Of a stretch of DNA of 64,000 nucleotides, positions 1 to 64,000 are shown in pieces. Origin of the DNA: a virus; the IMG/VR virus record IMGVR_UViG_3300009177_000031, positions 1 to 64,000 of that record; one strand, given 5' to 3'. A program made the translations under genes and the position numbers. Within the stretch, counting starts at the first letter, position 1. Each line of letters starts with the position of its first letter. The notes beneath the pieces are model-generated. The model worked only from the letters and a program-made list of their open reading frames with translations. It was not told where the DNA came from and ran no database searches.

Positions 1-1
1 C

Positions 2-154
2 GTCAGCGCGCGCGACTACGACCGCGTGAAGGACGTCGAGATCACGATGTGGAACCAAACAAAGAAGGCGACGCTCGAAGCTGTCACGAACGCGGCTACC
101 GGCTCGTGCGTGCTCGGCATCGTCAGCGAGGTTGACGATGAACAATCCACCTGA
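2..154 (+). CDS. C-terminal end of an unknown protein (5' truncated)
   Basis: The open frame runs in from the window edge and ends at a TGA, giving about 50 residues ending in DDEQST. Codon use resembles the neighbours and no other frame here is convincing. It overlaps the start of the next gene (ATG at 138) by 17 nt, which is normal spacing in this genome. Too little is present to assign a function. Confidence 0.6.
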   Translation, partial: VSARDYDRVKDVEITMWNQTKKATLEAVTNAATGSCVLGIVSEVDDEQST

Positions 155-872
155 GATCGGATCGCGTTGCATCGTTTGGGCTCGTCCTGAAGCGAGCCTG
201 ATTTTGCTGTTTGGCGAAGGCAGCTACGAAGGCACGCAATTCGTCAACGGCAACTACTGGCCGGTCATCAAGCTCGATGATGGTCGCGAGATCGTGGTGC
301 ACCAGCACGGCATCTCGGTAGGTATCGCGACGCAGGTTGCTGACCAATGCAAACGCTTCAAAGGCGACGTTTGTCAGTGGGACCTTGATCGCTACCTGCA
401 CGGCGAACGTCCGAACGCCGATCAGCGCACGTATCAATCGACGTCGACGAACGGCGTGACGAACAACATGCCGGCACCGAAGACGGCTTCCGATCGCGTG
501 CTCTACATCAAGAAGGAGATCGAGCTTCAGGAAGCGAAGATCAAGGTCGCCGAGAAGGTCATCACCGATGCGCGTGCAATCATCGCCGCGAAGAAGAAAG
601 AGATCAGCGACCAAACACAATCGGTCATCAGCGAGCTGTCGGCGGTGAACCCTGACTTCATGAAACAGCTCGTTGCGAACGTCGCAGCGCAATTGCAGAC
701 CGGTGCGCCAGCTGTCGAAGCGCCGCGTACGATGGGTGAGATGCAACCGGTGACGCAGCCTGTTGCGCCGCCTGTTGTCGTAGCTGCGCCTGTGGTCGCG
801 CGCATCGTCACGCCGCAGCCAGCTGACAAGGATGTCGACCAAGAATCAATCAGAGCCGCAACGGAGGACTAG
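138..872 (+). CDS. Hypothetical protein with small beta N-terminus and coiled coil
   Basis: 244 residues. The first 60 residues (GSRCIVWARP, LFGEGSYEG, then a Trp-Pro-x-Ile-x-Leu-Asp-Asp-Gly stretch) look like a small beta-barrel of a type common in phage accessory genes. Residues about 115-165 are rich in Lys, Glu and Ala and predict a coiled coil. The C-terminus is Pro/Val-rich and probably disordered. I chose the ATG at 138 because a GCGAGG purine stretch lies just upstream; a TTG two codons earlier is less likely. The stop abuts the ATG of the next gene. Function unknown. Confidence 0.7.
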   Translation: MNNPPEIGSRCIVWARPEASLILLFGEGSYEGTQFVNGNYWPVIKLDDGREIVVHQHGISVGIATQVADQCKRFKGDVCQWDLDRYLHGERPNADQRTYQSTSTNGVTNNMPAPKTASDRVLYIKKEIELQEAKIKVAEKVITDARAIIAAKKKEISDQTQSVISELSAVNPDFMKQLVANVAAQLQTGAPAVEAPRTMGEMQPVTQPVAPPVVVAAPVVARIVTPQPADKDVDQESIRAATED

Positions 873-1301
873 ATGGAGAAGAAGGACATCATCGAGACGT
901 GGGACGCGCTACGCCGCGCGTTTGCAATGATGGCGCTCGCGATGGCGAGCAACATGCCTCGCGAGAAGCTGTTCCAGAAGAACGCTGACGGCGAGTACAC
1001 GCTGAAGCTGAACTTGCCAAACAGCTTCCGCGCGACGCTCATTCCGAAGGCTGTCGCTACGAAGCTGCGCGAGCGCGTGGCACGCGGCGACGTCACCACG
1101 ATCCAACCACCGGAGCCGTTCACGTGGCTCGTCATCAAGACAGGCCACGAGGAGATGCGCGCTATCCACGGCATTTGGGTCGGTCGCGCTGCATCGTGGC
1201 GCGGCAAGGTCGACCCGGCCACACTTCCGCGTAGCAGCAACTTCATGACGGCCGAAGAGGCAATCGCAAAGGGTATCCCTGTCCCCACGTTCAAGGAGTG
1301 A
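873..1301 (+). CDS. Hypothetical protein, 142 aa
   Basis: Starts immediately after the preceding stop, with GGAGGA seven to twelve bases upstream, so the two are translationally linked. It has an amphipathic N-terminal helix, then a basic central part (LPNSFRATLIPKAVATKL) and a beta-like segment ending in a WVGRAASW stretch. I recognise no catalytic motif. It lies in an accessory block of small genes upstream of the Dam methyltransferase. Function unknown. Confidence 0.65.
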   Translation: MEKKDIIETWDALRRAFAMMALAMASNMPREKLFQKNADGEYTLKLNLPNSFRATLIPKAVATKLRERVARGDVTTIQPPEPFTWLVIKTGHEEMRAIHGIWVGRAASWRGKVDPATLPRSSNFMTAEEAIAKGIPVPTFKE

Positions 1302-1304
1302 GCT

Positions 1305-2018
1305 ATGGCGCTTCGCAAAGGAATCGTTCCCACTGCACAACCAACCGCAGCACCTGCACCGGTCGCGCGCATCATCGGACGCACAGCACAAGCGGTGATC
1401 ACGACGCCGACGCAATCGGTACCGCAACCGCAGGCGCGCATCATCACGAAGTCGGAAGCGCCGCGTTTGCGTGAAGGGCCTGTACGCGGTCTGCTTGTCG
1501 GCAACGACGGCAAACCGCTTCGTGGGCTTTCGCAGCAAACGCTCGAAGCTCACAAGGCGTACAGCGAAGACGCGACCGAGCGCTGCATGAACTGCGGACG
1601 CATGGTGCCGCCGAAGTACATGAAAACGGTCGTTGCAAACGCGTACAACTCGAACAATCCGCTGCGGCTTTGCGACACGCCGCCAGTGCAGGGCGAAGCA
1701 CCGTCCTGCATCTCGCTCGCGTATCGAGACGTCGGTCGCAACGATGCGCCGCAAGCGAAGCCGTGGCGACCGAGCATCCCTGCGGTGCGCTTCGATCGCG
1801 AGACGGCTGCACCGTACGACGCACGTCAGCGTGGTGTCACGATCAGAGACCTGACCACACGCGACACCTACCACAACGAACGCGAAGTCCCATCGCAGTT
1901 CAAGACAGACGTCTTGATCGGTGAGGGACGCTGGAGTGGGCCGGGAGGTAAGGGACACGTAGTGACACGCGAATCGGTGGCTGCGTCTCGCGATCGTGCA
2001 GCTCGCGCGCGTCGCTAA
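1305..2018 (+). CDS. Hypothetical zinc-ribbon-like protein
   Basis: 237 residues with an ATG three bases after the previous stop. The N-terminal 65 residues are Ala/Pro/Thr-rich and probably flexible. The centre carries CMNCGR (CxxC), then single cysteines in RLCDTP and PSCISL, compatible with one four-cysteine zinc site. The C-terminus is very basic (AASRDRAARARR). Zinc binding is inferred from cysteine spacing only. The partner is unknown, though a nucleic-acid role would fit the basic tail. Confidence 0.65.
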   Translation: MALRKGIVPTAQPTAAPAPVARIIGRTAQAVITTPTQSVPQPQARIITKSEAPRLREGPVRGLLVGNDGKPLRGLSQQTLEAHKAYSEDATERCMNCGRMVPPKYMKTVVANAYNSNNPLRLCDTPPVQGEAPSCISLAYRDVGRNDAPQAKPWRPSIPAVRFDRETAAPYDARQRGVTIRDLTTRDTYHNEREVPSQFKTDVLIGEGRWSGPGGKGHVVTRESVAASRDRAARARR

Positions 2019-2036
2019 GTGATCGGAAACGATCGC
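2019..2036 (+). terminator. Stem-loop with GAAA tetraloop after the zinc-ribbon gene
   Basis: A seven-pair stem (2019-2025 with 2030-2036, one G-U pair) closes a GAAA tetraloop and is followed by CTTTCG. It starts right after the stop codon at 2018. The hairpin is clear, but the T run is short, so it may be a weak intrinsic terminator or an RNA-stabilising structure. Confidence 0.4.
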
Positions 2037-2061
2037 CTTTCGTCAGGAGCTTGCTCTACAG

Positions 2062-2089
2062 GTTCCTGGCATGATGTATTCCCAGGAAC
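2062..2089 (+). promoter_or_regulatory. Hairpin covering the likely ribosome binding site of the Dam gene
   Basis: GTTCCTGG (2062-2069) pairs exactly with CCAGGAAC (2082-2089), leaving a 12-nt loop. The 3' arm contains AGGA, which is the best Shine-Dalgarno for the ATG at 2092. The alternative ATGs at 2071 and 2074 sit in the loop. The arrangement could tune translation of the methyltransferase. The pairing is visible; regulation is inferred. Confidence 0.4.
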
Positions 2090-2091
2090 TC

Positions 2092-2799
2092 ATGATTACG
2101 AGGAAGCAGGCACAAGCCATCGTTCGCGAATGCGCGTACCACCAGTGCGCGAGCGTTCCGATCGAACAGCTCTACGGCGACTACGTTCGCTCCGAGCGTG
2201 CGCTCATCCTCGCCGAGTGGAAGAAGTTCGTCGGTCAGCTCACCACGCACACGGTGAAGGTGACGCTGTCGAGCGCGAAGCAGGATTGGCTCACGCCACC
2301 GTACTTCCTGGACATCGTGCGCCAGCTCGGTCCGATCGCGCTGGACCCTTGCGCGAACCCGTTGAGCTTTGTCAAAGCGTGGTGGTCGTTCTATGGTGGA
2401 CCGAACCACGTCGATGGGCTCGCGCAGCGCTGGTTCATTCCAGAGAACACGGTGTGCTTCGTCAATCCGCCGTACGGACGCACGCTGCATTTGTGGGCTG
2501 CGAAGATGGCGTCAGAGGGTTCGTCTATCATTCGCGATGCAGGTGCACATGAAGTCTCGCTCATTCCAGCTCGCACAGGAACCGGCTATTGGGAGAAGTA
2601 CATCTGGCCGTTCGCGGATGCTGTTTGCTTCTGGCATGGTGGTCATCAGTATCCAGCGCGCATGTGCTTCTACGGTTTGGACGGACGTCCGGCAGACACC
2701 GGCGCGACGTTCGATGCAGCTGTCGTTTACTTCGGCAAACAGCGTGAGCGCTTCAAGGAGATCTTCACGCCGTATGGCACGGTGCAGCTCGTGAACTAA
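2092..2799 (+). CDS. dam: Phage DNA N-6-adenine methyltransferase (Dam, PF05869-like)
   Basis: Predicted SAM-dependent adenine methyltransferase that would modify phage DNA against host restriction. Diagnostic features in order are DWLTPPYFLDIV, then LGPIALDPCANP (family LDxCA motif), HVDGLAQRW, and the catalytic VNPPYGRTLHLW (NPPY motif). This order is that of the small phage Dam family, whose members are usually 150-250 residues. The protein is 235 residues from ATG 2092 (AGGA five bases upstream); starting at ATG 2071 would give 242. An N-terminal 60-residue extension with two cysteines precedes the catalytic domain. No matching restriction enzyme is nearby, so it looks like an orphan protective enzyme. 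Confidence 0.85.
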   Translation: MITRKQAQAIVRECAYHQCASVPIEQLYGDYVRSERALILAEWKKFVGQLTTHTVKVTLSSAKQDWLTPPYFLDIVRQLGPIALDPCANPLSFVKAWWSFYGGPNHVDGLAQRWFIPENTVCFVNPPYGRTLHLWAAKMASEGSSIIRDAGAHEVSLIPARTGTGYWEKYIWPFADAVCFWHGGHQYPARMCFYGLDGRPADTGATFDAAVVYFGKQRERFKEIFTPYGTVQLVN

Positions 2800-2870
2800 T
2801 CGCGGTTCGTCTAATGGTAGGACAGGGGCCTTTGGAGCCTCTAATCTAGGTCCGAATCCTAGACCGCGAA
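2800..2870 (+). tRNA. tRNA-Gln, anticodon TTG
   Basis: A full 71-nt cloverleaf can be folded by eye. The acceptor is TCGCGGT/ACCGCGA, the D arm GTCT-AATGGTA-GGAC, the anticodon arm GGGGC-CTTTGGA-GCCTC with anticodon TTG at 2832-2834, the variable loop TAAT, and the T arm CTAGG-TCCGAAT-CCTAG with discriminator A at 2870. CCA is not encoded. The T loop begins TCC where TTC is usual. It would read CAA (and CAG by wobble). It starts right after the Dam stop and ends two bases before the next ATG, so it is part of the transcript. Confidence 0.92.
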
Positions 2871-2872
2871 CG

Positions 2873-3115
2873 ATGGCCAGCAAAGAAGAGATGCTGGCGC
2901 TGTGGGAAGAGGTGAAAGCCAACTCCAAGCGCCTTGTCGATTGTTCGGGTCCGCATGACTTCGTCGGCATTGAAGCCGAGCTGCAAGGCGAAACGAAGGA
3001 TGGCGGCAAGCTGTATCGCCGTTACGTTTGCACCAAGTGCGGTGGGAAAATTCTTTCGCACGACAAGCTTTGGTACGAACGAGGATTGCAACACGGAAGG
3101 GAACTGCACAAATGA
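2873..3115 (+). CDS. Small zinc-ribbon-like protein, 80 aa
   Basis: Begins two bases after the tRNA. An acidic helical N-terminus (KEEMLALWEEVKANSK) is followed by DCSGPHDF and later VCTKCGGK, giving Cys/His plus CxxC as a possible zinc site. It ends in a basic GLQHGRELHK. It overlaps the next gene by ATGA. The family is unknown to me; similar-looking small metal-binding proteins recur through this genome. Confidence 0.65.
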   Translation: MASKEEMLALWEEVKANSKRLVDCSGPHDFVGIEAELQGETKDGGKLYRRYVCTKCGGKILSHDKLWYERGLQHGRELHK

Positions 3116-3957
3116 CCGACGCAAACACCAATGCACCGACTCCCAGCTCGACGTTCGATCTGTCCACGCTCACGACGTGGCAGGGCTTCCTCACCGCGCT
3201 GAAGCGACTCGTCAGCTCGATGAAGTTCTGGACGTTCATGCTCACGCTTCTCCTCGCGCTCGGTACGAAGTACGGCTTCAACGTCGATCCCACGGCGTAC
3301 TGGACGATCGTTGGTCTCGGCGCTGCGCTTCTCGGCGTGCAGGGCGCGACCGATTGGGGGAAGAACGCGCAGGTCGCGCAGAACCAATCGCACGCGATCC
3401 ACAGCGCGAAGTACGGCACGCCGTTCAGTTCGCAAGCTGCGGTTGCGCAGTTCGCGCCCGCGGAAGCGAAGCTTCTCATCATCGGTGATGACGGCAAGGT
3501 TTCGATCCACATGACCGACGGCACCGATCACGACATCACCGAGATGCTGTCGAAGGCTGGCTTCGTCAAGAGCGCGCTCGTTCGTCCGGGTCAAGCTGGC
3601 TTCGCTCGCCTCGCGCTGATGCAGCTCATCGCTGTCGTCGCGGTGATCGCAATCGCGCTGTCGGCGTGCCTGTCCGGCGCGCAGGCGAAGGAGGGTGGTC
3701 TCGCGGCCGGTGGCTGCGGCATCTCCGATCTCGTGAAGTACGCCGACGACGTGAAGACGGCGCTGGGCACGGAAGGTTTCACCTCTGCGCTCGGTGACGT
3801 CGCGAAAAAGGATGGTCTCGCGCAAGAGGCGCTCGTTTGCCTCGTGCAAGGCGTGCTCGCGGTGGAGAGCGGTGGCGGTTCGCAAACCGCAAACCACGGT
3901 CAGGAGACGCCTGTCGTTTCTCACGCGCGTGCGTTCCTCGCTGCGCAAAAGAAGTGA
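3112..3957 (+). CDS. Membrane protein, holin-like N-terminus plus third membrane segment with lipobox
   Basis: 281 residues with three hydrophobic segments at about 38-55, 63-79 and 166-188. The first two, with a charged N-terminus and a short turn, resemble a two-helix holin. The third begins at an internal Met170 (ATG at 3619) and runs into LSAC-LSG, which fits a lipoprotein cleavage box with Cys186, followed by a soluble Gly/Ala-rich tail. It could be a single lysis membrane protein or a holin fused to a spanin-like lipoprotein. The gene lies just ahead of a GH25 muramidase, which supports a lysis role. It starts at ATGA overlapping the previous stop. Function is inferred from topology and context. 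Confidence 0.6.
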   Translation: MTDANTNAPTPSSTFDLSTLTTWQGFLTALKRLVSSMKFWTFMLTLLLALGTKYGFNVDPTAYWTIVGLGAALLGVQGATDWGKNAQVAQNQSHAIHSAKYGTPFSSQAAVAQFAPAEAKLLIIGDDGKVSIHMTDGTDHDITEMLSKAGFVKSALVRPGQAGFARLALMQLIAVVAVIAIALSACLSGAQAKEGGLAAGGCGISDLVKYADDVKTALGTEGFTSALGDVAKKDGLAQEALVCLVQGVLAVESGGGSQTANHGQETPVVSHARAFLAAQKK

Positions 3958-3984
3958 ACCGTGCACGAAAGGAAGAAGAAACAC

Positions 3985-4746
3985 ATGTACACGCCTCCAC
4001 ACGTTCTCATCGTCAACCATCCTGGCAGCGGTGCAGACGACGCTGACCTTCCGAAGATCGCAGCTGCGCTCGCACGCCAGGTGGAGGAGCACTTCGCTCC
4101 GTTCTACGGCGTGACGTGCACCGTCGGTTCGGTTGCGTCGACATTCACCGACTTCGACCACACGAAGCTTCCGCCTGGCACGTGGATCATCGGTCTGTTC
4201 AAGGACGCCGATCAGCCTGGTGCGCTCGGCTACCACGACATGACCGTGCACGGCGAACCGCTCGCAAAAGTGTTTCCGTTGCTCGACAAGCAAGACGGTG
4301 GCGAACTGAGCGTCACGATCTCGCACGAGCTTCTGGAGATGCTCGCCGATCCGTATCTCTCGAAGGCGGTGCAGGCGAGCGACGGGAAGTTCTGGGCGTA
4401 CGAAGTCTGCGATGCCGTCGAAGAGGATCAGTACCAAATCGACGGCGTGTTCGTGTCGAACTTCGTCACGCCGCACTACTTCGAGCCACCGCAGGATCTC
4501 GCCGGCCTGTTCTTCGACTACATGAAGCTCGTGACGAAGCCGTTCGAGGTTCGTCCTGGTGGCTACATGCAGTGGCACAACGGAAGCGGTGGCTGGCATC
4601 AGGTGGAAGCGCAGCACATGCCGCCGCGTTCGTATCGTGCGAGCCTGCACAAACCGTCTCGCGCAAAGCTGCGCGCGAAGACGCACGCGGTGTCTCGTCC
4701 TGTTCCGACTGCAATCCCTGGCAGCGGTGTGGCGCAACATGACTGA
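3985..4746 (+). CDS. Putative zincin-like metallopeptidase (HELLE motif)
   Basis: 253 residues from ATG 3985, chosen over GTG 3961 because GGAAG lies nine bases upstream. The key segment is SHELLEMLADP (His114, Glu115, Glu118, Asp122), followed by YEVCDAVEEDQY at about 139-150. The HExxE...D arrangement recalls phage-borne zincin-like proteins in which the second His of HExxH is replaced. It ends in a basic Arg/Lys/Ser-rich tail. It sits between the holin-like gene and the GH25 muramidase and overlaps the latter by 8 nt, so a cell-wall or virion-processing role is plausible. Catalysis is unproven. Confidence 0.5.
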   Translation: MYTPPHVLIVNHPGSGADDADLPKIAAALARQVEEHFAPFYGVTCTVGSVASTFTDFDHTKLPPGTWIIGLFKDADQPGALGYHDMTVHGEPLAKVFPLLDKQDGGELSVTISHELLEMLADPYLSKAVQASDGKFWAYEVCDAVEEDQYQIDGVFVSNFVTPHYFEPPQDLAGLFFDYMKLVTKPFEVRPGGYMQWHNGSGGWHQVEAQHMPPRSYRASLHKPSRAKLRAKTHAVSRPVPTAIPGSGVAQHD

Positions 4747-5461
4747 CAAGCTGTTCGTCGACACATACCTCGGTGATCGCAACGCGCCGATCGAAATCGC
4801 CGCGGTGAAGACGCTCATCAACAGCGGTGATCCGTGGTGCGGTCTCGTCCACAAGATCACGCAGGGGCTCTACGAGTGGGAGTGCGATCGGATCAACTCG
4901 TTCCGCTCGATCATCACCGACCACGATCGCTACGGCGTGGACTTCTTCGATGGCTACTACCACTATCTCGATCTCCACCAGGATTGGGTCGCGCAAGCGG
5001 ACTTCTTCTGGTCGAAGATGGAGAAGATCGGTGGCGAGAAGAAGGGCACGCTGTGGACGATGGTCGACGTCGAGCGTGGTGGGCAAGGCGTCATTCCGAC
5101 GTCGCAACAGGTGTTCGACGGCGTTGGCAAGTGGGCCGAGCGTTACCATCAGCTGAGCGGTCGTTTGCCGACGCTGTATGGCGGTGAGCTGCTTCGCTCG
5201 CTCGGCATCCACGCGCCTGGTGCGCCGATCAACTTGCTCGGCTGCGGTCGCAATTCGATTGCGCTCTACGGTCCTCGTTTGACCATCGACGTGATCGCAG
5301 CGACCGGCACCGATCCGGCGCACTTGCTGTTCTGGCAGTACGACGGCGACGGCGAGGCGTATCTTGCCGGGTACCCGCGCGAAGCGCCTGGCTTCGGCAA
5401 GATCGACATCAGCGCGATGGTGCTTCCTGGTGGTATGGACGCGATGAAGGCGCAGCTCTAA
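4739..5461 (+). CDS. GH25-type muramidase (endolysin)
   Basis: Predicted to cleave the MurNAc-GlcNAc bond of peptidoglycan. The 240-residue protein is a single GH25-like TIM barrel. FVDTY puts an Asp on strand 1, YYHYLDL follows, and TMVDVERGG places the catalytic Asp110-x-Glu112 pair. LPTLYGGELL and LLFWQYDGDG are the typical late strands, and the protein ends with GKIDISAM, where GH25 enzymes often have DxN/DxS. It has no cell-wall-binding domain and no signal peptide, so it would need the neighbouring membrane protein for release. It overlaps the metallopeptidase-like gene by 8 nt. Family assignment is firm; the lysis role follows from context. Confidence 0.8.
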   Translation: MTDKLFVDTYLGDRNAPIEIAAVKTLINSGDPWCGLVHKITQGLYEWECDRINSFRSIITDHDRYGVDFFDGYYHYLDLHQDWVAQADFFWSKMEKIGGEKKGTLWTMVDVERGGQGVIPTSQQVFDGVGKWAERYHQLSGRLPTLYGGELLRSLGIHAPGAPINLLGCGRNSIALYGPRLTIDVIAATGTDPAHLLFWQYDGDGEAYLAGYPREAPGFGKIDISAMVLPGGMDAMKAQL

Positions 5462-5483
5462 TCGCTGCGAGAAGGAGGAGAAG

Positions 5484-6134
5484 ATGGCTACGATCAAAAT
5501 CAACGCGAGCGAAACCGAGCTGGTCAGCAAGGCGCTCATGGAGTTCGCGCTGTACGCGCACGTCGATTCGAGCTTCGACGTGTCTTCGTTTCCGCCGTTG
5601 AGGCGTTTGCAAATCGAGCATCACCGGTGGCAATCGGAGAAGCTCAGTTTGAATGCTGACCGTTCGCTCGCGGTCATGAACCTCGGCATCGTCGAAGAGG
5701 CGTGCTGGGAGTTGCCAGTTGCCGTCGAGGAAGACTCGCGCGACGAGATCTTCGACACGCTCGGCGACATCCTCATCTACACGATGGCGTGCTGCACCGA
5801 TCTGCGGCTCGACTTCATGACGCTCGCGCGCGACTTCGACGCTGGCGAGCTGCAAATGGTGCAGGGTCTCGAAGGCTGGATGAACCTGTACAAAGGCATC
5901 GGCATGCTCGCTCACGTCGTCGGCAAGAACCGACAGCGCACGCGCGGCTACGATGATCTGGAGAAGTGCCGCATGCACGGTGGCGCTGCAATCGCGCGCA
6001 TCTGTTCGGCGGTGCACTGGCTCTGCTTCTCGAACGATTGGGAGCCGAGCGTACTTCTTCAGGAGGTTGCGTCGAAGGTGATGCAACGCGATTGGACCAA
6101 GAACTCGACGAGCGGCGAAGTCGCACAAGCGTAA
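5484..6134 (+). CDS. MazG-like nucleotide pyrophosphohydrolase
   Basis: 216 residues with a strong GGAGGAG ribosome binding site. The all-alpha NTP-PPase signature is visible: HHRWQSEKL, then IVEEACWEL (Glu71, Glu72, Glu76), then DEIFDTLGDILIY (Glu88, Asp91, Asp95), which would bind magnesium and the nucleotide phosphates. Such enzymes hydrolyse (d)NTPs or alarmones to monophosphates. Phage copies can clean nucleotide pools or blunt stringent signalling. The next gene is a thymidylate-kinase-like enzyme, so a nucleotide-metabolism pair is likely. The C-terminal 90 residues are helical with no known motif. Confidence 0.72.
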   Translation: MATIKINASETELVSKALMEFALYAHVDSSFDVSSFPPLRRLQIEHHRWQSEKLSLNADRSLAVMNLGIVEEACWELPVAVEEDSRDEIFDTLGDILIYTMACCTDLRLDFMTLARDFDAGELQMVQGLEGWMNLYKGIGMLAHVVGKNRQRTRGYDDLEKCRMHGGAAIARICSAVHWLCFSNDWEPSVLLQEVASKVMQRDWTKNSTSGEVAQA

Positions 6135-6146
6135 TTGGAGGAAGTC

Positions 6147-6872
6147 GTGATTGTCGCAATCGAAGGCATTGACGCCGCAGGCAAGAACGAACAGGTGAAG
6201 CGTTTGGTGGAGTGGTTCACCAAACACGACAGCCTGCAATTCGGCAACGTGCGACAGCACGATTTCCCTCACTACGAAACCGTCGCTGGTGGCGTCGTTG
6301 GACGCATCTTGCGTGGTCAAACGATCATCATTGATGCAAACGACGTCGAACGCGACGACGGTTCCGCGGTGAGCTACGCAGCCAAATGGAACCGCGACAA
6401 AGGCATCATCGTCCAATCGGTCATGGTCGCCGATCGATTGGAGTGGTTGCCGTTGCTCGTCGAGTTCGCGCAATCGGTCGACAACCTGTTGTTGCTCGAT
6501 CGCTACAAGATGTCCGGCATCGCTTACGGTGCCGCAGAAGGTGTAGAGGCTACGTTCACCAGGACGATTCAATCGTCGCTACCGGACGCCGATCTCAACG
6601 TGCTTTTGGACATCTCAGTCGATGAGTCTTACCGTCGCAGACCGCAACGCCGGGATCATAACGAGCGCGATCTCGACAAGCTTCACCGCGCTCGTGGCTT
6701 CTACCTGCGAGAGTTCAATCAGATTGCCGCGAGCGATGCTGATTCTTGCCTAGTCGTTGATGGCAACCAGGATGCTGATTCGATCAAAGAGCAAATCGTA
6801 GAAGCGATTCTACGCAAGATCGAGTCTCTCTATCGCGAGCAAAATATGACAATCGAGTTCGAGAAACACTGA
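6147..6872 (+). CDS. Thymidylate-kinase-like P-loop kinase
   Basis: 241 residues from GTG 6147, which has GGAGGAAG five bases upstream. The P loop is EGIDAAGKNEQ (Gly7 to Lys13), with Asn14 where Ser/Thr normally coordinates magnesium. DRYKMSGIAYG (Asp118-Arg119-Tyr120) is the DRY/H motif of thymidylate kinases, and RRPQRRDHNERD is an Arg-rich LID-like segment. The expected reaction is dTMP to dTDP using ATP. The Asn substitution makes activity or substrate choice less certain, and deoxynucleoside kinases are an alternative. It follows a MazG-like gene, and a long non-coding gap follows it. Confidence 0.75.
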   Translation: MIVAIEGIDAAGKNEQVKRLVEWFTKHDSLQFGNVRQHDFPHYETVAGGVVGRILRGQTIIIDANDVERDDGSAVSYAAKWNRDKGIIVQSVMVADRLEWLPLLVEFAQSVDNLLLLDRYKMSGIAYGAAEGVEATFTRTIQSSLPDADLNVLLDISVDESYRRRPQRRDHNERDLDKLHRARGFYLREFNQIAASDADSCLVVDGNQDADSIKEQIVEAILRKIESLYREQNMTIEFEKH

Positions 6873-7194
6873 ATGATTCTCGATACTTGCATGTCGCCCT
6901 TCTGACTGTTTCGATCAATTGCACTGAGTCTTACTAATAGTAATAGACGCGCGCGCATTATGCACGCGTTCGAGGATTCGACGGAAGACGAGTGAAGATG
7001 CAGTTACAGCGCGCAACACCAGAACGCAACACCACACCGCTGCTAGGAAGTGCAGTTGGAGGATGGCGTGTGGTTTTGCAGCTAAGGCACCTAGCTTCGC
7101 GCAGGCGCGATTTTAGGGGTCTGGGCGCCACGTCTCCTCGTCCGATCGCTTCCGCGCGTTCCTACGCAATCCTGTGCAATCCGCGGTGGTCATC
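6873..7194 (+). other. Longest non-coding stretch, possible promoter/regulatory region
   Basis: No convincing gene is present. It is locally AT-richer, with TAATAG twice in tandem (6935-6946). TTGCAC (6919-6924) lies 16 bases before the second copy, a weak match to a sigma-70 promoter. An imperfect palindrome follows at 6950-6968 (CGCGCGCATTATGCACGCG). A GGCGC/GCGCC stem can form near 7105-7130. An open frame at 6992-7198 has unusual Arg-rich composition and no good start context. The gap separates the nucleotide-enzyme genes from a new run beginning at 7195, so a promoter here is reasonable. Confidence 0.45.
6919..6946 (+). promoter_or_regulatory. Weak sigma-70-like promoter candidate
   Basis: TTGCAC and TAATAG are separated by 16 bases. 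Each matches about half of the consensus. It is the most promoter-like place in the longest gene-free gap. A palindrome just downstream (6950-6968) could be an operator or a 5' hairpin. Speculative. Confidence 0.22.
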
Positions 7195-7449
7195 ATGAAG
7201 CGTGCACGGAAGCCGAAGCGCGACTTTGAGATGGAGACGCTGAAAAAGCTCACCACAGTCTCAATGACGGATGACGAGTTTCGCGCGCGACTGCTAGCCG
7301 ACAAGGCTGCGCTTGAAGCGCGGTTGAAAGAGTTGTTCGCGTTCCGCCGCGCGATGAATTTCCCAAAAGGTGGCTTGGGCGAGCAAGAGTGCAACGAACT
7401 GATCCGTGGAATCTCGTCTGAGCTGCGGATGATCAAGGCGCAGCTATGA
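7195..7449 (+). CDS. Small basic/coiled-coil protein, 84 aa
   Basis: A basic start (MKRARKPKRDFEM) is followed by a helical, charged region (DDEFRARLLADKAALEARLKEL) predicting a coiled coil, then a Gly-containing turn and a final helix. First gene after the 322-nt gap. Its stop overlaps the next ATG as ATGA. Such short basic-helical proteins are often DNA- or protein-binding accessory factors. No family is recognised. Confidence 0.55.
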   Translation: MKRARKPKRDFEMETLKKLTTVSMTDDEFRARLLADKAALEARLKELFAFRRAMNFPKGGLGEQECNELIRGISSELRMIKAQL

Positions 7450-7637
7450 GTCCATACGATGAGGGTTGGTTGCTCGATTGCTTGGGCATCGAGATTCAGC
7501 TGAACGATCCGCGCACGCAAAGCGTGGCGAAGAAGGAGCAAGACGATGGCGACCGGTCCAACAGGAACGAAGCAGAAGACGTACTACGTTCGCGAGGACT
7601 TGGCCAAAGTCATAGCTCACATCGCAAGCCATCATGA
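7446..7637 (+). CDS. Small hypothetical protein overlapping the RHH gene
   Basis: 63 residues beginning MSPYDEGWLLDCLGI. The start couples to the preceding gene by ATGA. The first 35 residues look like ordinary coding sequence. The last 30 lie in a different frame on top of the ribbon-helix-helix gene (92-nt overlap) and are low in hydrophobic residues. Either a real overlapping gene or one whose C-terminal tail is tolerated read-through. Function unknown. Confidence 0.45.
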   Translation: MSPYDEGWLLDCLGIEIQLNDPRTQSVAKKEQDDGDRSNRNEAEDVLRSRGLGQSHSSHRKPS

Positions 7638-7893
7638 CAAGCGCGAGTCCGAGATCGTAAACGAAGCATTCGAGGTCTACATCAACCAGGTGTTGACCGA
7701 TGAGCAACGCCGAGTGTTCGGCTACAAGAAGGAGCAGAGTAATGGACACGCAAACGGAACCACAAACGGCGGATCAACTGGTGGCGCAGATCGAACAGGA
7801 AACGAAGACGGAAGCGGAACGACTGGCAGTCCACCAGGAACGAAGAAGCGAGATCGGTCGCAGGATGAAGCTCGACGTCGGCATCCCAGGTGA
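7546..7893 (+). CDS. Ribbon-helix-helix DNA-binding protein
   Basis: 115 residues. Residues about 10-50 fit the RHH (Arc/CopG) fold: a beta strand KTYYVRED, helix LAKVIAHIASHH, a KRESEI turn and helix VNEAFEVYINQVL. Such proteins dimerise and insert the beta strand in the major groove, commonly as repressors or antitoxin-like regulators. The C-terminal 50 residues are Gly/Asn/Thr-rich and then basic, and are co-encoded with the start of the next gene in another frame. A GAAGGAG site lies about 12 bases upstream. The target is unknown; the gap at 6873-7194 is a possible operator region. Confidence 0.65.
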   Translation: MATGPTGTKQKTYYVREDLAKVIAHIASHHDKRESEIVNEAFEVYINQVLTDEQRRVFGYKKEQSNGHANGTTNGGSTGGADRTGNEDGSGTTGSPPGTKKRDRSQDEARRRHPR

Positions 7894-8269
7894 GCGCGCG
7901 ATCCTGGCGAACGGTCAGGAGTCGGACGTGCGTGACTACATCGGCATGGCGCTCGATCCGTTGCTCTACGTGAACCGCAAGTGCAACAAGTGTCTCGCGC
8001 GTGGAACCGAGACGATCGTGAAGTACCTGACGCCTGCGCAGGCGAAGAAGGCTATCGCCGACGATCCGAAGAACGAGCTGTTCATCAGCGAACGTGAGCC
8101 AGGGAAGTTCGAGTACCGCGAGCTGCGTAGCTGCATTTGCTCGAAGCGCCGCTACAAGAAAGCGCACGCTCTGTTCGCCGATGCGCTCGTGAAGGCTGAG
8201 CTGGCGAAGTGGGCTGGCGTCATCATCGATGGCGATGGCGACCGCATGGATCGCGTGGAGTTGCTGTAA
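7742..8269 (+). CDS. Zinc-binding hypothetical protein
   Basis: 175 residues from ATG 7742 (GGAG upstream); an alternative ATG at 7865 would reduce the overlap with the RHH gene. The N-terminal 40 residues are acidic and helical. The core contains CNKCLARG (CxxC) and later SCICSKRR (CxC), together able to bind one zinc. YLTPAQAKKAI looks like a helical insert between the two halves. It ends in GDGDRMDRVELL. It resembles other small zinc proteins of this genome in style but not in sequence. Function unknown. Confidence 0.6.
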   Translation: MDTQTEPQTADQLVAQIEQETKTEAERLAVHQERRSEIGRRMKLDVGIPGERAILANGQESDVRDYIGMALDPLLYVNRKCNKCLARGTETIVKYLTPAQAKKAIADDPKNELFISEREPGKFEYRELRSCICSKRRYKKAHALFADALVKAELAKWAGVIIDGDGDRMDRVELL

Positions 8270-8332
8270 AGCGACGCTGCGTGCGATAAACTGCGGCCTG
8301 TACCGGGTCGATTGCAAACAAAGGAGACAGAC

Positions 8333-8569
8333 ATGGCGCTCTTGAAGAAACCAAAGCAGAAGCTCGTCAGCGTTGCCGGCGCGAGTGCGAAAGCACCGGC
8401 TGCGGCTTCTCGTGCGAAGGCGAAGAAGCCAGGCAAGAAAAAGAAGAAGGGCGGTGGAGGCGGCGGTGGTGGTGACGACGGTGGCGGTGGTGGAGGCGGT
8501 GGAGGCGGTGGAGGCGGTGGAGGTGGAGGCGGCGGTGGTGGTGGTCGCTCGCGTGGTCCGAAGGGCTAA
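8333..8569 (+). CDS. Basic protein with a long polyglycine tail
   Basis: 78 residues from ATG 8333 with AAGGAG nine bases upstream. The first 40 residues are Lys/Ala-rich and strongly basic (KAKKPGKKKKKGG). The rest is nearly pure glycine: a run of 8, two Asp, then a run of about 22, ending RSRGPKG. Codons are mixed GGC/GGT/GGA, so this is selected protein sequence, not a simple triplet expansion. It may be a flexible nucleic-acid-binding or condensing peptide. I know of no named family. Confidence 0.6.
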   Translation: MALLKKPKQKLVSVAGASAKAPAAASRAKAKKPGKKKKKGGGGGGGGDDGGGGGGGGGGGGGGGGGGGGGGRSRGPKG

Positions 8570-8572
8570 CGC

Positions 8573-9010
8573 GTGCAGCTTCATCATCTGAAGAAGCTCG
8601 CGCTTCGGCACATGCCGAAGGTCGCGCGCTTTCCGAAGAAGTGGTGGAGCATGCCGTTGTACGCGTGGGTGCCAGGTCACGAGCTGGCACACGCGCTTCT
8701 CGCGACGTCGGAACAACTGACGAAGCGACGTTTGGGTCTGCACAAACTCGCCACGTGCGCTTGTCGCAATCGCGTGTGTTGGGTGGTCGAAGCGGCTGCA
8801 ACGTACATCTCAACGACGTGGCACGCTGCAATCGGTCGTTTCGATCTGCGTGATGAAGAACTGAAGCCTGAAGTCACGCCGTACGTGAGTCAGCTGCGAA
8901 CGCGCAACATGCGCCGACGCGTGCTGAGGTTGCTGAAGCAGAAGAACCTTTGGCCGCTCCCAATGACGGTCGAAGAAGTAGAAGCCGCGTTTGCGGCGAA
9001 GAAGGAGTAG
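8573..9010 (+). CDS. HExxH-motif protein, possible metallopeptidase
   Basis: 145 residues starting with GTG 8573 three bases after the polyglycine gene. A basic, His-rich N-terminus precedes a hydrophobic stretch ending in PGHELAHALLA, with a perfect HExxH (His36, Glu37, His40). A cluster CACRNRVC follows at about 60-70, then an Ala/Thr-rich helix and a long basic C-terminal helix. The zinc third ligand is not obvious. Function may be a small zincin or merely a metal-binding structural protein. It overlaps nothing and precedes the Cys-rich gene by two bases. Confidence 0.5.
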   Translation: MQLHHLKKLALRHMPKVARFPKKWWSMPLYAWVPGHELAHALLATSEQLTKRRLGLHKLATCACRNRVCWVVEAAATYISTTWHAAIGRFDLRDEELKPEVTPYVSQLRTRNMRRRVLRLLKQKNLWPLPMTVEEVEAAFAAKKE

Positions 9011-9012
9011 CC

Positions 9013-10167
9013 GTGCGTCTTCCTCAGCTCAAAGTGATTCAGGACGAGGTACGCGAGCCGGTGCATTGCTCGCAGAACGACTACTGTTCGAGCTGTCGGC
9101 TCTACGAGAAGAACGGCGGTCGTTGCGAAGGTTGCACGAAGAAGCACCGTGCCGAGATGCGCCAGGAGTTCCAATGGTGCTACCAGGAGTGCCACACCTG
9201 CACCGGGTACAAAGCGACGGTGACAGCTGTTTGCTGTCGTTCACCGCTGAAGAACATGTACCTCGATGCGGTGACGCAGAACCCTGATAACTGGAACGAG
9301 CCGAAGTTTGAGATCACGGCGCGCGACCGGTTGGAGTTCAAACGCAAAGCGATTGCGCACCTCAGCCAGAAGTGCAACTTCACGGCGACGGTCGGCGATG
9401 CGTTTGCTGACCACGCTGTTGTCGCGACGAACATGAAGGTGGTCGTGAAGCCGAGCGGCAAAGGCTTCGTGAGCGACGATTTGCACGACTACCTCAGTCT
9501 CAGCAAGCGCACGAAGATCATCCTGACCACGATGGACATCGATGATCATTTGGAGAGCGCGTGGCGCGAGGAGTTCTACGCGGACCCTGCGCTATACGAG
9601 AAGGTCGGCATCTCGTACTGGATGCCGCTCGCGTTCTCGACGTTCAACGGCACCGATGCGAGGATGCACCACTACTACCAGTTCTGTCGCACGTACTACG
9701 CGATGGAGCGAAGCAAGGCGCACTTCGTGCCGGCGTACTACCGCGTGCCTGGCATCAGGCTCGACGACTTGATCATGCGCGCGCTGGAGAAGGTGCCGCA
9801 GATCATGTTCAACGCGCAGTTCCTCGGATCGAAGACGTCGGACAACCTCCGCGTGCAATTGGGTCACGTGCGATCGTGGCATCAGTTTGCGCCGGCAAAC
9901 GTCGCGTTCTGGTTCGTTGGTGCGAGCACGCCGACGTTCTTCCACAACGTGCGGAAGCTGATTGGCGAGCGCGATGCGTACTTCATCAGCGGCAAGCCGC
10001 TATACATGTCGCTGTGGGGACAGCGCATGAAGAAGGACGGCAACGAGCGCGACCTGACGCCTGACGATCATCCAGAGAAGCCGCAGCTCGTTGCGGACAA
10101 CTTCAAGACGTTCCGCAAGCTGGTCAAGAAGTGGAACAAACCGCAGAAGGAGGAAGCGACGACATGA
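9013..10167 (+). CDS. Cysteine-rich N-terminus plus possible TIM-barrel-like protein
   Basis: 384 residues from GTG 9013 (AAGGAG upstream, inside the previous gene's end). The first 75 residues hold about eleven cysteines, including YCSSCRLY, RCEGCTKK, CYQECHTCTGY and VCC, enough for two metal or Fe-S sites. The remainder alternates strand-like and helix-like segments (TKIILTTMDID, ISYWMPLAFST, AHFVPAYYRVPG, VAFWFVGAS), suggesting an alpha/beta barrel. No radical-SAM CxxxCxxC is seen. A nucleotide- or base-modifying enzyme is one possibility. It overlaps the following gene by ATGA. Confidence 0.55.
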   Translation: MRLPQLKVIQDEVREPVHCSQNDYCSSCRLYEKNGGRCEGCTKKHRAEMRQEFQWCYQECHTCTGYKATVTAVCCRSPLKNMYLDAVTQNPDNWNEPKFEITARDRLEFKRKAIAHLSQKCNFTATVGDAFADHAVVATNMKVVVKPSGKGFVSDDLHDYLSLSKRTKIILTTMDIDDHLESAWREEFYADPALYEKVGISYWMPLAFSTFNGTDARMHHYYQFCRTYYAMERSKAHFVPAYYRVPGIRLDDLIMRALEKVPQIMFNAQFLGSKTSDNLRVQLGHVRSWHQFAPANVAFWFVGASTPTFFHNVRKLIGERDAYFISGKPLYMSLWGQRMKKDGNERDLTPDDHPEKPQLVADNFKTFRKLVKKWNKPQKEEATT

Positions 10168-10652
10168 AGGAGTTCACGCAAACGGAGCTGTATCCGCGAG
10201 GCAATTGCTGGCAGACCGCAGTGGCGTGCGTGCTAGGCATCGAGCCGGATCAACTGCCATCGCAATTCGATTCGTACACGGAAGCCGAGCGCGAAGGCGT
10301 CAAGTATTGGGACCTGCACTACAACAATCCGCTTCAGGCGTACCTGCGGAAGCACCACGGTCTCGCGTACGTCGAGTTCCACCAGCCAGAGGAAGCGCTC
10401 TCGCAGCTGCGTATCGAGGGCTACCACCTCATCACTGGTGACACCGTTCGCACCGAGCAGTACGGCGGCATTCGCCACGTCGTGGTCGCGAAGGATGGGA
10501 AGGTCGTTTGGGACCCGCATCCAAGTCGTGCAGGGCTCATCGGCAACATCCGGTGGGCTGTGCTTTCGCCATGGCCGAAGCTGTGGCGCTGGGATGACAG
10601 CTCGCTCGTTTGCGTTTGTCCGGCGTGCAAGGAGTCGTCAAATGCAGGATGA
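10164..10652 (+). CDS. C39/papain-like cysteine peptidase-fold protein
   Basis: 162 residues. RGNCWQTAVACVLGI (Cys15 preceded by Asn14, Gln17 two on) is the nucleophile-helix start typical of C39-like proteins. HVVVAKDGKVVWDPHPS supplies His105 and Asp117 in the usual order, so a Cys-His-Asp triad is present. It ends with CVCPACKESS, a further CxC-x-x-C-like cluster. It could cleave a peptide or amide bond in the host or phage, or act as a structural inactive relative. Overlaps neighbours on both sides (4 and 11 nt). Confidence 0.55.
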   Translation: MKEFTQTELYPRGNCWQTAVACVLGIEPDQLPSQFDSYTEAEREGVKYWDLHYNNPLQAYLRKHHGLAYVEFHQPEEALSQLRIEGYHLITGDTVRTEQYGGIRHVVVAKDGKVVWDPHPSRAGLIGNIRWAVLSPWPKLWRWDDSSLVCVCPACKESSNAG

Positions 10653-10935
10653 GAAGAAGCCAGACTTGCACCATTCGCAAGGTGTGCAGGTTTCTGAAGT
10701 GTTGAGCGGCGTGGATGTGGACAAGGCTCGCAAGGAGGATGTGCTCACCCAAATCGCAAACAGCTTGGTGAGCGATTTGGTGAGCCGTCCTGAAGCGTTT
10801 GTCGCTCACCTGACGTCGCTGCTTATCAGCGGCAAGAAGCGCACGCGTACGATCGCGCAGCGAGGTAGCGACGGCAAGATGTACGAAGTTAGCGTGACGT
10901 TTGAAGTCAAAGAAGTCGATGAGGTGACACCGTGA
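10642..10935 (+). CDS. Hypothetical protein, 97 aa
   Basis: The ATG lies inside the end of the previous gene. It is helical for residues 15-70 (VSEVLSGVDVDKARKEDV, IANSLVSDLVSRPEAFV), then has a basic GKKRTRT turn and two strands (KMYEVSVTFEVKEV). It overlaps the ParB-like gene by four bases (GTGA). Translational coupling to that gene suggests a shared role. No family is recognised. Confidence 0.6.
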   Translation: MQDEKKPDLHHSQGVQVSEVLSGVDVDKARKEDVLTQIANSLVSDLVSRPEAFVAHLTSLLISGKKRTRTIAQRGSDGKMYEVSVTFEVKEVDEVTP

Positions 10936-11765
10936 CTAAGTTCTTCGTCGCTACGTGCGGCACCGAGAAGATCAAGACGTGTTGGAAAGCAGGCGAGCAC
11001 CGTGTCTCGCTCGAAACATGCCGGCCGAACGACTGGAACATGAACGAAGTCGCGCCGCAGATGTTCGAGAAGCTGAAGCTCGTCATCAAGGAGACGCATG
11101 ATCAGGCAGGGCGCATCCCTCCGATCGCGGTGCGTCCGCATCCGAAGAAGAAGCGGCTGCTTCAGATCATCGATGGTGAGCATCGCTGGAAGATTCTTCC
11201 GTTGCTCGGCATCACCGAGATCGACGTCGTGGTGCTCTACGTCGACACCGAGCGCGCGATGCTGATGACGGCCGAGCTGAACTACAACCGTGGCGAACCG
11301 AGCATGGAGAAGTACCCCACGTACCTCGCTCGCGTGATGAAGGAAGCGGACGTGGATGCGAAGTACCTCGCAGAGCGTTTGCCGGACAGCGAGGACGAAA
11401 TCCGCTCCTATTTGGAGGCGGCAGATCTGGATGTGGACGAAATCCACATCCCGGATGACGACGACGAAGATGACGAAAAGACGTCTGGAAAAGACGCTTC
11501 CGAGAGCGATGCGCTCGTCGAGATCAAGTTTGTGGTGAGACAAGGCGCGGCGGAAGTGATAGAACGTGAAGTGTCAAGGTTGAAGAAGCATCTCGGCGGT
11601 GGAAAGAACGAACGCGATCGTGCATTTGAAATGATGGCAGTGCTCTCATCTCAAACACCAGATGGGAGCATTGCTTCATCAATGGAAGAAGACGAAGACG
11701 AGATCGACGTTTCAGTCGACAAGCCTCGCAAGAAGAAAAAGAAGAAGCTCAAGAAGCCAGATTGA
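10932..11765 (+). CDS. ParB/Srx-fold nuclease-like protein
   Basis: 277 residues beginning at GTG 10932. Residues about 25-115 fit the ParB N-terminal domain: a strand with an RPNDWNMNE lead, IPPIAVRPH, then IIDGEHRWKIL (Gly82-Glu83-His84-Arg85), then GITEIDVVVL. In ParB relatives this region binds CTP or acts as a nuclease/NTPase. A very acidic hinge (about 175-195) leads to a second helical domain and a Lys-rich end. There is no helix-turn-helix after the core, so it is not a partition ParB in the strict sense. Regulatory or DNA-processing function is inferred. Confidence 0.7.
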   Translation: MTKFFVATCGTEKIKTCWKAGEHRVSLETCRPNDWNMNEVAPQMFEKLKLVIKETHDQAGRIPPIAVRPHPKKKRLLQIIDGEHRWKILPLLGITEIDVVVLYVDTERAMLMTAELNYNRGEPSMEKYPTYLARVMKEADVDAKYLAERLPDSEDEIRSYLEAADLDVDEIHIPDDDDEDDEKTSGKDASESDALVEIKFVVRQGAAEVIEREVSRLKKHLGGGKNERDRAFEMMAVLSSQTPDGSIASSMEEDEDEIDVSVDKPRKKKKKKLKKPD

Positions 11766-11768
11766 CCT

Positions 11769-12107
11769 ATGAGCGATTTGGAAGACGAAAGCTACATTGC
11801 AGGCGACTTCTATTCGCTCATTGGATCAGCACAGCTCAACGAGCTGAAGCAGGTGGAGCTAGCGTACGTAGCTGAGCGCGAAGAAGCGCAACAGCTCACG
11901 CAAGAGCAGAACCCTGGCGCGATGACACTGATGCAGATCGCAGATCTGCGCTCACAGAAAGAACTCGACGCGGTTGCTGAAGAGAAGAACGCAGTCGAAG
12001 ACAAGCGCCTCGCGGATGCTGAGGTGCAGCGCAAGGAGCAAGAGAATGCCCGACTCCAAAACAAGTTCCCACCGCCAGATCTCAAGCACGGGGGGTACGA
12101 TTCGTGA
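11769..12107 (+). CDS. Coiled-coil protein, 112 aa
   Basis: Acidic N-terminus, then nearly continuous Glu/Gln/Lys/Ala-rich helix (ELAYVAEREEAQQLTQEQN, NAVEDKRLADAEVQRKEQ), ending KHGGYDS. Probably a dimeric coiled coil. It overlaps the next gene by 62 nt in another frame. It lies upstream of the portal gene, where small terminase subunits or assembly chaperones can occur, but no helix-turn-helix supports that. Confidence 0.6.
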   Translation: MSDLEDESYIAGDFYSLIGSAQLNELKQVELAYVAEREEAQQLTQEQNPGAMTLMQIADLRSQKELDAVAEEKNAVEDKRLADAEVQRKEQENARLQNKFPPPDLKHGGYDS

Positions 12108-12267
12108 GTGCGCGTGCGGCAAATGCGGTGACTCGCGTTTGACAACGCCAGGCACGAAGTGCGAATGCGGTGGCGTCATGAAGGCGCAGGATCGCGGCGA
12201 AGGAGACATGATGCGCAAAGCGTTTGGTCTCGAAGACACTGACCTTCGCAAAGGCGGTCTGCGGTGA
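12046..12267 (+). CDS. Small zinc-ribbon protein, 73 aa
   Basis: ATG 12046 has AAGGAG eight bases upstream, although it lies inside the previous gene. Residues hold RECACGKCG and TKCECGGVM, a compact four-to-six-cysteine zinc ribbon in about 35 residues, then an acidic-basic tail. It ends with GTGA overlapping the next gene. Likely a nucleic-acid- or protein-binding zinc ribbon. No exact family recognised. Confidence 0.6.
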   Translation: MPDSKTSSHRQISSTGGTIRECACGKCGDSRLTTPGTKCECGGVMKAQDRGEGDMMRKAFGLEDTDLRKGGLR

Positions 12268-12698
12268 GGTTCCTCGTCAAGCTTCAGGCGATCCTGTCGG
12301 AAGACAACGATCAGCTGCAACGCTACCTGGACTTCAATCAGGTGGTTGATGACACGCTTCCGACGACGCAAGACGGTGGCGTGTTCACGCTCGCTGCGCT
12401 TGCGACGCAGCAAGTGCTGTTTCCAAAGGTGACGAACGGCAAGTACCTCGCCATCGTCGTTTGGAGTGGCGAAGCGCAGTACCGCGTGAACAACATCGGT
12501 TCGCAGCTGTTGGGCATCAAGCCGAATCCAGCGACGACGCCGGATCCAAACCTGCCCTATCAGAAGACGGCGCAACCAGGACTCGTCTTCTGCGGACCGA
12601 TCAGCGTTTCAGCGCCGCTCACCGCGCTGTGGCTCGTCAACCCCTCGTCGACGACTCCTGCGCGTGTGCAGGTCGCGATCGTCGGTGAAGCTGCATAA
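12264..12698 (+). CDS. Beta-rich hypothetical protein, 144 aa
   Basis: Starts at GTG 12264 overlapping the previous stop. After a helical start (FLVKLQAILSED), the sequence is strand-rich with many Thr, Val, Pro (YLAIVVWSGEAQYRVNN, VFCGPISVSAPLTALWLVNP), ending VQVAIVGEAA. The composition is like that of virion decoration or base proteins seen later in the genome. It marks the entry into the head module. Confidence 0.55.
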   Translation: MRFLVKLQAILSEDNDQLQRYLDFNQVVDDTLPTTQDGGVFTLAALATQQVLFPKVTNGKYLAIVVWSGEAQYRVNNIGSQLLGIKPNPATTPDPNLPYQKTAQPGLVFCGPISVSAPLTALWLVNPSSTTPARVQVAIVGEAA

Positions 12699-12711
12699 CA
12701 AGGAGTCGATC

Positions 12712-14280
12712 ATGACGATGGATTTGCAAACGCTCCGTATCAACCGCACGCCTGTCAGCGAGAACCGCAAGTGTGAAGGTTGCGTGCACTACGACGGCAA
12801 CGCCGCTGCAAAGGGTGGCGCGTGCGAGGTTGGTCAATCGCCAGCGCTGTGCGGCAACGGTGGAGAGCCGAAGTACGGCTACGCTGCGCTCGCCGATCTG
12901 TCGCCTGACGAAGTCGACGATCTTGCAACGCCGCTCATCAACGGTCCGCAAGGAACGATGAACGAGCACGGCGAGATCGAGAAGACGATCACGATGAAGC
13001 GCGTGTGCCTCGGTGACGAGGATCTGACGATCGCGCAGCGCATCCACGGCGAGCAATCGAAGTACACGAAGAAGTCGTGGGGCTACGCCGATGGTCAGGT
13101 GAACGCGTTTGCCGGTGCCGAGCTGGCGCACGAGCGCACGGTGAACCCGGAGCATCCGATGATCGACGTCGCGAAGTCGCTGCACGACATGTACATGTCG
13201 CCGCGCAAGCAGCACAAGTACGGCGTGACGGACGTGCTCGCGTTCCTCCAATCGCGCGGCATGCCGGTGACGGATGACGAGATGGAGGTTTGCAAATCGC
13301 GCTTCGGTGCGACTCGTCAGGTTCCTGTCGGTCACGCGGAGAATCCGACGTTGCCGCAAGCTGCGGCTGGATTGCGCGCACACAACACCGCGACGCGAGC
13401 GCCTGGCGGTATGGGCTCGCAAACGCCGTCTGCACCGGTTGCTGCGAAACCTCGTCGATCTGGTTCGGCGACGCAGCAAATGCCGATCGCGAAGTCGATG
13501 CCGAACGTTCGCAAGATCGGTGGCGACAGCGACCCTTTTGATCGCAGCCGTCTGTCGAAGTCGACAGGCGGCGAAGGGTCGCGTGGTGGCAAGGTCATCG
13601 GTCACACCAAGAGCGGCAAGCCGGTGTACGAAGGCGTCGAGCACAAGAACTGGAGCCAGCACAACGATCACTTCAGGACGCCGGAAAACGAGCGCAAAGC
13701 GTCGGCAGAAGACGCGATGCAGGCTTCGCAAAAGGCGTACAGCAAGGCGTACGCGGCGCACAAGATGTCATCGCGCAGTCACTCGAAGAAGCACAAACCA
13801 GAGACGTGGGATCCGGCCGAGCATCACGCTGCGGCTGAAGCCTACGAGGAAGCGGCTGTACATCACGAGCATGCTTCGCATCACGCGAACCCGTCGCGTC
13901 CAGACACCGAAGGGCTTCGTCGACCTGGTGAGCCTGAGTATCTCTCGAAGGAGTGGCATCAGCGCGAAGCAGAGCATCGCAACATTCGCGCAGAGCATCA
14001 CCGGCTGAAAGCGGACATCGCGCAGCACCTACGCGACAAGCAGTATGGTCTCGCGCACGACACAGCCAAACAGCTCGCCGAACACCCTCAAGCTGGTGCT
14101 CACGCACTCGACAAGCTCGATCACGAGAAGATCCTCGAACACGTTGCGAAGAAGACGTCGAAGGTTCCGCACAACGAGATGGTTGCACGCGATGCGGAAC
14201 AAGAGGGCAAGCATGATGTAGCTGCAAAGCTGCGTCGTTTGCGGAAGTCCGAGACGCCAAACGTTCGCCGCATCGGCTGA
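12712..14280 (+). CDS. Large Cys/His-rich head-module protein with GSRGGK/KSGKPVY module
   Basis: 522 residues from ATG 12712 with AAGGAG ahead. The N-terminus has a four-cysteine cluster (KCEGCVHYDG, then Cys in ACEVG and ALCGNG). The middle is helical (KSLHDMYMSPRKQHKYG). Residues 289-306 carry GSRGGK then HTKSGKPVY, a module found again in the mosaic protein at 20842. After it comes a His/Glu/Ala-rich helical domain (EHHAAAEAYEEAAVHHEHA) to the end. The gene lies directly before the portal, so it is probably a virion or assembly protein. Its His-rich second half resembles that of the 20842 protein. Confidence 0.65.
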   Translation: MTMDLQTLRINRTPVSENRKCEGCVHYDGNAAAKGGACEVGQSPALCGNGGEPKYGYAALADLSPDEVDDLATPLINGPQGTMNEHGEIEKTITMKRVCLGDEDLTIAQRIHGEQSKYTKKSWGYADGQVNAFAGAELAHERTVNPEHPMIDVAKSLHDMYMSPRKQHKYGVTDVLAFLQSRGMPVTDDEMEVCKSRFGATRQVPVGHAENPTLPQAAAGLRAHNTATRAPGGMGSQTPSAPVAAKPRRSGSATQQMPIAKSMPNVRKIGGDSDPFDRSRLSKSTGGEGSRGGKVIGHTKSGKPVYEGVEHKNWSQHNDHFRTPENERKASAEDAMQASQKAYSKAYAAHKMSSRSHSKKHKPETWDPAEHHAAAEAYEEAAVHHEHASHHANPSRPDTEGLRRPGEPEYLSKEWHQREAEHRNIRAEHHRLKADIAQHLRDKQYGLAHDTAKQLAEHPQAGAHALDKLDHEKILEHVAKKTSKVPHNEMVARDAEQEGKHDVAAKLRRLRKSETPNVRRIG

Positions 14281-14291
14281 AGGAGTAGTCA

Positions 14292-16097
14292 ATGGCGCTT
14301 GTCGATCAGCACGGGCGAGAAGTCTCCGTCATGCCGGTGGATGCACCGGTATCGGAGCAAATCCAGAAGGCAGTCACAGCTGCAACGGAGGAGCTGTTCG
14401 ACAAGATGGATCGCGTGCTGTCGATGTCAGCACCACCGCCACCGAGCGCAAACGAGCCGAAGGGCTGGTACACCGATCCGTTTGCGCTTCTCGACTCGCT
14501 CGGCATGGGCTACCGCGCGAACCCAAGCCACGTGACGTACGAGACGCTTCGTCAAATGACGGAGCGCGACACGTTGCTTGGTAGCATCATCAACACGCGC
14601 ATCGCGCAGATCAGCACGTTCTGTCGCGAGCAAGAGAACAAGTACAGCGTCGGCAACCTGGTGCGTTTGAAGGGCGCCGATCGGCACAAGCGACGTCTGA
14701 CGAACGGTGAGAAGGATCGCAAGAAGAAGATCGAAGCCTACGTCGAGAACATGGGTGGCGAGCGCAACGTCACGCGCGACAAGTTTGGCAACGCGGTGAA
14801 GAAGCTCGTGCGCGACACGCTCTCGTACGATCAGGCGAACATCGAGAATCACTTCACGCGCGGTGGTGACCTGCACCAATCGCTCGTGCTCGACGCGACG
14901 ACGATTCGCATCGCCGATCAGACGAAGACGAACCCTCGCGGCATTCCGCTGAAGCCGTCCGACGAGAAGACGCACATCATGTACGCGCAGATCCTCAACG
15001 GAGAGATCGTGCGCGAGTTCACGCCTCGCGAGCTGGCGTTCCCAATTCGCAATCCGCGCTCGAACCTCAAGGTCGGTGGCTACGGCTTTCCAGAGCCGCA
15101 GCTCCTGATCCAAACCGTCACCGCCCACATTTGGGCTGAGGAGTGGAACCGCAAAGCGTTCTCGCAGGGCTCGACGATCAAGGGTGTCCTCAACATGCGA
15201 GGCAACATCGATCGTCAGAAGTACGACAACTTCAAGCGTCAGTGGACCACGCAGGTTGGTGGCATCACAAACGCGTGGAAGACGCCCATCATCAACAGCG
15301 ACGGCATCGACTTCGTTCCGATGCAGATGTCGAACACGGAGATGGGCTACCAGATGTGGATCGAGTATCTGGTCAAGATCGCGTGCGCCATCTACCAGAT
15401 GGACCCGACCGAGATCAACTTCGACCTGCGCGGTGGCAGTGGTACCGGTCAACAGCCGACGTTCGTCTCGTCAAACGAGGCGCAACAGAAGATGTCGCGC
15501 GACCGCGGTCTGCGCCCGCTGCTTCGCTTCTTCGAGGATCTGTTCAACCAGCACATCATCGATCGCATCGATCCTGACTTCGAGCTGGCGTTTGTCGGTC
15601 TCGACGCGAAGACGGAAGCGGAAGCGGTCGAGCTACGTCAGAAGCAAGGCCAAACGCACCTGACCATCAACGAGGTGCGCGCGCTCGAAGATCTGGATCC
15701 GATTCCTGGTGGCGACGTCATCATGAATCCGACGTACACCGGCTACCTGCTACAGCAACAGCAAATGCAAATGCAGGGTGGCGCTGGTGGCGGTGGTGGT
15801 GGAATGCCTGGCATGCCTGGTGGGCAGCAACAGCAGCAACCGCCAGAGCAACCGTACGCGAATCGGTTTGGACACGCTGGTTCGCCACCGACGGACGGTG
15901 CGAAGGCCGGCGCGAAGAACCTGCAATCGATGTCGCACAACAAGCCGCAGCAAGACGACGTGCACGACGAAGACGACGACATCCGCATCCTGCGGCGTGA
16001 CGATTGGTCATCGAGCGTTCACGCATCGGTGCGTGACAACGACCTGCGTAAGAGCGAGCGGAACGCGGTGGCGGACTTCTTCGAGATCGACCTGTAA
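14292..16097 (+). CDS. Portal protein
   Basis: 601 residues, the usual size for a portal. It would form the dodecameric ring at the head vertex through which DNA is packaged and to which the neck attaches. Visible portal features are RDTLLGSIINTRIAQIS near the start, VRDTLSYDQANIE, PRELAFPIRNPRSN, the crown-helix run, PIINSDGIDFVPMQ, AIYQMDPTEINF, and the EAQQKMSRDRGLRPLLRFFEDLFN helix. The C-terminus is Gln/Gly-rich (about residues 490-520) and probably disordered. The start is ATG 14292 with AGGAG upstream. No terminase is found directly upstream, so it must lie outside the window. Confidence 0.92.
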   Translation: MALVDQHGREVSVMPVDAPVSEQIQKAVTAATEELFDKMDRVLSMSAPPPPSANEPKGWYTDPFALLDSLGMGYRANPSHVTYETLRQMTERDTLLGSIINTRIAQISTFCREQENKYSVGNLVRLKGADRHKRRLTNGEKDRKKKIEAYVENMGGERNVTRDKFGNAVKKLVRDTLSYDQANIENHFTRGGDLHQSLVLDATTIRIADQTKTNPRGIPLKPSDEKTHIMYAQILNGEIVREFTPRELAFPIRNPRSNLKVGGYGFPEPQLLIQTVTAHIWAEEWNRKAFSQGSTIKGVLNMRGNIDRQKYDNFKRQWTTQVGGITNAWKTPIINSDGIDFVPMQMSNTEMGYQMWIEYLVKIACAIYQMDPTEINFDLRGGSGTGQQPTFVSSNEAQQKMSRDRGLRPLLRFFEDLFNQHIIDRIDPDFELAFVGLDAKTEAEAVELRQKQGQTHLTINEVRALEDLDPIPGGDVIMNPTYTGYLLQQQQMQMQGGAGGGGGGMPGMPGGQQQQQPPEQPYANRFGHAGSPPTDGAKAGAKNLQSMSHNKPQQDDVHDEDDDIRILRRDDWSSSVHASVRDNDLRKSERNAVADFFEIDL

Positions 16098-16101
16098 GGC
16101 G

Positions 16102-18633
16102 ATGCAGCTCATCTTCAAAGCGACGAACGTCAAGCATCCGGGTAGCCGCGGTGGGCAATTCTGGATCGACGACAAGGGGCAAGCTCGCTACGACGAGAAG
16201 CCGACGGAGCAGAAGCGTCCGCACAAGTACCTCGCAATCGTCACGCTGTCGGACGGCACCGAGAAGCGCATCGAGCCAAACGACGACGAGCTTGACGAAT
16301 ACGGTCAGGTGATCGGTGGTCAGGCGAAGATTCGCGAGATCATCAACCGCGCACTGTTCGGTGAGTACGGCTTCAAGCCAAACGGAACCTTCTGGCAGAA
16401 GAAGGGCATCCTCATCGAGTACAAGACGCGCACGACAACGCGCGGCAAGACGGAAGTCGACGCGATCCAGCGTCACCAAGGCTACACGTCGTTCGAGTTC
16501 CGTGATTCGTCCGTGTCGCGCGCGTACGGCGCAGAGCTTCCGAAGAAGATCACGCAGCACTACGTCGATCCGAAGGACGTCACGTCGAAGCACGAACCGC
16601 TTCCGTCGAAGGAGAAGATCGAGCTTCCTGAAGGCGCGACGTCGGATCAACCGCCGATCGAAGAGATGAGCATCCACACCGTGCCGAAGCGGTTGCCGAG
16701 CACGCTGACGGCGATTGGCGAGAAGCTGAAGGACAACGAGAACCCAATCGCAATCGCCGATGCGTACCTCGATGCGACGTTCCACGCGCGCAAGCCGAGT
16801 CAGGCGAAGACGGAAGCCGGACAGACCAAGGCGCGCGCAGAGCGCGAAGGTCAGTTCAACGAAGTCATCGGTCATCGCAAGATCGAGCGGCTACCGATTT
16901 GGGCAATCGCGAAGTACGACTCGCCAGCGCAATTGCAGCAAGAGCTGTCGCGCGATGGTGGACGTCCGCTCACGACGCTCATCACGCTCGGCGTTTGGGA
17001 TGAGAACAACAAGAGCAAGCGCGTTCGTGAACAGCTCATAGCGGAGTGGTCAGGCTTCTTGCGCCGCTGGTCGCAGCGCTTCGCGAGCGTGTACGCGAGC
17101 ACCGATTCGTACCGCAAGTTCGACAAGCTCGAAGGTGGGAGCAAGGCTGCGCGCGATTGGATGCACGATCGCCAGCGTGACCTGTTCAACGAAGGTGTCG
17201 CCGTGTTGCTGGACGAGGCGAACAAGTACCAGGCGAACGACGAGCCGGCCGGACCCGACAGCCGATTCGATCTGAAGGTCACGAACGCGATCAAGAACCA
17301 CCTGGAGAAGAAGGCGAAGCAGGCCGCAGTCGAGGTGCACGGCGCGACGTACTCCGAGGATTTGGCCGAAGAGGAAGCGTTCAGCCCACCGCGCATGCTC
17401 ACGCCGCGCGAGCAATTCGAGCTGCGTCACTTCGAGCCGCAAGCGATCGAGATTCTCAATTGGGCGACGTCAACGCTCAAACCAGAGCAACGTGCGGCGT
17501 TCAAGTCGCGTTTGTGGATCGACGACTACGAGAAGCATCCTGACGCATCAGAGGAGCGCGTTTGGAACGAGCGACGTGCCGAGCGTATGCAGAAGCACGG
17601 TGAGTCGAACCTGCATTGGGGACGTCCGTGGATTCGCTCTGGCGACAGCGGCACCGTGCAGGCGATGAGCGACATGCTTGGTGACATCGAAGTGAAGCTG
17701 CGCGGTGGTAAAGGCATCGCGAAGCTTCGCACGCTGAAGCCGCAGCATCAGATGTACTACCTGGAGAAGTGGTTCAACGAAGCGCAGGAGCACGTTCTCA
17801 ATCAGCTGAAGACGAAGGGCGGCGGTCTTTCGTCTGAAGGCAGGGTAGTCGAGCGCTGGCTGCGTTTGGAAGAGAAGCTCGCGCACGTGAACACGAAGGA
17901 GATCACGGACCGCGTGCAGCACAAGACGGTGCAAATGCCGCTGAAGCCGGCTGCGCCGATCGTCGAGCACAATCGCGCTCACGAGAACCCGTCCGTCACG
18001 TTCTTCAAGCAGCCTGGAACGAACCGCGAGCTGGCCGAGCGTCTCGGCATCCTCGGCGATCTCGATCTGCCCATCGCGCTGAAGAACGTGAACCTTCCGA
18101 AGCAATACGAAGAGAAGCTGAAGCGCGTCGAGGACTACCATCGGCGTTTGCAATCGAACCTGAAGCACGTTGGCGATCTTGGTGTGCTTCGCGACGAAGC
18201 GCATGCGGCGATGGAGCGTCACCGCAACATGGGCTCGTGGTACCACTCGCCGAGCGGTTCGATGGAGTGGCATGAGGACAACGGCGTGGTTGCTCTACAC
18301 GAAGCGTTGCTGAAGCTGCACAAGACGAAGGGCGAAGACCAAGCCGCTGTCACCGCGTTTACGAACGCCGCAAACGCGCTCGGCAAAGAGCATCCGATGG
18401 TGCAGGACTACGCGCGACGTTTGGCGACGCTCGGCATGGATCCACCGACGAGCACTGATCTCGCAGCGTGGAAGGCTCGCTCACATTCGGCGTATCGCGA
18501 GCACGCGAACCGGTTGCACCTGATCGAGTTCGCCCAAGAGCAACGCAACGCGAAGAAGTCGATCCGCGATTTGCGTGATGCCTTCAAGAAGTGCATCGGT
18601 GCGTACGACGATCTCAGGAAGGCGTTCGTGTAA
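16102..18633 (+). CDS. Large head-module protein with N-terminal GSRGGQFW module and sigma-70-like region
   Basis: 843 residues from ATG 16102, four bases after the portal stop. Residues 13-34 carry HPGSRGGQFWIDDKG, the shared module. Residues about 320-410 resemble sigma-70 region 2: helical FLRRWSQRFASVY, then DLFNEGVAVLLDEANKY (Asp360 onward) and RFDLKVTNAIKNHLEKK. A later LKPEQRAAFKSRL near 480 recalls region 4. The rest is long, helical and charged. It may be a virion-packaged regulator or an assembly protein. The sigma resemblance is by eye and needs a profile comparison. The stop TAA overlaps the next ATG by one base. Confidence 0.6.
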   Translation: MQLIFKATNVKHPGSRGGQFWIDDKGQARYDEKPTEQKRPHKYLAIVTLSDGTEKRIEPNDDELDEYGQVIGGQAKIREIINRALFGEYGFKPNGTFWQKKGILIEYKTRTTTRGKTEVDAIQRHQGYTSFEFRDSSVSRAYGAELPKKITQHYVDPKDVTSKHEPLPSKEKIELPEGATSDQPPIEEMSIHTVPKRLPSTLTAIGEKLKDNENPIAIADAYLDATFHARKPSQAKTEAGQTKARAEREGQFNEVIGHRKIERLPIWAIAKYDSPAQLQQELSRDGGRPLTTLITLGVWDENNKSKRVREQLIAEWSGFLRRWSQRFASVYASTDSYRKFDKLEGGSKAARDWMHDRQRDLFNEGVAVLLDEANKYQANDEPAGPDSRFDLKVTNAIKNHLEKKAKQAAVEVHGATYSEDLAEEEAFSPPRMLTPREQFELRHFEPQAIEILNWATSTLKPEQRAAFKSRLWIDDYEKHPDASEERVWNERRAERMQKHGESNLHWGRPWIRSGDSGTVQAMSDMLGDIEVKLRGGKGIAKLRTLKPQHQMYYLEKWFNEAQEHVLNQLKTKGGGLSSEGRVVERWLRLEEKLAHVNTKEITDRVQHKTVQMPLKPAAPIVEHNRAHENPSVTFFKQPGTNRELAERLGILGDLDLPIALKNVNLPKQYEEKLKRVEDYHRRLQSNLKHVGDLGVLRDEAHAAMERHRNMGSWYHSPSGSMEWHEDNGVVALHEALLKLHKTKGEDQAAVTAFTNAANALGKEHPMVQDYARRLATLGMDPPTSTDLAAWKARSHSAYREHANRLHLIEFAQEQRNAKKSIRDLRDAFKKCIGAYDDLRKAFV

Positions 18634-20858
18634 TGCAGGTCATCCTCAGCGGCCACACGGTGCGCGCCGATTTGGAAGCAACGCCAATCGGCGCATTCGA
18701 CGTCATTCGTGACGACGTGCGCATGATCTCCACGGTGAAGCCGGTCGAGCGCATCTTCATCGAGCGCACCGAGACCGGCTATCGCGGCGTGCTGTACTCG
18801 AACGAGAAGCCGTTCCTGTTCGCGCTGAACGGCAACGGTTTCACCGCGAAGCCGATTGCGCAGGATGCGACGGTGTTCGCGTACTGCGACCGTTTGCAGG
18901 ACGAGGAGCGCGACCTGACGATGCGCCTTGATCAAGAGCGCGCAGACGCGGACATGGTGGATGTGAATCGTGTGATGTTCGAGCGCGACTCGAACCTGAC
19001 CGATGATGCAGCTGTGGCTCGCGAAGACGCGTCGCCTGCGACGCTGAAGGTGTGGGGACCGTCAGTCGACATCGCCGATCCAATCGAGCGCGTTCCTGGT
19101 GCGTATCGCAAGATGCGCCAGGGTGGATCGTCACTCGAAGGCAAGCGCAACAACGGCGTTTGCGGTGGCGGCATCGTGATGAAGGATGGGAAGGTGCTTC
19201 TCGTCAAGCCGCGTGGTGGATGGGGTGGCTACGATTGGACGTTCCCGAAGGGCTACCCGGCCGCAATCGACAACAACCATTTGGAGCAAACGGCGGTGCG
19301 CGAGGTGTGCGAGGAGACCGGCTACCGCGTCTTCGCCAATCGCTTCATCGGTCGCTTCTCGCACAACGATGGTGGTGTTTGCGACTACTTCTATTGCGAT
19401 GTCGACAACTCGAAGGAAGCCGGCACGCCGGATCCGCACGAGACGTCGGCGATCAAGTGGTGTTCGCTGGTCGAAGCGTTGGAGCTTCTCAACGATGACG
19501 TCGACGTGAAGATCCTGGCGCAAGCGAACAACCTGCTACCGCAATTGATCATCAAGTCGGAGGGCCACACCGGAACGATGGTGGCGCTGCATCTTCCGAC
19601 GGACATCGCAAAGAAGATCGCACTGAAGGGCGGTGAGGACCCTGCAAAGCTGCACATCACGCTCGCGTACCTCGGCAAAGGACTCAGCGAGCAACAGAAG
19701 AAAACCGCCGCTTCTGTGGTGCGCAGGTTTGCAGAGTCGATCGTCGATGGCTTGAAGGTGACGCTCGGCGGTGTCGGTCGCTTCAGTGCGAGCGGCACGA
19801 CGGAGGGGCGTGACGTTATCTACCTGTCGGTCGATTCGCCATCGCTCACGCGCGTTCGTCCAGAGCTGGCGAACATGCTGCGCGAGGCAGGCTTCGACTT
19901 CGACGTGCAGCACGGCTTCATTCCGCACGTGACGCTCGCGTACGTCGACAAGGACGAGAAGACGCCGATCAATCGCGTGGAGCCGATTGAGATCAAGTTC
20001 GACACGATCTCACTCACGATCGCGAACAAGCAGATGACGTTTCCGCTGAAGCTGTCGAAGCAGAACCAAGAGTTCTACGACGTGGGCCGGCGCAACTACG
20101 AAGCGCTGATGAAGTGGCGCGTCGATAAGCTGGAGAAGATGTACGGCGTCAGGTTGCCGATCAAGCCGCAGGAGTCGGCGACGTTCGTGCGTTTGGACAA
20201 GAGCCTCGATTACGAGCCAGTGATGGTGAAGGCGTTGCCGCGCATGAACAGTGACCAACGCGACGCGAAGAACAAGAAAGTCGGCGTGAAGCCGCCTGGC
20301 GCAGCGAAGAAGCAAGCCGGTGCGACCGGCAAGACGCGCTACACGTATCCGGCCGAGCAAGCAAACGCGAAGCCTGGACAGCCGCAACAGCCTGGTGGGC
20401 AACCGCAGCAACCTGGTGCGCCTGGACAGCCGCAGCAAGGTCAGGATCAGGTGCTTCCGCATCCTGACACGCCGCCGCCGCAACCCGAGCAAGCTCCGAT
20501 TGCAGCCGAGCATCCTGACAAACCGCCGCAGAACGATCCGCGTGGTCCCAATCCGCAAGAGCCGCAGCAACCGAAGCACACGATCAACATCGGCGAGCTG
20601 TGCGCAGCGCTCGGTGTTCAGCGCTCGGTGCTTCAGCAAATCGTTGCGCGCATGCAAAAGAACTTCGGCGCTGACGCGCGGAAGAAGTTCGTGTCGTTCA
20701 TGAGTGTGCAGCTGAAGCAGTTTGCGGACGAGCACGGTTTGGAAGGCGACTACTTCGGTTTGCTGTTCGATGTGCTCACCGGAAAGGTGCAGGAAGGTCA
20801 GCCTGCATCGCAACAGCAACCGCAACCGCAGGGAGGAAGCCGTGGCGCTAAAGCGTGA
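18633..20858 (+). CDS. Nudix hydrolase fused to 2H phosphoesterase
   Basis: 741 residues. Residues about 174-300 are a Nudix domain: GGGIVMKDGKVLLVKPRG, then WTFPKGYP, then the Nudix helix TAVREVCEETGY (Arg223, Glu224, Glu227, Glu228). The first Glu of the Nudix box is replaced by Asn in an extended loop. Residues about 315-440 are a 2H phosphoesterase (2'-5' RNA ligase-like) with HITLAYLG (His341, Thr343) and HVTLAYV (His432, Thr434). The N-terminus (1-140) is unknown. The C-terminus is Pro/Gln-rich (about 570-650) then a helical domain. Nudix enzymes hydrolyse nucleoside diphosphate derivatives; 2H enzymes open cyclic phosphates and include the anti-CBASS protein Acb1. The position between head genes suggests virion association. 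The substrate is unknown. Confidence 0.82.
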   Translation: MQVILSGHTVRADLEATPIGAFDVIRDDVRMISTVKPVERIFIERTETGYRGVLYSNEKPFLFALNGNGFTAKPIAQDATVFAYCDRLQDEERDLTMRLDQERADADMVDVNRVMFERDSNLTDDAAVAREDASPATLKVWGPSVDIADPIERVPGAYRKMRQGGSSLEGKRNNGVCGGGIVMKDGKVLLVKPRGGWGGYDWTFPKGYPAAIDNNHLEQTAVREVCEETGYRVFANRFIGRFSHNDGGVCDYFYCDVDNSKEAGTPDPHETSAIKWCSLVEALELLNDDVDVKILAQANNLLPQLIIKSEGHTGTMVALHLPTDIAKKIALKGGEDPAKLHITLAYLGKGLSEQQKKTAASVVRRFAESIVDGLKVTLGGVGRFSASGTTEGRDVIYLSVDSPSLTRVRPELANMLREAGFDFDVQHGFIPHVTLAYVDKDEKTPINRVEPIEIKFDTISLTIANKQMTFPLKLSKQNQEFYDVGRRNYEALMKWRVDKLEKMYGVRLPIKPQESATFVRLDKSLDYEPVMVKALPRMNSDQRDAKNKKVGVKPPGAAKKQAGATGKTRYTYPAEQANAKPGQPQQPGGQPQQPGAPGQPQQGQDQVLPHPDTPPPQPEQAPIAAEHPDKPPQNDPRGPNPQEPQQPKHTINIGELCAALGVQRSVLQQIVARMQKNFGADARKKFVSFMSVQLKQFADEHGLEGDYFGLLFDVLTGKVQEGQPASQQQPQPQGGSRGAKA

Positions 20859-23208
20859 TCTGATGAAAGCAACGGTGCAGAACCCTGGCTCGCGCGGTGG
20901 CAAGTTCTGGCGTGACGAGAAGGGCGTCATTCACTACGGCGAGAAGCCGGTGGAGGACAAGATCCAGGAGCGCGCGAAGTCGATCCTCGATCAAGTGAAG
21001 CGTCGCGCGCGTGGCAAGGGTGGCGAGATTGCGCTGTCGAAGCAGGATCTGGAGAAGCTGCTTGCGTCAGGCAAGTACGCGCTCGTGAGTGCAGGGCCGA
21101 ATCCAAACCACGCTGACGACAAGAATCTCAGCCAAGACGAAATCAAACGTCGCCACAAACAGCTCGGCGAAGACTTGGTCGATGCTGGCTACATGTTCAC
21201 GAACGTGACCGGTCACTACGGTGGAACCGAAGATTCGTACCTCGTGATGATTCACGATGCGGATCGTAAAGACGTCGACGAGCTTGGGAAGAAGTACCAC
21301 CAAGATTCGATCATCTACGGTGAAGCTGGGCACCAGGAGATGCGCTTCACTTTTGGTGAGCACGTTGGTACGATGCACACCGGTACGGGTTACGAAATCA
21401 AGAACGACGCTGACGACTTCTTCACGATCGTTCGCCATCCAGACGGAAGCTCGACGAAGTTTGCTCTCAACTTCGATTGGGACAAACGAGAGATTGCAAA
21501 AGCGCTCAAGCTGTTGTTCAAAGCAGAGAAGCCGGAAGAGAAGAAGCCGGCGAAAGACGAGAAGGGCGCTGGCTTCAACGAATCGATGGGTGAGCAACCG
21601 GTGGATGCACCGGTCGGATTCGGACCACGCATCGTCAAGTTGCCGATGCACCCAAACGCGGATGTGAATCCGAAGGTGCACGAGGCGAAGATGGAAGAGA
21701 AGAAGCAGCGCGAGAAGTCGCAACCGAAGCTCGCGCTGAAGAAGGGTGCTGGCTGGAACGATAAGGACGAGCGGATGTACCAGCACATCAAGGACAGCGG
21801 TGCGAGCGAGAAGATCGCTGCGGCTACCGTCAACAAGCAACGACGCAAGGAGGGCCGCGTGAAGAAGTCGAAGCCGAGTGTCACGCTGATCAAGGGCGTG
21901 CGTCCAGGTGCGAAGGGCGCAGGCTCACGCGGTGGCAAGATCGCGTACCACACTAAGAGCGGCAAGCCTGTGTATCAGTCGCAGGTGAAGAAGCAAGCGC
22001 CGACGTTTTCACAGATGGGCCACAACTGGACGAAGCACGCCGAGAACGCGGAGAAGAAGATCGCCGACTACAAGGCGGATCCGAACTCGAACAACCCGTC
22101 GCACTATCGTTCGTACGTCGGCGAAGCCGCAGGTAACCATGCGACCGCTGCGAAGCAGCATCTCGTCGCCGCGTTCTACCAGCATCACGCCGGTGACTCG
22201 GACAAGGCGAAGGAACACATGGCAGCGGCGGAACATCACGCCGAGCACGCGAAGAAGCACATGGAGACGTCGGCGAAGCACAAAGGTGACTACGGCGTCA
22301 AACATCATCACCAAACCGCGGTGCGTGCGATGAAGTGGTTCGATGCGAACCACGCATCGACACACGAAGCGGTGCACTACGGTCGCCATCCTGATCCTCA
22401 CATCGAATCGATTGCGCAAGACGCGCAGGATTCCGGCCGTCACGAGGAAGCCAAACGCATTCGTCACTCACAAGACGACGTCAAGAAGGCGCTCACGCCT
22501 AGCAACAACAACGGAGGAAACATGTCGAAGAACGAAGTCGCGGATCTGTTCAAGAGCGAGCTGGGCGAGAGCAACGCCAAGCCCATCACCACGTGCGTGC
22601 ACTGCAAGCACGACCTGACGCGAGACGATCTCAAGAAGGGTCTCGGCACGCACTTCGTCGCAGACGACAACGACAACCCGCACAGCGGTGGCGATGGTTC
22701 TGTCGAGGTCGTTCGCGGCGTTCCTGGCGCGAAGGAGAACGACGAAATCGCGCCGCTCTTGAAGGGTCTCAAGGGCAAGGAGGCCGGCGACAACGAGGAG
22801 TATCCGATCAGCAAGAGCGAGATGGCGACGATGGGCATGAGCGTCGACGGTCTCGATGATGGCTGGTACACGATCACCAAGAGCGAGATGCAGAAGCAGG
22901 CACCGGAGCATCTCGCGTACCTCGTCGATCGCAAGGAGCGCGTCGCGAAGGCGATCAAGCCGACGGTCAACGCGCTGAAGAAGGGCGAGGAGCCGATTCG
23001 CAAGGGTGACACGTCGCGCTCGACGACGGACGGACCGCACGGCTACTCGCCGCGCGCTGGCGGTGTTGTCGGTCCGAGCGGTGAATCGCTCGTGCAGTGG
23101 AGCGAAGGCTCGGACAAGCAGGTCGCCGAGTACATCGAGAAGTCCGGTCACGGCTACGGTCCTGGCAACGACGAGCCGATCCGCACGCAAGGTCGGGGGA
23201 CCTTCTAA
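20842..23208 (+). CDS. Mosaic head-module protein with two GSRGGK modules
   Basis: 788 residues from GTG 20842 (GGAGGAAG upstream, overlapping the Nudix-2H gene by 17 nt). Residues 15-36 carry PGSRGGKFWRDEKG. Residues about 70-220 are an alpha/beta domain (YALVSAGPNPN, GEDLVDAGYMF, DSYLVMIHDADR) that resembles the DUF3293 type. GWNDKDERMYQHIKDSGASE near 310 is a short helical motif known from other phage and bacterial proteins. A second module (residues 361-378, GSRGGK then HTKSGKPVY) leads to a His/Ala-rich helical region. The last 230 residues form a separate part (Cys pair TCVHCKHD) with its own internal start at 22522. Probably a multi-part virion protein. Confidence 0.65.
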   Translation: MALKRDLMKATVQNPGSRGGKFWRDEKGVIHYGEKPVEDKIQERAKSILDQVKRRARGKGGEIALSKQDLEKLLASGKYALVSAGPNPNHADDKNLSQDEIKRRHKQLGEDLVDAGYMFTNVTGHYGGTEDSYLVMIHDADRKDVDELGKKYHQDSIIYGEAGHQEMRFTFGEHVGTMHTGTGYEIKNDADDFFTIVRHPDGSSTKFALNFDWDKREIAKALKLLFKAEKPEEKKPAKDEKGAGFNESMGEQPVDAPVGFGPRIVKLPMHPNADVNPKVHEAKMEEKKQREKSQPKLALKKGAGWNDKDERMYQHIKDSGASEKIAAATVNKQRRKEGRVKKSKPSVTLIKGVRPGAKGAGSRGGKIAYHTKSGKPVYQSQVKKQAPTFSQMGHNWTKHAENAEKKIADYKADPNSNNPSHYRSYVGEAAGNHATAAKQHLVAAFYQHHAGDSDKAKEHMAAAEHHAEHAKKHMETSAKHKGDYGVKHHHQTAVRAMKWFDANHASTHEAVHYGRHPDPHIESIAQDAQDSGRHEEAKRIRHSQDDVKKALTPSNNNGGNMSKNEVADLFKSELGESNAKPITTCVHCKHDLTRDDLKKGLGTHFVADDNDNPHSGGDGSVEVVRGVPGAKENDEIAPLLKGLKGKEAGDNEEYPISKSEMATMGMSVDGLDDGWYTITKSEMQKQAPEHLAYLVDRKERVAKAIKPTVNALKKGEEPIRKGDTSRSTTDGPHGYSPRAGGVVGPSGESLVQWSEGSDKQVAEYIEKSGHGYGPGNDEPIRTQGRGTF
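22522..23208 (+). CDS. Possible internally initiated C-terminal product of the mosaic protein
   Basis: An in-frame ATG at 22522 is preceded by ACGGAGGAAAC, one of the strongest Shine-Dalgarno sites in the window. It lies exactly where the His-rich part ends and an Asn-rich linker (SNNNGGN) begins. Initiation here would give 228 residues beginning MSKNEVADLFKSELG, with CVHCKHD and a C-terminal GYGPGNDEPIRTQG stretch. Either two genes became fused in frame, or both long and short forms are made. The site is visible; use is inferred. Confidence 0.4.
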   Translation: MSKNEVADLFKSELGESNAKPITTCVHCKHDLTRDDLKKGLGTHFVADDNDNPHSGGDGSVEVVRGVPGAKENDEIAPLLKGLKGKEAGDNEEYPISKSEMATMGMSVDGLDDGWYTITKSEMQKQAPEHLAYLVDRKERVAKAIKPTVNALKKGEEPIRKGDTSRSTTDGPHGYSPRAGGVVGPSGESLVQWSEGSDKQVAEYIEKSGHGYGPGNDEPIRTQGRGTF

Positions 23209-23420
23209 TGTCGGTTGCTGCACTCTCTGAACGAGCTGTGCAGCAACCGATGGCTGCACGAAGCAAGCAGAGCATCGATTACAAACGCGGCGTTTGTCCG
23301 TGTTGTTCGCAACCGATGTTGGTGATGGCAAGCCAGCCTGAAGCACCGTGCGTCGATTGCTACGTAGAAGAGAAGCCGAAGCTTGCAATCGGAACGCAGC
23401 CCATTCCGGTTGACCGCTAG
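23208..23420 (+). CDS. Small zinc-ribbon protein, 70 aa
   Basis: The ATG overlaps the previous stop (TAATG). It contains GVCPCCSQPM and PCVDCYVEE, two CxxC knuckles about 22 residues apart, a standard zinc ribbon. It is followed by a short Pro-containing tail. It lies between the mosaic protein and the SNF2 helicase, and may be a partner of either. Function unknown. Confidence 0.65.
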   Translation: MSVAALSERAVQQPMAARSKQSIDYKRGVCPCCSQPMLVMASQPEAPCVDCYVEEKPKLAIGTQPIPVDR

Positions 23421-23434
23421 CTCGTGAGGAGCAG

Positions 23435-26400
23435 ATGAACGACGACATCGATTTTGACGCGTTGTATGAAGGTCTCAACGTCGACACCGACTTGATGATC
23501 AAAGCGACGCTTCGCGTGCCTGCGCGTCCGATGAAGAACGCAGTCGCGCAATCGCTGTCGTTGGACCTGAAGGCTTTGTACAAGGCGCGCGCAGAAGCGT
23601 TGATGGCGGACATCACCGACGTGATGAACGAAGAGGAGCCGATTGCAAAGGCCGATCTGATCTTCGCGAATGGGCGCGTTTTGTTCAAAGCTTTGACAGG
23701 GCAACCGAAGCCACCACCTTCGGCACCGAAGCTTGAAACGCATCAGCAACCAGGTCACGCAAACGCACCGAAGACGCCGAGCGCTGGCGCAGGTGCGAAG
23801 TCGACGATGCCTGGTGGACAGCGTCGTCTCACAGCGTCCGGCTACATCCACGTCGAGACTCCTGGCTCGCGTGGTGGAAAGTTCTGGCGCGACGAGAAAG
23901 GCAACGTGCGCTACGGCGACAAGCCGAGCGGCACCTTCCAAGTGGAAGCGCCACCGCATGATGTCGTGGAGCACTACAGGAAGTATTACGCGCCGCAGCC
24001 GTTTGCAGCGCACAACCAGATGGACATGCACGAAGCTCTCATGCAGAGCGAAGTGCTCACGGAAGCCGATCACGGCTTCATGGACTTCTGGCACGAGAAC
24101 TACGATGAGGTTCTGAGCCTCATCAGTGGTGGCAAGCTCACGCGCAAGGACGTCGAGAAGGCCGGGGGTTTGCAGAACTGTTCGTTCCAGATCAACGGAC
24201 GTCCGTGCAGCGTGGGTGAGGCGATCGAGGAGTTCTTCAAGGCGAACGTCGGTGCGTTTGTCGGTGACGAAACGTACGGCGACATTGAGACGCCGGAAGA
24301 CATCCTCGAAGCGGTGCGCGGCTTGATGGACCGCTACCGCAAAGCGCTGCACGAAGATCCGAAGGTGCAAGCGCTCGCGCAAGCCGCAGCGGAGAAGCGC
24401 GAAGCCGAGCGCAACGCGTTCTACCTGACGTGCGAGCACACCGCGGAGGAGTTCTCGCCGCTCGCCGGCGATCTTGTCACGAAGGAGGACTTCGAGGATC
24501 TGACGTTCAAAGCGACCGCTGCAATGGCGCAGATGGGTCTCATCGAGCGCGGTGGCAAAGGCAGCGTTGCTCAGCGCCGCATGCGCGGTGCAATCGTTCC
24601 GAAGTCGAGCATGCTGTTGCAGGACAAGCGCAACATGGGTTCGCTTTGGAAGGACGATCAGCTCGAACGTCTCAGCGCGCCGCAGCTGATGGCGGTGCAC
24701 ATTGCAGTCGATGCGCAGGAGTCGTTCTCGAAGGACAACACCTACGAGTACGAGCCTGGTGCGCCAAACGCGAACCGCGACCGCGTGTTCGATCTCATTT
24801 GCAGCAAGCTCGGCGTCGACCCGGACGATCAGGTCGCGAAGAACACGCTGAAGCGCAAGCTGGAGAAGACGACGGAAGCGACGCTGCGCGCGATGACGAA
24901 CTACAACACCGGACAGGATCCGATGTTCGCGCTCGCGATGACGAAGCGCATCTGTGACATCTACAAGAACGCCGATTGGCTAGAAGACCACAAGAAGAAG
25001 GTCGCCGAGGAGCAATCGCGCATTCAGGAGATCCTCGCTGCGCAAGAGGACACGTCGTTCGAGCCTCCACCGTCGATGGTAAACGGCGTTTGGAACGGCA
25101 AGACGCTGAAGGATGCGAACAAGCCAGAGAAGGGCGTTTGGGCTCCGTTCGAGTACCAGAAGAAGTACATCAACTGGATGCTCAAGGCGAAGCGCGGTGT
25201 GATTGCAGCCGATGCCGGCATGGGCAAGACGCCGATCGTGATCGCGTTCCGTGAGCTGCTTGCATCGCAGGGCAAAGACGTTCCTGCCATTTGCTTCCTA
25301 CCACCGTCGTTGATGGAGCAGTGGCCTGCGGCGATCCAGAAGTTCGCGCCAGAGAACGCCGACAAGATCCTCAACCTCAGTGGTCTCTCGTTGGAGGAGC
25401 GCAAGGTCGCTTTGCAAAGCGACATGGCGAAGAAGGCTCGCTACATCTTCATCAGCACCGGCACGCTCACCGGTGACGTGCCGGATCCGAACTCGACGGA
25501 AGACGAGAACGATGGCACCGGTGGTTCTGACCACGAGATGGTCGAGATCCTGAAGAACCTCGAAGGCGCGGTGTTCATCGACGAAGCGCACCAAGGCGGT
25601 TACAAGAAAGCCGGCAACACGCGCCACGAGATTGCAAAGGCGGTGATGGAGGGTCGCGAGTACGCGTTCGGCATGACGGCTACGCCGATGCCAAACGATC
25701 CGATGGACGTCTATCACCTCGCGAACCTGTTTGCGCCTGGCAGCGTTGGTGACGCCGAGCTGTGGGCTGGTCGCACCGCTGGTGTGGCGTGGAACGAAGA
25801 GGAAGGTCGTTATGAGGTGTCGAACCCGGAGCACCTTGCAGAGCTGAACCAGCGCCTCAAGCCGTTCGTGTTCTACAAGAGCGTCAACGATCCAGACGTC
25901 GTGAAGGACATGGGCAAGGGTCTTCCGCAGAAGACCGGTGTGCACGAAGACTCAGCGATGCACGAGGGTGAGGGCGATCTGAATCTGTCAGGTCACTCGA
26001 ACGCGCAGAACGGTTTGTCGCAGCACGACTACTTCAAAGAGGGTGGTGTCATTGACACCATGATCGAGCTGCGCATCGCGCGTTTGGTGCGCGAGCGAGC
26101 GGAGAAGATTGCAAACGGCGAAGTGAATCCTTCGACCGGTGAGCCGTACAAGGCGTACCACCCCAAGTTCCTTCAGCTGATGGCTGGCGGCATGAAGATC
26201 ATGCTGCAACGGCAAGCGTCGATCTCGCCAGCGCTCATCGATCACACGTATCGCAAGTCCGATGGTGGCGTTGCGCACTCGCCGAAGATCAAGGCGCTGT
26301 GCGATGACATCGTCGCGCACTTCTCAAACGGTGGTCAGGGTGGTGACGACGCGAAGCCGCTCGTCGTGTTCTCATCGTTCCCTGGCAAAGCGTTTCCGCT

Positions 26401-27937
26401 CGTGCGCAAAGCGCTCGCCGAACGCGGTGTGGATCCGTCGCTCATCGAGACGATTGCAGGCGACGTCGCTCCGACGGAGCGCGGCTACATGCAGGACAAG
26501 CTGAACAAGGGCCACGCGAAGGTGCTCCTTGTCGGCACGATGTCAGGTGGCGCCGGTCTGAACCTTCAGGAAGCGGCGAACAAGACGCTGTTCCTCGATG
26601 AGCCGTGGAACCCGGCTGCAAAGCGTCAGGCGATTGGTCGCGTTTGGCGCACCGGACAGAACAACGTCGTGCACGAGAAGACGTACCGTTCGGTTGGTAC
26701 GTACGACTCGGTGGTGGAGCAGAAGATCGCAGGCAAGCAAGCGATGGTCGCTGCGCTTCTCGGAAAGGACATGCCGACGGAGGCATCGTTCAAGCCGGAC
26801 ACGTCGATCAAGGAGCTGCTTGGTCGCGTGAAGGGCACCGACTACACCGAGGATCAGATCAAAGCGATCATGGAGAACTCGAAGAACTACGATTTGGCTT
26901 CGAGTGAGCACAAGCAAGCCGAACAGCTTTTGCAATCGATGCACGATGAGGATTGGAAGGAGAAGGCCGGTGGTCAGGGCTTCGGTGGTGGCGTTTCCGC
27001 AACGCTGACCGACAAGGACTTCGAGCCGAACAAGGAAGCGCAGAAGACGCTCAAGAACAAGGGCGCGCACAAACTCACCGAAGCGTTCGATGAGAAGGAG
27101 TTCCGCGGCAAGTGGGAGATGGATCGCGATAAGCGCCGCTCGAAGCAGAACTACGAGATGGCGAACCTGATGGCTGACGTGTACAGCCAGCAAGGGAACA
27201 AAGAGAAAGCTGACGAGTACAAGCGTCGCGCTGACGAGCTTGCCGAGAAGTACCCTGAACTCGGTGGTGCAAAGGACGGTGGTGCGAAGAAGAAGGGCAA
27301 GGACGAGAAGCCGAAGGCCGAGAAGAAGGGCGACGAGAAGAAGCCTGCGAAGGGTGGCGACAAGAAGCAATCGAAGGAAGGTGGCGAGAGCGAGCAAACG
27401 AAACCGCCACCGCGCGCGACTGCAACGGTTGCTGACGCCGAGCACGAGCTGAAGCAAAAGGCGAAGGCGCAGGACGCGCACACCAAGACGCAAACGGAGA
27501 AGGTGAAGCAGCGCAAGCCGCAAGAGACGACGAACAAGCTCGGTGGCAATCCTGACGAGCAAGAGGCGCCGGTCAAGCCGGCGACCTTGAAGCAGCCGGT
27601 GGTGAAGCGCAACGAAGCGCTCGGTGTCGACTTCCACTCGAAGGACAATCCGTTCCCGGAGAACGGACGCAAGGTGAAGGGCACCGACGTCTCGAACGCG
27701 GAAGCGAACTACGTACTCGATGTGCTGCACAAAGAGAAGAAGCTGAAGTCGTGGGACGAGTTCATCACGACGCACATCAAGCCGGTTTGGGACGAAGAGG
27801 ACGGTCGCAATCCGTTCTCGATGAAGGCTGCGCACGAGTACGTCGGCAAGATCGTCGACGCGATCTCGAATCAAGGCTTGATGACGCTCAACGAGCCGAT
27901 GAAGGCTGCGAAGAAGCAGACCAAGAAGGAGAAGTAG
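23435..27937 (+). CDS. SNF2-family helicase/translocase in the head module
   Basis: 1500 residues. The helicase core spans about 565-1110. Motif I is DAGMGKT (Lys598), motif II is FIDEAHQGG (Asp716-His719), motif III is MTATPMP (747-753). Motif V is GGAGLNLQEA and motif VI is QAIGRVWRTGQ (Gln1065, Arg1069, Arg1072), the SNF2 pattern. It would translocate on duplex DNA using ATP. The N-terminus has the PGSRGGKFWRDEKG module (143-164), then a helical domain. The C-terminus is a long Lys/Glu/Gly-rich linker followed by a small domain. Unlike replication helicases it sits among head genes, as in P1 DarB-type injected proteins. Virion packaging is inferred. Confidence 0.88.
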   Translation: MNDDIDFDALYEGLNVDTDLMIKATLRVPARPMKNAVAQSLSLDLKALYKARAEALMADITDVMNEEEPIAKADLIFANGRVLFKALTGQPKPPPSAPKLETHQQPGHANAPKTPSAGAGAKSTMPGGQRRLTASGYIHVETPGSRGGKFWRDEKGNVRYGDKPSGTFQVEAPPHDVVEHYRKYYAPQPFAAHNQMDMHEALMQSEVLTEADHGFMDFWHENYDEVLSLISGGKLTRKDVEKAGGLQNCSFQINGRPCSVGEAIEEFFKANVGAFVGDETYGDIETPEDILEAVRGLMDRYRKALHEDPKVQALAQAAAEKREAERNAFYLTCEHTAEEFSPLAGDLVTKEDFEDLTFKATAAMAQMGLIERGGKGSVAQRRMRGAIVPKSSMLLQDKRNMGSLWKDDQLERLSAPQLMAVHIAVDAQESFSKDNTYEYEPGAPNANRDRVFDLICSKLGVDPDDQVAKNTLKRKLEKTTEATLRAMTNYNTGQDPMFALAMTKRICDIYKNADWLEDHKKKVAEEQSRIQEILAAQEDTSFEPPPSMVNGVWNGKTLKDANKPEKGVWAPFEYQKKYINWMLKAKRGVIAADAGMGKTPIVIAFRELLASQGKDVPAICFLPPSLMEQWPAAIQKFAPENADKILNLSGLSLEERKVALQSDMAKKARYIFISTGTLTGDVPDPNSTEDENDGTGGSDHEMVEILKNLEGAVFIDEAHQGGYKKAGNTRHEIAKAVMEGREYAFGMTATPMPNDPMDVYHLANLFAPGSVGDAELWAGRTAGVAWNEEEGRYEVSNPEHLAELNQRLKPFVFYKSVNDPDVVKDMGKGLPQKTGVHEDSAMHEGEGDLNLSGHSNAQNGLSQHDYFKEGGVIDTMIELRIARLVRERAEKIANGEVNPSTGEPYKAYHPKFLQLMAGGMKIMLQRQASISPALIDHTYRKSDGGVAHSPKIKALCDDIVAHFSNGGQGGDDAKPLVVFSSFPGKAFPLVRKALAERGVDPSLIETIAGDVAPTERGYMQDKLNKGHAKVLLVGTMSGGAGLNLQEAANKTLFLDEPWNPAAKRQAIGRVWRTGQNNVVHEKTYRSVGTYDSVVEQKIAGKQAMVAALLGKDMPTEASFKPDTSIKELLGRVKGTDYTEDQIKAIMENSKNYDLASSEHKQAEQLLQSMHDEDWKEKAGGQGFGGGVSATLTDKDFEPNKEAQKTLKNKGAHKLTEAFDEKEFRGKWEMDRDKRRSKQNYEMANLMADVYSQQGNKEKADEYKRRADELAEKYPELGGAKDGGAKKKGKDEKPKAEKKGDEKKPAKGGDKKQSKEGGESEQTKPPPRATATVADAEHELKQKAKAQDAHTKTQTEKVKQRKPQETTNKLGGNPDEQEAPVKPATLKQPVVKRNEALGVDFHSKDNPFPENGRKVKGTDVSNAEANYVLDVLHKEKKLKSWDEFITTHIKPVWDEEDGRNPFSMKAAHEYVGKIVDAISNQGLMTLNEPMKAAKKQTKKEK

Positions 27938-27940
27938 GCG

Positions 27941-28405
27941 ATGCCAAATCGCGAGAAGTCGAACCACGTCGTGTTCCGCACCGTCAATCGCGGTGACGGA
28001 AAGAAGGGCATCGAGGCGCACACGCCTGAGAAGGTGCTTCCGATCCACGACAAGAAGGAACTCGAAGCGCAGCTGAAGCACTACGCGAAGTTTCTTCTAT
28101 CGCTGACGACAGGAAGTAACGTCGCTGCGCGTCGGAAGTATGTCGAGCTGATTCGTCCGGCGCTGCGCTACTACTGCAAGAAGTTCAACGTGCAGGCACC
28201 GAAGTGGCTCGCAAACGACGACTACTACACCAAGACGATGGACACCGCGACGAAGCAGCAGATGTTCGGCATGCGCCCGCTTCGCATCGGGGAGTTTCAG
28301 AAGCTGAAGCCGGTCGAAGGTGTCGAGAGCGTTTCGTATCCAGGCAAGGAGCCGGATGCGGAGGAGCAAGGAGCAAAGGCAAATGGGCAAGCCCCTCAGC
28401 GATAA
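27941..28405 (+). CDS. Hypothetical head-module protein, 154 aa
   Basis: The ATG follows the helicase stop by three bases. The protein is basic at the start (REKSNHVVFRTVNRG), has helical segments ELEAQLKHYAKFLL and RRKYVELIRPALRYYCKKF, then LKPVEGVESVSYPG and an acidic end. It overlaps the minor head gene by 23 nt. A structural or accessory head role follows from position only. Confidence 0.6.
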   Translation: MPNREKSNHVVFRTVNRGDGKKGIEAHTPEKVLPIHDKKELEAQLKHYAKFLLSLTTGSNVAARRKYVELIRPALRYYCKKFNVQAPKWLANDDYYTKTMDTATKQQMFGMRPLRIGEFQKLKPVEGVESVSYPGKEPDAEEQGAKANGQAPQR

Positions 28406-29336
28406 GCAACGAGAGAAGATCAGCAAGCTGATTGCTGACCATCACCTCGCGTTTGCCGTCGAGGTGCTTGGGCCTGACGCGATTCCGCGCGCTGAGCTTC
28501 AGCGTTTGCAGCGTGAAGGCATCCTGAAGCAGCACGAAGTCGAGCACGCGCAGGTTGCGATTCCAGCTGCGCACATGCTTGGCAAGCAAGCAGCGTCAAA
28601 CGCGCAGCTCGCGCGCATGCCGCCAGAGCAGTTCTGGCAGTTCATCGAGCACGCACCGCCGCAGTTCAGCAAGCACGATCTCGACGCGATGAACGCGGCG
28701 AAAGCTGTGGTTGGTCGTTTGATCGTCAACCTCGGTGTCGGTTTGCTCAACGAGTTCGAGAGTGCCAGCCATGAAGAAGCAGCAAAGCTTCGTCAGGAAG
28801 CGTTGGGGGTTGTACAACACGAGGTTGCGCTCGGCATCGCACGACGTTCTGCGAAGGAGAAAATCCAGCGTCGCTTGCGAGACAAGCTCGGCGAGTCGGA
28901 ACGCAATTGGGCGCTTGTGGTACAAACCGAACTCCACAACGCGCAGGAGTACGGCAAGGCGCTCGGACTCGGCGCTGACGGGCGAGACCCGATCGTCTAC
29001 AAGCGGCCACGTCCTGACGCTTGTCGTTTCTGCAAGCTCCTGTACCTCGTCGATGGTGTACGTCCTCGTCTCTTCCGTCTCTCAGTGCTCGTGAAGAACG
29101 GCACGAACTACGGAAAGCGTGCGCGACGTCCTTCGTTCCGTGGTGCAGGCGCAACGGAATGGAAGGCGACCGTCGGCTGCGTGCATCCTGGTTGTCAGTG
29201 CGAGATGCACCAGATGCCGGAAGGCATGACGTTCGACAAGCAGGGGAAGCTCGTTGCGTCTGTGCGCAAGAGCATCGAGCCTGACGTTCTCACCGCCGAT
29301 CTTCGGAAGCTCATCGGTCACCGGTGCGTCGCATGA
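28383..29336 (+). CDS. Minor head protein, Mu gpF / SPP1 gp7-like
   Basis: 317 residues. Helical N-terminal 200 residues lead into the conserved C-terminal signature. WALVVQTELHNAQEYG matches the family RTE helix, RPRPDACRFCKLLY provides the Asp-x-Cys-x-x-Cys part, and GCVHPGCQCEM is the His/Cys end of the motif. These proteins join the portal vertex or scaffold and are injected or needed for head morphogenesis. Its presence after the portal is normal, though here separated from it by 12 kb of extra genes. Its stop overlaps the kinase-like gene as ATGA, so the two are coupled. Confidence 0.8.
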   Translation: MGKPLSDKQREKISKLIADHHLAFAVEVLGPDAIPRAELQRLQREGILKQHEVEHAQVAIPAAHMLGKQAASNAQLARMPPEQFWQFIEHAPPQFSKHDLDAMNAAKAVVGRLIVNLGVGLLNEFESASHEEAAKLRQEALGVVQHEVALGIARRSAKEKIQRRLRDKLGESERNWALVVQTELHNAQEYGKALGLGADGRDPIVYKRPRPDACRFCKLLYLVDGVRPRLFRLSVLVKNGTNYGKRARRPSFRGAGATEWKATVGCVHPGCQCEMHQMPEGMTFDKQGKLVASVRKSIEPDVLTADLRKLIGHRCVA

Positions 29337-30202
29337 CTCAGCTCGAAACCATCGTGAAGCGGATGAAGCCGGTCTCGATCAAGATGATCGCGGAAGGCAA
29401 CGTCGGCGCACGTCTGGTGACGTATCCGAACGGCGCGCAGGTCGTGATGAAGATCTGTTCGTCTGTAACGACGAAGAACCAGCGCACGACGCAACGCGGT
29501 CTGCCCACCGAGACAGAACCGAAGCGCGAAGTCGCGTTCTATCGGCTGTGCAAGTTGCTCGGTTGGGACATCGTGCCGGAAACCGTTTTGGGCGAATTCG
29601 CCGGTTTCCCTGCGTCGTTTCAGCAATACATGACGGCGGCGAAGCTCTACGACGTGGAGCCGCGCCTGCGGAACCCGGGCAAGAACAGGGTGGCGTGGCA
29701 GATCGCGCTGCGCGAAACCTTGCGAGACAAGGTTCCATTTGAAGACACGCTGCGCCTGACAGTGCTAGATTTCCTGGCAGGGTCGCGCGATCGTCATGCT
29801 GCTAATTATGGTGTTCGTTTGGATGTGTCTGCCAACAAAGCTCGTTGGCGACTCATCGGTTGGGACAACGGTTGCTCGTTTGGTTTGACGCAAGCGTTGT
29901 ACAAATGCGTCGCTCACAAGTGGGTCTTCCGTTACGCGTTCGATCTGTCGACTGTTTGGGATGACCTTCGACGCATTCGACGTTCAGAACTCGCTTCTGC
30001 ACTGAGTGGCCTGATCGACGACGAAGCTATCGACCACGTTTGGCATCGAGTTCAGTTTGTACTCACGTTTCCACATCGCATGCCGTGGAAGACGCTTTCG
30101 CAAGGGCATGACGACGGTGACTCCTTTCCGTCGTACGCAGAATGGTTCAAACCGATGCTGGGCACCAAACCCTTCTACATCTTGCAAACGCAGGCGCTGT
30201 AG
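29333..30202 (+). CDS. HipA/PI3-4-kinase-like protein kinase-fold enzyme
   Basis: 289 residues. All core elements of the kinase fold are visible in order. VVMKICSS gives the ATP-binding Lys40, REVAFYRL the helix-C Glu66, and GFPASFQQYM is the hinge region. AGSRDRHAANYGV gives the catalytic Asp153 with Asn158, and RLIGWDNGCSFG the metal-binding Asp178. The D-R-H-x-x-N and D-N-G forms match the HipA/PI3-PI4-kinase branch rather than ordinary Ser/Thr kinases. Substrates of such enzymes include translation factors, lipids and proteins. It is coupled to the gpF-like gene and precedes the prohead protease, so virion delivery or capsid modification is plausible. Confidence 0.72.
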   Translation: MTQLETIVKRMKPVSIKMIAEGNVGARLVTYPNGAQVVMKICSSVTTKNQRTTQRGLPTETEPKREVAFYRLCKLLGWDIVPETVLGEFAGFPASFQQYMTAAKLYDVEPRLRNPGKNRVAWQIALRETLRDKVPFEDTLRLTVLDFLAGSRDRHAANYGVRLDVSANKARWRLIGWDNGCSFGLTQALYKCVAHKWVFRYAFDLSTVWDDLRRIRRSELASALSGLIDDEAIDHVWHRVQFVLTFPHRMPWKTLSQGHDDGDSFPSYAEWFKPMLGTKPFYILQTQAL

Positions 30203-30207
30203 AGGTA

Positions 30208-30217
30208 CTCCTAGGAG
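30208..30217 (+). promoter_or_regulatory. Palindrome containing the protease gene's Shine-Dalgarno
   Basis: CTCCTAGGAG is a perfect 10-base palindrome. Its right half AGGAG is nine bases before ATG 30227. CTCCT is also anti-complementary to a Shine-Dalgarno, so the site could self-pair between transcripts or be a protein site. It may equally be chance. Confidence 0.25.
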
Positions 30218-30226
30218 CCGGGTTCA

Positions 30227-30973
30227 ATGCGTGACAACGACCTTCTAGACGGCAAAGACGACTTCTTGATTTGGACGCCGAGCTGCGTCGAGATCATCAT
30301 GAAGGCTGGTGTCGACATCGAGCGCACGCGTCCAATCGGTGGAACGTGTTCGACCGAGCGTCTCGATCGCCAGGACGAGAAGGTGTTCGCGAAGGGACTC
30401 GACTTCAACGAGTTCGTGAACCACGGCTACTTCAACGACAACCACAAGCAGAACACGGCTGACATCCTCGGCTATCCGAACATGGCCGAGCTACGCAAGG
30501 GTCGTTGGTGGACCGAAGGCAACTTGCTTCTCGATTGGGAGCCTGCAAATCGTGTTTGGGCGCTCGCGAAAGCGCTCTCAAAGAGCACTGCGAAACGCAG
30601 GCTCGGCTTCTCGATCGAAGGCAAGGTAACGGAGCGCGGTTACGACAACCGCATCACGAAGGCGATCATTCGCCACGTCGCAATCACCAATTCGCCGGTG
30701 AACACCGATTGCACGTGGGACATTCTCGCGAAGGCGTTTGGCTCGATGGAGGAGCTGGAAGGTGCTTCGTTGCGTCGCGCGCTGAGCGCGGGTGCTTCGT
30801 CGCCGGGTTCCAGTGGAGGCGCAGCGCTCGCAGGTGGGCGTGTGGAGCGCAAGCCGATCGAGCTGACGTTCGACGAAGCGGTGAAGGTTCTTAAAGCGCA
30901 TCGTCCGCAGTACGCGTGGGGAACGTGCGAGCGGCTCGCTCGTGTGATTTTCAAACAAGAACGGAGGAACTGA
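30227..30973 (+). CDS. Prohead (capsid maturation) serine protease
   Basis: 248 residues. It would cleave the scaffold and capsid precursor after prohead assembly. FNEFVNHGYFNDNHKQ supplies the catalytic His73 region, GRWWTEGNL and LAKALSK follow, and RRLGFSIEGKV holds the nucleophile Ser129. AIIRHVAITNSPVN matches the usual strand after it. This is the HK97/S78-like arrangement. Residues 185-201 (ALSAG-x2-SP-x3-GG-x-AL) closely match a segment of the capsid protein, suggesting a self-cleavage site. The C-terminal 45 residues end in RPQYAWGTCERLAR. Start ATG 30227 with AGGAG. Confidence 0.8.
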   Translation: MRDNDLLDGKDDFLIWTPSCVEIIMKAGVDIERTRPIGGTCSTERLDRQDEKVFAKGLDFNEFVNHGYFNDNHKQNTADILGYPNMAELRKGRWWTEGNLLLDWEPANRVWALAKALSKSTAKRRLGFSIEGKVTERGYDNRITKAIIRHVAITNSPVNTDCTWDILAKAFGSMEELEGASLRRALSAGASSPGSSGGAALAGGRVERKPIELTFDEAVKVLKAHRPQYAWGTCERLARVIFKQERRN

Positions 30974-30974
30974 A

Positions 30975-31328
30975 ATGGCAAAGCGAACTCCTACGGGCAA
31001 GCCGCTTACGGGTGCTCAAATCCAACAGGCCAACGACCTGATGGGAACTGTCACGTTCACCGGATCGGTGATCGTGTCGCTCAACAACGTCATCATCCGT
31101 CGCAAGGGCAACAAGATCTTGTCCTCGACGGATCTGAAGAGCTTCTTCATCACCGGTCTCACCTTCATCGATGCTGGTGGTGCCGCGACGGTTCACCGTC
31201 TCGCGGCGGTGAACAACGGCGATGGCACCTTCACGATCAACGCGTCGAAGGAGACCGGTGTCGCCGGCACGTACGCCACCGCGACGAACCCCTGCACCGT
31301 CACCTGGTGCGTCACGCTCGCGCAGTAA
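30975..31328 (+). CDS. Small beta-rich virion protein, probable decoration protein
   Basis: 117 residues one base after the protease stop, with a strong GGAGG site. A polar start (TPTGKPLTGAQIQQAND) is followed by alternating strands (TVTFTGSVIVSLNNVIIRR, FTINASKETGVAG) and ends TVTWCVTLAQ. The size, composition and position between protease and capsid genes fit a capsid decoration or head-fibre protein. Family not recognised. The next gene has similar character. Confidence 0.55.
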   Translation: MAKRTPTGKPLTGAQIQQANDLMGTVTFTGSVIVSLNNVIIRRKGNKILSSTDLKSFFITGLTFIDAGGAATVHRLAAVNNGDGTFTINASKETGVAGTYATATNPCTVTWCVTLAQ

Positions 31329-31340
31329 CGAAGGCATCTA

Positions 31341-31357
31341 AACGCCGTTGAGGCGTT
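31341..31357 (+). terminator. Short hairpin between the two small head proteins
   Basis: AACGCC (31341-31346) and GGCGTT (31352-31357) form a 6-bp stem with a GTTGA loop, 12 bases after the stop at 31328. No T run follows, so it may be an mRNA-stability or attenuating hairpin rather than a full terminator. Confidence 0.3.
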
Positions 31358-31381
31358 CGACATCTTGCAAAGGAGAAACAC

Positions 31382-31777
31382 ATGTCTCGTCAGAATCTCG
31401 TGCGCTTCAACGTTGGCGGTAAGGATCCGCTCACTCCATTCGGCGTCAAGGTGAGCACCTCGTTCACCATCCCGACGACGAAGCAAGTCGCTTCCGCGGT
31501 CGATTCCGCGTTCGGCGGCGCCAACCTCGCATCGATCATCAACACCGTTGGTGGTCAGCTGCTTCTCGCGATGAACGATGGCGCGGCCGGTACGGCGTGC
31601 GTCTTCGATCTCACGATGCAAGACGTTTGCGATCTGCGTCCTGGTGACGTGGTCGCGATGTCTGCGGTCGCGACGAACATCGTCACGCTGACGGTCACCA
31701 GCGTCGACGGTACGGTGCGCACCTTCCTCATCACCGGCGTCACCACCACGGCGACCGTCGTCGGCTACTTCGCGTAA
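31382..31777 (+). CDS. Small beta-rich virion protein, probable decoration protein
   Basis: 131 residues with AAGGAG nine bases before ATG. It is rich in Thr, Val, Ala and Gly with strand-like runs (KVSTSFTIPTTKQV, TNIVTLTVTSVDGTVR, ITGVTTTATVVGYFA). DVCDLRPGDVVAMSAV lies in the centre. Together with the preceding gene it forms a pair of small head proteins ahead of scaffold and capsid, consistent with capsid decoration. Not assigned to a family. Confidence 0.55.
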   Translation: MSRQNLVRFNVGGKDPLTPFGVKVSTSFTIPTTKQVASAVDSAFGGANLASIINTVGGQLLLAMNDGAAGTACVFDLTMQDVCDLRPGDVVAMSAVATNIVTLTVTSVDGTVRTFLITGVTTTATVVGYFA

Positions 31778-31813
31778 GCGAAGCGGTTGCAAAACCACCA
31801 AGGAGAAACGCAA

Positions 31814-32833
31814 ATGGCAAATCCAAGCCAAGACGAACTTCTCGCCGAGCTGGATAAGCTGGAGAAGTCGACGCTCAAGAAGGGTGGCGACGCACTTCAG
31901 AACGCCCCACACGACGGTGGTTTTGCCACCCAAGGGACGAACATCCAGGAGAAGGCGAAGAAGATGTACAAGGCTCTCCGCAAGGGAGGGTTCTCGAAGA
32001 AGGAAGCGAAGAAGGCCGTCTACAAGGCGTTCGGCGACGAGGAAAGCTCGTCGGACGAGTCTTCGGCGATGTCTTCGGTCGAGAAGGCGATCGGAAGCGC
32101 CGATTCGATGTCGAGCGATGATGCGAGCGGCGATGACGAATCGTCGGATGGCACGTCGAGCGAAGACGAATCGTCCGACGAGTCTTCGGCGATGTCGTCG
32201 CCGATGAAGAAGTCGACCGGCGCTGCGGCGATGGCGAACGCTGTCGCTGGCGCGAAGCCGCAAGAGGATTCGATTCGCAAGGCGCTCACCGACGAGCATC
32301 CTGACGTCGCTGGTGCGCTCGATGCGGTTCCGATTCTCGGTCAGCTGATCGACGCAATCGATCGCATGGCCAAGGGCGGTGGCAAGTCGAGCAAGAAGGC
32401 GCTGGGCAGCATTCGCAAGGCGCTCGTCGCCGAGTCGGAAGCGCGCAACGACTTCAACAGCCGTCTCGCGAAGGCGCTCGTGCACATGACCGGGCGCATG
32501 ATCGGCATCGAGGATCTCGTGAAGAAGATGGCGAGCGAGCCGGTGAACACCGGCAATCGTCAGCCGTCGCTTCGCAAGAGCGATTTGCAGCAACCGTCGT
32601 TTCACGATGGCGGTACGCAGCGAATCACCGGTGGCAACGGCGATCCCAACCAGGTGTCGCCGCTGACGCAACTTCCCTACCTGCAAATCCAAGAGGCTCT
32701 CACCGAGCTGTGCATGAAGGGCGGTGCCGAGCTGATGGACATCACGAAGTTCGAGAACAGCAAGGGCGACCTGCGGCTGTTGCCGCCGAACGTCATCGAG
32801 CAACTGGAGAAGCGTCTCTGCGCTGCGGCGTAA
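31814..32833 (+). CDS. Acidic scaffold-like protein
   Basis: 339 residues from ATG 31814 (AAGGAG upstream). It starts with a charged helix (ELLAELDKLEKSTLKK), then a basic helix and a long Ser/Asp/Glu-rich acidic segment (about 75-140), then Ala/Lys-rich helices and a final helical domain. High charge, helicity and placement just before the major capsid gene suit a scaffolding or assembly protein. HDGG occurs at residues 33-36 and 264-267, each after a Pro, resembling the capsid segment PRHDGG. This suggests protease cleavage during maturation. Confidence 0.62.
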   Translation: MANPSQDELLAELDKLEKSTLKKGGDALQNAPHDGGFATQGTNIQEKAKKMYKALRKGGFSKKEAKKAVYKAFGDEESSSDESSAMSSVEKAIGSADSMSSDDASGDDESSDGTSSEDESSDESSAMSSPMKKSTGAAAMANAVAGAKPQEDSIRKALTDEHPDVAGALDAVPILGQLIDAIDRMAKGGGKSSKKALGSIRKALVAESEARNDFNSRLAKALVHMTGRMIGIEDLVKKMASEPVNTGNRQPSLRKSDLQQPSFHDGGTQRITGGNGDPNQVSPLTQLPYLQIQEALTELCMKGGAELMDITKFENSKGDLRLLPPNVIEQLEKRLCAAA

Positions 32834-32874
32834 GCAGACAGCAACGACGAAACGCAAACTGAAAGGAGTCTGAG

Positions 32875-34275
32875 ATGGAAGGCAATCACGTTGGTCTGTC
32901 TGACTACGAGGGACTGACCGGGTTCGGTCTGCTCCCGACCGGAGACACCGAGGAGATCCAAAAGGCTCTCTCGGCCGGCTACCAATCGCCGCGTCACGAC
33001 GGCGGTTCCGCACTGCGCGTGGAGTCGCTCGAAGCGACGCTGCGCATCCTCACGTTCTCGCAAGGACACGTGAAGCTCTGGAAGGACATTCCGAAGCTTC
33101 CGGCGTACTCGACGAGCGAGGAGTACACCGTGCAAACGGCGTACGGCGGTGAGAACGGACCGTTCACTCGTGAAGGCGAGCTTCCGCAAGTCCAGGATGC
33201 GACGTACGAGCGTCGTGTCGAGCTGGTGAAGTTCCTCGGCACGCAGCGCGAAGTGACGCATCCGGCGACGCTCGTGCGCAATGCGTACGGCAACATCATC
33301 GCTCGCGAGACGCAGAACGGCGCGATCTGGCTGATGGAGCGTCTGGAGCGCAACCTGTTCCGCGGTCAAGCGTCGGTCATCCCGGAGTGCTTCGACGGCA
33401 TCGACGAGCAGATCCTCCGCGATCCGTTCGCGAGCGCGAACAACGTGCTCGATCTTCGCGGCGGTCCGATCACGGAAGACGTGATGGAAGAGGCGACGAA
33501 CATCATCGTGGAGAACTACGGTCTCTCCTCGGCGCTGTACCTCGCACCGCGCGCGCATTCGGACATGTCGAAGCAGTTCTACTCGCGTCAGCGCGGTGGC
33601 TTCGGCGAGCGCGAGGGTCGCATCGGCTACTCGGCGAAGATGATGGAGACGAACGCGGGCGACATCGCGCTTCGTGGCGACATCTTCCTGCGCAGCGGCA
33701 AGAACAACGGCGTCAAGACGGCACCGGCCGGCCAGACGTCGGTGCGCGCGCCGAACGCTCCGACGACGGTCACGGGCGCGCACGGCGCGAACGCTGGCTC
33801 GCTGTTCGGTGCGGCGGATGCCGGCACGTACCAGTATTGCGTCACCGCGCTGAACCGCTTCGGCGAGTCGGCGCTGACGCAGGTTGCTGGTGGCGTTGCG
33901 CCGGTGTCCGGTGACGCGGTCACGCTCACGATCACCGATGGTGGTGGTGGTGACACGGCCACGGGTTACCGCGTCTACCGCTCGAAGAACGGTGGTGCGG
34001 TGGGCACGGAGCAATTCGTGCTCGACATCCCGCGTCCGACCGGCGCGGCGACGACGGCGTTCGTCGACGTCAACCAGTTCCTGCCAGGCACGTCGCGCGC
34101 GTACCTGTTGCAGATGAACCTGCAATCGCTGTCGTTCCGACAGCTCGCTCCGATGATGAAGATCCCGCTCGCGACGCTCGCCGCGTCGATCCGCTGGATG
34201 CAGCTCATCTACGGAACGCCGATCGTGTACGCACCGCGCAAGAACCTGATCCTCATCAACGTCGCCGACGACTGA
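32875..34275 (+). CDS. Major capsid protein with Ig/FN3-like insertion
   Basis: 466 residues, ATG 32875 with AAGGAG. It would form the head shell with an HK97-like fold: an N-terminal delta region, VKLWKDIPKLPAYS, EREVEL-type helix region, QNGAIWLMERLERNLF spine and ALYLAPRAHSDMSKQF. Residues about 295-400 form an extra beta domain (TYQYCVTALNRFGESAL, TGYRVYRSKNGG) of fibronectin-III/Ig type, probably exposed on the capsid surface. It ends with IYGTPIVYAPRKNLILINV, the usual last strand. ALSAGYQSPRHDGGSAL (31-47) resembles the protease C-terminal segment and is the likely maturation site. A terminator follows. Confidence 0.85.
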   Translation: MEGNHVGLSDYEGLTGFGLLPTGDTEEIQKALSAGYQSPRHDGGSALRVESLEATLRILTFSQGHVKLWKDIPKLPAYSTSEEYTVQTAYGGENGPFTREGELPQVQDATYERRVELVKFLGTQREVTHPATLVRNAYGNIIARETQNGAIWLMERLERNLFRGQASVIPECFDGIDEQILRDPFASANNVLDLRGGPITEDVMEEATNIIVENYGLSSALYLAPRAHSDMSKQFYSRQRGGFGEREGRIGYSAKMMETNAGDIALRGDIFLRSGKNNGVKTAPAGQTSVRAPNAPTTVTGAHGANAGSLFGAADAGTYQYCVTALNRFGESALTQVAGGVAPVSGDAVTLTITDGGGGDTATGYRVYRSKNGGAVGTEQFVLDIPRPTGAATTAFVDVNQFLPGTSRAYLLQMNLQSLSFRQLAPMMKIPLATLAASIRWMQLIYGTPIVYAPRKNLILINVADD

Positions 34276-34287
34276 TGTAGGGACGTA

Positions 34288-34324
34288 AAGCGAGTGAGCG
34301 TGCTGTTTGGCGCTCGCTTGTTTT
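34288..34324 (+). terminator. Rho-independent terminator after the major capsid gene
   Basis: AAGCGAG (34288-34294) pairs with CTCGCTT (34313-34319), extended inward by a G-U and a G-C pair, and is followed by GTTTT. It lies 12 bases after the capsid stop and before the next gene's ribosome binding site. Partial termination here would keep capsid mRNA high relative to tail genes. Confidence 0.7.
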
Positions 34325-34361
34325 GCTGCTTCTACACCCACTCATCAGAAGGAGATTGCAA

Positions 34362-34964
34362 ATGGAGAACGCTGCTACGAACGACGATGTGAAGACGATG
34401 GATCCGAACACGATGATCAAGCTGAACGTCGTGTCCAAGGATAATGCTGGACGTGCGCCGTCGACACGATGGGGCAAGGTCTCGTTCGACGAGAACGGCG
34501 AGGGTACCGTCGAGATGCCGCTCAAGGACATCGCTCTCTTCAGCCAGCTGAAGTGGTTGCGACCGGAGGACATGGAGAAGTATCTCGGCATCAGCCAGCA
34601 AGCTGCGGCTGTGGTGACGACGGAGCAAGCGAGCGATCTACAGCAACAGCTCGACGCGACGAAGTCTGCAAACGTGCGCCTCGCTACGAAGAACGCCGAG
34701 CTGGAAGCGAAGCTCGACGAGATCCTCGCGCGGTACCAGAAGGAGTTCAAGGGGTACGAGGAGAAGGTGATGGCGGACATGCAATCGATTCGCGAGGATC
34801 TCGACAAGGCGAATGATCGCATGAACGCGGTTGCCGCCGAGAACGATGCGCTGAAGAACGAGAACGCCGCGCTGAAGGCGCAGCTCGCACCGCCTGCGGA
34901 GAAGGCGCCCGAGACGAAGCCGGAAACCCCGGCTGCGAAGGCCGAGAAGGCGGCGAAGAAGTAA
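34362..34964 (+). CDS. Coiled-coil head-tail region protein
   Basis: 200 residues from ATG 34362 with AAGGAG. Residues 1-75 are a compact domain (WGKVSFDENGEGTVEM, PLKDIALFSQLKWLRP). Residues 85-170 are heptad-like helix (ELEAKLDEILARYQKEF, ENDALKNENAALKAQL). An Ala/Pro/Lys-rich tail ends KAAKK. It is the first gene after the capsid terminator and precedes the connector genes. Role unknown; such proteins occur in many phages downstream of the capsid gene. Confidence 0.6.
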   Translation: MENAATNDDVKTMDPNTMIKLNVVSKDNAGRAPSTRWGKVSFDENGEGTVEMPLKDIALFSQLKWLRPEDMEKYLGISQQAAAVVTTEQASDLQQQLDATKSANVRLATKNAELEAKLDEILARYQKEFKGYEEKVMADMQSIREDLDKANDRMNAVAAENDALKNENAALKAQLAPPAEKAPETKPETPAAKAEKAAKK

Positions 34965-34967
34965 CCG

Positions 34968-35768
34968 ATGTCGCTCTCTGATGGTGATATCTCGCTCAGC
35001 CGCTCGGATTTGACTCCGACGTGGCTGAAGAAGAACTTCCTGACCGGTCTCCAATTCGTTGATGAGCACGGCACGGAGTACGGCGACGACTTCTTCGACT
35101 ACCATTTGAGCAATGCGGTAGCGAAGTTGGAGAAGCTCTGCGACATCGCCATTCTTGAGCTGGACATCAAGAGCGAGGAACACGATTACCTCGTCACCGA
35201 TTACCTGAATTGGGGCTGGATGCAGCTCTACAAGGTGCCTGTGAAGCAGGTCAACGAGCTTCGAGGCGTCTACCCGCTCGGTACAAACGTAGTGAAGTAC
35301 CCGAACGAATGGATTCAGGTGAACGGTGAAGCGGGCCAAATCAACGTCGTTCCCACACAAGGTGCAATTGGCGCGGTGATCATCGGACAAGGTGGTGACT
35401 TCGTGCCGCTCGTTTACGGTGGTGTCTCGCGCGTGCCGAACCTTTGGCAAGTCGATTACGTGGCTGGAATGGATCCTGACAACATGCCGCGCATGGTTGT
35501 CGAAGGCATCGCAAAGCTCGCGTGCATGGACTTGCTCACGATCGTCAGCGACACCACGCGACCGGTAGGTGTGACGAGTCAGAGCGCTTCCGTCGATGGC
35601 CTGTCGCAAAGCCAGAGCTACGCGGTTCCTGCGTTCCAAGGACGTTTGCAGCGCTACACGGCCGATCTGTACGGTCCTGAAGGCAAGCAACAGGATCTCA
35701 CGATGACGTCTGGTTTGCTGCGCCAGATCCGAGACGCGTATCGACCGATCACGTTGGCGAGCATCTAA
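34968..35768 (+). CDS. Head-tail connector/adaptor protein
   Basis: 266 residues. An N-terminal helical part with VAKLEKLCDIAILEL is followed by a Trp/Tyr-rich strand region (YLNWGWMQLYKVPV) and a C-terminal helix, the general pattern of long gp6-like adaptors that bind beneath the portal. It ends with LRQIRDAYRPITLASI. It overlaps the next gene by one base (TAATG). Position between capsid and tail genes supports the role; the exact family is uncertain. Confidence 0.6.
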   Translation: MSLSDGDISLSRSDLTPTWLKKNFLTGLQFVDEHGTEYGDDFFDYHLSNAVAKLEKLCDIAILELDIKSEEHDYLVTDYLNWGWMQLYKVPVKQVNELRGVYPLGTNVVKYPNEWIQVNGEAGQINVVPTQGAIGAVIIGQGGDFVPLVYGGVSRVPNLWQVDYVAGMDPDNMPRMVVEGIAKLACMDLLTIVSDTTRPVGVTSQSASVDGLSQSQSYAVPAFQGRLQRYTADLYGPEGKQQDLTMTSGLLRQIRDAYRPITLASI

Positions 35769-36622
35769 TGGCAGTGAAGCAGCTCGGTGGAGTTCGTGTT
35801 GATGGTGATCCAAACCAGATCGCCCAACCCTCGCCTTCACCGAACGTGCGTGGTGACCAAGACGGCTTCAACGTTCCGCTCGATCGCGATCTGTTCACGA
35901 AGCTGATCAAGTCACACGGCTACGATGTCACATGGGAGAAGGCAACCTTCTGTCCGTTCCTCAAGGGCACCGATCCGAAGGCGCACGATCTCAATTGCAC
36001 GCAGTGTCACAACGGCTTCATGTACTACGGCTTGGTGCCGACGCGAATGCACCTAGCGCCGCTCAACGTGCAGCAACAGTTCTTCGCGTACGGTCGCTTC
36101 GACAGCGGTAAGGCACAGATCACCGCGTATCCAGAGTTCAAGATGTCGTTCTTCGATCGCATCACGCTCACGAAAGCGCGAGCGCGACACTCGGATCGCG
36201 TGATGCGGCAACGAGGCACGAACCGAGACCGTCCGAAGTTCAATCCGATCTCGGTGGACGATTTGCGCTGGGCGACAGGTGATAAGACGATCGGTATCGC
36301 GGTGCAGAACACCGACTTCACGCTCGATGCGGTGACAGGTGAGATCGTCTGGCTCACGAACAATCGACCAAACGCGGATCAGCTCTACAGCATCGTGTAC
36401 TACTTCCATCCGCAGTACATCGTGCTCGACGTTCCTCACCACATTCGCGACCAACCCATTCTTGGTGCCGACACGTCGACGGATCAGCAATGGGAGTTTC
36501 CGGTTCAGGTCGTTGCGCAAATCGATCAGTTCATCCGTGACGAGCGATTGGACCCAAGTAATGAAGGTGCGGCTGTCAATCCATTCCCGGCTCAAGGCCA
36601 AACTCGTTGGCAAGGTTCGTGA
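35768..36622 (+). CDS. Neck/head-completion protein
   Basis: 284 residues. FCPFLKGTDPKAHDLNCTQCHNG (about residues 58-80) is a Cys-x-n-Cys-x-x-Cys-His cluster that could bind zinc. The rest is strand-rich (PEFKMSFFDRITL, FTLDAVTGEIVWL, YSIVYYFHPQYIVLDVP), consistent with a stopper or neck protein of a contractile-tail phage. It overlaps the following gene by 62 nt. Placement between the adaptor and the tail-completion genes is the main support. Confidence 0.58.
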   Translation: MAVKQLGGVRVDGDPNQIAQPSPSPNVRGDQDGFNVPLDRDLFTKLIKSHGYDVTWEKATFCPFLKGTDPKAHDLNCTQCHNGFMYYGLVPTRMHLAPLNVQQQFFAYGRFDSGKAQITAYPEFKMSFFDRITLTKARARHSDRVMRQRGTNRDRPKFNPISVDDLRWATGDKTIGIAVQNTDFTLDAVTGEIVWLTNNRPNADQLYSIVYYFHPQYIVLDVPHHIRDQPILGADTSTDQQWEFPVQVVAQIDQFIRDERLDPSNEGAAVNPFPAQGQTRWQGS

Positions 36623-37301
36623 CGCCACCAACGCGGTGATGGAGAGCGCGGTTTCACACGCAATCGACGCTCTCTCGAACATCGCGGACTCGGAGCTTCA
36701 CGGCACTGCGCAAGCGTACAAGGATGGTTTGCGCAACGCGGTCACGGCGAAGAACGGAACGCTCAAGATCGAATTGACAGGAGTAGCGAAGGATCTCGAA
36801 GTCGGCTATCCAGCGCGCGACATGAAGAAGGAGCTGCTAGCGTCACCGAGCGCGAAGCAGGGCAAGAATGGGAAGTACATCGACATCCCATTCAAGCACA
36901 AGATGAGCGAGGCACCGACGGAGATCAAAGCGAAGGCGCAGGCAGCGATTCGCGCAGAGAACAGCCGAGCGAAGCTAGAGAACAGAGACCCACGCAATCC
37001 GATGCGTGTCATCGGCAACCTGCCAGGCAAGAAGAACGTCCAGCAACGGTTCAACGCACGAGGTGGAACGAAGCAGGTAGAGGTGCAGCACAAGACGAGC
37101 GTGTTCTCGAACATGATCAGGACGAAGCTCGGAAGCAATCAAGCATCGTACAACACGATTCGCCGCATCTCTGCAAACAGCGACCCGCAATCGTGGCACC
37201 ACCCCGGCTTCAAAGGCATCCATGCTCTGAAGCGCATCGAGAAAGACCTTCGCCAGATGTTGCGTAAGGAACTCAAACGAGAGCTACAGCGGAACAAATG
37301 A
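36561..37301 (+). CDS. HK97 gp10-like / tail completion protein
   Basis: 246 residues from ATG 36561, inside the end of the previous gene. RLKAKLVGKVRDATNAVMESAV is a basic N-terminal helix, then LYIA-type strands (NGTLKIELTGVAKDLEVGYP) and KYIDIPFKHK, the order of gp10-like tail-completion proteins. It has a long basic C-terminal helix (KRIEKDLRQMLRKELKREL). Ribosome binding site is weak, so translation probably depends on coupling. It overlaps the next gene by four bases. Confidence 0.55.
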   Translation: MKVRLSIHSRLKAKLVGKVRDATNAVMESAVSHAIDALSNIADSELHGTAQAYKDGLRNAVTAKNGTLKIELTGVAKDLEVGYPARDMKKELLASPSAKQGKNGKYIDIPFKHKMSEAPTEIKAKAQAAIRAENSRAKLENRDPRNPMRVIGNLPGKKNVQQRFNARGGTKQVEVQHKTSVFSNMIRTKLGSNQASYNTIRRISANSDPQSWHHPGFKGIHALKRIEKDLRQMLRKELKRELQRNK

Positions 37302-38074
37302 CGACAGCATCCACACTCCCAACGCCAAACAGCAGCACCGGCTTCATGTACTTCGAGCCGGTGCTGCGGCAGTTCTTGGCCTACCAGCTGAAGCAGATCA
37401 TCGCGAACGTGAACGATCCAGGCATCACGTTCATCGATGAGATGTTTGCGCGTTGGGGTGACGACGTGCGTTTGCAAATCAAGAAGTGGCTGGCGACGAC
37501 AGGTAACATCAGCGTCGACATCAACTTCCCTCAAGAGCACATGACGCTTCCGCTGATCGCGGTCGTGTCCGCAGAGGACAACGAGAAGACGGCTGAAGCA
37601 GTGCTCGGCGACTTCGGCGGCACGCTCTACATCGGTGGGAGTCAGGTCACGAAGTCGAATCCGCAAACGCTACCGCCGAACGTGTACGGTCAAGCAGAGG
37701 CGTTGCCGGATGATCGGCCGCTCGCAATGGAAGCGCGCTACTTGCTGTCGGTGCCGGAAGCACGCATCACGCGTTTGTACATCGCGACCGACGACGCGGA
37801 CTCGGTGCTGTACCTCTACACGATCGTGAAGGCGTTGCTGATCGTGAACAAGCTGGACTTCGATCAATTCGTCGGTGTGCGTAACCTGAAGCTGAACGGT
37901 GGCGACTTGGAGCACCGACAGGATCTGCTTCCGCAGTTCGCGTACATGAAGCAGCTCACGCTCAGCTACGACACCAACTTCGACGTTCCGACTTCCCCAA
38001 CTGGAACGATTGGGGGCATGAACGTTTCGATCACCGCAGCCTTCAACGGCGCGAACATCTCGCTCACTACGTAG
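37298..38074 (+). CDS. Tail terminator/neck protein
   Basis: 258 residues. A helical start (VLRQFLAYQLKQIIANV) is followed by GNISVDINFPQEHMTLPLIAVV, then YLLSVPEARITRLYIATDDADS and a C-terminal beta region (MNVSITAAFNGANISL). The strand order with a central ATDDA helix fits proteins that cap the sheath and tube. Placement two genes before the tail sheath supports a tail terminator role. Overlaps the previous gene by ATGA. Confidence 0.58.
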   Translation: MTTASTLPTPNSSTGFMYFEPVLRQFLAYQLKQIIANVNDPGITFIDEMFARWGDDVRLQIKKWLATTGNISVDINFPQEHMTLPLIAVVSAEDNEKTAEAVLGDFGGTLYIGGSQVTKSNPQTLPPNVYGQAEALPDDRPLAMEARYLLSVPEARITRLYIATDDADSVLYLYTIVKALLIVNKLDFDQFVGVRNLKLNGGDLEHRQDLLPQFAYMKQLTLSYDTNFDVPTSPTGTIGGMNVSITAAFNGANISLTT

Positions 38075-38083
38075 GAGGGATAG

Positions 38084-38440
38084 ATGGCTGACAGCAAGCT
38101 ACCGGGTACGCGCCAAACGGAGGAAGTCATCCTTGGGAAGAAGTTCCAAGGCGAGACGTTCGTGACCGTGAAGTCGGCTGCACAAGTCGAAGAGGTTGCG
38201 AAGCTGCACGAGACGTACGCTCACGAACACGCGGTTCCAATCGAGGCGTACTTCTCGATTCGCGGCCACAACGAACCCCACATGCGATCGATGTTGCTCG
38301 CGTACACGCAGGTGCGAAAGGCGACCGTCGAAGCGTTCGACGACATCTTCCACCTGTTCTTCCACACGACACCAAAGCCCCCAAAGGCTGCGCCAGAGGC
38401 AGATGCGCCAACGGCAACTGAACCTGCAAAGGAGGTCTGA
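38084..38440 (+). CDS. Hypothetical tail-region protein, 118 aa
   Basis: GGAGGG lies six bases before the ATG. Helical protein with AQVEEVAKLHETYAHEH and RSMLLAYTQVRKATVEAF, a His/Phe pair (FHLFFHTT), and a Pro/Ala-rich end. It sits between the terminator-like protein and the sheath. No family recognised; a structural or chaperone role is possible. Confidence 0.55.
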   Translation: MADSKLPGTRQTEEVILGKKFQGETFVTVKSAAQVEEVAKLHETYAHEHAVPIEAYFSIRGHNEPHMRSMLLAYTQVRKATVEAFDDIFHLFFHTTPKPPKAAPEADAPTATEPAKEV

Positions 38441-38443
38441 ACC

Positions 38444-40234
38444 ATGTCTCGTCAAGTTCTCTTCAACGGCGCAGTTCTGGTGCGTCCAGGCGCGTACACC
38501 AAGATCGACGCATCGCAGTTCCAGAGCATCGTGCTCAACGGCATCGGTGTCGTCGGCATCATCGGCAACGCCGATGGCGGACAGCCGCGTGTCGTGCAGA
38601 TCTTCAACAGCGCCGCAGCTGTGAAGGCTGCATATCGCAGCGGTGACATCGTCGAAGCCGCAGGGATTCTCTGCAATCCTGGCAACGACGATCTCATTCC
38701 TGCGGGCGCGCAAACGATCGTCACCTACAAGGTGAACAATGGAACGCAGGCGACGCTCGCAGCTGCACCGTTCACGTTCACGTCGAAGGATTGGGGGCTG
38801 TCGCAGAACTCGATCAACGTGCAGCTGACATCGCAAGGTGGCAACCTGCGCACGTTCATCTCGCAGGGTCTCGATCAGCTGAGCAACCTGATCGTCGAGA
38901 CGTCGCCGCAGTTCGGCGATCCGACGAAGTACGGCAAGTTCACGCTGAAGTACAACGGCACCGGCACGGCTGCGACCGTCACGATCACGTCGACGACGCT
39001 CACCACGACGGTTACCGCTGGTCCTGGTAGCGAGAACCTCGCGATCACGTTTGCGAACTTCGCTTCTCTGAACGACATCCTGTTCTTCATCAACGGCTTT
39101 GCCGGCGGTGTTTACGTCGCGACAGCACTCATCACGAACGCGCTGTCATTCAACCCGGCGAACCTCGATGCGGTCTCCGCGCTCGATATCAAGACGACGG
39201 CGCTGACGCTGATGGCGAACAACTTCGACGTCAGCGACTGGATCAACAACAACAGCCAGCTGATCACGTGCGTGCTGACGCAGGGACAAACCGGTCCTCG
39301 CGCTGCGCTCACGCTCACGGCTCTCGCTGGTGGAACGCTCGGCACGAGCGCGAACGCCGATTGGGTGACCGGCTTCACCGCTCTCGGTGGTGTTCGCATC
39401 AACCAGGTCGTGCCGCTCGCATCTGCGGATGCAACGACGGCACAAGGCACGTACACGATTGCGTCGGTCAACGCCGGTTTGCAATCGCACTGTTCGTTGC
39501 TGAGCGCGACCGCAGGCAAGAGCGAGCGTCAAGGTTGGGCGTCGTTCTCTGGAACGAAGACGAACCTGATCCTCGCGGCGCAGGGCCTGAACAGCCAGGA
39601 CGTTTGCATCAGCTCGCAGAAGCTGACGCGGCAGAGCGCGGTCACCGGCAACATCACGCAGTTCCCGGAGTGGTCACTGTCGTGTGTGCTCGCAGGCATG
39701 CGTGCAGGCGCACCGCTCGGCGAACCGCTGACGCACAAGTTGATCCTCGCGACCGCAATCGCGAGCGACGCATCGTGGTCGCCGAGCACGACGCAAGACG
39801 TGATCGATCTGCTTCTGAACGGCATCATCCTGGTGACGTCGGTGCAGGGTCGTGGTTTCCAGATCGAGAAGGGAATCACGACGTACACCAAGAGCAACAA
39901 CGACGCCTTCATCGAGGAGACGATCGTCCAGTGCTGGAAGTACATCGCGTTCACGTGGCGCACGAACCTGGAGAACCGCTACACCGGCCGGCCGATGGAC
40001 ATCGGTCAGATCAAGACGGTGATTCCGTTCTCTGTCTCGGTGTTGAACGGTTTGCGCCAGCAAGGCGTCATCACCGACAGCCTCGTGAACGGCGTGCAAA
40101 CGCCTGGCTTCAGCAACCTGCAAGTCACTGCGAGCGGTGACGTGCTGAACGTGTCCGGCAACGTGCAACCGACGTCCGGCATCAACTTCATCTTGAACAC
40201 CGCAGTGCTCGTTCCGGCGCAGTTCTCGGTCTGA
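38444..40234 (+). CDS. Tail sheath protein
   Basis: 596 residues, contractile outer tail tube. The N-terminal strand VLVRPGAYTKIDAS and the central domain with NSAAAVKAAYRSGDIVE are typical. A long inserted beta domain (about 110-320) is surface-exposed. The C-terminal core includes FQIEKGITTYTKSNN, EETIVQCWKYIAF, ENRYTGRP and ends GDVLNVSGNVQPTSGINFI, matching the conserved sheath C-terminus that interlocks with neighbours. Followed at once by a tail-tube protein, the usual order. This is the main evidence for myovirus type. Confidence 0.88.
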   Translation: MSRQVLFNGAVLVRPGAYTKIDASQFQSIVLNGIGVVGIIGNADGGQPRVVQIFNSAAAVKAAYRSGDIVEAAGILCNPGNDDLIPAGAQTIVTYKVNNGTQATLAAAPFTFTSKDWGLSQNSINVQLTSQGGNLRTFISQGLDQLSNLIVETSPQFGDPTKYGKFTLKYNGTGTAATVTITSTTLTTTVTAGPGSENLAITFANFASLNDILFFINGFAGGVYVATALITNALSFNPANLDAVSALDIKTTALTLMANNFDVSDWINNNSQLITCVLTQGQTGPRAALTLTALAGGTLGTSANADWVTGFTALGGVRINQVVPLASADATTAQGTYTIASVNAGLQSHCSLLSATAGKSERQGWASFSGTKTNLILAAQGLNSQDVCISSQKLTRQSAVTGNITQFPEWSLSCVLAGMRAGAPLGEPLTHKLILATAIASDASWSPSTTQDVIDLLLNGIILVTSVQGRGFQIEKGITTYTKSNNDAFIEETIVQCWKYIAFTWRTNLENRYTGRPMDIGQIKTVIPFSVSVLNGLRQQGVITDSLVNGVQTPGFSNLQVTASGDVLNVSGNVQPTSGINFILNTAVLVPAQFSV

Positions 40235-40251
40235 AAGAAAGGAGCTGAGCA

Positions 40252-40740
40252 ATGGCGGCAGAACTTCCATTCAGCGACGTCGGCACACGGACTTTCTCCG
40301 GTGCGCGTGCGCGCTTCTACTTCAACGGTACGCAGGTGGCGTACGCATCAGGCTGCGATGGGTCCGAGGAGATCCAAATGGAGCCTGTCGAGGTGCTGGA
40401 CAACCTCGCGGTGAAGGAACACGTTCCGGTCGGCTACCGGGTGACGTTCAACGCGAGCATCTTCCGCACCGTCGCGAGCGGCGCGAGCACGGATGTGGCG
40501 CCTGGCTCTCTCAAGGAGCAAGGCATCTTTCCGAAGTTCGGTACGCGCGGTGAGCGCATCCTGCAACTGACGCCTGTCACGGTGTTCATCCAGGATCGCA
40601 ACAGCGGCAAGGTGCTGTACGTGATCGAGGGCGTCAAGCCGTCGTCGCAAAACTTCAGCATCACGGCGCGCGGTGTCGTGGCGCAGAACGTCTCCTTCGT
40701 CGCGATCACGATGAAGGACGAAGCCGAGATCAACGCGTAA
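40252..40740 (+). CDS. Tail tube protein
   Basis: 162 residues with AAAGGAG ten bases ahead. Beta-barrel tube protein: FSGARARFYFNGTQVAYAS, DGSEEIQMEPVEVLDNLAV (the charged loop to hub and sheath), VGYRVTFNASIFRT, then VTVFIQDRNSGKVLYVIEGV and QNVSFVAITMKDEAE. This is the pattern of gp19/XkdM-like tubes. Directly follows the sheath. Start ATG 40252. Confidence 0.82.
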   Translation: MAAELPFSDVGTRTFSGARARFYFNGTQVAYASGCDGSEEIQMEPVEVLDNLAVKEHVPVGYRVTFNASIFRTVASGASTDVAPGSLKEQGIFPKFGTRGERILQLTPVTVFIQDRNSGKVLYVIEGVKPSSQNFSITARGVVAQNVSFVAITMKDEAEINA

Positions 40741-40755
40741 CGAAAGGAGACTGAC

Positions 40756-41271
40756 ATGACTGCACGTTTACGCTCGGACATGACGAACATCCTCACCGGT
40801 GTCGTCACTGCCGGTAGCACACCGCCGATTGTCGAGACGCAGACCAACCTGTTTCTCGATCTGATCGACAGCTCGTACTTCAGCACCGACACGCTTCCGT
40901 CGTTCTCGCCTGCGGTGGGAACGCCGTTGCCAATCGTGTTCGGTGTTCCTGTCTTCGCCGACGTCAACATCCCGGATGCGGCTGGTACCAACACGTACCA
41001 GGTCATCATGCCGTTCAAGGGAACGCTCATCGGCATCGACGTCAACAAGTCGGTTGCAGGCGCTGGCAACACGATCCAGATCACGCAGGCAGGCGGTACG
41101 GCAATCACCGATGCGATTGTCGCAGCGGTCGACAAGGCGGTGACTCACGTCGGCACGATCGATCCTGCGGTGCGCGACTTCGCGGCTGGCGACATCCTCA
41201 AGATCGTCGCGGTGCGTGCGGCCGGTTCGATGCTTTGCAAGGTTCGGTTTTGGGTCATCAAGACGCCGTGA
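40756..41271 (+). CDS. Hypothetical beta-rich virion protein, 171 aa
   Basis: GAAAGGAGA precedes the ATG. It is rich in Thr, Val and Ala with DVNIPDAAGTNTYQVIMPFKG and GIDVNKSVAGAGNTIQI strands. VAAVDKAVTHVGTIDP and CKVRFWVIKTP are later strands. The composition is like surface or tail-region decoration proteins. It lies just after the tube. No family recognised. Confidence 0.55.
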   Translation: MTARLRSDMTNILTGVVTAGSTPPIVETQTNLFLDLIDSSYFSTDTLPSFSPAVGTPLPIVFGVPVFADVNIPDAAGTNTYQVIMPFKGTLIGIDVNKSVAGAGNTIQITQAGGTAITDAIVAAVDKAVTHVGTIDPAVRDFAAGDILKIVAVRAAGSMLCKVRFWVIKTP

Positions 41272-41278
41272 GGAACTG

Positions 41279-41617
41279 ATGCCATCGCTTCGTCAGCTGG
41301 AAGCGCATTTCGTCAAATACTTCCACGAAGGCATCGTGGAGTATTGGCAACGCGTTGACACGCTCGCCGAAGCGGATGGTCTCTGGTTTCTCTGTCCGAA
41401 GTGTTTTGCAAACGTAGGTCATACCGGTTGTCACGGTGTGCTTTGTTGGTTTGAGTACAAGGTACCTGACGATGTGAAGCCAGGGCCTGGTCGCTGGAAC
41501 CCACAAGGGACATCGCTGGACGATCTGTCGTTTGTGCCAGGCAAGAAGTCGCACAGCGTTCAGCTGAACGGCGGATGCAATTGGCACGGCTTCGTCACAA
41601 ACGGTCAAGCAGAGTAG
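41279..41617 (+). CDS. Conserved-looking zinc-binding protein, 112 aa
   Basis: The ATG is at 41279; GAGGA in the preceding stop region is its ribosome binding site. FLCPKCFANVGHTGCHGVLCWF gives Cys-x-x-Cys, His-x-x-Cys-His and Cys, able to hold zinc. Later PDDVKPGPGRWNPQG, then LNGGCNWHGFVTNG, a pattern (PGPGRW ... GC-x-WHGF) I associate with small uncharacterised phage proteins. Function unknown. Confidence 0.62.
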   Translation: MPSLRQLEAHFVKYFHEGIVEYWQRVDTLAEADGLWFLCPKCFANVGHTGCHGVLCWFEYKVPDDVKPGPGRWNPQGTSLDDLSFVPGKKSHSVQLNGGCNWHGFVTNGQAE

Positions 41618-41627
41618 AGGGGTAAAC

Positions 41628-41984
41628 ATGTCGACGAGCGCGCAACGAGTCACCACCGTGCAGTTCACTGGAGACGTCACGTTTCCGTTGACGCCGACAC
41701 CGACGGCGAACAATCCGACGTCGCCTGCGAGCGAGATCCTGATGTCGCTCTCAGCTGGCGACAACGTCATCGCGATCCCAACGACCGGTGCGCCAGCTGC
41801 GGCGGTGATGATCTTGAAGCCGAGCGGCAACAACATCGTGCTCAAGCTCAAGGGCATCGCCGGTGACACCGGGGTGCTGTTGCACAAGACGGACTACGAC
41901 ATCATCAGCCTGGATCCGACGGCGGTGTCGTTCATCATCAACGCCGCTTCGCAGGTGAACGGCGTGCGTTTGGTTTGGATGTAA
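41628..41984 (+). CDS. Small beta-rich virion protein, 118 aa
   Basis: GAGGGG eight bases before the ATG. Strand-rich sequence (TTVQFTGDVTFPLTPT, NVIAIPTTGAPAAAVMIL, VLLHKTDYDIISLDP, VNGVRLVWM). It resembles the type of protein seen at 57499 in style: short, Thr/Ala-rich, beta. Possibly a tail or head surface protein. Function unknown. Confidence 0.55.
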   Translation: MSTSAQRVTTVQFTGDVTFPLTPTPTANNPTSPASEILMSLSAGDNVIAIPTTGAPAAAVMILKPSGNNIVLKLKGIAGDTGVLLHKTDYDIISLDPTAVSFIINAASQVNGVRLVWM

Positions 41985-42039
41985 ACGAAAGGAGTCGTGC
42001 GCTGTACGCGGCAACGAAGCCGCAGAAAGCGAGACAGCT

Positions 42040-42366
42040 ATGGATAAGACGAAGGCACTCAAGGTTGGCGACCACATCATCTTCGTGGACGAGAAGCGCG
42101 TTGCTCACGATGCTCTTGTCGAAACGTGGTGGTTGGGTGCGACTTACGTGGACGGTAAGGCCATTGCAAACGACTCGATCGAGAAATTCGAGCGCGAGTT
42201 CGGTGAAGGCAAGCGACCGGCTGTGAACCTGGTGTTCATCTCCGACGATCCGGATCACCGCGATCAGTACGGTGGACAGAAGGTGCACAAGGGTTCTGTC
42301 ATTCACGGCGATGTGCAAACGCCTCCGCGCCTTGGGAACTACTGGTTGTTCGCCAGTGAGCTGTAG
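42040..42366 (+). CDS. Hypothetical protein, 108 aa
   Basis: ATG 42040 has only a weak GAGAC nearby; a strong GAAAGGAG lies about 45 bases upstream, so a short leader is possible. LKVGDHIIFVDEKRVAHDAL is a beta-hairpin-like start, then VETWWLGATYVDGKAI, NLVFISDDPDHRDQYGG, and a final GNYWLFASEL. Small soluble protein, function unknown. Confidence 0.55.
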   Translation: MDKTKALKVGDHIIFVDEKRVAHDALVETWWLGATYVDGKAIANDSIEKFEREFGEGKRPAVNLVFISDDPDHRDQYGGQKVHKGSVIHGDVQTPPRLGNYWLFASEL

Positions 42367-42468
42367 TTGAGTCAAGCGTCGGCGAGGAACCGAGTAGGGA
42401 CCGAGCAAAGCCGAAGCTGTTTCGTAGTCGCGTAGAGAGCACGAACCAAAACCTAGAAGGAGAAGCCG

Positions 42469-42894
42469 ATGTCAGACGAGAAGCCGGAAGAGAAGAAGGA
42501 CGAGAAGAAGGAGCACGTGGAAGTTCGAGACGTCACCGCAGAGGGTGCCGAGAAGAACAAAGAGCTGCGCTTCACGAAGCGCTTCCACATGGTCGTTCGC
42601 GACGAGGGCGGCGAGACCATGCACGAGGGTGAGTTCACGATCAAGCGTCCGACGATCGGCGAGTCCGCGCGCATCGGCGTGTTGATGGCCGAGTACCGTC
42701 AGGACAAGCCGATCTCAGCGCTCGACTACGCCACCGTGAAGACGCACGAGTGGCTGGCGACATGCGTGGTGTGCGTGACGAAAGCGCCTCCGTGGTGGGA
42801 CCCGGAGAACATGTACGACAACGAACCGCTTGCGAAGTGCTACGCAGAGGTCGTAGCTTTCGTGAACTCGTTTCGTAAAGCTGTGGAGAAATGA
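42469..42894 (+). CDS. Tail assembly chaperone, gpG-like
   Basis: 141 residues with AGAAGGAGAAG upstream. A charged N-terminus (KPEEKKDEKKEH) is followed by a compact domain FTIKRPTIGESARIGVLM, SALDYATVKTHEWLATCVV and a C-terminal helix VVAFVNSFRKAVEK. Position between tube and tape measure and the overlapping-frame partner downstream are classic for tail chaperones, which hold the tape measure during assembly. The stop is AAA TGA C, a context favourable to +1 frameshifting into the next frame. Confidence 0.7.
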   Translation: MSDEKPEEKKDEKKEHVEVRDVTAEGAEKNKELRFTKRFHMVVRDEGGETMHEGEFTIKRPTIGESARIGVLMAEYRQDKPISALDYATVKTHEWLATCVVCVTKAPPWWDPENMYDNEPLAKCYAEVVAFVNSFRKAVEK

Positions 42895-42900
42895 CTTCGA
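42887..42900 (+). other. Candidate +1 programmed frameshift site between the tail chaperone frames
   Basis: The first frame stops at AAA-UGA-C. The downstream frame is +1 and is already open from 42866, so a shift at AAA/UGA would give ...VEK followed by DFEKLRMVAAAKL. UGA followed by C is the weak-stop context used by the prfB +1 site. The second frame has only a weak start site. Confidence 0.4.
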
Positions 42901-42910
42901 GAAGCTGCGC

Positions 42911-43360
42911 ATGGTCGCAGCTGCGAAGCTTCAAGCTGACCAATTGCAATGGTGGTGGTGCAATCACTACCGCAGGCCGCTCAAAGATCCGCTGCTTCAG
43001 GAGTACACGCTAGAGGAGCTTCAGATCGAACACTTCATGTACCTCATCGATGAGGATCCGCAGCAAGCCTACCCACGCGGCGACATGGGAAACATCCAGT
43101 TCAGAACTGGTGATCCGATCATCGACGAATGGGAGAAGCAGCTAGCTGAAGGCAAGGACCCTTCGCAAATCGATTGGGACGTTGGTGTCGATCAGGACTT
43201 CCTCAAGCGGTTCAAGGAATACTCGAAGCGCGTTGCCGAGCGTTTGGATCCAGCGCTCGCAGAAGCTCGTTTGAAAGAGGAAGTCGCTCCGCAATTGCCA
43301 CCGTTGGAGCGTGACGAGTTCCTCGAAAGCTTGGTCGGAGGCTTCAAAGACACCTATTGA
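42911..43360 (+). CDS. Tail assembly chaperone, gpT-like second frame
   Basis: 149 residues if started at ATG 42911, which has only a weak GAGAAG ahead. Begins MVAAAKLQADQLQWWWCNHYRRP, an aromatic helix, then EELQIEHFMYLIDEDP, GDPIIDEWEKQLAEGKDP and FLESLVGGFKDTY. In related phages such a second frame is made as a fusion to the first chaperone by frameshifting. Here +1 (or -2) is required. Tape measure follows nine bases later. Confidence 0.65.
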   Translation: MVAAAKLQADQLQWWWCNHYRRPLKDPLLQEYTLEELQIEHFMYLIDEDPQQAYPRGDMGNIQFRTGDPIIDEWEKQLAEGKDPSQIDWDVGVDQDFLKRFKEYSKRVAERLDPALAEARLKEEVAPQLPPLERDEFLESLVGGFKDTY

Positions 43361-43368
43361 GGTAGCAC

Positions 43369-45684
43369 GTGGCTGACGAACCTGACGCGACACTCACAAT
43401 CGAACCGGACGAGCCTGCATTCGTCAAAGCCATCGGCGAGATGGCGAAGGCGATGGAGGAGCGTTTCAAGAAGTCTGGCCAGGCGATGAAAAGCGTCTTC
43501 GGCGCAGGCGTGTTCGGTTTGAATCCAGGGCAGAGCTTCAGCCAATCTCCGATGGTCCAACAGACCAAGGAGATGGAGAAGCAACTGAAGTGGGCGAAGG
43601 AGCTGAACAAGGTCGAGCGCGATCGGCGTGAGGTTGCGCGCGCACGTCGTTTCGATGAGAACCGAGCGCGCTACGGTGACAGTGTCGAGCTGGACGAGAA
43701 CGGCAACGTCAAGCGTCGACGTCGTGTTGGTGGCGACGAGGAACGTCAAGCTGCGCGCGGTCGCGCCTACGCAACCGGCATCGGCGCAGCTGGCAGCATC
43801 GCGTTTGGCGGTGGCTCGATGCAGTCTGGTTTGCAGGCAGGTCAGATGCTCGCAAACGCGATTGCACCGGAAGCTGCGCCGGTGACGAACGCGATCACCG
43901 GTTTGGTGATGGACGCGTTGAACGCAGCTGACACACGAACGGAAGCAGCGCTTCGCGCGTACCAGGTCGGTGGATCGAAGGGCGCAAACCAGATCTTGCA
44001 GAGCGGCGACGCAAACGCGTGGCGTGGTTTCGACTACGAGCGCTACGTGAACATGCAGGTCGCTCTCGGACGTCGCACCGGTCAAACTGGTGCAGGTATG
44101 GGCTCAGCGATGAACGCTGAGAACGGCTTTGGTCTCGGCGGCAACCTCATCAACCTGTTTGGTGCGTCGACGCGATCCGGTACCAACATCGCCAAAGGTG
44201 GCAACGAAGAGAAGATCGTCGGCACCGCGTTCGGTCTCGCCGTCTCGGAGAACATCGGCAAGGGCCGCTTTGGCGAAGTGCTCGATCAGCTCACCGGAGC
44301 GATGGAGCAGAACACGAAGGGCGTTGCCGACATCGGTGAAATCGCAGACCGCTTCCAGTTCATTTCGCAGCTCGGCGATCAGTACAAGGGCAACAGCGCT
44401 GGCTCGCGCGAGATGAACCAGAGCCTGACGGCGCTGTCGCAAGGCAATCGTCCGTACACGCAATTGGCGATGCTGCGCGCAGCCGGGTTTGGAAAGCCTG
44501 GCGTGAGCTACGCGCAAGCGTGGCTGCGCACGCAAACCGGTCTCGACGTAGCTGGTGGCGTGTCCAGCGAGGACATGATCAAGAACAACTTCGGTTCGTA
44601 CATCCCTGCGTACGCGAAGGGTGACGCGAACCAGAAGGCATCGATCGTGATGCAGCTTAGTTTGCTCACTGGTATGAACGGTGCGCAGGTGAAGGCGATC
44701 ATGGATCGGCTCGCGTCAGGGCCGCTCGGTCATGTCGATTCAGCGTCCGGCATGGCTGCGTTCAACCAAATGACAGCGTATGGGCCTGGCTCGGATCTCG
44801 ACAAGCTCACGCGTGTCCGGCAAGAGCGTGCGAAGGCCGAGTCGGCGAAAGCGCGCGCAGGCAACTCGACACGCAATTGGATCGACGCGATCGGTGACGT
44901 TGTGCTCGGACCGCTCGGCTCCAAGATCCTTCCTGCGGCTGACAATCAGGGTGGGCTCGATAGCCTTCCAAACGGCACTGGCAATGCTGTTGGTGGTGGA
45001 GGTGGCGCAGGTGGAGGTGGTGGCGCATTCGATCCAGCTAGCGTTCAGAACAACACGTCGTTTGTGAACGATTGGATCAGGATGGAGTCTGGTGGAAACA
45101 TTCAGAGCCGCGACTCAGGTATCGGTTTGGAGGATTGGCGTGGAGCACGTGGCTACGCGCAGCTCACGCGTGAGGAAGCGCGCGGACTCGGCATCACGTC
45201 CGACGAAGACTTCCGTCGTTTGTCGACGGACCCTGAATACTCGATGGAGATGAGCAAGAAGCTCATCGCGTCGAAGGCGATCCAAGCTGTCGCGGTCGCG
45301 AAAGCGCGCGGTTTGCAGTGGTCGCAATCCGACATGCTGCACCTGACGAAGTACGAGCACGGTGGTTCAGGCTTCGTCGAAGCTGGTTTGAATCAGTTCG
45401 TGTCGAAGGTCGGACGCAATCCGCAATCGTGGAACGAATACTACCAAGCGATGAACAAGAATCTGCAAGACGATCCGTCGCGTGGTGTCACCGCGTACCA
45501 AGCGCAGCGCGCGCTCGACAACGCGAACAACATCAAGACTGGCGGTGGCCAGGTCACGGTGGTCGTTGTCGACAAGACGCAGCACGGTGTCGACGTGCAG
45601 CACGAAACGCAGTCGTACGCGCAGCAAGCTCGGAAGGCTGCACCTGGCGACGTTCCAATCACGAGTCCTGATCAGCTCCCATGA
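43369..45684 (+). CDS. Tape measure protein with lysozyme/transglycosylase-like domain
   Basis: 771 residues from GTG 43369. Helical Ala/Gly/Gln-rich body (KEMEKQLKWAKELNKVERD, GQMLANAIAPEAAPVTNAI) sets tail length. A Gly-rich linker near 540 (GGGGGAGGGGGA) leads to the C-terminal lysozyme-like domain. WIRMESGGN gives catalytic Glu573, and ARGYAQLTREEARGLGI is the typical substrate-binding part. It would open peptidoglycan during infection. Shorter than many myovirus tape measures. ATGA overlap with the next gene. Confidence 0.72.
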   Translation: MADEPDATLTIEPDEPAFVKAIGEMAKAMEERFKKSGQAMKSVFGAGVFGLNPGQSFSQSPMVQQTKEMEKQLKWAKELNKVERDRREVARARRFDENRARYGDSVELDENGNVKRRRRVGGDEERQAARGRAYATGIGAAGSIAFGGGSMQSGLQAGQMLANAIAPEAAPVTNAITGLVMDALNAADTRTEAALRAYQVGGSKGANQILQSGDANAWRGFDYERYVNMQVALGRRTGQTGAGMGSAMNAENGFGLGGNLINLFGASTRSGTNIAKGGNEEKIVGTAFGLAVSENIGKGRFGEVLDQLTGAMEQNTKGVADIGEIADRFQFISQLGDQYKGNSAGSREMNQSLTALSQGNRPYTQLAMLRAAGFGKPGVSYAQAWLRTQTGLDVAGGVSSEDMIKNNFGSYIPAYAKGDANQKASIVMQLSLLTGMNGAQVKAIMDRLASGPLGHVDSASGMAAFNQMTAYGPGSDLDKLTRVRQERAKAESAKARAGNSTRNWIDAIGDVVLGPLGSKILPAADNQGGLDSLPNGTGNAVGGGGGAGGGGGAFDPASVQNNTSFVNDWIRMESGGNIQSRDSGIGLEDWRGARGYAQLTREEARGLGITSDEDFRRLSTDPEYSMEMSKKLIASKAIQAVAVAKARGLQWSQSDMLHLTKYEHGGSGFVEAGLNQFVSKVGRNPQSWNEYYQAMNKNLQDDPSRGVTAYQAQRALDNANNIKTGGGQVTVVVVDKTQHGVDVQHETQSYAQQARKAAPGDVPITSPDQLP

Positions 45685-47633
45685 CGACACCTCAAGTCCA
45701 AATCCCGGAAGTAATCGAGGGCTACAGCGATGTGCGCGTCGTTTGGTACAACGCGCAAATGAAGCCGTCGTGGTTTCGCGTGAACATCGGTGCTGGTGAC
45801 GCGGAAGGTGGACCACCTGTTCTCGATCCAGAGCAGAACACGCAAAACGCGGTGCAGGCGCAGCTCGCGCAGCAAGCTGGCAACGCGAAGCAACAGCTGA
45901 CGGAGCTGAACAAGTTCCCAATTGCAGCGCGCGGCACCGAGTACGAGAACGGCAACGAGCTGATCACGGACGGCGACAGCGACGTGGCGCAGATGTCGTG
46001 GAACAAGGACATGGAGTCGCCTGCGGGCGTACTCAACCTCGTCCTGTTTCCGAAGCGCGACTACGCGCACCTGATGCAGCCGGAAGACATCCTCATCATC
46101 TACGGTCGTGCCGACAAGTACAAACCGGAGACGATGCTCGCGATGGTGTCGGTCGACTCGGTTCGTTTGTCGCGCGTGGTCGATGGAAGCGGTGCGACGA
46201 TCGAACGCGTGAACGTGACGGCGCGCGATTTGGGCAAGGTGTTGATGGAGACGCCGACGGTTTACGACCAAGCGTTTGGTGGGAAGACGATCCAGAAGTT
46301 CTTCTCGCAGTTCGTCAAGGCGTTCACCGAAGGTCAAGCGCAAGGAGGGCCGAGTCTCGTCGTGCAAACGATGCTCGCCATCTTCTTCTCGATTCGCCAA
46401 AACTTTGTCACGACGTCGGTGGGTGCCGAGGTGCCGACGTCCGACGAGCCTGCCCTGCAATCAGGTCCGCTTCGCTCGTGGCGCTTCCCTGGCACGCGCG
46501 ACATCTCGCTGTTCTCGTACATCGATCTGTCGTCGTTCGTGCAAACGCCGATGGTGGGTGCGCTCGTCGTTGAAGGCACGGTGTTGCAGAACGCCGGCAA
46601 CCTCTGGCAGCTCTGTGACATGTACGCGAACCGTTTGGTGAACGAGTTCTTCATCGACACGCGTGATCTCGTCGACGGCTACGACGCGCCTCACAAACGC
46701 GCTGGCTACTTCGCACAGCAATTCCTCAAAGGCCAAGGCGACGACGGCACCGATCAGAAGCAGAAGATCGACTCGCTTCAGCGCACGATTACGCTGGCGC
46801 CAGAGCTGTTGGAGGACTCGAAGAACAAGCCAGAGCTGTTGAGCAAGATCGCGGCTGCGGACTTCAACCACTCGCCGCAATCAGGCAACGGTGCAGGCAG
46901 CGTCATCGCGCTCGTGCACCGCCAGTACCCGTACGACACGTTCTCGTTCTACATGCTTCCGACCACGGTCATCTACGAGACCGAGGTGTTCGACGTCGCA
47001 TTGGAGCGTGGCTCGCACGACATCCTCAACTTCTTCCGTGTGCGCTTCCCTGGCTTGGTCGAAGGTGTCTCGCAGGATCTTCAGTTCGGCACCACGATCA
47101 ATCGTTTGTCGTGCGAGCAACACGGCATCCGTCGGTTCGAGGGCGAGAGCATCTATCCGTACGTCAACGACAAGACGGACAACAACGGCTTCATCTCGTC
47201 GTTTCAGCCGACGTTCGATTACTACATGTCGTGCGTCACCGCGTGGTATGCGTACAACGAGCGTTTGCTCGAAGGCACGATGACGATGCGGTTCCGACCG
47301 GACATCCGCATTGGAACGCGTTTGACGTTCGTCTACACGCGTAAAGGCAAGGTGCAGGTCTCTGACTTCTACGTGCAGCGCGTCTCGCACACGTACACGC
47401 CGCAACCGAACACGTCGCGAACGACGGTGGATCTCGTGCGTGGCGTGGAGCGTCTCGATGTGTCGACGGTTGGCGATTCGCCGGAAACGCACTTGTACTG
47501 GACGAACGAAGGGCGCTCGCTCGATCCAGATCCGTACGAGACGGTGGTGTCGGAGGACATCTTCACGACGTCGAACGTGCAAGCGCCAGACGTTCAGCCG
47601 ACGCAGCTCGCGCCGGACCAAGGAGACTCGTGA
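45681..47633 (+). CDS. Baseplate hub protein, gpD/gp27-like
   Basis: 650 residues. DVRVVWYNAQMKPSWFRVN and MSWNKDMESPAGVLNLVLFP with DILIIYGRADK are hub-type strands. SVDSVRLSRVVDGSGATIERVNVTARDLGKVL matches the domain that binds the tail tube end. The second half (FVTTSVGAEV, YDAPHKRAGY, QPTFDYYMSCVTAWYAY) is larger than in P2 gpD. Lies between tape measure and spike, the usual position of the hub. Confidence 0.68.
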   Translation: MTTPQVQIPEVIEGYSDVRVVWYNAQMKPSWFRVNIGAGDAEGGPPVLDPEQNTQNAVQAQLAQQAGNAKQQLTELNKFPIAARGTEYENGNELITDGDSDVAQMSWNKDMESPAGVLNLVLFPKRDYAHLMQPEDILIIYGRADKYKPETMLAMVSVDSVRLSRVVDGSGATIERVNVTARDLGKVLMETPTVYDQAFGGKTIQKFFSQFVKAFTEGQAQGGPSLVVQTMLAIFFSIRQNFVTTSVGAEVPTSDEPALQSGPLRSWRFPGTRDISLFSYIDLSSFVQTPMVGALVVEGTVLQNAGNLWQLCDMYANRLVNEFFIDTRDLVDGYDAPHKRAGYFAQQFLKGQGDDGTDQKQKIDSLQRTITLAPELLEDSKNKPELLSKIAAADFNHSPQSGNGAGSVIALVHRQYPYDTFSFYMLPTTVIYETEVFDVALERGSHDILNFFRVRFPGLVEGVSQDLQFGTTINRLSCEQHGIRRFEGESIYPYVNDKTDNNGFISSFQPTFDYYMSCVTAWYAYNERLLEGTMTMRFRPDIRIGTRLTFVYTRKGKVQVSDFYVQRVSHTYTPQPNTSRTTVDLVRGVERLDVSTVGDSPETHLYWTNEGRSLDPDPYETVVSEDIFTTSNVQAPDVQPTQLAPDQGDS

Positions 47634-48550
47634 TCGCGCGGCGGCGAATCGGTCAAGCAGGTATCCGTGGTGCTCGGGTAGCCGGCAAGTACCCTGCGTT
47701 CTCGAAGGGCGTGCCTGTCGAGTGCGTCGTGATCGCGGTGTATTTCATCGACGACACCGGCAACCTGTCGAAGAAGTACACCGAGTACGACGTCAAGGAT
47801 CTGCGCACCGGTCAGATCTATAACAACGTGCGTCGCGTCGATTCGGTTGCAGGCATGGATGACGGTGAAGAGAACGTGCTCCGTCCTGCGCAGAAGCTCA
47901 TCGGTGCGCAATCGTCCTCGTTCGATCCGAAGATCGATCAGCTCTCACAATCGGACGGCGACCGCGTTGCGGTGACGTTCAGTTACGGTGCGCAGCACAC
48001 GCCGGTCATCACCGACGTGCTTCCACATCCACAGCTCTCGTACGGTACGACGAAAGCGCAAGGGCAGCGTCGTTTCCAAACGCACAAGGGTACGTCGATT
48101 GAGACGAAGTCGGATGGCACGTACCAGATCAAGCGCAACGACACCACGATCACGCTCAACGCCGATGAGACGATCGACATCGTTCACAAGAGCGGTTCGG
48201 TGATGCACTTCCGCGACAACGGCGACATCGAGGCGACTGCAAACGCGAACATGGTCGTGGACGGTCAAGCGGTCATGCTCGGCACGAGCACAGCGGCAAT
48301 TCACCCTGCACCAGAATTCGATGTCTATCGCGCATCTGAGACCACGCTACACGTAGCACTAACGGCACTGGTCACTGCAATCGGTGCGTTTGGAACAGCG
48401 ACAGCTGGCGACCCGACAATGGTGATTCACCCAATCACGGTTGCAGCTGCAACTGCACTCACCGCAGCCACGGTTCCGGCGATTGCTGCGATTCAGGCGT
48501 TCGAGGCTGCGGCTGCTACGTACCTGTCCAAGAAAGTCACCAACGAGTAA
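47630..48550 (+). CDS. Baseplate spike protein (gpV/gp45-like)
   Basis: 306 residues from GTG 47630 (GTGA overlap). N-terminal OB-like part (VECVVIAVYFIDDTGNLSK, EYDVKDLRTGQIYNNV), then a repeated beta-helix region (KGTSIETKSDGTYQIKRNDTTITLNADETIDIVHKSG is spread over residues about 150-195), and an Ala/Thr-rich helical end. It pierces the outer membrane or cell envelope. Immediately after the hub as expected. Confidence 0.7.
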   Translation: MIARRRIGQAGIRGARVAGKYPAFSKGVPVECVVIAVYFIDDTGNLSKKYTEYDVKDLRTGQIYNNVRRVDSVAGMDDGEENVLRPAQKLIGAQSSSFDPKIDQLSQSDGDRVAVTFSYGAQHTPVITDVLPHPQLSYGTTKAQGQRRFQTHKGTSIETKSDGTYQIKRNDTTITLNADETIDIVHKSGSVMHFRDNGDIEATANANMVVDGQAVMLGTSTAAIHPAPEFDVYRASETTLHVALTALVTAIGAFGTATAGDPTMVIHPITVAAATALTAATVPAIAAIQAFEAAAATYLSKKVTNE

Positions 48551-48554
48551 AACC

Positions 48555-50759
48555 ATGGCTGACATCACCGAAGACCCTAGCGTAAAGATGCCGCCACTCG
48601 CCAATTGGGTGGCTCAAACGTTTGCGTATGGCTTCTTGCTCGATCGCTCGGCAGTGCTGGACTACAGCGGCAACGCTGCGCCCAATCAGAGCGGACGCTC
48701 TGGTTTCGACAGTCCGCAGCCTGACGATTTGCATTTGCTCAACCTCAATCCGCAACAGCTGTCGATGCAAGAGCCGCTCGCTACGGCTATCGCTCCCACG
48801 CAGGGCGGTGGTAAGTTCATCGAGTCGCGCGGTGGCGTGATGAAGACGCTGACGATCCACGGCACCACCGGCTTCCTTCCGCCTGTCGCTCCGTACGCGA
48901 CGCACATGCGTCAGCCGTCATCGCTCATCGACGTGTCGAGCACAGGCACCGAGCTGATCACGTCGCCGAATCCGTCGGTGCAACAGAACCAAACCGGCTT
49001 CTTCGAGTTCTACCGTTTGCGGAAGCTGTTCCGGCAATTCGGTTTGGAACGCAAGCAAGGCAAGGCAGTGCAAATGCACTGGCTGGACTTCAAGGGTGAC
49101 GAGTTCTGGATGGTCGAGCCGCAGTCGTTCGACATGGACCGCACGCGGTTCGGCTACGTCTACAACATCCGTTGCAACCTGATCATGCCTTCGCAGCTGA
49201 AGCTGAAGCACAAGGACCAAGGTCAGGATGCGAAGATTCGTGGTCTCGATTCGCGCGACTACGGCGCGGCGTTGCTGAAGAACCCGATCAACGGTGCGCT
49301 CGATCCGTCGCAGCTCAGCTTGCTCACGCGCATGACGCAGATGGCGAACGGTGCAGCTGCGTTCGTCAACAACTACGCGCTCGGCGTGGTCGGCTTGAAG
49401 CTGCAAGGCATCCTCAGCGCAATCGGTGCCGTGCAGCAATTCTTCTCGGACATCGCAGCGGTTCGGCGAGCTGTGCTCGACACCGCGCTGAACCTCTACA
49501 AGCAAACGTACAGCGCGATCCAAGGGCTGTCGGATGCGTGGGATGACGTCACGCCGGATGCCTTCAAGAAGGACATCAACGAGTGGCAGATCGAAATGCA
49601 GGGCGTGACCGAAGGGCTGATGAACAACCATTTGCTCACGTTCGGTGCAAACGCGCTCGGTTTCCAGAGGGAGAACCAGAAGTACACCACACCGCTCGCT
49701 GTCGGCGGCACGAAGACGGCGTTGCTCACCGAGACGTCGAACGCGAGCCAACAGGTGACGCAGGTCAGCGCTGGTCTCGCACTGATCGGCAACATCGAGC
49801 AAATGATGTCGACGACGGCAATGCGTGCCGAGGACATCCTCAGCGGCGAGACGATCTTCGACATTGCGCAGCGATGCCTCGGTGATGCAAACCGCTTCAT
49901 CGATCTGGTGCTCATCAACCAGCTGAAGCCACCGTTCATCGTCTCTGACCTTGCAAACAAGCTTCCTGGCACGCTCGCGTGGACGGAGAAGATCCTCGTT
50001 CCTGCGAGCGAGGAGTCCGCGTCGATCAGCTCGGCCGCACCGGTGCAATCCGCTGTGCCTTCGTTTGCAGGCTCTGTTGCAGTGGTTCCTGTTTTTCCGC
50101 TCAGCCCTACGCTGCAATTCCTCATCACGACGCCGCAGGTGCCGTACCGCGATGAGATGTGGCTCGGTTTCACGGTGACGTGGTTGACCGGGAGCAACGC
50201 TGGTCAGACGCGCGTCATCACCGACAACACGAACCAGGGTGACGGTACGACGCTGTTCACGTGCAATCGCGCGCTGTCGAATCCTGTCGTGGTCGGTGAC
50301 ACGTTCTCGGTGTCGCTCATCCTGTTCACGTCGCGCAAACCGGTGACACCGGAGAACGCGGCGTACGGCATGGACATCATGGGTGTGTTCGCGAAGTCGA
50401 ACGGCATCAACACGGATGGCACGATCGACATCTTGCTCGGTCCGACGAAGGACCTAGCCACGATCGAGGGCATCGAGAACTTCGAGCAAGCCATCACGCT
50501 CGCTTTGCAAACGCCGCGTGGCTCGAACAAGTCCAATCCGCTTTACGGCACGTCGAACGTGATCGGCCGGATGTTGGAGCCGAACGTTCTCGCGCTGAAT
50601 GTCTTCTACGTTCGTCAGTCGCTGTTGCAGGATCCGCGAATCGCTGCGGTCGAAAGGCCGCAGATGGTTTACGACAACGACACTGGAGCGCTCTACTTCA
50701 CTGTCTACGTCCGTCCTGTCCGAGTGCAGCGCACTTTCTTCCTTCGCATTCCAGTCTGA
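48555..50759 (+). CDS. Baseplate protein with LysM-like and gp25-like parts
   Basis: 734 residues from ATG 48555. N-terminal beta region (FIESRGGVMKTLTIHGTTGF) and an aromatic segment FFEFYRLRKLFRQFGLE. Residues about 425-490 resemble a LysM repeat (ILSGETIFDIAQRCLGD, LVLINQLKPPFIVSD). The C-terminus (about 635-690) resembles gp25: EGIENFEQAITLALQT followed by a GSNKSNPLYG stretch. This combines parts usually on separate genes in contractile tails (tube initiator plus wedge gp25), so it is probably a central baseplate protein. Confidence 0.62.
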   Translation: MADITEDPSVKMPPLANWVAQTFAYGFLLDRSAVLDYSGNAAPNQSGRSGFDSPQPDDLHLLNLNPQQLSMQEPLATAIAPTQGGGKFIESRGGVMKTLTIHGTTGFLPPVAPYATHMRQPSSLIDVSSTGTELITSPNPSVQQNQTGFFEFYRLRKLFRQFGLERKQGKAVQMHWLDFKGDEFWMVEPQSFDMDRTRFGYVYNIRCNLIMPSQLKLKHKDQGQDAKIRGLDSRDYGAALLKNPINGALDPSQLSLLTRMTQMANGAAAFVNNYALGVVGLKLQGILSAIGAVQQFFSDIAAVRRAVLDTALNLYKQTYSAIQGLSDAWDDVTPDAFKKDINEWQIEMQGVTEGLMNNHLLTFGANALGFQRENQKYTTPLAVGGTKTALLTETSNASQQVTQVSAGLALIGNIEQMMSTTAMRAEDILSGETIFDIAQRCLGDANRFIDLVLINQLKPPFIVSDLANKLPGTLAWTEKILVPASEESASISSAAPVQSAVPSFAGSVAVVPVFPLSPTLQFLITTPQVPYRDEMWLGFTVTWLTGSNAGQTRVITDNTNQGDGTTLFTCNRALSNPVVVGDTFSVSLILFTSRKPVTPENAAYGMDIMGVFAKSNGINTDGTIDILLGPTKDLATIEGIENFEQAITLALQTPRGSNKSNPLYGTSNVIGRMLEPNVLALNVFYVRQSLLQDPRIAAVERPQMVYDNDTGALYFTVYVRPVRVQRTFFLRIPV

Positions 50760-50767
50760 GGTAGCCG

Positions 50768-52870
50768 ATGCCTACGCCGTTCCAGCTGAAGACATTCCCT
50801 GAGATCCTCGCTGCGATGTTCGCGACCGCGCGTTCGCAGCTCGATCCAGACATCGACCTGAACATCGGTTCGATCCTGCGCGCGATCTACGAAGCGTGCT
50901 CGCTGCAAGATGCTGAGCAGTACGTTCAGATCGGCAAGCTTCTCGATCTGTTCTCGCGCGGCAATGCGATTGGCGACGATTTGGATCGTCGCGGTCTCGA
51001 CTTTGGCGCTGACGTCTTCACCGACATGCGGCGACGTCAGGCGAACACGAGCATCTCGGCAATCGTGGTTGGCGATGGAACGATCCAGCGCTCGGCAACG
51101 CTCGTTGCTGACGTACCTGCAACGTCGTCGTCGTTCTCGATCAGCGACCCAACGAATTGGCCTGCGGCTGGCTCGATGATGATGGAGCCTGGAACGCTGC
51201 GCCAGGAAGAGGTGTTCTTCACGCTGTCTGGTGCCGTCGTCACAATCGTGTCGCCTGCAACCGGAACGGTGAACCCTCACCTGCAAGGCGGAACGGTCAA
51301 GACGATTGCGACGCGTTCGGTGCTCGCGGTGCAATTGAACGCTGGTGGTACCTCAGCGTCGATCCAATCAGGCACCGAAGGCGCGTGGCCTTCGAGCGGT
51401 TCGGTCATCTTCGAGCGCGACACGGTTCGACGCGAGCTGCGCACGTTCACACGTGTCGGCACGACGCTGACGCTCGGTGTTGCAGCGACGTTCACGCACG
51501 CAGCTAGCTCGGACGTGACGTTGTCGACGTTCGGGTCAGACCGTCCGGTCGGTAGCGGTAGCGCGTGCCTCGTGCCGGCCACGACGTCCACCGCGTCGAT
51601 TCTGTTCCGCACCACCGCAGCGGGTACGCTGATGGACGGCGACTATGCGTCCGATCCGATTGCTGTCGAGTCTGACGGCGTTGGTTCTACGACGCGCGTT
51701 GGTGCAAACACGATCACGCAATGGCAGTCGCCTCCGTTCGCAAACGCGACGGTGACGAATCCGAACGCAGCGGTGCGCGGTCGCGATCGTGAAGACGACG
51801 CGTCGTACAACACGCGCATCTCCAACTTCATTCAGAGCCTGTCGCGTGCGACAGCGCTCGCGATCGAAACGCTGACGGCCGGACAGCAGGATCCGTTCAC
51901 GAATCTGATCATCTCGTTCGCGCAAACGGTGGAGCCTGTCGCGCCAGGCCAATCGTTGCTGTACGTCACCGATGGCAGCACGACGTTCGCGATCGACTAC
52001 CAGGTGAAGCCTGGACGAATCATCCTGATCAACGATGCGCGCACGAACGACAAGCGCGCTCACCTACCGGACTACGGTCCGTTCCAGGAAGTGCTCGCAC
52101 CGACGGCGCAGGTCACGCCGCGTTTGTACAAGAGCGATCCAGGAGCGTCGAACGTGTCGACGCTCACCGGTGCAAACTTCATCGAAGATTCGACGCAAGG
52201 CTGGACGGTGAACCAGTGGGCAGGTTTCACGGTGAAGGCTACCGATGGGCAGTTCTATCCGGTCACCAGCAACACGGCGATCCGTTTGACCGTGACAGCT
52301 GGTGGCGCAACGCCAGCGCTCGGTCAGTACGCGGTGTTCGATTTGCGCGTCTCCGCTGCGCCGCTCGTGCCGGAAACGGACTACGTGTTCAACTCGTCCA
52401 CGGGTGATTTGGAGCTGGTCGTTCCGCTCGCGCAGCATCAATCGATCATCGCAGCGGATGACAACGCGACCGCGGTTGGTGCGTACGTTTACTCGCGCGG
52501 TCTCGCTGCGTACGCGCAGCGTTTGGTGAACGGCGACCGCACGGACCTGCAAGACTACCCTGGCATCAAAGCGCTCGGTACGTCGTGCCTCGTCACCGCA
52601 CCGACGGTCATCACGCCGACGATCGTCATCCAGATCATCACGGCGTCAGGACTCACCGATGCAGATCTCGCGTCGACGGTGCAGAGCGTGGTGCAATCGT
52701 ACGTGAACGGTCTCGGCATCGGTCAGCAAGTGCTCATCTCCGAGATTATGCGTCTCGTGAAGAACCTCAACGGCGTCACCGATTGTCGCGTCATCTCGCC
52801 GACGGCAAACGTGCAGGTACCTGACGGACAAATCGCGCGCATGAACACGACTGACGTGCAGGTGGTGTGA
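50768..52870 (+). CDS. Baseplate wedge protein, gpJ-like
   Basis: 700 residues. FPEILAAMFATARSQLDPDIDLNIGSILRAI is the conserved start of gpJ/gp47-like proteins. DDASYNTRISNFIQSLSRATALAIETL (spread over about 340-370) is the conserved core. LVTAPTVITPTIVIQI and SVVQSYVNGLGIGQQVLISEIMRLV form the usual C-terminal domain. It links baseplate wedges. Large beta insertions (about 90-300 and 400-560). Its stop overlaps the next start as TGATG. Confidence 0.8.
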   Translation: MPTPFQLKTFPEILAAMFATARSQLDPDIDLNIGSILRAIYEACSLQDAEQYVQIGKLLDLFSRGNAIGDDLDRRGLDFGADVFTDMRRRQANTSISAIVVGDGTIQRSATLVADVPATSSSFSISDPTNWPAAGSMMMEPGTLRQEEVFFTLSGAVVTIVSPATGTVNPHLQGGTVKTIATRSVLAVQLNAGGTSASIQSGTEGAWPSSGSVIFERDTVRRELRTFTRVGTTLTLGVAATFTHAASSDVTLSTFGSDRPVGSGSACLVPATTSTASILFRTTAAGTLMDGDYASDPIAVESDGVGSTTRVGANTITQWQSPPFANATVTNPNAAVRGRDREDDASYNTRISNFIQSLSRATALAIETLTAGQQDPFTNLIISFAQTVEPVAPGQSLLYVTDGSTTFAIDYQVKPGRIILINDARTNDKRAHLPDYGPFQEVLAPTAQVTPRLYKSDPGASNVSTLTGANFIEDSTQGWTVNQWAGFTVKATDGQFYPVTSNTAIRLTVTAGGATPALGQYAVFDLRVSAAPLVPETDYVFNSSTGDLELVVPLAQHQSIIAADDNATAVGAYVYSRGLAAYAQRLVNGDRTDLQDYPGIKALGTSCLVTAPTVITPTIVIQIITASGLTDADLASTVQSVVQSYVNGLGIGQQVLISEIMRLVKNLNGVTDCRVISPTANVQVPDGQIARMNTTDVQVV

Positions 52871-54279
52871 TGACAGCTTCAACCGACGTCAAGGATCTGT
52901 ACAAGGTCTACCAGCTGCTTCAAGGTTTGCCGCCTTCGTTCAAGCGAACGAAGGATGGCGTTCTCGCAGCTGCGCTCACAGCATGTGGCGAGCGCGACAA
53001 CTTCATCGGCGGTCTGTTCGGCAAACGCAACTTCCTCGGCGAGACGTCGCTGCTTCTGAGTGGGCCTGGCATCATCAACACGACCGCAGGGCTGTCGCAG
53101 AACGCTACGAACGGCAAACCGCCTGGACCGACGGTTCCAACTGGTGCCGATTTGAGCGTGAGCGGTGGCGTCGTTTGGACCGCGGTGATGACGACGACAG
53201 CGCTCACCACGGTGTCGTTCTCGATTGCAGTGCTCGCAGGTGCGCCAGCGCCAAACGGCATCACGGTGAACGACAACCAGTATTGGGACACGAACCTGAA
53301 CTCGTGGCAGACCGCGACCGGCAACGTCGGGGTGCTCATCGGTTTGGGCGGTGGCGGTGTCACGGTTGCGACGCTCGAAGCGGCGATCAACTCGAAGTCG
53401 CGTTTGCTGCGCGTGACGTCGCCTGATGTCACAAACGCTGCGCACACGATTCCAGCGCAAACCGCTCTCGTTGGGCCTGTCAACATGTCGAACGTGCAGG
53501 ATCGCAGCGCGATCGATCAGGCGCGCGATTCGATGTTCGTGAACACGGCGAGCGGCAAGTTCCTCACGGACCTTGGCTCGAACTACGGCGTACCTCGTCC
53601 TCCGCAATCGCCGTTCGACGACGAGCTGTTCCGGCGCATCGTCCCTGTGCTCGCGTGGCTTCCGAAGACGCCGTTGCTCGTGACGTACAAGCTCGCTGAG
53701 GTGATCTTCGGTACGCAAGCGGTGGTGCAAACGCAGTACGGACACACGTGGCAGATCTACGAGGTGAACCCAAACGAGATCATCTTCGAGTGTCCGATTG
53801 GGCTCATCGCTGGAAACACAGAAACCGCTAGCTACATGCACGGCTACCCTGGAACCACAGGAGCGGTGACAGGACCGACGAACACGATCACCAACGTTGG
53901 ATCAGATGCGCGCCTCGCAGTTTCAGGAAGCAACCTGACAGGCTTCACGATCTACGTGTTCTTTACTGGTGCCTGGCAGACGTACACGATTAGCTCGTCT
54001 AGCTACAACCTCGGAACGCAGACGAACACGTTTGTGTTGAGCGCATCGACGGTACCGACTGGTGACAGCTATCCGTTCTTCATCGACATCCCAAGCGCGA
54101 ACAGCTTCAACCCTGGCGATTACATGATGAGCGACGCGACGGTGACAGCGGACGGTACGAATCCTCCGCACAACGATTTGGTTTACTTGTTCGGTAAGGC
54201 CCGGCTTGATATCTTTGAGTTCTACATGAACAACTTTGTGCGAGCTGCGGGCGTCAGCTTGCGCAGCGAGATTCTGTAA
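52870..54279 (+). CDS. Baseplate/tail protein (tail protein I position)
   Basis: 469 residues from ATG 52870. It has an N-terminal helix VKDLYKVYQLLQGLPPSFK, beta region with VTVATLEAAINSKSRLLRV, and a core FLTDLGSNYGVPRPPQS, DDELFRRIVPVLAWLPK, LLVTYKLAEVIFG. This core recalls wedge proteins that follow gpJ and hold fibres. Ends PHNDLVYLFGKARLDIFEFYM. Position after gpJ is the main support. Confidence 0.62.
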   Translation: MTASTDVKDLYKVYQLLQGLPPSFKRTKDGVLAAALTACGERDNFIGGLFGKRNFLGETSLLLSGPGIINTTAGLSQNATNGKPPGPTVPTGADLSVSGGVVWTAVMTTTALTTVSFSIAVLAGAPAPNGITVNDNQYWDTNLNSWQTATGNVGVLIGLGGGGVTVATLEAAINSKSRLLRVTSPDVTNAAHTIPAQTALVGPVNMSNVQDRSAIDQARDSMFVNTASGKFLTDLGSNYGVPRPPQSPFDDELFRRIVPVLAWLPKTPLLVTYKLAEVIFGTQAVVQTQYGHTWQIYEVNPNEIIFECPIGLIAGNTETASYMHGYPGTTGAVTGPTNTITNVGSDARLAVSGSNLTGFTIYVFFTGAWQTYTISSSSYNLGTQTNTFVLSASTVPTGDSYPFFIDIPSANSFNPGDYMMSDATVTADGTNPPHNDLVYLFGKARLDIFEFYMNNFVRAAGVSLRSEIL

Positions 54280-54288
54280 GGAGCGATC

Positions 54289-57108
54289 ATGGCGACAGGC
54301 GATAAGACCACAGCGACGCGACCGGTTGGTCAATCCAACATGCGGTTGGATCTGGTCGACTACGCCGCGATGGCGTTGGTCGGTCAGCTCGCAGTCGAAG
54401 CGGCGAACCGCTCGCTCGCAGCGACACCGAAGGCGACAGCTGGTGCAGCTGTCGGTGAGCGCTGGCTCGGAAGCATGACGGCGAATCCCACGACCGGTTC
54501 GGACGGCTTGTTTCGTCTCGACTCCACGACGTTCGTTGGTCTCGATGCGAACGGCGGCATGCTCATCAAGCCGAACGGTACCGCGCTCTCGATCACGATC
54601 CCAGCTGGTGGTGCGAGCCAACAGGTGTATGCGTACGTCAGCGACGTCTCCGAGAACACGCAGGTGCGTCGCTTCCTTCCTGCAACCGGCCCGTTCAACG
54701 AGTTCGCGAGCGCGATCAACGTGGCGCTTCGCCAAACGGTTGGGCTCTACGTGCGTGCAGGAACGCTCGGAAGCGTTGTGGCGCAGGATGCGGTTGCAGG
54801 CATCACGCGTCCGCTTCTGTTCCTCGGTATCGCAACGAACACCGGTGGTGTCGTCACGTTCACGCCTGGTACGAACACGCTCGAAACGGTGCGCACGCCT
54901 GCGAGCGTTCCGCAAACTGACAGCGGCACGACGACGGTCAAGACGACGGTTACCGGTTCGCAGAACACATTGCGCGAGCTGATCAACGCTGCGCTCTACG
55001 CAGTGGGCAACGCGATGTTCAAGGGTAGTGACTTCATCACGCCTGCGGACGGCAACAATTGGGGTGCGTACAACGTCGCGTCGCTCTCTGGCGGTATCGA
55101 CAAGACGTTCCGCCAAGCGCTCGGGTACGTCATCATCGGCAACGGCACGACGGTGTTTGGCGACTTCAACACGAACGCGTATGCAAACAGCAAGCTGTTG
55201 ATGGATGCAGCGTTTGCGTCGCTCCCAGCACAAGGTGGCACGATCATCATCAAGCGTGGTGTGCAGCTCACCAATTGGGGTGGCGTCACGTGCAATGCGC
55301 CTACGGCGAAGACCGTCGTCATCATTGGCGACCACACGAACACGCCGAACAACTTCCCACAACTCAACTTCGCCACCGGTGAATCGATCACCGCAGGAAG
55401 CACCGGTGCACTCATCTTCCAGAACGTGCACATCCGGTGGGTGCAGAACGCAATCATCGCTGCGGCAACTGGTGCAGGTTCGTACCTGAAGTTCGTCGAT
55501 TGCTACATCGACAAGGCCGGTGCCGCGGACACAGGGGCCTTCATCACCGGTACGACGGTGAGCGACGTCCATTTCGAGCGCTGCAACGCGCTCGTGTCTG
55601 TCACGAGCGGTACCGCAAACGGCATGCTGATTCGCGCGACAAGCCAGTGTCAGCGTTGGGCGGTGAAGAAGTGCAACTTCACCGCTGGTAGCGCTGATAT
55701 GGCGTGGTTTCAATTTGGCGACATGCGCGCCGATTTGGACTTCACCGATTTGACGTTTGCGGACTTCGGAACGCAAACCGGAGCTACCGCTGGTGTCGGT
55801 TGTTTTACGTGCGCTTCGTCTGACAACTCGACGGTGGCGAACATCGTCGGTCGGCGTTTCAGGAACATCTACAACACGACGTCGGTTCCGACGTTTTTCC
55901 TGTCGACCGCAGGCAATCTCGACATCTCGAACGTCGAGCAATTGAAAGCGTCGACGGTTGCGTTCAGCGCATCAGGCTACAGCGGTACAGGGCCAATCAA
56001 GGTGCGTCACAGCAGGATCGTAGGCGTCACGCTCGCCGGCGCGTACCCTGACATCGCGTTCCAAGACGTCACGTTCTTCGGGACAGGTTCGACGCTTGGA
56101 AGTGTCACGAGCAACCAAGGCACGATTGAAATCACGCGTTGTCGTTTCATGCCGACGATCGCGGGGCGGCCGATTCTCGTTGGTGGTTTGACGATCAACG
56201 AGCTTCGTGTCGACAGCTGTTACTTCGAGGGCGTGTTTCACACGACGACGGACATCGCGTGCTTCGCGGTGCAAGCAAACACGAAGCTCACGAAGTGCGT
56301 GATCCAGAACAACGAGGTGAACGGCTTCCAGAACATCGCGTGGGCTGGTGGCGCAAGCGTCTACTCGCGCTGCTTCGAGCTGGACGTCGTGACGGTCACG
56401 TCTGTCGTGTTCCAGAACAACACCGCTACGAACCTGATGAGCAGCTCGTCAGGAACGGCACGTGTTGGCGTGTACATGTTGGAGCTGAACTCGCACGATC
56501 GCGCAACGGTGGAATTGGGCATTGGTGGTTTGGTGTACCGCAACAACACGATCGGCGATGACGGCTCGCGATGCATGATGCTGATGGTGGCGAACTACGG
56601 ATCCGTCACCGACGTGTTCATCCAGAACAATCGGTGGGGTGGGACGTACGACAACGGTGCAGCGAACGCGTGTTCGCTTTCGCACATCATCAACTTCGCT
56701 TCACCTGGCTCTGGCACGCAAACGCTGTCGTTCGTCAAGGTCGAAGGCAACCACATGACGTTGCTTGCTGGCGCAGGCAACATGAACGCGATCGCAATCG
56801 ACTTCGCTCGGTTCATGCAGTTCTTCTCGGTGTTGCCGATCTTCGCGCTGTCGATCTCGCACAACCACTTCGATTGCTCGTCCGGTAACCCGGCTGCATT
56901 TGATGCCGTCAACGGCTTCGGCGTCAACATGAGCTTCGCTGTTTGGAGTTTCGAGCTGTGGGGGAACACCGCCATCTATGGCGCGAGCACGGTGGTGAAC
57001 TTCTTCCAGATCAACATCGGAAGTGCAATCAGCTTCAACGCAAGCTCTGGCGCGTTGCCGACAGCCGGTTCGGTGTTCACAAGCAACATCCAGATCAAGC
57101 GTCACTAA
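54289..57108 (+). CDS. Tail spike/fibre with beta-helix domain
   Basis: 939 residues, the largest of the receptor-region genes. ATG 54289 with AAGGAG. The N-terminal 250 residues are anchor-like (VYAYVSDVSENTQVRRF, TLRELINAALYAVGNA). Residues about 300-850 are repetitive Asn/Thr/Gly/Val coils typical of a right-handed beta-helix (FQNVHIRWVQNAIIAA, VVFQNNTATNLMSSSSG, YRNNTIGDD, FIQNNRWGG). Ends GSVFTSNIQIKRH. Could bind or depolymerise a surface polysaccharide; no catalytic residues can be assigned by eye. Confidence 0.75.
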   Translation: MATGDKTTATRPVGQSNMRLDLVDYAAMALVGQLAVEAANRSLAATPKATAGAAVGERWLGSMTANPTTGSDGLFRLDSTTFVGLDANGGMLIKPNGTALSITIPAGGASQQVYAYVSDVSENTQVRRFLPATGPFNEFASAINVALRQTVGLYVRAGTLGSVVAQDAVAGITRPLLFLGIATNTGGVVTFTPGTNTLETVRTPASVPQTDSGTTTVKTTVTGSQNTLRELINAALYAVGNAMFKGSDFITPADGNNWGAYNVASLSGGIDKTFRQALGYVIIGNGTTVFGDFNTNAYANSKLLMDAAFASLPAQGGTIIIKRGVQLTNWGGVTCNAPTAKTVVIIGDHTNTPNNFPQLNFATGESITAGSTGALIFQNVHIRWVQNAIIAAATGAGSYLKFVDCYIDKAGAADTGAFITGTTVSDVHFERCNALVSVTSGTANGMLIRATSQCQRWAVKKCNFTAGSADMAWFQFGDMRADLDFTDLTFADFGTQTGATAGVGCFTCASSDNSTVANIVGRRFRNIYNTTSVPTFFLSTAGNLDISNVEQLKASTVAFSASGYSGTGPIKVRHSRIVGVTLAGAYPDIAFQDVTFFGTGSTLGSVTSNQGTIEITRCRFMPTIAGRPILVGGLTINELRVDSCYFEGVFHTTTDIACFAVQANTKLTKCVIQNNEVNGFQNIAWAGGASVYSRCFELDVVTVTSVVFQNNTATNLMSSSSGTARVGVYMLELNSHDRATVELGIGGLVYRNNTIGDDGSRCMMLMVANYGSVTDVFIQNNRWGGTYDNGAANACSLSHIINFASPGSGTQTLSFVKVEGNHMTLLAGAGNMNAIAIDFARFMQFFSVLPIFALSISHNHFDCSSGNPAAFDAVNGFGVNMSFAVWSFELWGNTAIYGASTVVNFFQINIGSAISFNASSGALPTAGSVFTSNIQIKRH

Positions 57109-57118
57109 GGAGGCGTTC

Positions 57119-57481
57119 GTGTCCGCTGCAATCCCAAAGGTCTCGTACGGACAAACCGTCACTCGCATCAAACAGGGCGACACGCTTCCGATCCTCACGT
57201 ACACGACGCAGGACGAGAACCAGCAAATGGTTCCAATCACCGGCGCGACCGGCGTGCAGTTTCGCTACTGCTTGAAGGGCGCCGATCCGGCAACTGCAAT
57301 CGTTCGTCAGGCGACGATCCTCGCAGCTGACCAAGGTCAATTGACGTACGCCTGGATTGCAGCCGACACGGCGCAGCCTGGCACTTACAACGGCGAATGG
57401 ATCGTCGCCTTCCCAAATGGTGGACAGCAAACCTTCCCTGTGCGCGGCTATCAGCCGTTCGTTGTGGAAGCGAAACTCTGA
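57119..57481 (+). CDS. BppU-like receptor-region domain protein, 120 aa
   Basis: GTG 57119 with TAAGGAGG ahead. RIKQGDTLPILTYTTQDENQ, TGATGVQFRYCLKGAD, TYAWIAADTAQPGTYNGEWIV and QPFVVEAKL follow the strand order of the BppU N-terminal type domain (GDT..P...T...G ... YxW...DT..G.Y). Such domains attach fibres to the baseplate or decorate tails. A similar pattern occurs in the protein at 63026. Confidence 0.6.
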   Translation: MSAAIPKVSYGQTVTRIKQGDTLPILTYTTQDENQQMVPITGATGVQFRYCLKGADPATAIVRQATILAADQGQLTYAWIAADTAQPGTYNGEWIVAFPNGGQQTFPVRGYQPFVVEAKL

Positions 57482-57498
57482 AGTGAAAGGAGACCACA

Positions 57499-57849
57499 AT
57501 GAGCGCTAGCGGCAAACTGATGTCATTCGGCGGTACGGCGACCACGACGGAGACGCGCGTTGCGTTTCCGCAGGCGTACCGTAGGGGCTACCCAAACGCG
57601 AACCCTGGTGCTGGTGTTCAGACGTATCCGACACCGCAAAAGCCACCTTCGTTCATGAAAAACCTGCGCATCCGGTGCACCGATGCGACGAACGATTTGC
57701 TCATCCGCATCAACGGCGGTTCGCAAATCACGGTGAAGCACACCGATGCGCAGCCGTTCCAGTTCGATCCTGGTGAGGTTCACGATCTCACCGTGCAATC
57801 GAGTGCGGCGACGGCTGCGTGGGAAGCTGTCGGCGTCGTGTCGGCATAA
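57499..57849 (+). CDS. Small beta-rich virion protein, 116 aa
   Basis: GAAAGGAG ahead. FGGTATTTETRVAFPQ, then MKNLRIRCTDATNDLLIRIN, GSQITVKHTDAQPFQFDPGE and VHDLTVQSSAATAAWEAVG. The last part (conserved-looking FDPGEVHDLTVQ) resembles small tail or decoration beta sandwiches. No family certain. Confidence 0.55.
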   Translation: MSASGKLMSFGGTATTTETRVAFPQAYRRGYPNANPGAGVQTYPTPQKPPSFMKNLRIRCTDATNDLLIRINGGSQITVKHTDAQPFQFDPGEVHDLTVQSSAATAAWEAVGVVSA

Positions 57850-57861
57850 ACGGAGGCGACG

Positions 57862-58299
57862 ATGAACCCTGTCGTAACGCTTGCGCAAGCGGCGCCCATC
57901 GAGAAGTCGGGCACCGATTACATGGTGCAGTACGGCGTCGTTGGCATCATGTGCGTGGTGTTCGCGTACATCATCTTCTACCTCTACCGCGAGAACCGAG
58001 CTGACCGACGCGAAGCAGCTGCAAACGAGAAGAACCATGCCGCCGAGCTGATGGCGTGCAAGGAGCAGTGCAAGACGGAGAAGGAAGCGCTGGAGAAGCT
58101 GTTCGAGAAACGCAATCGCGAGATCCTCGAAGGCTACACGCAACAGCTCATCGTGATCCGTCAGTCGTGCGAGAAGCGCGAGGACGACATCCGGCGCGAG
58201 TTCAACGCGCTCGCAGAGAAGCTCGCCAACGGCAACAAGGAATCCAGCGAGGCGTTGGTCGAGATGCTTCAGCAGTTTCTCAACAAGGTGGTCAAGTGA
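57862..58299 (+). CDS. Single-span membrane protein with coiled coil
   Basis: 145 residues with CGGAGG upstream. Residues about 23-42 (QYGVVGIMCVVFAYIIFYLY) are a transmembrane helix. After a basic stop-transfer (RENRADRREA) comes about 100 residues of charged helix with two Cys. This topology fits a holin-like or i-spanin-like membrane protein, or a membrane anchor with cytoplasmic coiled coil. It lies among tail-fibre genes, far from the GH25 lysin. Confidence 0.6.
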   Translation: MNPVVTLAQAAPIEKSGTDYMVQYGVVGIMCVVFAYIIFYLYRENRADRREAAANEKNHAAELMACKEQCKTEKEALEKLFEKRNREILEGYTQQLIVIRQSCEKREDDIRREFNALAEKLANGNKESSEALVEMLQQFLNKVVK

Positions 58300-58310
58300 A
58301 AGGAGCTTCC

Positions 58311-58553
58311 ATGGCGCTCTCGCAGAACGCAAAGGATGCTGTGCAGGAAGCTACGGCTTCATGTGAGCGCGTTGCTGAACGTGCTCGCACGATCACCGCC
58401 GCAATTGCAAATCGACCTACGCGTGCTCGAACGAATCCGTTCATCAAGATCGAGGACAGCGAGTTCGAGCAAGAGGATAGCATGGTGATGTCGATCGAGA
58501 AGGTCATCAGCACGCAAAGCAACGCGGCGATCGAAGTGCAAAAGGACGAGTAA
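58311..58553 (+). CDS. Small helical protein, 80 aa
   Basis: AAGGAG six bases before ATG 58311. ALSQNAKDAVQEATASCERVAER is helical; RTRAR-type basic middle; acidic FIKIEDSEFEQED, then helical end. Follows the membrane coiled-coil protein by 12 bases and may act with it. Function unknown. Confidence 0.55.
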   Translation: MALSQNAKDAVQEATASCERVAERARTITAAIANRPTRARTNPFIKIEDSEFEQEDSMVMSIEKVISTQSNAAIEVQKDE

Positions 58554-58554
58554 C

Positions 58555-58983
58555 GTGGGAACAACCGGTGCGTACAACGTGGCGAAGTTTCAGCTCGCCA
58601 CGAAGCAGCTCGATCTGTCGTCAGCCGACTTGCGCGTGCTGTTGGTCGCGAGCGGCTACGTGTTCAACCCTGACCATCGTGTGGTCTCCGACATCACGTC
58701 CGAGCTGAGCGGCACCGGGTACCTTCGTCAGCAATTGCAAACCATCAGCGTCGTTGAAGACGACGTGAACAACGTCGTGACGTTCGATGCAGCTGACATG
58801 TTGTGGGCAGGTGCAAATTTCACCGGCGGTGCTGTCGATGCAGCGATCATCTACATCGAAAGCTCGAACACCGATTCGCTGCGACAGCTCGTTTGCAGCG
58901 TCAACCTGAATCCAAAGATCACAACGGCTGGCTCAAACTACACGGTCTCGTGGGGTGCAAACGGCATCCTTCGCTTGTCCTGA
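58555..58983 (+). CDS. Beta-rich virion protein, 142 aa
   Basis: Starts with GTG 58555 one base after the previous stop. NVAKFQLATKQLDLSSADLRVLLVASGYVFNPDHRVVSDI, continued by TFDAADMLWAGANFTGG and AAIIYIESSNTDSLRQL, is the pattern of small phage proteins in tail-fibre regions (LxVxLL...YxPDxD...D...E...GY). Ends VSWGANGILRLS. Probably a tail-fibre-associated or decoration protein. Confidence 0.6.
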   Translation: MGTTGAYNVAKFQLATKQLDLSSADLRVLLVASGYVFNPDHRVVSDITSELSGTGYLRQQLQTISVVEDDVNNVVTFDAADMLWAGANFTGGAVDAAIIYIESSNTDSLRQLVCSVNLNPKITTAGSNYTVSWGANGILRLS

Positions 58984-58995
58984 AGGAGCAATCGC

Positions 58996-59310
58996 ATGCA
59001 GTGGAACGTTCGTGAAGACGGACCCTACGTCGTCATCCCTGGTGGTAGGGAGGTTCTGATCACTGAAGCCGTGCCGTTCATAGCGGCAGATGGTTCGCTC
59101 GTCATTCGCATTCCAGCGCGTGATGTGAACGTCATCACGCCGATCGTTCCAGAGCTGCACTACGACATGACGGACGTGGTGCGTTTGGTGATCGCAGTGG
59201 TCAGGGGTGGGCTCACGATCGCTCAAATCTCTGCGGTTCGTCCAAATGTCGCAACCGCAGTGCAAACGTTCATGACCAACCACGGTCTCGTCGCAGGATC
59301 AGCACCATGA
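58996..59310 (+). CDS. Small beta-rich protein, 104 aa
   Basis: GAAGGAG ahead. YVVIPGGREVLITEAVPF, DGSLVIRIPARDVNVITP, then a helical end (VVRLVIAVVRGGLTIAQI). ATGA overlap with the next gene, which carries the repeated domain. Function unknown; position suggests a virion part. Confidence 0.55.
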   Translation: MQWNVREDGPYVVIPGGREVLITEAVPFIAADGSLVIRIPARDVNVITPIVPELHYDMTDVVRLVIAVVRGGLTIAQISAVRPNVATAVQTFMTNHGLVAGSAP

Positions 59311-61037
59311 CGGCAATCAAAGACGCAATCGATCTCATCACGCAGAAGTCAAACGGTCTCGTCACGACGGCGGATCAAATCGCGTCGTTGATGACGGATG
59401 GTGGCGCTGTTGCGATGGAGACGATCTACTCGCACAAGGAGCCGCGTGTTGCAGGCGCTGCGGCTTCAGCCGCGATCATCGGTCAGCCACTCTCGATGTG
59501 GCAGTTCGAGGGAACACCTCTGACTCACGGGGCGGTGCCGACGGTTTGGGCAAACCCAACGCGTGCAACGCTTGGTGGTTTTCAGCAAGCGAATCCTGGT
59601 GGCGGTCGTACGAAGCTGATGCTCTCGCTGATCGCCGGTTGTCAGAACGGTGGCTACCTGATCATCGGTGATCGTTTGGGCCACATGGGCGGTCTCGATG
59701 GCACACTTACCACTGCGCAAAACGTCAACGGTGGTTCGCCTGGCGCACCCACGCGCAACACAGGTGGTGTTGGCAATCTGTTGCTGATCGAAATCTACAC
59801 AGCGGTTGGCGCTACAGCTACCACGATCACCGCAAACTACACGAACGATCAAGGAACCGCAGGTCAGGTGACGCAACCGATCGTGTTTGGTGGCGCCAGT
59901 CGTCAGGAAGCACAACGCGTGATGGTGATGTCGCTCGCCGCAGGCGACAAGGGTGTTCGCTCGGTCACGAGCGTCACGGTGCTCGCGACGACAGGCACCG
60001 CAGGTAACTTCGGCGTGACGCTGTTCCGACCGCTGATGTGCATTCCGTTTGCGAGCGCGACAGGCTGCGGTCACATCATCAACGCGCTCAATCACGCGAT
60101 GTCGGTGCTGGACACGGATGCGTGCCTCAGCATGATCTTCGTTCCCACGGTAGCGGCATTGCCGATTACCGACATCGTCATGAACAACGTCGAAGTCGCT
60201 GGTACGCCAGGCACGACGACGGAGACGATTCACCAGTGGAAGGAGCTGCGCCTCGGTGGTGCTGCATACGCCACCGCATCGATGGCTGGTAAAGAGCTGT
60301 CGATGTGGCAAGCAGAAGGTTCGCCGAGCCATGGCGCAGCTCCGGGTGCATTTGCAAATCCGACCAACGCAACGGCCGGAAGCTTGATGCAAACCGATCC
60401 GGCTGGTGGCAAACAGAAGTGGCTCACGTCGCTGATGTTCCCTGGCGGCTACATCGGCTCATCGTGGATGTTGATGGATCGTCTGATGCACGCTGGTGGC
60501 TTCAGCGGTATCGTCACGACAGCGCAAAACCTCAACGGTGGTTCGCCAGCGACGTTGACGCGGCACTATGCAGACAGTACCGGCGCTCTAGATGTCGGCA
60601 ACCAGATCTTCATCGAGATCAACGCTGCGCTTGGTGCAACCGGAACAACGGTGACTGCGGTGTACGCAAACGAGAACGGCGTTTCGCACACGACGCAAGC
60701 TGTTACGATTGGCGGCACCAGCTTCTTCAATCCAGGGCGTTGGATCCAACTACCGCTTGCCGCAGGCGACAGGGGCGTGCAGTCGGTGACAAGCGTAACG
60801 CTTGCAGGAACCACAGGAACCGCAGGCGCGTTTAGCGTCGTGGTTGTTCACCCTCTGCTTCACCTTCCGGTTTCGCAAATGCAACCTGACTCGTGGCAAG
60901 GCGCAATCGACACGCCTGGCAACATCGAGATCAAAACAGGTGCGTGTTTGTTTTGGTCGTGTTTGCAATCCGCAGGTGCGACGTCAGCTCTGCTCCCAGC
61001 ACTACCGCTGGTTCAATTCTCCTTCGTGGATAAGTGA
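59307..61037 (+). CDS. Tail-region protein with two tandem copies of a repeated domain
   Basis: 576 residues made of two related halves (about 40-300 and 300-576). Each has a LSMWQ-G-P start (PLSMWQFEGTPL and ELSMWQAEGSPS), then an SL(I/M)...GG/GS line, DRLGHMGGLDG versus DRLMHAGGFSG, TTAQN(V/L)NGGSP, and a V..VTSVT-TGTAG(N/A)F strand before the last part. A third copy is the neighbouring gene at 61045. Likely an adhesin-type or decoration protein that arose by duplication. It has an ATGA start overlap. Confidence 0.68.
   Translation: MTAIKDAIDLITQKSNGLVTTADQIASLMTDGGAVAMETIYSHKEPRVAGAAASAAIIGQPLSMWQFEGTPLTHGAVPTVWANPTRATLGGFQQANPGGGRTKLMLSLIAGCQNGGYLIIGDRLGHMGGLDGTLTTAQNVNGGSPGAPTRNTGGVGNLLLIEIYTAVGATATTITANYTNDQGTAGQVTQPIVFGGASRQEAQRVMVMSLAAGDKGVRSVTSVTVLATTGTAGNFGVTLFRPLMCIPFASATGCGHIINALNHAMSVLDTDACLSMIFVPTVAALPITDIVMNNVEVAGTPGTTTETIHQWKELRLGGAAYATASMAGKELSMWQAEGSPSHGAAPGAFANPTNATAGSLMQTDPAGGKQKWLTSLMFPGGYIGSSWMLMDRLMHAGGFSGIVTTAQNLNGGSPATLTRHYADSTGALDVGNQIFIEINAALGATGTTVTAVYANENGVSHTTQAVTIGGTSFFNPGRWIQLPLAAGDRGVQSVTSVTLAGTTGTAGAFSVVVVHPLLHLPVSQMQPDSWQGAIDTPGNIEIKTGACLFWSCLQSAGATSALLPALPLVQFSFVDK
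59976..60018 (+). repeat. 43-nt direct repeat, copy 1
   Basis: Identical, base for base, to 61651-61693, about 1.67 kb downstream. It encodes the conserved TVLATTGTAGNFGV strand of the repeated tail-region domain. Exact identity suggests recent duplication or ongoing recombination between the copies. Confidence 0.9.
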
Positions 61038-61044
61038 GGCGCCG

Positions 61045-61881
61045 ATGTCTGTCTCAACCTACGCTGCGTTGCTGAACAAGCTTTTGAACCCTACGCAAGA
61101 GATCAAAGCGATTGCAGCTGCGACATCGCCAGCGCAGAGCACGCAAACGTGTCCGCTCGTCAGCGAGTGGATCACAGCTGGTCGCGGTCCTACGGTTGGT
61201 GTTGCGCCAGGTGCAGCTGCGATTCCAACAAATGCGACAGCTGGTGCGCTCGGTCAATCGAACAAGGCTGGTACCGAGCAACGCGCGTGGTTGAAGCGTT
61301 TCGACATCTCGTACGGTCAGAACACACCGGGCGTCGGTATGTTCTTGCTGGTCGATCGACTCGCTCACATGAGCGGTTTGAGCGGCATCGTTACGACTGC
61401 GCAAACGGTCGGCTTCCCTGCGCTGACGCGTTTTACGAGCGGTGCAGGCGTTTGGGCTGCAATCGAGTTCTACGTGGCGGTTGGCGCAACCGGTACGACG
61501 TTGACGATGTCGTACACCAACACGGTACCGACGGCTGGTCAGACATCGCAGCCGATTGCGTTTGGAGGCACCGGTCTGAACAACATCCGTCGCATTCTTC
61601 CGATCTCGCTCGCGAGCGGCGACACTGGCGTAACTGCGGTGGCGTCAGTGACGGTGCTCGCGACGACAGGCACCGCAGGTAACTTCGGCGTGAACCTGTT
61701 CAAGACGCTCGCTGCATGGCCTGCGGTCAGCGCGATTCCGTACTTGATGAGCGGACAGCCGTTGCCTTACTTCGGCATGATGCCGGCGATTCCTGACAAC
61801 GCGTGTTTGCAATTCCTCTACATCGGCGGTTCCGGTTTGGGCAACACGAACGTCCAAGTCGTGGACTTCTTCGAGGACTAA
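61045..61881 (+). CDS. Tail-region protein, single copy of the repeated domain
   Basis: 278 residues from ATG 61045. It is the third copy of the domain in 59307-61037: LVDRLAHMSGLSGIVTTAQT, GATGTTLTMSYTN, IAFGG, LPISLASGDTGVTAV, VTVLATTGTAGNFGV. The start context is weak (GAGGCGCCG). It ends with a short acidic VVDFFED. Probably works with the double-domain protein as alternative or additional adhesin or decoration. Confidence 0.68.
   Translation: MSVSTYAALLNKLLNPTQEIKAIAAATSPAQSTQTCPLVSEWITAGRGPTVGVAPGAAAIPTNATAGALGQSNKAGTEQRAWLKRFDISYGQNTPGVGMFLLVDRLAHMSGLSGIVTTAQTVGFPALTRFTSGAGVWAAIEFYVAVGATGTTLTMSYTNTVPTAGQTSQPIAFGGTGLNNIRRILPISLASGDTGVTAVASVTVLATTGTAGNFGVNLFKTLAAWPAVSAIPYLMSGQPLPYFGMMPAIPDNACLQFLYIGGSGLGNTNVQVVDFFED
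61651..61693 (+). repeat. 43-nt direct repeat, copy 2
   Basis: Identical to 59976-60018. It lies at the same place in the homologous domain of the next gene. A recombination point between the two genes is possible here. Confidence 0.9.
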
Positions 61882-61884
61882 CCA

Positions 61885-62265
61885 ATGCTATTCGGCGGAC
61901 ACAACGCGACACCTCTGTTTCTGGACGGCTACGCTCAGAACTTTGGCGTCTTTCCGCTCATCGCAAGCTCCACGATCACCGGGACCGTGTTGATTGGAGG
62001 CGAGCCTCTGGCTGACGGCGCCACGATCAACATCTACAGCGATGTCGGTGGGCTTATCACGTCAACGACGACGACAGGCGGCGCTGGTGGTTTCTCGGTG
62101 AACGTTCCTGACGTCAACACCGTTTACTTCGCGAGCTACACCGACGGTTCAACGATCGCAGCTCGAAGCCTCGGTCACACGGCTACGGCGTCTCTCGTTT
62201 ACAACATCACCACAAACCGTGCAGCCTCGCCGCTAGGCTCGTTGGTGGTTAGGAGCAACGTATGA
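61885..62265 (+). CDS. Ig/carboxypeptidase-regulatory-like domain protein, 126 aa
   Basis: Starts at ATG 61885, three bases after the previous stop. STITGTVLIGGEPLADGATINIY followed by GGAGGFSVNVPDVNTVYFASY is the strand order of carboxypeptidase-regulatory-like/Ig domains (GTV..GG.P..GA.I.......G.F....). Such domains are common on tails and capsids for carbohydrate binding. ATGA overlap with the following gene. Confidence 0.62.
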   Translation: MLFGGHNATPLFLDGYAQNFGVFPLIASSTITGTVLIGGEPLADGATINIYSDVGGLITSTTTTGGAGGFSVNVPDVNTVYFASYTDGSTIAARSLGHTATASLVYNITTNRAASPLGSLVVRSNV

Positions 62266-62798
62266 TGGGATACGCCGCACTCGGCGAAACACGCCGTTTG
62301 CTGTTCTCGACGCAGAATGCGACTGGTGCAGCGACAAACGCCGACAGCTTGCCGACGGTCTCGGTCTACCAGCAAGGCACACTGATCGGTGCAGGTTCGC
62401 CAGTCGTGACGAACAAAGCGACCGGTTTGTACGAGGTGGCGATCGTGCTCACCACGGCGAACGGCTTCGCTGTCGGCAAGGAGTACAGCGTCGCAGCAAA
62501 CGCAACGGTCAACACCGTTGCAGGCGTCATCCCTGTCGCAAACTTCGTGATCGATCCGCAGATCGTTCGTGGTCTCACTTCTGGTTCACCTACCACGACG
62601 ATCATTCCGACGAACATCACGGTTGCGTCCGCGGACTACTACAAAGATGCGTGGCTGCTTCTCGAAGACGGTGCGCTCGCAGGTCAAGTGAAGCGCATCG
62701 GAGCGATGACGGTTGGCGGTCAAATCACGTTGGCTGCAAGCTACGCGTTCAGCCTGGCGCCTGCGGCTGGCGTCAATTGCCGCATCATCAACCGGTGA
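62262..62798 (+). CDS. Tail-region beta protein, 178 aa
   Basis: AGGAG six bases ahead of ATG 62262. RRLLFSTQNATGAATNADSLPTVSVY (in order), then GLYEVAIVLTTANGFAVGKEYSV, is a pattern of phage tail or fibre-attached beta domains (FxT..G......PxVxVY ... GxYxVxI.....F.xGxxYxV). The second half, DGALAGQVKRIGAMTVGG, ends ..CRIINR. Fibre or baseplate attachment role inferred. Confidence 0.58.
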   Translation: MMGYAALGETRRLLFSTQNATGAATNADSLPTVSVYQQGTLIGAGSPVVTNKATGLYEVAIVLTTANGFAVGKEYSVAANATVNTVAGVIPVANFVIDPQIVRGLTSGSPTTTIIPTNITVASADYYKDAWLLLEDGALAGQVKRIGAMTVGGQITLAASYAFSLAPAAGVNCRIINR

Positions 62799-62801
62799 AG
62801 C

Positions 62802-63026
62802 TTGTCGCTGCGTCGCACATCAGCGTTCGTCATCCTCACGTCAGACGACGTGTTTGTGCCGCCATCTGGCGATGTCGTTGTGGCGGATACGGCGATGATC
62901 CTGGTGAGCGTGCAAGACGCGTCTGCATCGCAGGTTGTTTTGCCGCGTCCAACGCAGGTCATCACCGGTGACATCCGGGTGCTCGGCGAGATTCAGGGCC
63001 GCATCACCGTGGTTGGAGGTTCGTAA
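62802..63026 (+). CDS. Small protein, 74 aa, TTG start
   Basis: Begins at TTG 62802; no ATG or GTG fits this frame at the right place. The sequence TSAFVILTSDDVFVPPSGDVVVAD then VITGDIRVLGEIQGRITVVGG is coherent beta protein, and the alternative frame is Cys/Arg-rich and unlikely. The stop overlaps the next ATG (TAATG). Possibly a small tail or decoration component. Confidence 0.5.
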   Translation: MSLRRTSAFVILTSDDVFVPPSGDVVVADTAMILVSVQDASASQVVLPRPTQVITGDIRVLGEIQGRITVVGGS

Positions 63027-63361
63027 TGGCATCGTCCGTCATCGTTGGAACGCGTGCGCGGTTGCAGATGACGTTCAAGCGCGACATCGGTGACGGCAAC
63101 GGTCCGCAGCCGTTCGATCCGCAGGTCATCCTGTTCACGTCTACGTTCACGCCTGGTTCTGTTGGCCTACCTCAAACTAAGGAAGCTCTACAGTACGGTG
63201 TGGATGCAGACGTTGTTCGACTCTCACAGGGCATCTACTACGTGCAACGGTTGTTGGACACGATCGGCACGCTCAAGTTCACGTATCGGTCAACGGCGTG
63301 GGGTGAGGAACTGAACATGGAAGAGATCTGCAAGGTGGCTGCACGCTCGGTCATCGAGTAG
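63026..63361 (+). CDS. BppU-like tail-region protein, 111 aa
   Basis: RARLQMTFKRDIGDGNGPQPFDPQVILF, GVDADVVRLSQGIYYVQRLL and LKFTYRSTAWGEEL follow the strand pattern of the protein at 57119. Last gene of the structural module before a 120-nt gap. Its ATG overlaps the previous stop. Confidence 0.58.
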   Translation: MASSVIVGTRARLQMTFKRDIGDGNGPQPFDPQVILFTSTFTPGSVGLPQTKEALQYGVDADVVRLSQGIYYVQRLLDTIGTLKFTYRSTAWGEELNMEEICKVAARSVIE

Positions 63362-63396
63362 AGCGAGTTCTTCGACGAGAACCTACGCTCGAACCT

Positions 63397-63420
63397 GGTG
63401 CAGATCTCGGTGCAGATCTC
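63397..63420 (+). repeat. Tandem 12-bp repeat
   Basis: GGTGCAGATCTC occurs twice head to tail (63397-63408 and 63409-63420) in the short gap before the helicase gene. Could be a regulator site or replication slippage. Nothing else clear is seen in this gap. Confidence 0.5.
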
Positions 63421-63480
63421 CAAGTGTCAGAGGCGTGTCGTAAGACCATGCGCGCGATGTAGTGTCACGAGCTGAGCGAG

Positions 63481-64000
63481 ATGAAGGAGAAGGTAACAGT
63501 CGAAGTGCTGAGCAACGTGCGCTGTCGAATGACAGGCGCACCGAAGGCGTTGCTGAAGCACCTCGACGATTCGCTCGCCGAGCAACAGAAGGGCAGCGAA
63601 TGGTCGCCACGTCACCGCCGCTTCGGTGGGAAGTGGGACGGCAAGAAGCATCACTTCCATCGCTCGCCGACATTCGCAGGCGTAGGCACTTTCGCGAGGG
63701 GTTTGCTGTCGCGCGTGAAGCGTCTCAGCAAGCTGAAGGGCTACAAGGTGCGCGTGGTGGACAAGCGCAAGGGCGTGTTCCCACCGATCGACACGTCGAA
63801 GCTGAAGCCGGACATGCTCATCGGCGTGCGCATGGATGGCGAATATAGCTACCAGCTGGACGCTGTGAAAGCTGCGTTGACCGGGGAGGCAGGCGTCCTC
63901 TTCATGGCCACGAACGCAGGCAAGACGGAGATCGCAACCGCGCTGATCAAGGTGCTGCACGAGCGTTCGGTGTTGTTCGTGGTGCCCAAAGCGATCCTGT
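63481..64000 (+). CDS. UvsW-like SF2 DNA helicase, N-terminal part (3' truncated)
   Basis: First 173 residues from ATG 63481, with no stop before the window end. An N-terminal domain (RRFGGKWDGKKHHFH, ARGLLSRVKRLSKLKG) is followed by SYQLDAVKAAL (Q-type motif) and VLFMATNAGKTEIATALI (motif I, Lys in GKT), then VLFVVPKAIL (motif Ia start). The order matches phage UvsW/SF2 helicases used in recombination, branch migration and origin control. It marks the start of a DNA-metabolism module beyond the window. Confidence 0.8.
   Translation, partial: MKEKVTVEVLSNVRCRMTGAPKALLKHLDDSLAEQQKGSEWSPRHRRFGGKWDGKKHHFHRSPTFAGVGTFARGLLSRVKRLSKLKGYKVRVVDKRKGVFPPIDTSKLKPDMLIGVRMDGEYSYQLDAVKAALTGEAGVLFMATNAGKTEIATALIKVLHERSVLFVVPKAIL

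What the first reader, a model, noticed from the sequence alone, without database searches (positions are those of the whole stretch)
16102..30202. A 14-kb enzyme-rich block sits between portal and prohead protease
In most phages portal, minor head protein and protease are adjacent. Here a sigma-like protein, a Nudix-2H fusion, a mosaic protein, an SNF2 helicase, a gpF-like protein and a kinase-like enzyme lie between them, all co-oriented and overlapping or within about 15 nt. Seen: order, spacing, motifs. Inference: a set of virion-packaged, injected effectors, comparable in concept to P1 Dar proteins, perhaps a new anti-defence cargo system.
Basis: partly seen in the sequence, partly recalled or inferred. 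Interest (0 to 1): 0.82.

Follow-up and report, generated by a model that had tools for sequence, protein, structure and literature searches.

The report
Variable enzyme cargo in phage head operon
Between the portal and the head-protease genes of an uncultured tailed phage lies a 14-kb set of genes in which enzyme domains that could disarm a bacterium (a SAM-destroying enzyme, a Nudix/2H pair, a helicase, a kinase, a possible sigma factor) are added onto conserved head proteins, several sharing a short tag, which suggests proteins packed in the virus particle and injected with the DNA, though no experiment has yet shown this.

Summary
Seven genes plus a missed small ORF fill 16102-30202, co-oriented and tightly packed, between portal and head protease. 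SPO1-type relatives have those two genes 76-78 nt apart.

Related contigs keep the gene order with blocks of 7.3-17.8 kb. Core parts are conserved (parts of w26, w27 and w28, plus w29, gpF-like w30 and kinase w31), while enzyme domains vary. The SAM-lyase module is absent from the nearest relative. Nudix-2H is replaced by a type IB topoisomerase in another. Compact relatives lack w25, Nudix, 2H, SAM lyase and SNF2.

A Gly-rich tag (PGSRGGKFWxDxxGxxxYG, or GSRGGKxIGHTKSGKPIY) recurs in four window proteins and, in unrelated phages, on a portal tail, SNF2 helicases, a topoisomerase-pyrophosphatase and polyvalent proteins. It nearly always lies within -3 to +34 kb of a portal gene (range chosen post hoc). 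A DNA pattern for it found nothing in 257 Gb of cellular genomes.

Best reading: head-carrier proteins bearing exchangeable, injected cargo, as in P1 Dar and phage polyvalent proteins. Packaging and anti-defence activity are inferred, not shown. The sigma reading of w25 has moderate structural support.

The parts
12685..14280 (+). w23: protein upstream of the portal; C-terminal half carries tag A (13576) plus an Ala/His-rich helical module
   Evidence: homolog in the nearest relative is 207 aa and lacks the tagged half
14292..16097 (+). w24: portal protein, SPO1 gp3.1 type
   Evidence: PF04860 2.6e-21, phrog_12 9.2e-53; 42% identity to SPO1 portal
16102..18633 (+). w25: N-terminal tag B (16138), then a sigma-factor-domain-2-like helical region (about aa 287-409)
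   Evidence: no profile hit; best VIA-align rows for the region are sigma factors, top Z 8.3; hhalign to sigma region 4 E 0.018, probability 2.6%
18633..20858 (+). w26: N-terminal domain, Nudix (aa 181-294), 2H phosphoesterase (aa 339-444, HITL/HVTL), tag-like KKQAGATGKTRYTYP (about aa 563), conserved C-terminal domain
   Evidence: PF00293 3.7e-13, PF13563 6.2e-11; motifs
20842..23208 (+). w27: tag B (20884) + SAM-lyase domain (aa 94-196) + small module + tag A (21922) with His/Ala-rich module + Zn-ribbon C-terminus
   Evidence: PF23780 31.2 bits, cut-off 28; Glu130 and Gln154 match T3 SAMase region
23208..23417 (+). small Zn-ribbon-like ORF filling the apparent 226-nt gap; resembles a 55-aa ORF at the same place in the relative
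   Evidence: L012 12115-12282
23435..27937 (+). w28: conserved N-terminal carrier region (about aa 1-550) with tag B (23861), SNF2 helicase (aa 574-1074), C-terminal tail
   Evidence: PF00176 3.8e-15, PF00271 2.8e-8; carrier without helicase in L072, L073, L075, L076
27941..28405 (+). w29: small conserved basic protein of the head core
   Evidence: homologs at the same place in G001, G025, L072, L073, L076
28383..29336 (+). w30: gpF/MuF-like minor head protein (C..C, HPxCxC)
   Evidence: alignment A5; homologs beside head genes in Bacillus, Lysinibacillus, Bacteroides and Chryseobacterium phages
29333..30202 (+). w31: SCO1664/PI3-4K-like kinase with DRHxxN and DNG motifs
   Evidence: TIGR03843 1.1e-8, below curated cut-off; motifs
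30227..30973 (+). w32: head maturation protease
   Evidence: phrog_1028 1.4e-44

Best explanation
The block is a head-gene module. Conserved, probably capsid-internal carrier proteins (gpF-like w30, w29, kinase-like w31, N-terminal part of w28, N and C parts of w26, C part of w27) are encoded next to the portal. Exchangeable enzyme domains have been fused to them or inserted beside them: SAM lyase, Nudix, 2H phosphoesterase, SNF2 ATPase, a sigma-like protein, or topoisomerase IB in a relative. Shown from sequence: conserved core, variable enzyme domains, shared short tags, intact active-site motifs. Inferred: the proteins enter the prohead through the carriers and/or the tag before the protease matures the head; they leave with the DNA; and early in infection they disarm or reprogram the host (SAM or SAM-AMP depletion against restriction, BREX or type III CRISPR signalling; Nudix/2H against nucleotide signals or RNA; SNF2 on DNA-bound proteins; sigma-like protein on host RNA polymerase).
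For: Position between portal and protease, where SPO1-type relatives have under 100 nt. Same core order in G001 (14.2 kb), G025 (17.8 kb), L075 (7.3 kb) and L076 (8.0 kb), with enzyme domains gained or lost: the SAM-lyase module (w27 aa 1-221) is absent in G001, topoisomerase IB replaces Nudix-2H in G025, and the w28 carrier occurs without SNF2 in L072, L073, L075, L076. Tag B recurs on a portal C-terminus (L060), SNF2, topoisomerase IB-pyrophosphatase and ParB-SNF2 polyvalent proteins of other phages. Tagged ORFs: 35 of 36 lie within -3 to +34 kb of the portal against 17.6 expected; 17 of 18 contigs against 8.6. The tag pattern found 13 stretches in viral contigs and 0 in 257 Gb of cellular genomes. 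Active-site motifs are intact in the SAM lyase, 2H, SNF2 and kinase. Precedents: polyvalent proteins with 2H, Nudix and SNF2 fused to portal/MuF or packaged (PMC5512222); P1 Dar proteins, where DarA and Hdf are needed to package the others (PMC12810830).
Against: No virion proteomics and no cultured close relative. The -3 to +34 kb range was chosen after seeing the data, some contigs are near-identical (G016/G022), and tagged genes of one genome are not independent. Large late operons place many non-virion genes near the portal. The 2H and SNF2 domains are not assigned to a specific anti-defence family (Acb1 17.1 bits, cut-off 27; DarB match covers only the generic helicase part).
Confidence: 0.62

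Rival explanations
1. Head-assembly only: all block proteins are structural or assembly factors (minor head proteins, core/scaffold, connectors), and the enzyme-like folds have structural or maturation roles.
For: A conserved core occurs even in compact relatives; gpF-like w30 is a typical head protein.
Against: Enzyme domains come and go between relatives and their active-site motifs are intact; a purely structural role does not need them.
Confidence: 0.15
2. Late-expressed but not packaged: the enzymes are accessory genes inserted in a tolerant late-operon site, and act in the producing cell on phage DNA, nucleotides or host signalling during late infection.
For: No packaging experiment exists; co-transcription alone would explain orientation and spacing.
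Against: Enzymes are fused in frame to conserved head carriers and share a tag that also occurs on a portal C-terminus.
Confidence: 0.2
3. The tag is only a flexible or beta-hairpin linker that helps domain shuffling in phage proteins, with no role in packaging (compatible with the main explanation, a rival to the tag part of it).
For: It often lies at domain boundaries and joins unrelated domains.
Against: Position-specific conservation (PG.RGG..x..D..G...Y) kept despite synonymous changes, clustering near portal genes and absence of the pattern from cellular genomes.
Confidence: 0.35

Closest known systems
Phage polyvalent proteins (Iyer et al. 2017, PMC5512222)
   Same: Enzyme domains including SNF2, 2H, Nudix, ParB and pyrophosphatase, encoded with portal-terminase head genes, fused to MuF or portal domains, predicted to be packaged and injected.
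   Different: Here most activities sit on separate co-oriented ORFs attached to conserved head carriers; none of w25-w31 matched a polyvalent-specific Pfam domain. The tag was not seen in my targeted text searches of that paper (its full domain list was not read).
Phage P1 Dar system (DarA, DarB, DdrA, DdrB, Hdf, Ulx; PMC12810830)
   Same: Several head-packaged proteins; structural carriers (DarA, Hdf) needed to load the others; a helicase-type protein (DarB) among the cargo.
   Different: No DarA or Hdf match; w28 lacks a methyltransferase match and matches the DarB-like family only over the helicase C domain.
T4 internal proteins Ip1-Ip3 (PMC12373910)
   Same: Injected counter-defence proteins marked by a short shared packaging signal.
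   Different: The T4 signal is N-terminal; the tag here is often internal. No evidence yet that it directs packaging.
SPO1-type Herelleviridae head module
   Same: Homologous portal, protease and major capsid protein.
   Different: Portal and protease adjacent; gpF-like gene upstream of the portal where present; no enzyme block between them.
T3 SAM lyase / Svi3-3 (PMC7877911) and SAM-AMP lyases (PMC12255297)
   Same: PF23780 domain above cut-off, with catalytic Glu and conserved Gln candidates.
   Different: The T3 enzyme is a free, first-expressed protein; this one is a tagged domain of a head-operon protein.

Membership tests
Phage polyvalent proteins | Several disparate activities in one polypeptide | tested here: met
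   w26 (Nudix + 2H) and w27 (SAM lyase + modules); L058 2116 aa ParB + SNF2
Phage polyvalent proteins | Encoded with portal-terminase packaging genes | tested here: met
   Between portal and protease
Phage polyvalent proteins | Packaged and injected | not testable with these tools
   Needs virion mass spectrometry
P1 Dar system | DarA/Hdf-type carriers | tested here: inconclusive
   No PHROG match to DarA or Hdf in w22-w31; fold not compared
P1 Dar system | DarB: methyltransferase plus SNF2 helicase (from general knowledge) | tested here: not met
   w28 has SNF2 but no methyltransferase domain match in Pfam
S-adenosylmethionine lyase (PF23780) | Profile match above curated cut-off | tested here: met
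   31.2 bits against 28, E 2.5e-7
S-adenosylmethionine lyase (PF23780) | Catalytic Glu and conserved Gln | tested here: met
   E130 (TEDSYLV) and Q154 (YHQDS) align near T3 E67/E68 and QD, with one-residue ambiguity at the Glu
S-adenosylmethionine lyase (PF23780) | Cleaves SAM | not testable with these tools
   Needs enzyme assay
Acb1 anti-CBASS | PF23474 above cut-off | tested here: not met
   17.1 bits, cut-off 27
Sigma-70 family | Sigma domain 2 fold | tested here: inconclusive
   Best VIA-align rows are sigma factors (top Z 8.3, rmsd 2.8, 91 residues), but best Foldseek E 0.31 and model pLDDT 63.6
Sigma-70 family | Sequence profile match | tested here: not met
   No Pfam, NCBIfam or PDB-sequence match to sigma factors; hhalign weak
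gpF/MuF minor head proteins | C-terminal Cys/His motif and head-gene context | tested here: met
   Invariant C..C and HPxCxC in five phages; beside portal genes
gpF/MuF minor head proteins | Direct profile match of w30 | tested here: not met
   No Pfam or PHROG match; the assignment rests on motif and context

The most novel reading that the evidence does not exclude
The PGSRGGKFWxDxxGxxxYG / GSRGGKxIGHTKSGKPIY element is a general capsid-loading (or ejection) tag used by many unrelated tailed phages to load interchangeable enzymes, including a sigma-like protein and a SAM lyase that would act on host transcription and SAM from the first moment of infection.
Probability: 0.28. Interest if true: 0.85.

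Novelty: new variant of a known kind. Interest (0 to 1): 0.62.

Why it matters
If right, the tag gives a simple sequence handle for finding virion-carried effectors in phages that have never been cultured, extending to distant phages what the T4 internal-protein signal did for T-even phages. It also predicts two cargo activities that I did not find described as virion-carried in the papers read here (SAM lyase, sigma-like factor), and it makes the question of how cargo is chosen for the capsid testable by fusing the tag to a reporter.

Tried and rejected
Near-DNA search of the block in cultured phages: no match. Tag-only tblastn against cultured phages: no match, possibly because of masking of the short query. 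Search for the portal in GTDB genomes: none. PDB sequence search for w25 and the w27 N-terminus: none. Full-length w25 model: mean pLDDT 49.6, fold search uninformative. Acb1 assignment of the 2H domain: below cut-off. DarB assignment of w28: only the generic helicase part. Paper search for the tag strings: nothing; for a virion SAM lyase: nothing. SNF2 w28 in cultured phages at E 1e-10: none. First gene calls in L074 and L076 gave a wrong strand for the carrier gene; a six-frame search corrected this.

Full report
Setting. The window is the first 64 kb of an 88,309-base virus record. All genes called in the window lie on +. The head module is of SPO1 type: the portal is about 42% identical to SPO1 gp3.1, and protease and major capsid protein match vB_EalM-132 and LysYB1. 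In those two phages portal and protease are 76 and 78 nt apart. Here 14.1 kb lies between them.

Contents. w25 has no convincing profile match. w26 has Nudix and 2H domains. w27 has a SAM-lyase domain above Pfam's cut-off (31.2 against 28 bits). w28 has an SNF2 helicase. w30 is gpF/MuF-like by its conserved Cys/His pattern and context. w31 matches the SCO1664 kinase family at E 1.1e-8, below its curated cut-off. A small Zn-ribbon-like ORF fills the apparent gap before w28. Both 2H motifs, the SNF2 motifs, and the kinase DRHxxN and DNG motifs are intact, and the SAM-lyase Glu and Gln candidates align with T3 SAMase with a one-residue ambiguity at the Glu (residues from PMC7877911 and PMC12255297). 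The Nudix REVCEETG core is visible by eye; a strict Nudix-box pattern did not match, because the position of its first Glu differs.

Variability. G001 (21 kb) has the same order, but its w27 homolog starts to match at w27 residue 222, without the tagged SAM-lyase module, and its w23 homolog lacks the tagged half. G025 (118 kb) has a 17.8-kb block in which the w26 N-terminal domain is followed by tag B and topoisomerase IB in an 1858-aa protein, and parts of w26 and w27 are separate ORFs. L075 (7.3 kb) and L076 (8.0 kb) keep w26 N and C parts, the w27 C part, the w28 N-terminal carrier with its tag, w29, w30 and w31, and show no significant Pfam enzyme domain in the proteins scanned. Bacteroides phage DAC22 and Chryseobacterium phage MA9V-3 also have gpF-like and Nudix-like genes between portal and protease, in gaps of 5.4 and 13.0 kb. 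The block is therefore a conserved core with variable enzyme cargo.

The tag. Two related forms occur five times in four window proteins. In searched contigs, tagged ORFs lie on the portal's strand, and 35 of 36 fall within -3 to +34 kb of it, with 17.6 expected. The range was set after seeing the data, so the simulated probabilities (0 of 200,000 per ORF; 3e-5 per contig) are only indicative. Tag B is attached to a portal C-terminus (L060), to topoisomerase IB with pyrophosphatase and to a ParB-SNF2 polyvalent protein (L058), and to an SNF2 protein with a homing-endonuclease insert (L059). One relaxed DNA pattern found 13 stretches in viral contigs and none in 257 Gb of cellular genomes. The tags in the window share residues while differing in part of the codons that encode them, so the protein sequence is what is kept. 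No paper in the library contains the tag strings searched.

w25. The whole-protein model is poor. The model of aa 255-560 (pLDDT 63.6) gave no significant Foldseek match, but nearly all of the 50 best VIA-align rows are sigma factors, aligned at about aa 287-409 (top Z 8.3, rmsd 2.8, 91 residues). The tool warns that Z in this range can reflect a common helical arrangement. A sigma-like fold is plausible but unproven, and function as a sigma factor is inference.

Reading. Carriers of the head core plus exchangeable cargo, injected with the DNA, is the best-supported explanation by analogy with polyvalent proteins (PMC5512222), P1 Dar (PMC12810830) and T4 internal proteins (PMC12373910). Gene context, domain fusions and the tag support it; virion proteomics is missing.

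Noticed in passing
L059:14788-18222 (G030): Tagged SNF2 helicase interrupted by a LAGLIDADG intein-like insert.
   Followed up: no
L058:5420-7210 (G027): Topoisomerase IB fused to a polyvalent-type inorganic pyrophosphatase, with tag B near its N-terminus.
   Followed up: partly
L054:929-5368 and L054:14128-15807: Myxococcus phage Mx1 has a 1479-aa protein with GNAT, ART-PolyVal and NUDIX domains, and a SAM-lyase-like 559-aa protein before the tail sheath.
   Followed up: partly
window 40756-41271: w44, here in the tail region, has homologs next to the gpF-like gene in L072, L073, L075 and L076.
   Followed up: no
NC_005263.2 12219-12524 (Burkholderia phage Bcep1): A stretch annotated as portal protein matches a Nudix-bearing query, so a portal-enzyme fusion is likely.
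   Followed up: no
L058:7207-13557, L062:1-2397: A second recurring short motif, HxRRTKSGKxVxVxxH, at domain boundaries of large tagged proteins.
   Followed up: no
L003:8024-9184 and L003:9799-11943: Genes matching porphyrin/cobalamin biosynthesis (CobS/CobT-like) families in the rest of the genome.
   Followed up: no

What the first reader, a model, noticed from the sequence alone, without database searches (positions are those of the whole stretch)
18633..20858. Nudix hydrolase fused to a 2H phosphoesterase inside the head module
Both catalytic signatures are visible in one protein (REVCEETG; HITL and HVTL). 2H enzymes open cyclic nucleotides, including Acb1 against CBASS, and handle ADP-ribose cyclic phosphates; Nudix enzymes cleave ADP-ribose-type or dinucleotide substrates. 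A single polypeptide doing both steps could destroy a defence signal (cyclic oligonucleotide, cADPR variants) or rescue NAD/tRNA-repair products. The head location suggests delivery with the genome.
Basis: partly seen in the sequence, partly recalled or inferred. Interest (0 to 1): 0.83.

Follow-up and report, generated by a model that had tools for sequence, protein, structure and literature searches.

The report
Phage head-region enzyme with swappable parts
A virus of bacteria carries, among its shell-building genes, a protein with two nucleotide-cutting enzyme parts; relatives show that one part is constant and the other is an exchangeable add-on, which fits a known but untested idea that such proteins are injected with the viral DNA to destroy the cell's alarm molecules.

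Summary
Gene 18633-20858 (741 aa) carries a NUDIX domain (Pfam E 3.7e-13) and a 2H phosphoesterase domain (E 6e-11), with motifs REVCEETG, HITL and HVTL intact. AlphaFold2 models the 2H half confidently (pLDDT 87). It is nearest to LigT/RNA 2',3'-cyclic phosphodiesterases and misses the Acb1 cut-off. The Nudix half is nearest Ap4A hydrolases; its fold model failed. The gene lies between the portal and the head protease/major head protein of a contractile phage (88,309-bp record).

Five IMG/VR relatives change the interpretation. All keep the 2H domain in the head block, right after the portal or one gene later. Two have the Nudix; in three it is absent or replaced by a ParB-like domain in the same slot. 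Neighbouring genes gain SNF2-helicase and SAM-lyase-like modules in the same way. The Nudix is therefore an optional cassette on a 2H core, which favours independent tools over one obligate two-step reaction.

This is a new architecture within the published polyvalent-effector class, where head-fused 2H and Nudix domains were already predicted as injected counter-defence (PMC5512222, PMC9503650). Packaging, injection, substrates and the defence countered are all untested.

The parts
18633..20858 (+). Nudix-2H head-module protein, 741 aa
   Evidence: ORF and translation; Pfam; orthologues L011 and L019 align along the whole length (59% and 57% identity)
18633..18962 (+). N-terminal domain (residues 1-110) shared with the Nudix-less orthologues; no family match
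   Evidence: alignment; 55-58% identity to L011/L019 and 29-34% to L022/L024/L025; no Pfam or PHROG match for residues 1-172
19155..19547 (+). Nudix hydrolase cassette (residues 175-305)
   Evidence: Pfam NUDIX E 3.7e-13 (genome-wide search places it at 19173-19514); nearest PDB chain Ap4A hydrolase 3i7u; missing from L022, L024 and L025
19299..19322 (+). Nudix box core REVCEETG
   Evidence: read from the translation; R-E-V-x-E-E-T-G conserved in L011 and L019
19554..20066 (+). 2H phosphoesterase domain (residues 308-478), the constant core
   Evidence: Pfam; AlphaFold2 pLDDT 87.1; Foldseek best matches drCPDase and E. coli LigT; 52-57% identity in all five orthologues
19653..19664 (+). first 2H motif HITL
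   Evidence: H and T invariant in 29/29 sequences
19926..19937 (+). second 2H motif HVTL
   Evidence: H and T invariant in 29/29 sequences
20568..20807 (+). conserved C-terminal helical domain (residues 646-725) after a Pro/Gln-rich linker
   Evidence: 68-73% identity to L019/L011 and 32-37% to the Nudix-less orthologues
14331..16097 (+). portal protein
   Evidence: PHROG portal E 9e-53; about 42% identity to SPO1 gp3.1
16102..18633 (+). unknown 843-aa protein between portal and Nudix-2H gene; starts with the repeated PGSRGGQFW peptide; absent from this position in L022, L024 and L025
20863..23208 (+). next head-block gene; its N-terminal S-adenosylmethionine-lyase-like module (21121-21429) is lacking in the orthologues L011 and L019
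   Evidence: PF23780 E 4.9e-8 for the isolated module and E 9.5e-10 in the genome search, found in 1 of 6 records
23435..27937 (+). 1500-aa protein with SNF2-type helicase module (SNF2 hit at 25154-25936); the homologues in L022 and L024 lack the helicase
   Evidence: (present in window, L011, L019; no match in the L022, L024, L025 records)
30227..30973 (+). head maturation protease
   Evidence: phrog_1028 E 1.4e-44
32875..34275 (+). major head protein
   Evidence: phrog_752 E 1.7e-87

Best explanation
This is a modular, probably virion-associated effector protein of a contractile-tailed phage. Shown here by sequence: a conserved head-block protein has as its constant enzymatic core a LigT-like 2H phosphoesterase, and the slot before that core holds an Ap4A-hydrolase-like Nudix domain in this lineage, a ParB-like domain in another, and nothing in two more. 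Inferred: the protein is packaged into or onto the head and enters the cell with the DNA. There the 2H domain cuts cyclic or 2'-5'/3'-5' linked (oligo)nucleotides through its two H-x-T motifs, without metal. The Nudix domain cuts pyrophosphate bonds of NDP-X or dinucleoside-polyphosphate molecules, with metal. Together they remove more than one kind of nucleotide alarm signal before host defence is fully switched on. The two domains most likely act independently on different molecules.
For: Domain identity. Catalytic 2H residues invariant in 29/29 phage sequences. Position between portal and protease/major head protein. The same 2H family is fused directly to head components in other phages: Mu-type portal, Phage_portal_3, prohead protease S78, XkdF protease, capsid protein, weakly Mu-like protease; head maturation protease and MuF/capsid maturation protease in annotated actinophages. 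Modular swap: Nudix in window, L011 and L019; none in L022 and L025; ParB-like domain in L024 (phrog_1033 E 1.8e-4). The 2H domain keeps 52-57% identity across both groups while the flanking domains fall to 29-37%. Neighbouring genes carry optional SNF2 helicase and SAM-lyase-like modules; SNF2, ParB-like and 2H domains are all listed components of polyvalent proteins (PMC5512222). Published prediction that head-fused 2H and Nudix domains are injected to counter host nucleotide signalling (PMC9503650). LigT-like phosphodiesterases of viruses repeatedly act on immune nucleotides (PMC11410667).
Against: No direct evidence of packaging, injection or activity. Neither domain can be tied to a substrate: no NCBIfam cut-off is reached. 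The virus record may be a fragment and the host is unknown, so the defence it might face is unknown. The Nudix fold could not be modelled. Only two other Nudix-bearing relatives were found.
Confidence: 0.5

Rival explanations
1. One enzyme, two sequential steps: the 2H domain opens a cyclic phosphate and the Nudix domain then cleaves the pyrophosphate of the same molecule. ADP-ribose 1'',2''-cyclic phosphate is the one commonly discussed metabolite that contains both bonds.
For: Both bonds occur in that molecule, and an analogous Nudix-cRec fusion has been proposed to do exactly this (PMC9503650). The Nudix is strongly conserved within its lineage (64-79% identity) up to an invariant segment at the 2H junction (LVEALELLNDDVDVKILAQAN).
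Against: Orthologues with the same 2H domain lack the Nudix or carry an unrelated domain in its place. No KptA, the usual source of that metabolite, was found in this record or in the 118.7-kb relative. The Nudix looks more like Ap4A hydrolases than ADP-ribose hydrolases.
Confidence: 0.15
2. RNA attack rather than signal destruction: the Nudix removes NpnN or NAD-type 5' caps and the 2H domain acts as an RNase or RNA-end processor, so the injected protein degrades or reprograms host RNA.
For: An RNase role for head-fused 2H domains is one of the two proposals of PMC5512222. The Nudix resembles Ap4A hydrolases, and in L019 it also matches RNA pyrophosphohydrolase models weakly (E 6e-5, far below cut-off).
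Against: Nearest solved 2H relatives are LigT/RNA 2',3'-cyclic phosphodiesterases rather than Usb1-like RNases. No RNA-binding domain was recognised.
Confidence: 0.15
3. tRNA repair: the protein processes 2',3'-cyclic ends and by-products during sealing of tRNAs cut by host nucleases.
For: LigT-like 2H enzymes act on 2',3'-cyclic phosphate RNA ends; phages do use 2H enzymes in tRNA repair (PMC9503650).
Against: No KptA or PF09414 RNA ligase in the record or the 118.7-kb relative (the PF09511 search was uninformative because no control rang; records may be incomplete). PMC5512222 reports that this kind of 2H domain was never seen with RNA ligases. A late head-block position does not suit a repair enzyme made during infection (inference).
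Confidence: 0.06
4. Structural passenger: a head or connector protein in which the enzymatic folds have been retained only as structural modules.
For: The N- and C-terminal domains are conserved without a known enzyme match and the gene is in the structural block.
Against: Catalytic residues of the 2H are invariant in 29/29 sequences across many fusion contexts, and REVxEETG is kept in all three Nudix copies.
Confidence: 0.06

Closest known systems
Polyvalent proteins of phages (Iyer et al. 2017, PMC5512222)
   Same: Several effector domains in one polypeptide, encoded in the portal/packaging context; 2H, ParB-like and SNF2 domains are all listed components; head-fused 2H domains predicted to degrade nucleotide signals or RNA
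   Different: The passages read here do not describe a Nudix-2H combination in one head protein or a slot that is filled, swapped or empty in orthologues; the figures and supplements were not available
Head-associated Nudix and 2H domains and Nudix-cRec fusions (Iyer et al. 2022, PMC9503650)
   Same: Same functional proposal: virion-packaged Nudix and 2H domains counter NAD/ADP-ribose or oligonucleotide signals
   Different: There the fused pair described is Nudix-cRec; here it is Nudix-2H, and the Nudix resembles Ap4A hydrolases more than NudE
LigT / ThpR RNA 2',3'-cyclic phosphodiesterases
   Same: Best structural and profile matches of the 2H half (drCPDase 5h7e E 2.4e-9, TM 0.68; E. coli LigT)
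   Different: About 20-25% identity, embedded in a 741-aa head-block protein, below the NCBIfam equivalog cut-off (40.8 against 65.7 bits)
Acb1 anti-CBASS nuclease
   Same: 2H fold with two H-x-T motifs; weak similarity (Pfam Acb1 E 0.0046; Foldseek TM 0.43-0.54)
   Different: Below the Acb1 curated cut-off and structurally further than LigT; not a member by these tests
2H domains in head maturation protease / MuF / 'RNA ligase' genes of actinophages (MelBins gp19, BabyGotBac gp11, Salgado gp18)
   Same: Same 2H family in the same genome region near portal and protease; GMA6 and MelBins proteins also among the top viral structural matches
   Different: 28-36% identity over the 2H domain only; no Nudix domain is reported under these matches

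Membership tests
Nudix hydrolase | Pfam NUDIX profile above curated cut-off | tested here: met
   50.1 bits against 21.1; L011 and L019 also above cut-off
Nudix hydrolase | Canonical box GX5EX7REUXEEXGU | tested here: inconclusive
   REVxEETG core present in all three; full spacing and first Glu canonical only in L019; window and L011 have a 2-residue insertion
Nudix hydrolase | Nudix fold | tested here: inconclusive
   AlphaFold2 model failed for this half: pLDDT 45 with only three Nudix sequences
2H phosphoesterase superfamily | Two H-x-T/S motifs in an internally duplicated fold | tested here: met
   HITL and HVTL, invariant H and T in 29/29; confident model with 2H structural neighbours
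LigT/ThpR RNA 2',3'-CPDase | Closest fold and sequence relatives are LigT/CPDase | tested here: met
   top 15 PDB matches are LigT/CPDase-type entries; profile search agrees
LigT/ThpR RNA 2',3'-CPDase | NCBIfam equivalog TIGR02258 above cut-off | tested here: not met
   40.8 bits against 65.7
Acb1 (anti-CBASS) | Pfam Acb1 PF23474 above cut-off | tested here: not met
   17.1 bits against 27
Acb1 (anti-CBASS) | Hydrolysis of 3'3'-cGAMP and related cyclic oligonucleotides | not testable with these tools
   needs biochemistry
Phage polyvalent protein | Two or more effector domains in one polypeptide encoded in a portal/packaging context | tested here: met
   Nudix plus 2H two genes downstream of the portal
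Phage polyvalent protein | Packaged in the virion and injected | not testable with these tools
   gene position and head-protein fusions of relatives only
Nudix-cRec fusion of PMC9503650 | cRec (receiver-like) domain in the same protein | tested here: not met
   no receiver-type Pfam match at E up to 0.1; the second domain is 2H

The most novel reading that the evidence does not exclude
The head block of this phage lineage is a rack of conserved virion proteins with slots into which injected counter-signalling enzymes are exchanged: a constant 2H phosphodiesterase plus optional Nudix, ParB-like, S-adenosylmethionine (or SAM-AMP) lyase-like and SNF2 modules. In this phage the loaded set would let one virion disarm several classes of nucleotide second messenger (cyclic oligonucleotides, NDP-X or dinucleoside polyphosphates, SAM-AMP) at the moment of DNA entry.
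Probability: 0.25. Interest if true: 0.75.

Novelty: new variant of a known kind. Interest (0 to 1): 0.46.

Why it matters
If true, phages can load several signal-destroying enzymes into the particle and exchange them like tools while keeping a common carrier protein, so defences that rely on nucleotide alarms could be silenced before the phage makes any protein. The set of orthologues with, without, and with a different cassette gives a natural comparison for assigning function to each half. It also adds evidence, invariant active sites across many head-protein fusions, for a prediction about head-fused 2H and Nudix domains that has been in the literature since 2017.

Tried and rejected
1) Close assignment to Acb1: rejected, profile and fold are nearer LigT. 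2) tRNA-repair context: KptA (PF01885) and RNA ligase (PF09414) searches negative in the window's record and the 118.7-kb relative; PF09511 was uninformative because no control rang. 3) Nudix-plus-receptor fold model: the AlphaFold2 job on residues 1-314 with 6 sequences failed (pLDDT 45), so no fold search was run on it. 4) Prophage relatives: the genome-contig scan with the Nudix-2H alignment found none. 5) Relatives by single-protein scan: none; the A2 alignment was too divergent to scan with. 6) The 16102-18633 protein looked by eye like sigma-70 region 2; profile searches gave no support. 7) Nudix relatives in annotated phages are weak and none is a Nudix-2H fusion (two inspected). 8) Paper searches for LigT anti-defence and Ap4A-hydrolase anti-defence in phages found nothing. 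9) The solved-structure search with the SAM-lyase-like segment found nothing, so that module rests on Pfam alone.

Full report
WHAT IS THERE. The window is bases 1-64000 of an 88,309-bp IMG/VR virus record. The gene at 18633-20858 starts with an ATG that overlaps the stop of the gene before it and encodes 741 residues. Pfam finds NUDIX at residues 181-294 (E 3.7e-13) and 2_5_RNA_ligase2 and LigT_PEase, both 2H phosphoesterase families, at about 339-450 (E 6e-11 and 4e-7), all above their curated cut-offs; Acb1 appears only below cut-off (E 0.0046). The Nudix box is slightly irregular in the window and in L011 (two extra residues, first Glu missing), but canonical in relative L019.

WHERE IT LIES. 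The portal (14331-16097) is about 42% identical to that of Bacillus phage SPO1 and its relatives. Downstream come the head maturation protease (30227-30973) and the major head protein (32875-34275), then a tail sheath at 38444-40234 and baseplate proteins, so this is a contractile-tailed phage. The Nudix-2H gene is the second gene after the portal.

THE 2H HALF. AlphaFold2 with 29 phage sequences gave a confident model (pLDDT 87, pTM 0.83). Foldseek against the PDB puts RNA 2',3'-cyclic phosphodiesterases/LigT first (drCPDase E 2.4e-9, TM 0.68; E. coli LigT), then rotavirus VP3, AKAP18, Usb1 and, lower, Acb1 (TM 0.43-0.54). A profile search of PDB sequences gives the same order. Against viral models the best matches are proteins of Gordonia and other actinophages annotated 'RNA ligase' or uncharacterized. 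Both H-x-T motifs are invariant in 29 of 29 sequences, which speaks for an active enzyme.

THE NUDIX HALF. The nearest solved relatives are Ap4A hydrolase of Aquifex, C. trachomatis CT771 and Thermus Ndx1, with human bis(5'-nucleosyl)-tetraphosphatase also in the list. NCBIfam matches are all far below cut-off, best to mycobacterial MutT1. The substrate is unresolved, but a dinucleoside-polyphosphate or NDP-X substrate is the most likely class (inference). The fold model of this half failed.

THE RELATIVES CHANGE THE INTERPRETATION. Two scans of IMG/VR found two syntenic relatives with the full Nudix-2H protein, L011 and L019. A scan with the 2H domain found three more orthologues: L022, L024 and L025. 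In these the portal is about 52% identical to the window's and the 2H gene follows the portal directly. The 2H domain is 52-57% identical to the window in all five, while the N- and C-terminal domains drop from 55-73% in L011/L019 to 29-37% in the other three. L025 and L022 have no Nudix. L024 has a ParB-like domain (phrog_1033 E 1.8e-4) in the same place. A genome-wide NUDIX search found none in the L022, L024 and L025 records, which are fragments of 10-30 kb. So the 2H domain is the constant core and the Nudix is an optional cassette.

THE NEIGHBOURS BEHAVE THE SAME WAY. The gene at 20863-23208 begins with an S-adenosylmethionine-lyase-like module (PF23780, E 9.5e-10) that is absent from its orthologues in L011 and L019 and found in only one of six records. 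The gene at 23435-27937 contains an SNF2 helicase in window, L011 and L019, while the 474-485-aa homologues in L024 and L022 lack it. The gene at 16102-18633 is missing from that position in L022, L024 and L025. A repeated peptide, PGSRGGKFWRDEKGxxRYGEKP and variants, stands next to several of these modules in this lineage.

HOW IT MOST LIKELY WORKS. Shown by sequence: two enzymatic domains with intact catalytic residues, head-block position, and the swapping of the Nudix. Also shown: the same 2H family is fused directly to portals, prohead proteases, XkdF, capsid protein and MuF-type proteins in other phages. Inferred: packaging, injection and destruction of host nucleotide signals. This proposal is not new. 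PMC5512222 (2017) predicted it for 2H domains fused to MuF or portal, with an RNase role as alternative. PMC9503650 (2022) predicted it for head-fused Nudix and 2H domains and discussed Nudix-cRec fusions acting on ADP-ribose 1'',2''-cyclic phosphate. The passages read do not mention a Nudix-2H head protein; figures and supplements could not be checked.

ONE MOLECULE OR TWO? The optional Nudix argues against an obligatory two-step reaction, because the same 2H core persists without it. It does not exclude cooperation where both occur; the strong conservation of the Nudix-2H junction within the lineage leaves room for that. The suggestion that the 2H half opens cADPR isomers is chemically unlikely: 2'cADPR and 3'cADPR are closed by a ribose-ribose glycosidic bond (PMC13232231).

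LIMITS. The host is unknown, the virus record may be incomplete, only three Nudix-2H sequences are known to me, and no substrate can be assigned from sequence. All statements about injection and function are inference. Confidence: domain architecture about 0.97, optional-cassette pattern about 0.9, virion association about 0.65, counter-signalling function about 0.5.

Noticed in passing
window 16138, 20884, 23861 (variant at 21919 and in the 12664-14280 ORF): A recurrent peptide PG[S/T]RGGKFWRDEKGxxRYGEKP lies at the start of, or at module junctions in, several consecutive head-block proteins; it recurs in L011, L019, L022 and L024 but gave no significant match in 50,697 annotated phages. It could be a packaging or processing signal, or a recombination seam for cassettes.
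   Followed up: partly
window 20863-21573: S-adenosylmethionine-lyase-like module (PF23780) grafted onto a head-block protein, present only in this phage among six relatives; possible anti-restriction, anti-BREX or SAM-AMP-degrading function. Myxococcus phage Mx1 has a homologue in the gene just before its tail sheath.
   Followed up: partly
window 16102-18633: Unknown 843-aa protein conserved in L011 and L019. By eye a segment (DLFNEGVAVLLDEANKY...SRFDL..NAIKNHL) recalls sigma-70 region 2, but profile searches gave no support.
   Followed up: partly
window 23435-27937: 1500-aa head-block protein with an SNF2-type helicase (weak relation to DarB-like antirestriction, phrog_10089); the helicase is absent in the shorter homologues of L022 and L024.
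   Followed up: partly
L024:3927-5933: ParB-like domain occupying the slot where the window's orthologue has its Nudix domain.
   Followed up: yes
record positions 83024-84184 and 84799-86943 (L010:3024-4184 and L010:4799-6943): AAA_5 ATPase followed by a cobaltochelatase CobT-like protein.
   Followed up: no
L044:4518-8867: 1450-aa phage protein combining 2H, an ATP-dependent DNA ligase-type domain and the XkdF protease.
   Followed up: no
L048:4902-8276: 2H domain fused in one 1125-aa ORF with the phage major capsid family.
   Followed up: no

What the first reader, a model, noticed from the sequence alone, without database searches (positions are those of the whole stretch)
29333..30202. 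HipA/PI3-4-kinase-like enzyme coupled to the gpF-like minor head gene
Lys40, Glu66, Asp153, Asn158 and Asp178 form a complete kinase catalytic set in a 289-residue protein. ATGA overlap links it to the minor head gene. HipA-type enzymes phosphorylate translation factors; PI-kinase folds may act on proteins. A virion-associated kinase of this type would be unusual.
Basis: partly seen in the sequence, partly recalled or inferred. Interest (0 to 1): 0.72.

Follow-up and report, generated by a model that had tools for sequence, protein, structure and literature searches.

The report
Phage head-module PI4K-like kinase
An environmental tailed phage and at least 28 related viral contigs carry, locked between two capsid-assembly genes, an enzyme gene built like human phosphatidylinositol 4-kinase II with every catalytic residue intact; it is probably a protein kinase carried in or made with the virus head to modify the host, though packaging and substrate are untested.

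Summary
ORF 29333-30202 encodes 289 aa with K40, E66, D153, N158 and D178 exactly as stated, and it overlaps the upstream head gene by ATGA. The gene recurs in 28 other viral contigs. In the 22-sequence alignment these five residues, plus R152, R154, H155 and N179, are invariant. dN/dS against the nearest relative is about 0.09. AlphaFold2 (pLDDT 78, pTM 0.80) gives a kinase fold closest to PI4-kinase II (Z 19.6); Fam20 and CtkA follow (16.3), then HipT/HipA (14) and CotH (11.3). By sequence it is nearest to SCO1664-type proteins and the PI3/4-kinase domain of Myxococcus phage Mx1. So it is a PI4KII/Fam20-like kinase, not HipA proper. The order SNF2, MuF, kinase, protease, scaffold, MCP is fixed, and kinase distances track those of MuF, protease and MCP. 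A sister clade with homologous head proteins lacks it, so the capsid does not need it. Unrelated viruses also place PI4K-like domains in structural modules (HSTV-2, HHTV-1, Mx1). Best reading: a late-made, probably head-packaged effector protein kinase (confidence 0.45). Rivals: a morphogenesis kinase or an unpackaged late kinase. No packaging, activity or substrate evidence exists.

The parts
29333..30202 (+). PI4KII/Fam20-like kinase gene, 289 aa
29450..29452 (+). K40, predicted ATP-binding lysine (VVMK)
   Evidence: invariant in 22 relatives
29528..29530 (+). E66, predicted salt-bridge glutamate (KREVAFY)
   Evidence: invariant in 22 relatives; on helix 59-75 in the model
29786..29806 (+). 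R152-D153-R154-H155-x-x-N158, catalytic loop
   Evidence: R, D, R, H and N invariant in 22 relatives
29864..29869 (+). D178-N179 of the WDNG motif, predicted Mg-binding aspartate
   Evidence: invariant in 22 relatives
29333..29336 (+). ATGA overlap of MuF stop and kinase start
28320..29336 (+). MuF/gpF-like minor head protein (start uncertain; a later ATG at 28383)
   Evidence: relatives hit Pfam VG15 (8e-6) and Phage_Mu_F (0.0036); viral structure matches are head-morphogenesis and minor capsid proteins
27941..28405 (+). small conserved gene upstream of MuF
   Evidence: synteny
30227..30973 (+). head maturation protease
   Evidence: PHROG 1028, 1.4e-44
31787..32833 (+). scaffold-position protein before the capsid gene
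   Evidence: synteny; name inferred from position
32875..34275 (+). major capsid protein, related to that of SPO1-like phages
   Evidence: PHROG 752, 1.7e-87; tblastn 35-38% to SPO1-like phages
14292..16097 (+). portal protein
   Evidence: Pfam Phage_portal 2.6e-21
23435..27937 (+). SNF2 helicase-type large protein with DarB-like similarity, part of the conserved order

Best explanation
The gene encodes a catalytically competent small kinase of the PI4KII/Fam20/HipA superfamily. Shown: the predicted fold, the invariant catalytic set, purifying selection, and co-descent with the head genes. Inferred: it is translated with the MuF-like minor head protein through the ATGA overlap, is carried in the head and enters the cell with the DNA, and there phosphorylates host protein(s) to help takeover or blunt defence, in the manner of head-borne effectors such as T4 Alt. 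A protein substrate is preferred over a lipid one because most bacteria lack phosphoinositides (general knowledge).
For: Kinase: TIGR03843 1.1e-8, predicted fold with PI4KII Z 19.6, hhalign 92.7% to an SCO1664-type protein and 96% to the Mx1 kinase, whose own domain passes Pfam PI3_PI4_kinase (2.9e-8); negative controls 0.2-0.3%. Selection and descent. Head context: order kept across contigs. Effector context: upstream large genes carry NUDIX plus 2H phosphoesterase, SAM-lyase-like and DarB-like SNF2 domains; NUDIX, 2H and SNF2 are among the classes proposed to be packaged in heads or fused to MuF or portal in PMC5512222 and PMC9503650. Parallels: HSTV-2 gp16 joins a PI3/4K-like domain to an N-terminal domain that HF1/HF2-type haloviruses carry without the kinase; HHTV-1 gp13 carries RDIHGGN and DNG motifs two genes from a gpF-like gene; the Mx1 kinase lies beside a GNAT-ART-NUDIX polyvalent protein; viral structural matches include proteins annotated head morphogenesis, portal and ADP-ribosyltransferase. 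Capsid assembly does not require it: a sister clade lacks it.
Against: No proteomic, biochemical or expression data. The kinase lacks the PGSRGG-type N-terminal peptide shared by three upstream large proteins, and has no fusion to MuF here. Strict retention and co-descent with the head genes would also fit a morphogenesis role. Some relatives have 170-600 bp between MuF and kinase, so coupling is not universal. The sister clade fills the same slot with an unrelated protein of 636-852 aa, of unknown role.
Confidence: 0.45

Rival explanations
1. Morphogenesis kinase: it phosphorylates the MuF-like protein, scaffold, protease or portal during head assembly or maturation and has no host target.
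For: Fixed position between minor head gene and protease, translational overlap, single copy, distances co-vary with MuF, protease and MCP.
Against: A sister clade with homologous MuF, protease, scaffold and MCP has no kinase in the interval, and its larger records hold none elsewhere; SPO1-like phages with related head proteins lack it too.
Confidence: 0.25
2. Late-expressed host-directed or anti-defence kinase that is not packaged and merely rides in the late operon.
For: No packaging signal seen; the shared PGSRGG peptide is absent from it; phage T7 has a host-directed kinase made inside the cell (discussed in PMC5512222).
Against: Unrelated viruses also put such domains in head or connector-position genes. 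A gene made only late has little time to act on the host.
Confidence: 0.2
3. Kinase-fold protein that does not phosphorylate: a structural ATP-binding protein, or an enzyme with another transfer chemistry (AMPylation, as in some kinase-fold enzymes).
For: Kinase folds with altered chemistry exist (general knowledge); substrate unknown.
Against: K40, E66, D153, N158 and D178 are all invariant in the relatives.
Confidence: 0.08

Closest known systems
Phosphatidylinositol 4-kinase type II (PI4KII alpha/beta)
   Same: Closest solved fold: Z 19.6, 228 residues aligned at 3.6 A; DR...N and DNG-type motifs (motif comparison from memory).
   Different: About 17% identity, no significant sequence match to any PDB chain; no CCPCC cysteine motif; phage gene of 289 aa.
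SCO1664 family (TIGR03843)
   Same: Closest sequence family; alignment over 167 columns from N-lobe to DNG motif, hhalign 92.7%.
   Different: 34.8 bits against a cut-off of 172.4; the SCO1664-type protein compared has DRKGGH where this one has DRHAAN; not a phage head gene.
Kinase of Myxococcus phage Mx1 (WNM70334.1)
   Same: Homologous kinase domain (hhalign 96%) in a cultured phage that also has a homologous MuF-like gene; lies in its structural region.
   Different: Mx1 protein is 619 aa with a weak N-terminal GNAT match and lies after the capsid gene beside a polyvalent protein, not after MuF.
PI3/4K-like proteins of haloviruses HSTV-2 (gp16) and HHTV-1 (gp13)
   Same: PI4K-like catalytic motifs in proteins of the head module.
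   Different: Sequence similarity to the window family limited to the catalytic loop; fused to other sequence; archaeal hosts.
HipA/HipT protein kinases
   Same: Same superfamily fold, Z about 14.
   Different: No HipA N-terminal domain, no HipB-like partner, HipA_C score 11.5 against 30.5.
Fam20/CtkA and CotH kinases
   Same: Superfamily fold, Z 16.3 (Fam20, CtkA) and 11.3 (CotH).
   Different: No significant family-profile match (Fam20C 0.026 in one member).
Virion-packaged polyvalent and MuF-fused effectors (PMC5512222)
   Same: Head-module enzyme gene among NUDIX/2H, SAM-lyase-like and SNF2 genes.
   Different: Stand-alone, small; the kinases described there are a different, C-lobe-less group.

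Membership tests
Kinase superfamily (PI4K/HipA/Fam20 branch) | two-lobed kinase fold | tested here: met
   AF2 model and PDB matches
Kinase superfamily (PI4K/HipA/Fam20 branch) | K, E, D, N, D catalytic set | tested here: met
   invariant in A2
Kinase superfamily (PI4K/HipA/Fam20 branch) | ATP-dependent phosphotransfer | not testable with these tools
   needs an assay
PI4-kinase type II | closest fold is PI4KII | tested here: met
   Z 18.5-19.6 against 16.3 for the next families
PI4-kinase type II | significant sequence similarity | tested here: not met
   no PDB chain at E up to 5; no Pfam PI3_PI4_kinase hit for the window protein
PI4-kinase type II | CCPCC palmitoylation motif (from memory) | tested here: not met
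   absent from the translation
HipA toxin | HipA N-terminal domain | tested here: not met
   no Pfam match
HipA toxin | HipA_C at curated cut-off | tested here: not met
   11.5 against 30.5 bits
HipA toxin | adjacent HipB antitoxin | tested here: not met
   neighbours are MuF-like gene and head protease
SCO1664 family TIGR03843 | curated cut-off of 172.4 bits | tested here: not met
   34.8 bits
Fam20C | significant Pfam Fam20C match | tested here: not met
   best 0.026 in one of eight members
Head-packaged phage effector | gene within the head module | tested here: met
Head-packaged phage effector | fusion to a head protein or shared N-terminal peptide of neighbouring large proteins | tested here: not met
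   stand-alone; PGSRGG-type peptide absent
Head-packaged phage effector | presence in virion | not testable with these tools
   needs virion proteomics
MuF/gpF minor head protein (upstream gene) | Pfam Phage_Mu_F at cut-off | tested here: not met
   window protein no hit; two relatives at best 0.0036
MuF/gpF minor head protein (upstream gene) | structural similarity to head-morphogenesis proteins | tested here: met
   most named viral structure matches

The most novel reading that the evidence does not exclude
A previously undescribed, strictly maintained family of PI4KII-like protein kinases is a core virion component of a clade of environmental myoviruses and is injected with the DNA to phosphorylate host proteins before any phage gene is expressed.
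Probability: 0.4. Interest if true: 0.75.

Novelty: new variant of a known kind. Interest (0 to 1): 0.55.

Why it matters
Head-borne ADP-ribosyltransferases are known, but a head-borne kinase of the PI4K/Fam20 branch has not been described in the papers I could search. If real it would extend virion-delivered host modification to phosphorylation by this branch. The Mx1 relative in a cultured Myxococcus phage makes part of it testable now, and the kinase-free sister clade gives a natural control.

Tried and rejected
HipA proper: rejected on domain, partner and score. Lipid kinase activity: not excluded, but disfavoured. Chance ORF: rejected. Cargo gene exchanged freely between phages: disfavoured by co-variation with the head genes. 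PHROGs, PDB sequence searches and two bacterial genome scans gave no relatives; these scans use short patterns and do not exclude distant ones. The only tblastn phage hit (MT835969, E 0.1) turned out to be an SCO1664-type protein, probably from an actinobacterial chromosome fragment (inference). The profile comparison of the MuF-like family with the HHTV-1 gpF-like protein was uninformative (6%), as was the PDB comparison of its model (best Z 6.5). A pattern scan with the MuF-like protein found no viral relatives, though related loci were reached through other genes. Literature searches found no paper on these phage kinases; PMC8651126 does not discuss the halovirus one.

Full report
The window is bases 1-64000 of an 88309-bp IMG/VR virus record. 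Its genes include a portal, a head maturation protease and a capsid protein related to those of SPO1-like phages, and a tail sheath, so it is a contractile-tailed phage.

Observation. Relatives lie on 28 other viral contigs. In a 22-sequence alignment (two rows truncated at the C-terminus) 25 columns are invariant and include all five residues plus R152, R154, H155 and N179. Third-position differences dominate and dN/dS against L004 is 0.23/2.56, about 0.09 (the dS is near saturation). The gene is real and under purifying selection.

What it is. The NCBIfam model TIGR03843 (SCO1664 family) matches at 1.1e-8 but far below its cut-off; Pfam gives only weak HipA_C and Fam20C hits; PHROGs gives none. 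The AlphaFold2 model (pLDDT 78.3, pTM 0.80; residues 251-289 unreliable) matches PI4-kinase type II best by Foldseek (7.8e-8) and by VIA-align (Z 19.6, 3.6 A, 228 residues), ahead of Fam20 and CtkA (16.3), a bacterial Ser/Thr kinase and HipA (about 14) and CotH (11.3). Profile comparison links it to an SCO1664-type protein (92.7%) and to the annotated kinase of Myxococcus phage Mx1 (96%), whose domain passes the Pfam PI3_PI4_kinase cut-off; a capsid protein and another Mx1 protein score 0.2-0.3%. It is therefore a PI4KII/Fam20-branch kinase, not HipA proper.

Context. In the loci that span the region the order is SNF2, small gene, MuF-like, kinase, protease, scaffold-position gene, capsid, with occasional inserts; in L037 and L038 the small gene was not detected. 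The MuF-like label rests on relatives (VG15 at 8e-6; Phage_Mu_F 0.0036) and on viral structure matches named head morphogenesis, minor capsid, MuF-like and gpF-like, since the window protein has no Pfam hit. Pairwise distances of the kinase correlate with those of MuF (0.926), protease (0.956) and capsid (0.844), none of 5000 permutations reaching these. The kinase is single-copy in the six larger records tested.

Absence elsewhere. Eight loci from a sister clade have MuF-like and protease genes but no kinase between them; in those read, the slot holds an unrelated protein of 636-852 aa. Four of their records searched whole, and the related Bacillus, Lysinibacillus, Chryseobacterium and Bacteroides phages, have no match. 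The virus records may be fragments. The head proteins can thus work without the kinase.

Parallels. HSTV-2 gp16 joins PI3/4K-like motifs (Pfam 1.5e-5, just under cut-off) to an N-terminal domain that HF1/HF2-type haloviruses have without the kinase; orthologues are annotated phosphatidylinositol kinase. HHTV-1 gp13, two genes before a gpF-like gene, has RDIHGGN and DNG motifs. Both were reached by structure; sequence comparison covers only the catalytic loop. Mx1 has its kinase, with a weak GNAT match, beside a GNAT-ART-NUDIX protein between capsid and sheath genes. These suggest that PI4K-like kinases entered structural modules more than once, although common ancestry of the kinases is not excluded.

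Mechanism. Position, effector-like neighbours (NUDIX and 2H phosphoesterase, SAM-lyase-like, DarB-like SNF2) and published reasoning on MuF- and portal-linked effectors (PMC5512222, PMC9503650) favour a head-borne effector kinase. This is inference: no packaging signal was found and the PGSRGG-type peptide of three neighbours is missing. I put the effector reading at 0.45, a morphogenesis kinase at 0.25, an unpackaged late kinase at 0.2, and a non-phosphorylating kinase fold at 0.08.

Noticed in passing
15778-18633, 20722-23208, 23435-27937: Three large proteins between portal and MuF share a near-N-terminal peptide PGSRGG[KQ]FWxDxKG; SNF2 proteins of L043 and L045 have a variant, and slot proteins of the sister clade have KYVKRTGxPGNYKYWY. 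A possible packaging or processing tag.
   Followed up: partly
18591-20858: 755-aa protein with NUDIX and 2H phosphoesterase domains, weakly similar to the anti-CBASS protein Acb1 (0.0048).
   Followed up: no
20722-23208: 828-aa protein with an S-adenosylmethionine lyase-like domain (2.6e-7), the class of the T3 anti-restriction enzyme.
   Followed up: no
L065 2584-4713 and equivalents in L060, L064, L067, L069, L071, L075: Sister clade carries an unrelated protein of 636-852 aa, rich in Ala and Arg in the middle, in the slot that holds the kinase here.
   Followed up: partly
L088 8405-12844: Myxococcus phage Mx1 1479-aa polyvalent protein with GNAT, ART-PolyVal and NUDIX domains next to its kinase.
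   Followed up: no
L083 (MT835969): Record labelled Bacteriophage sp. encodes an SCO1664-type protein and may be an actinobacterial chromosome fragment.
   Followed up: partly
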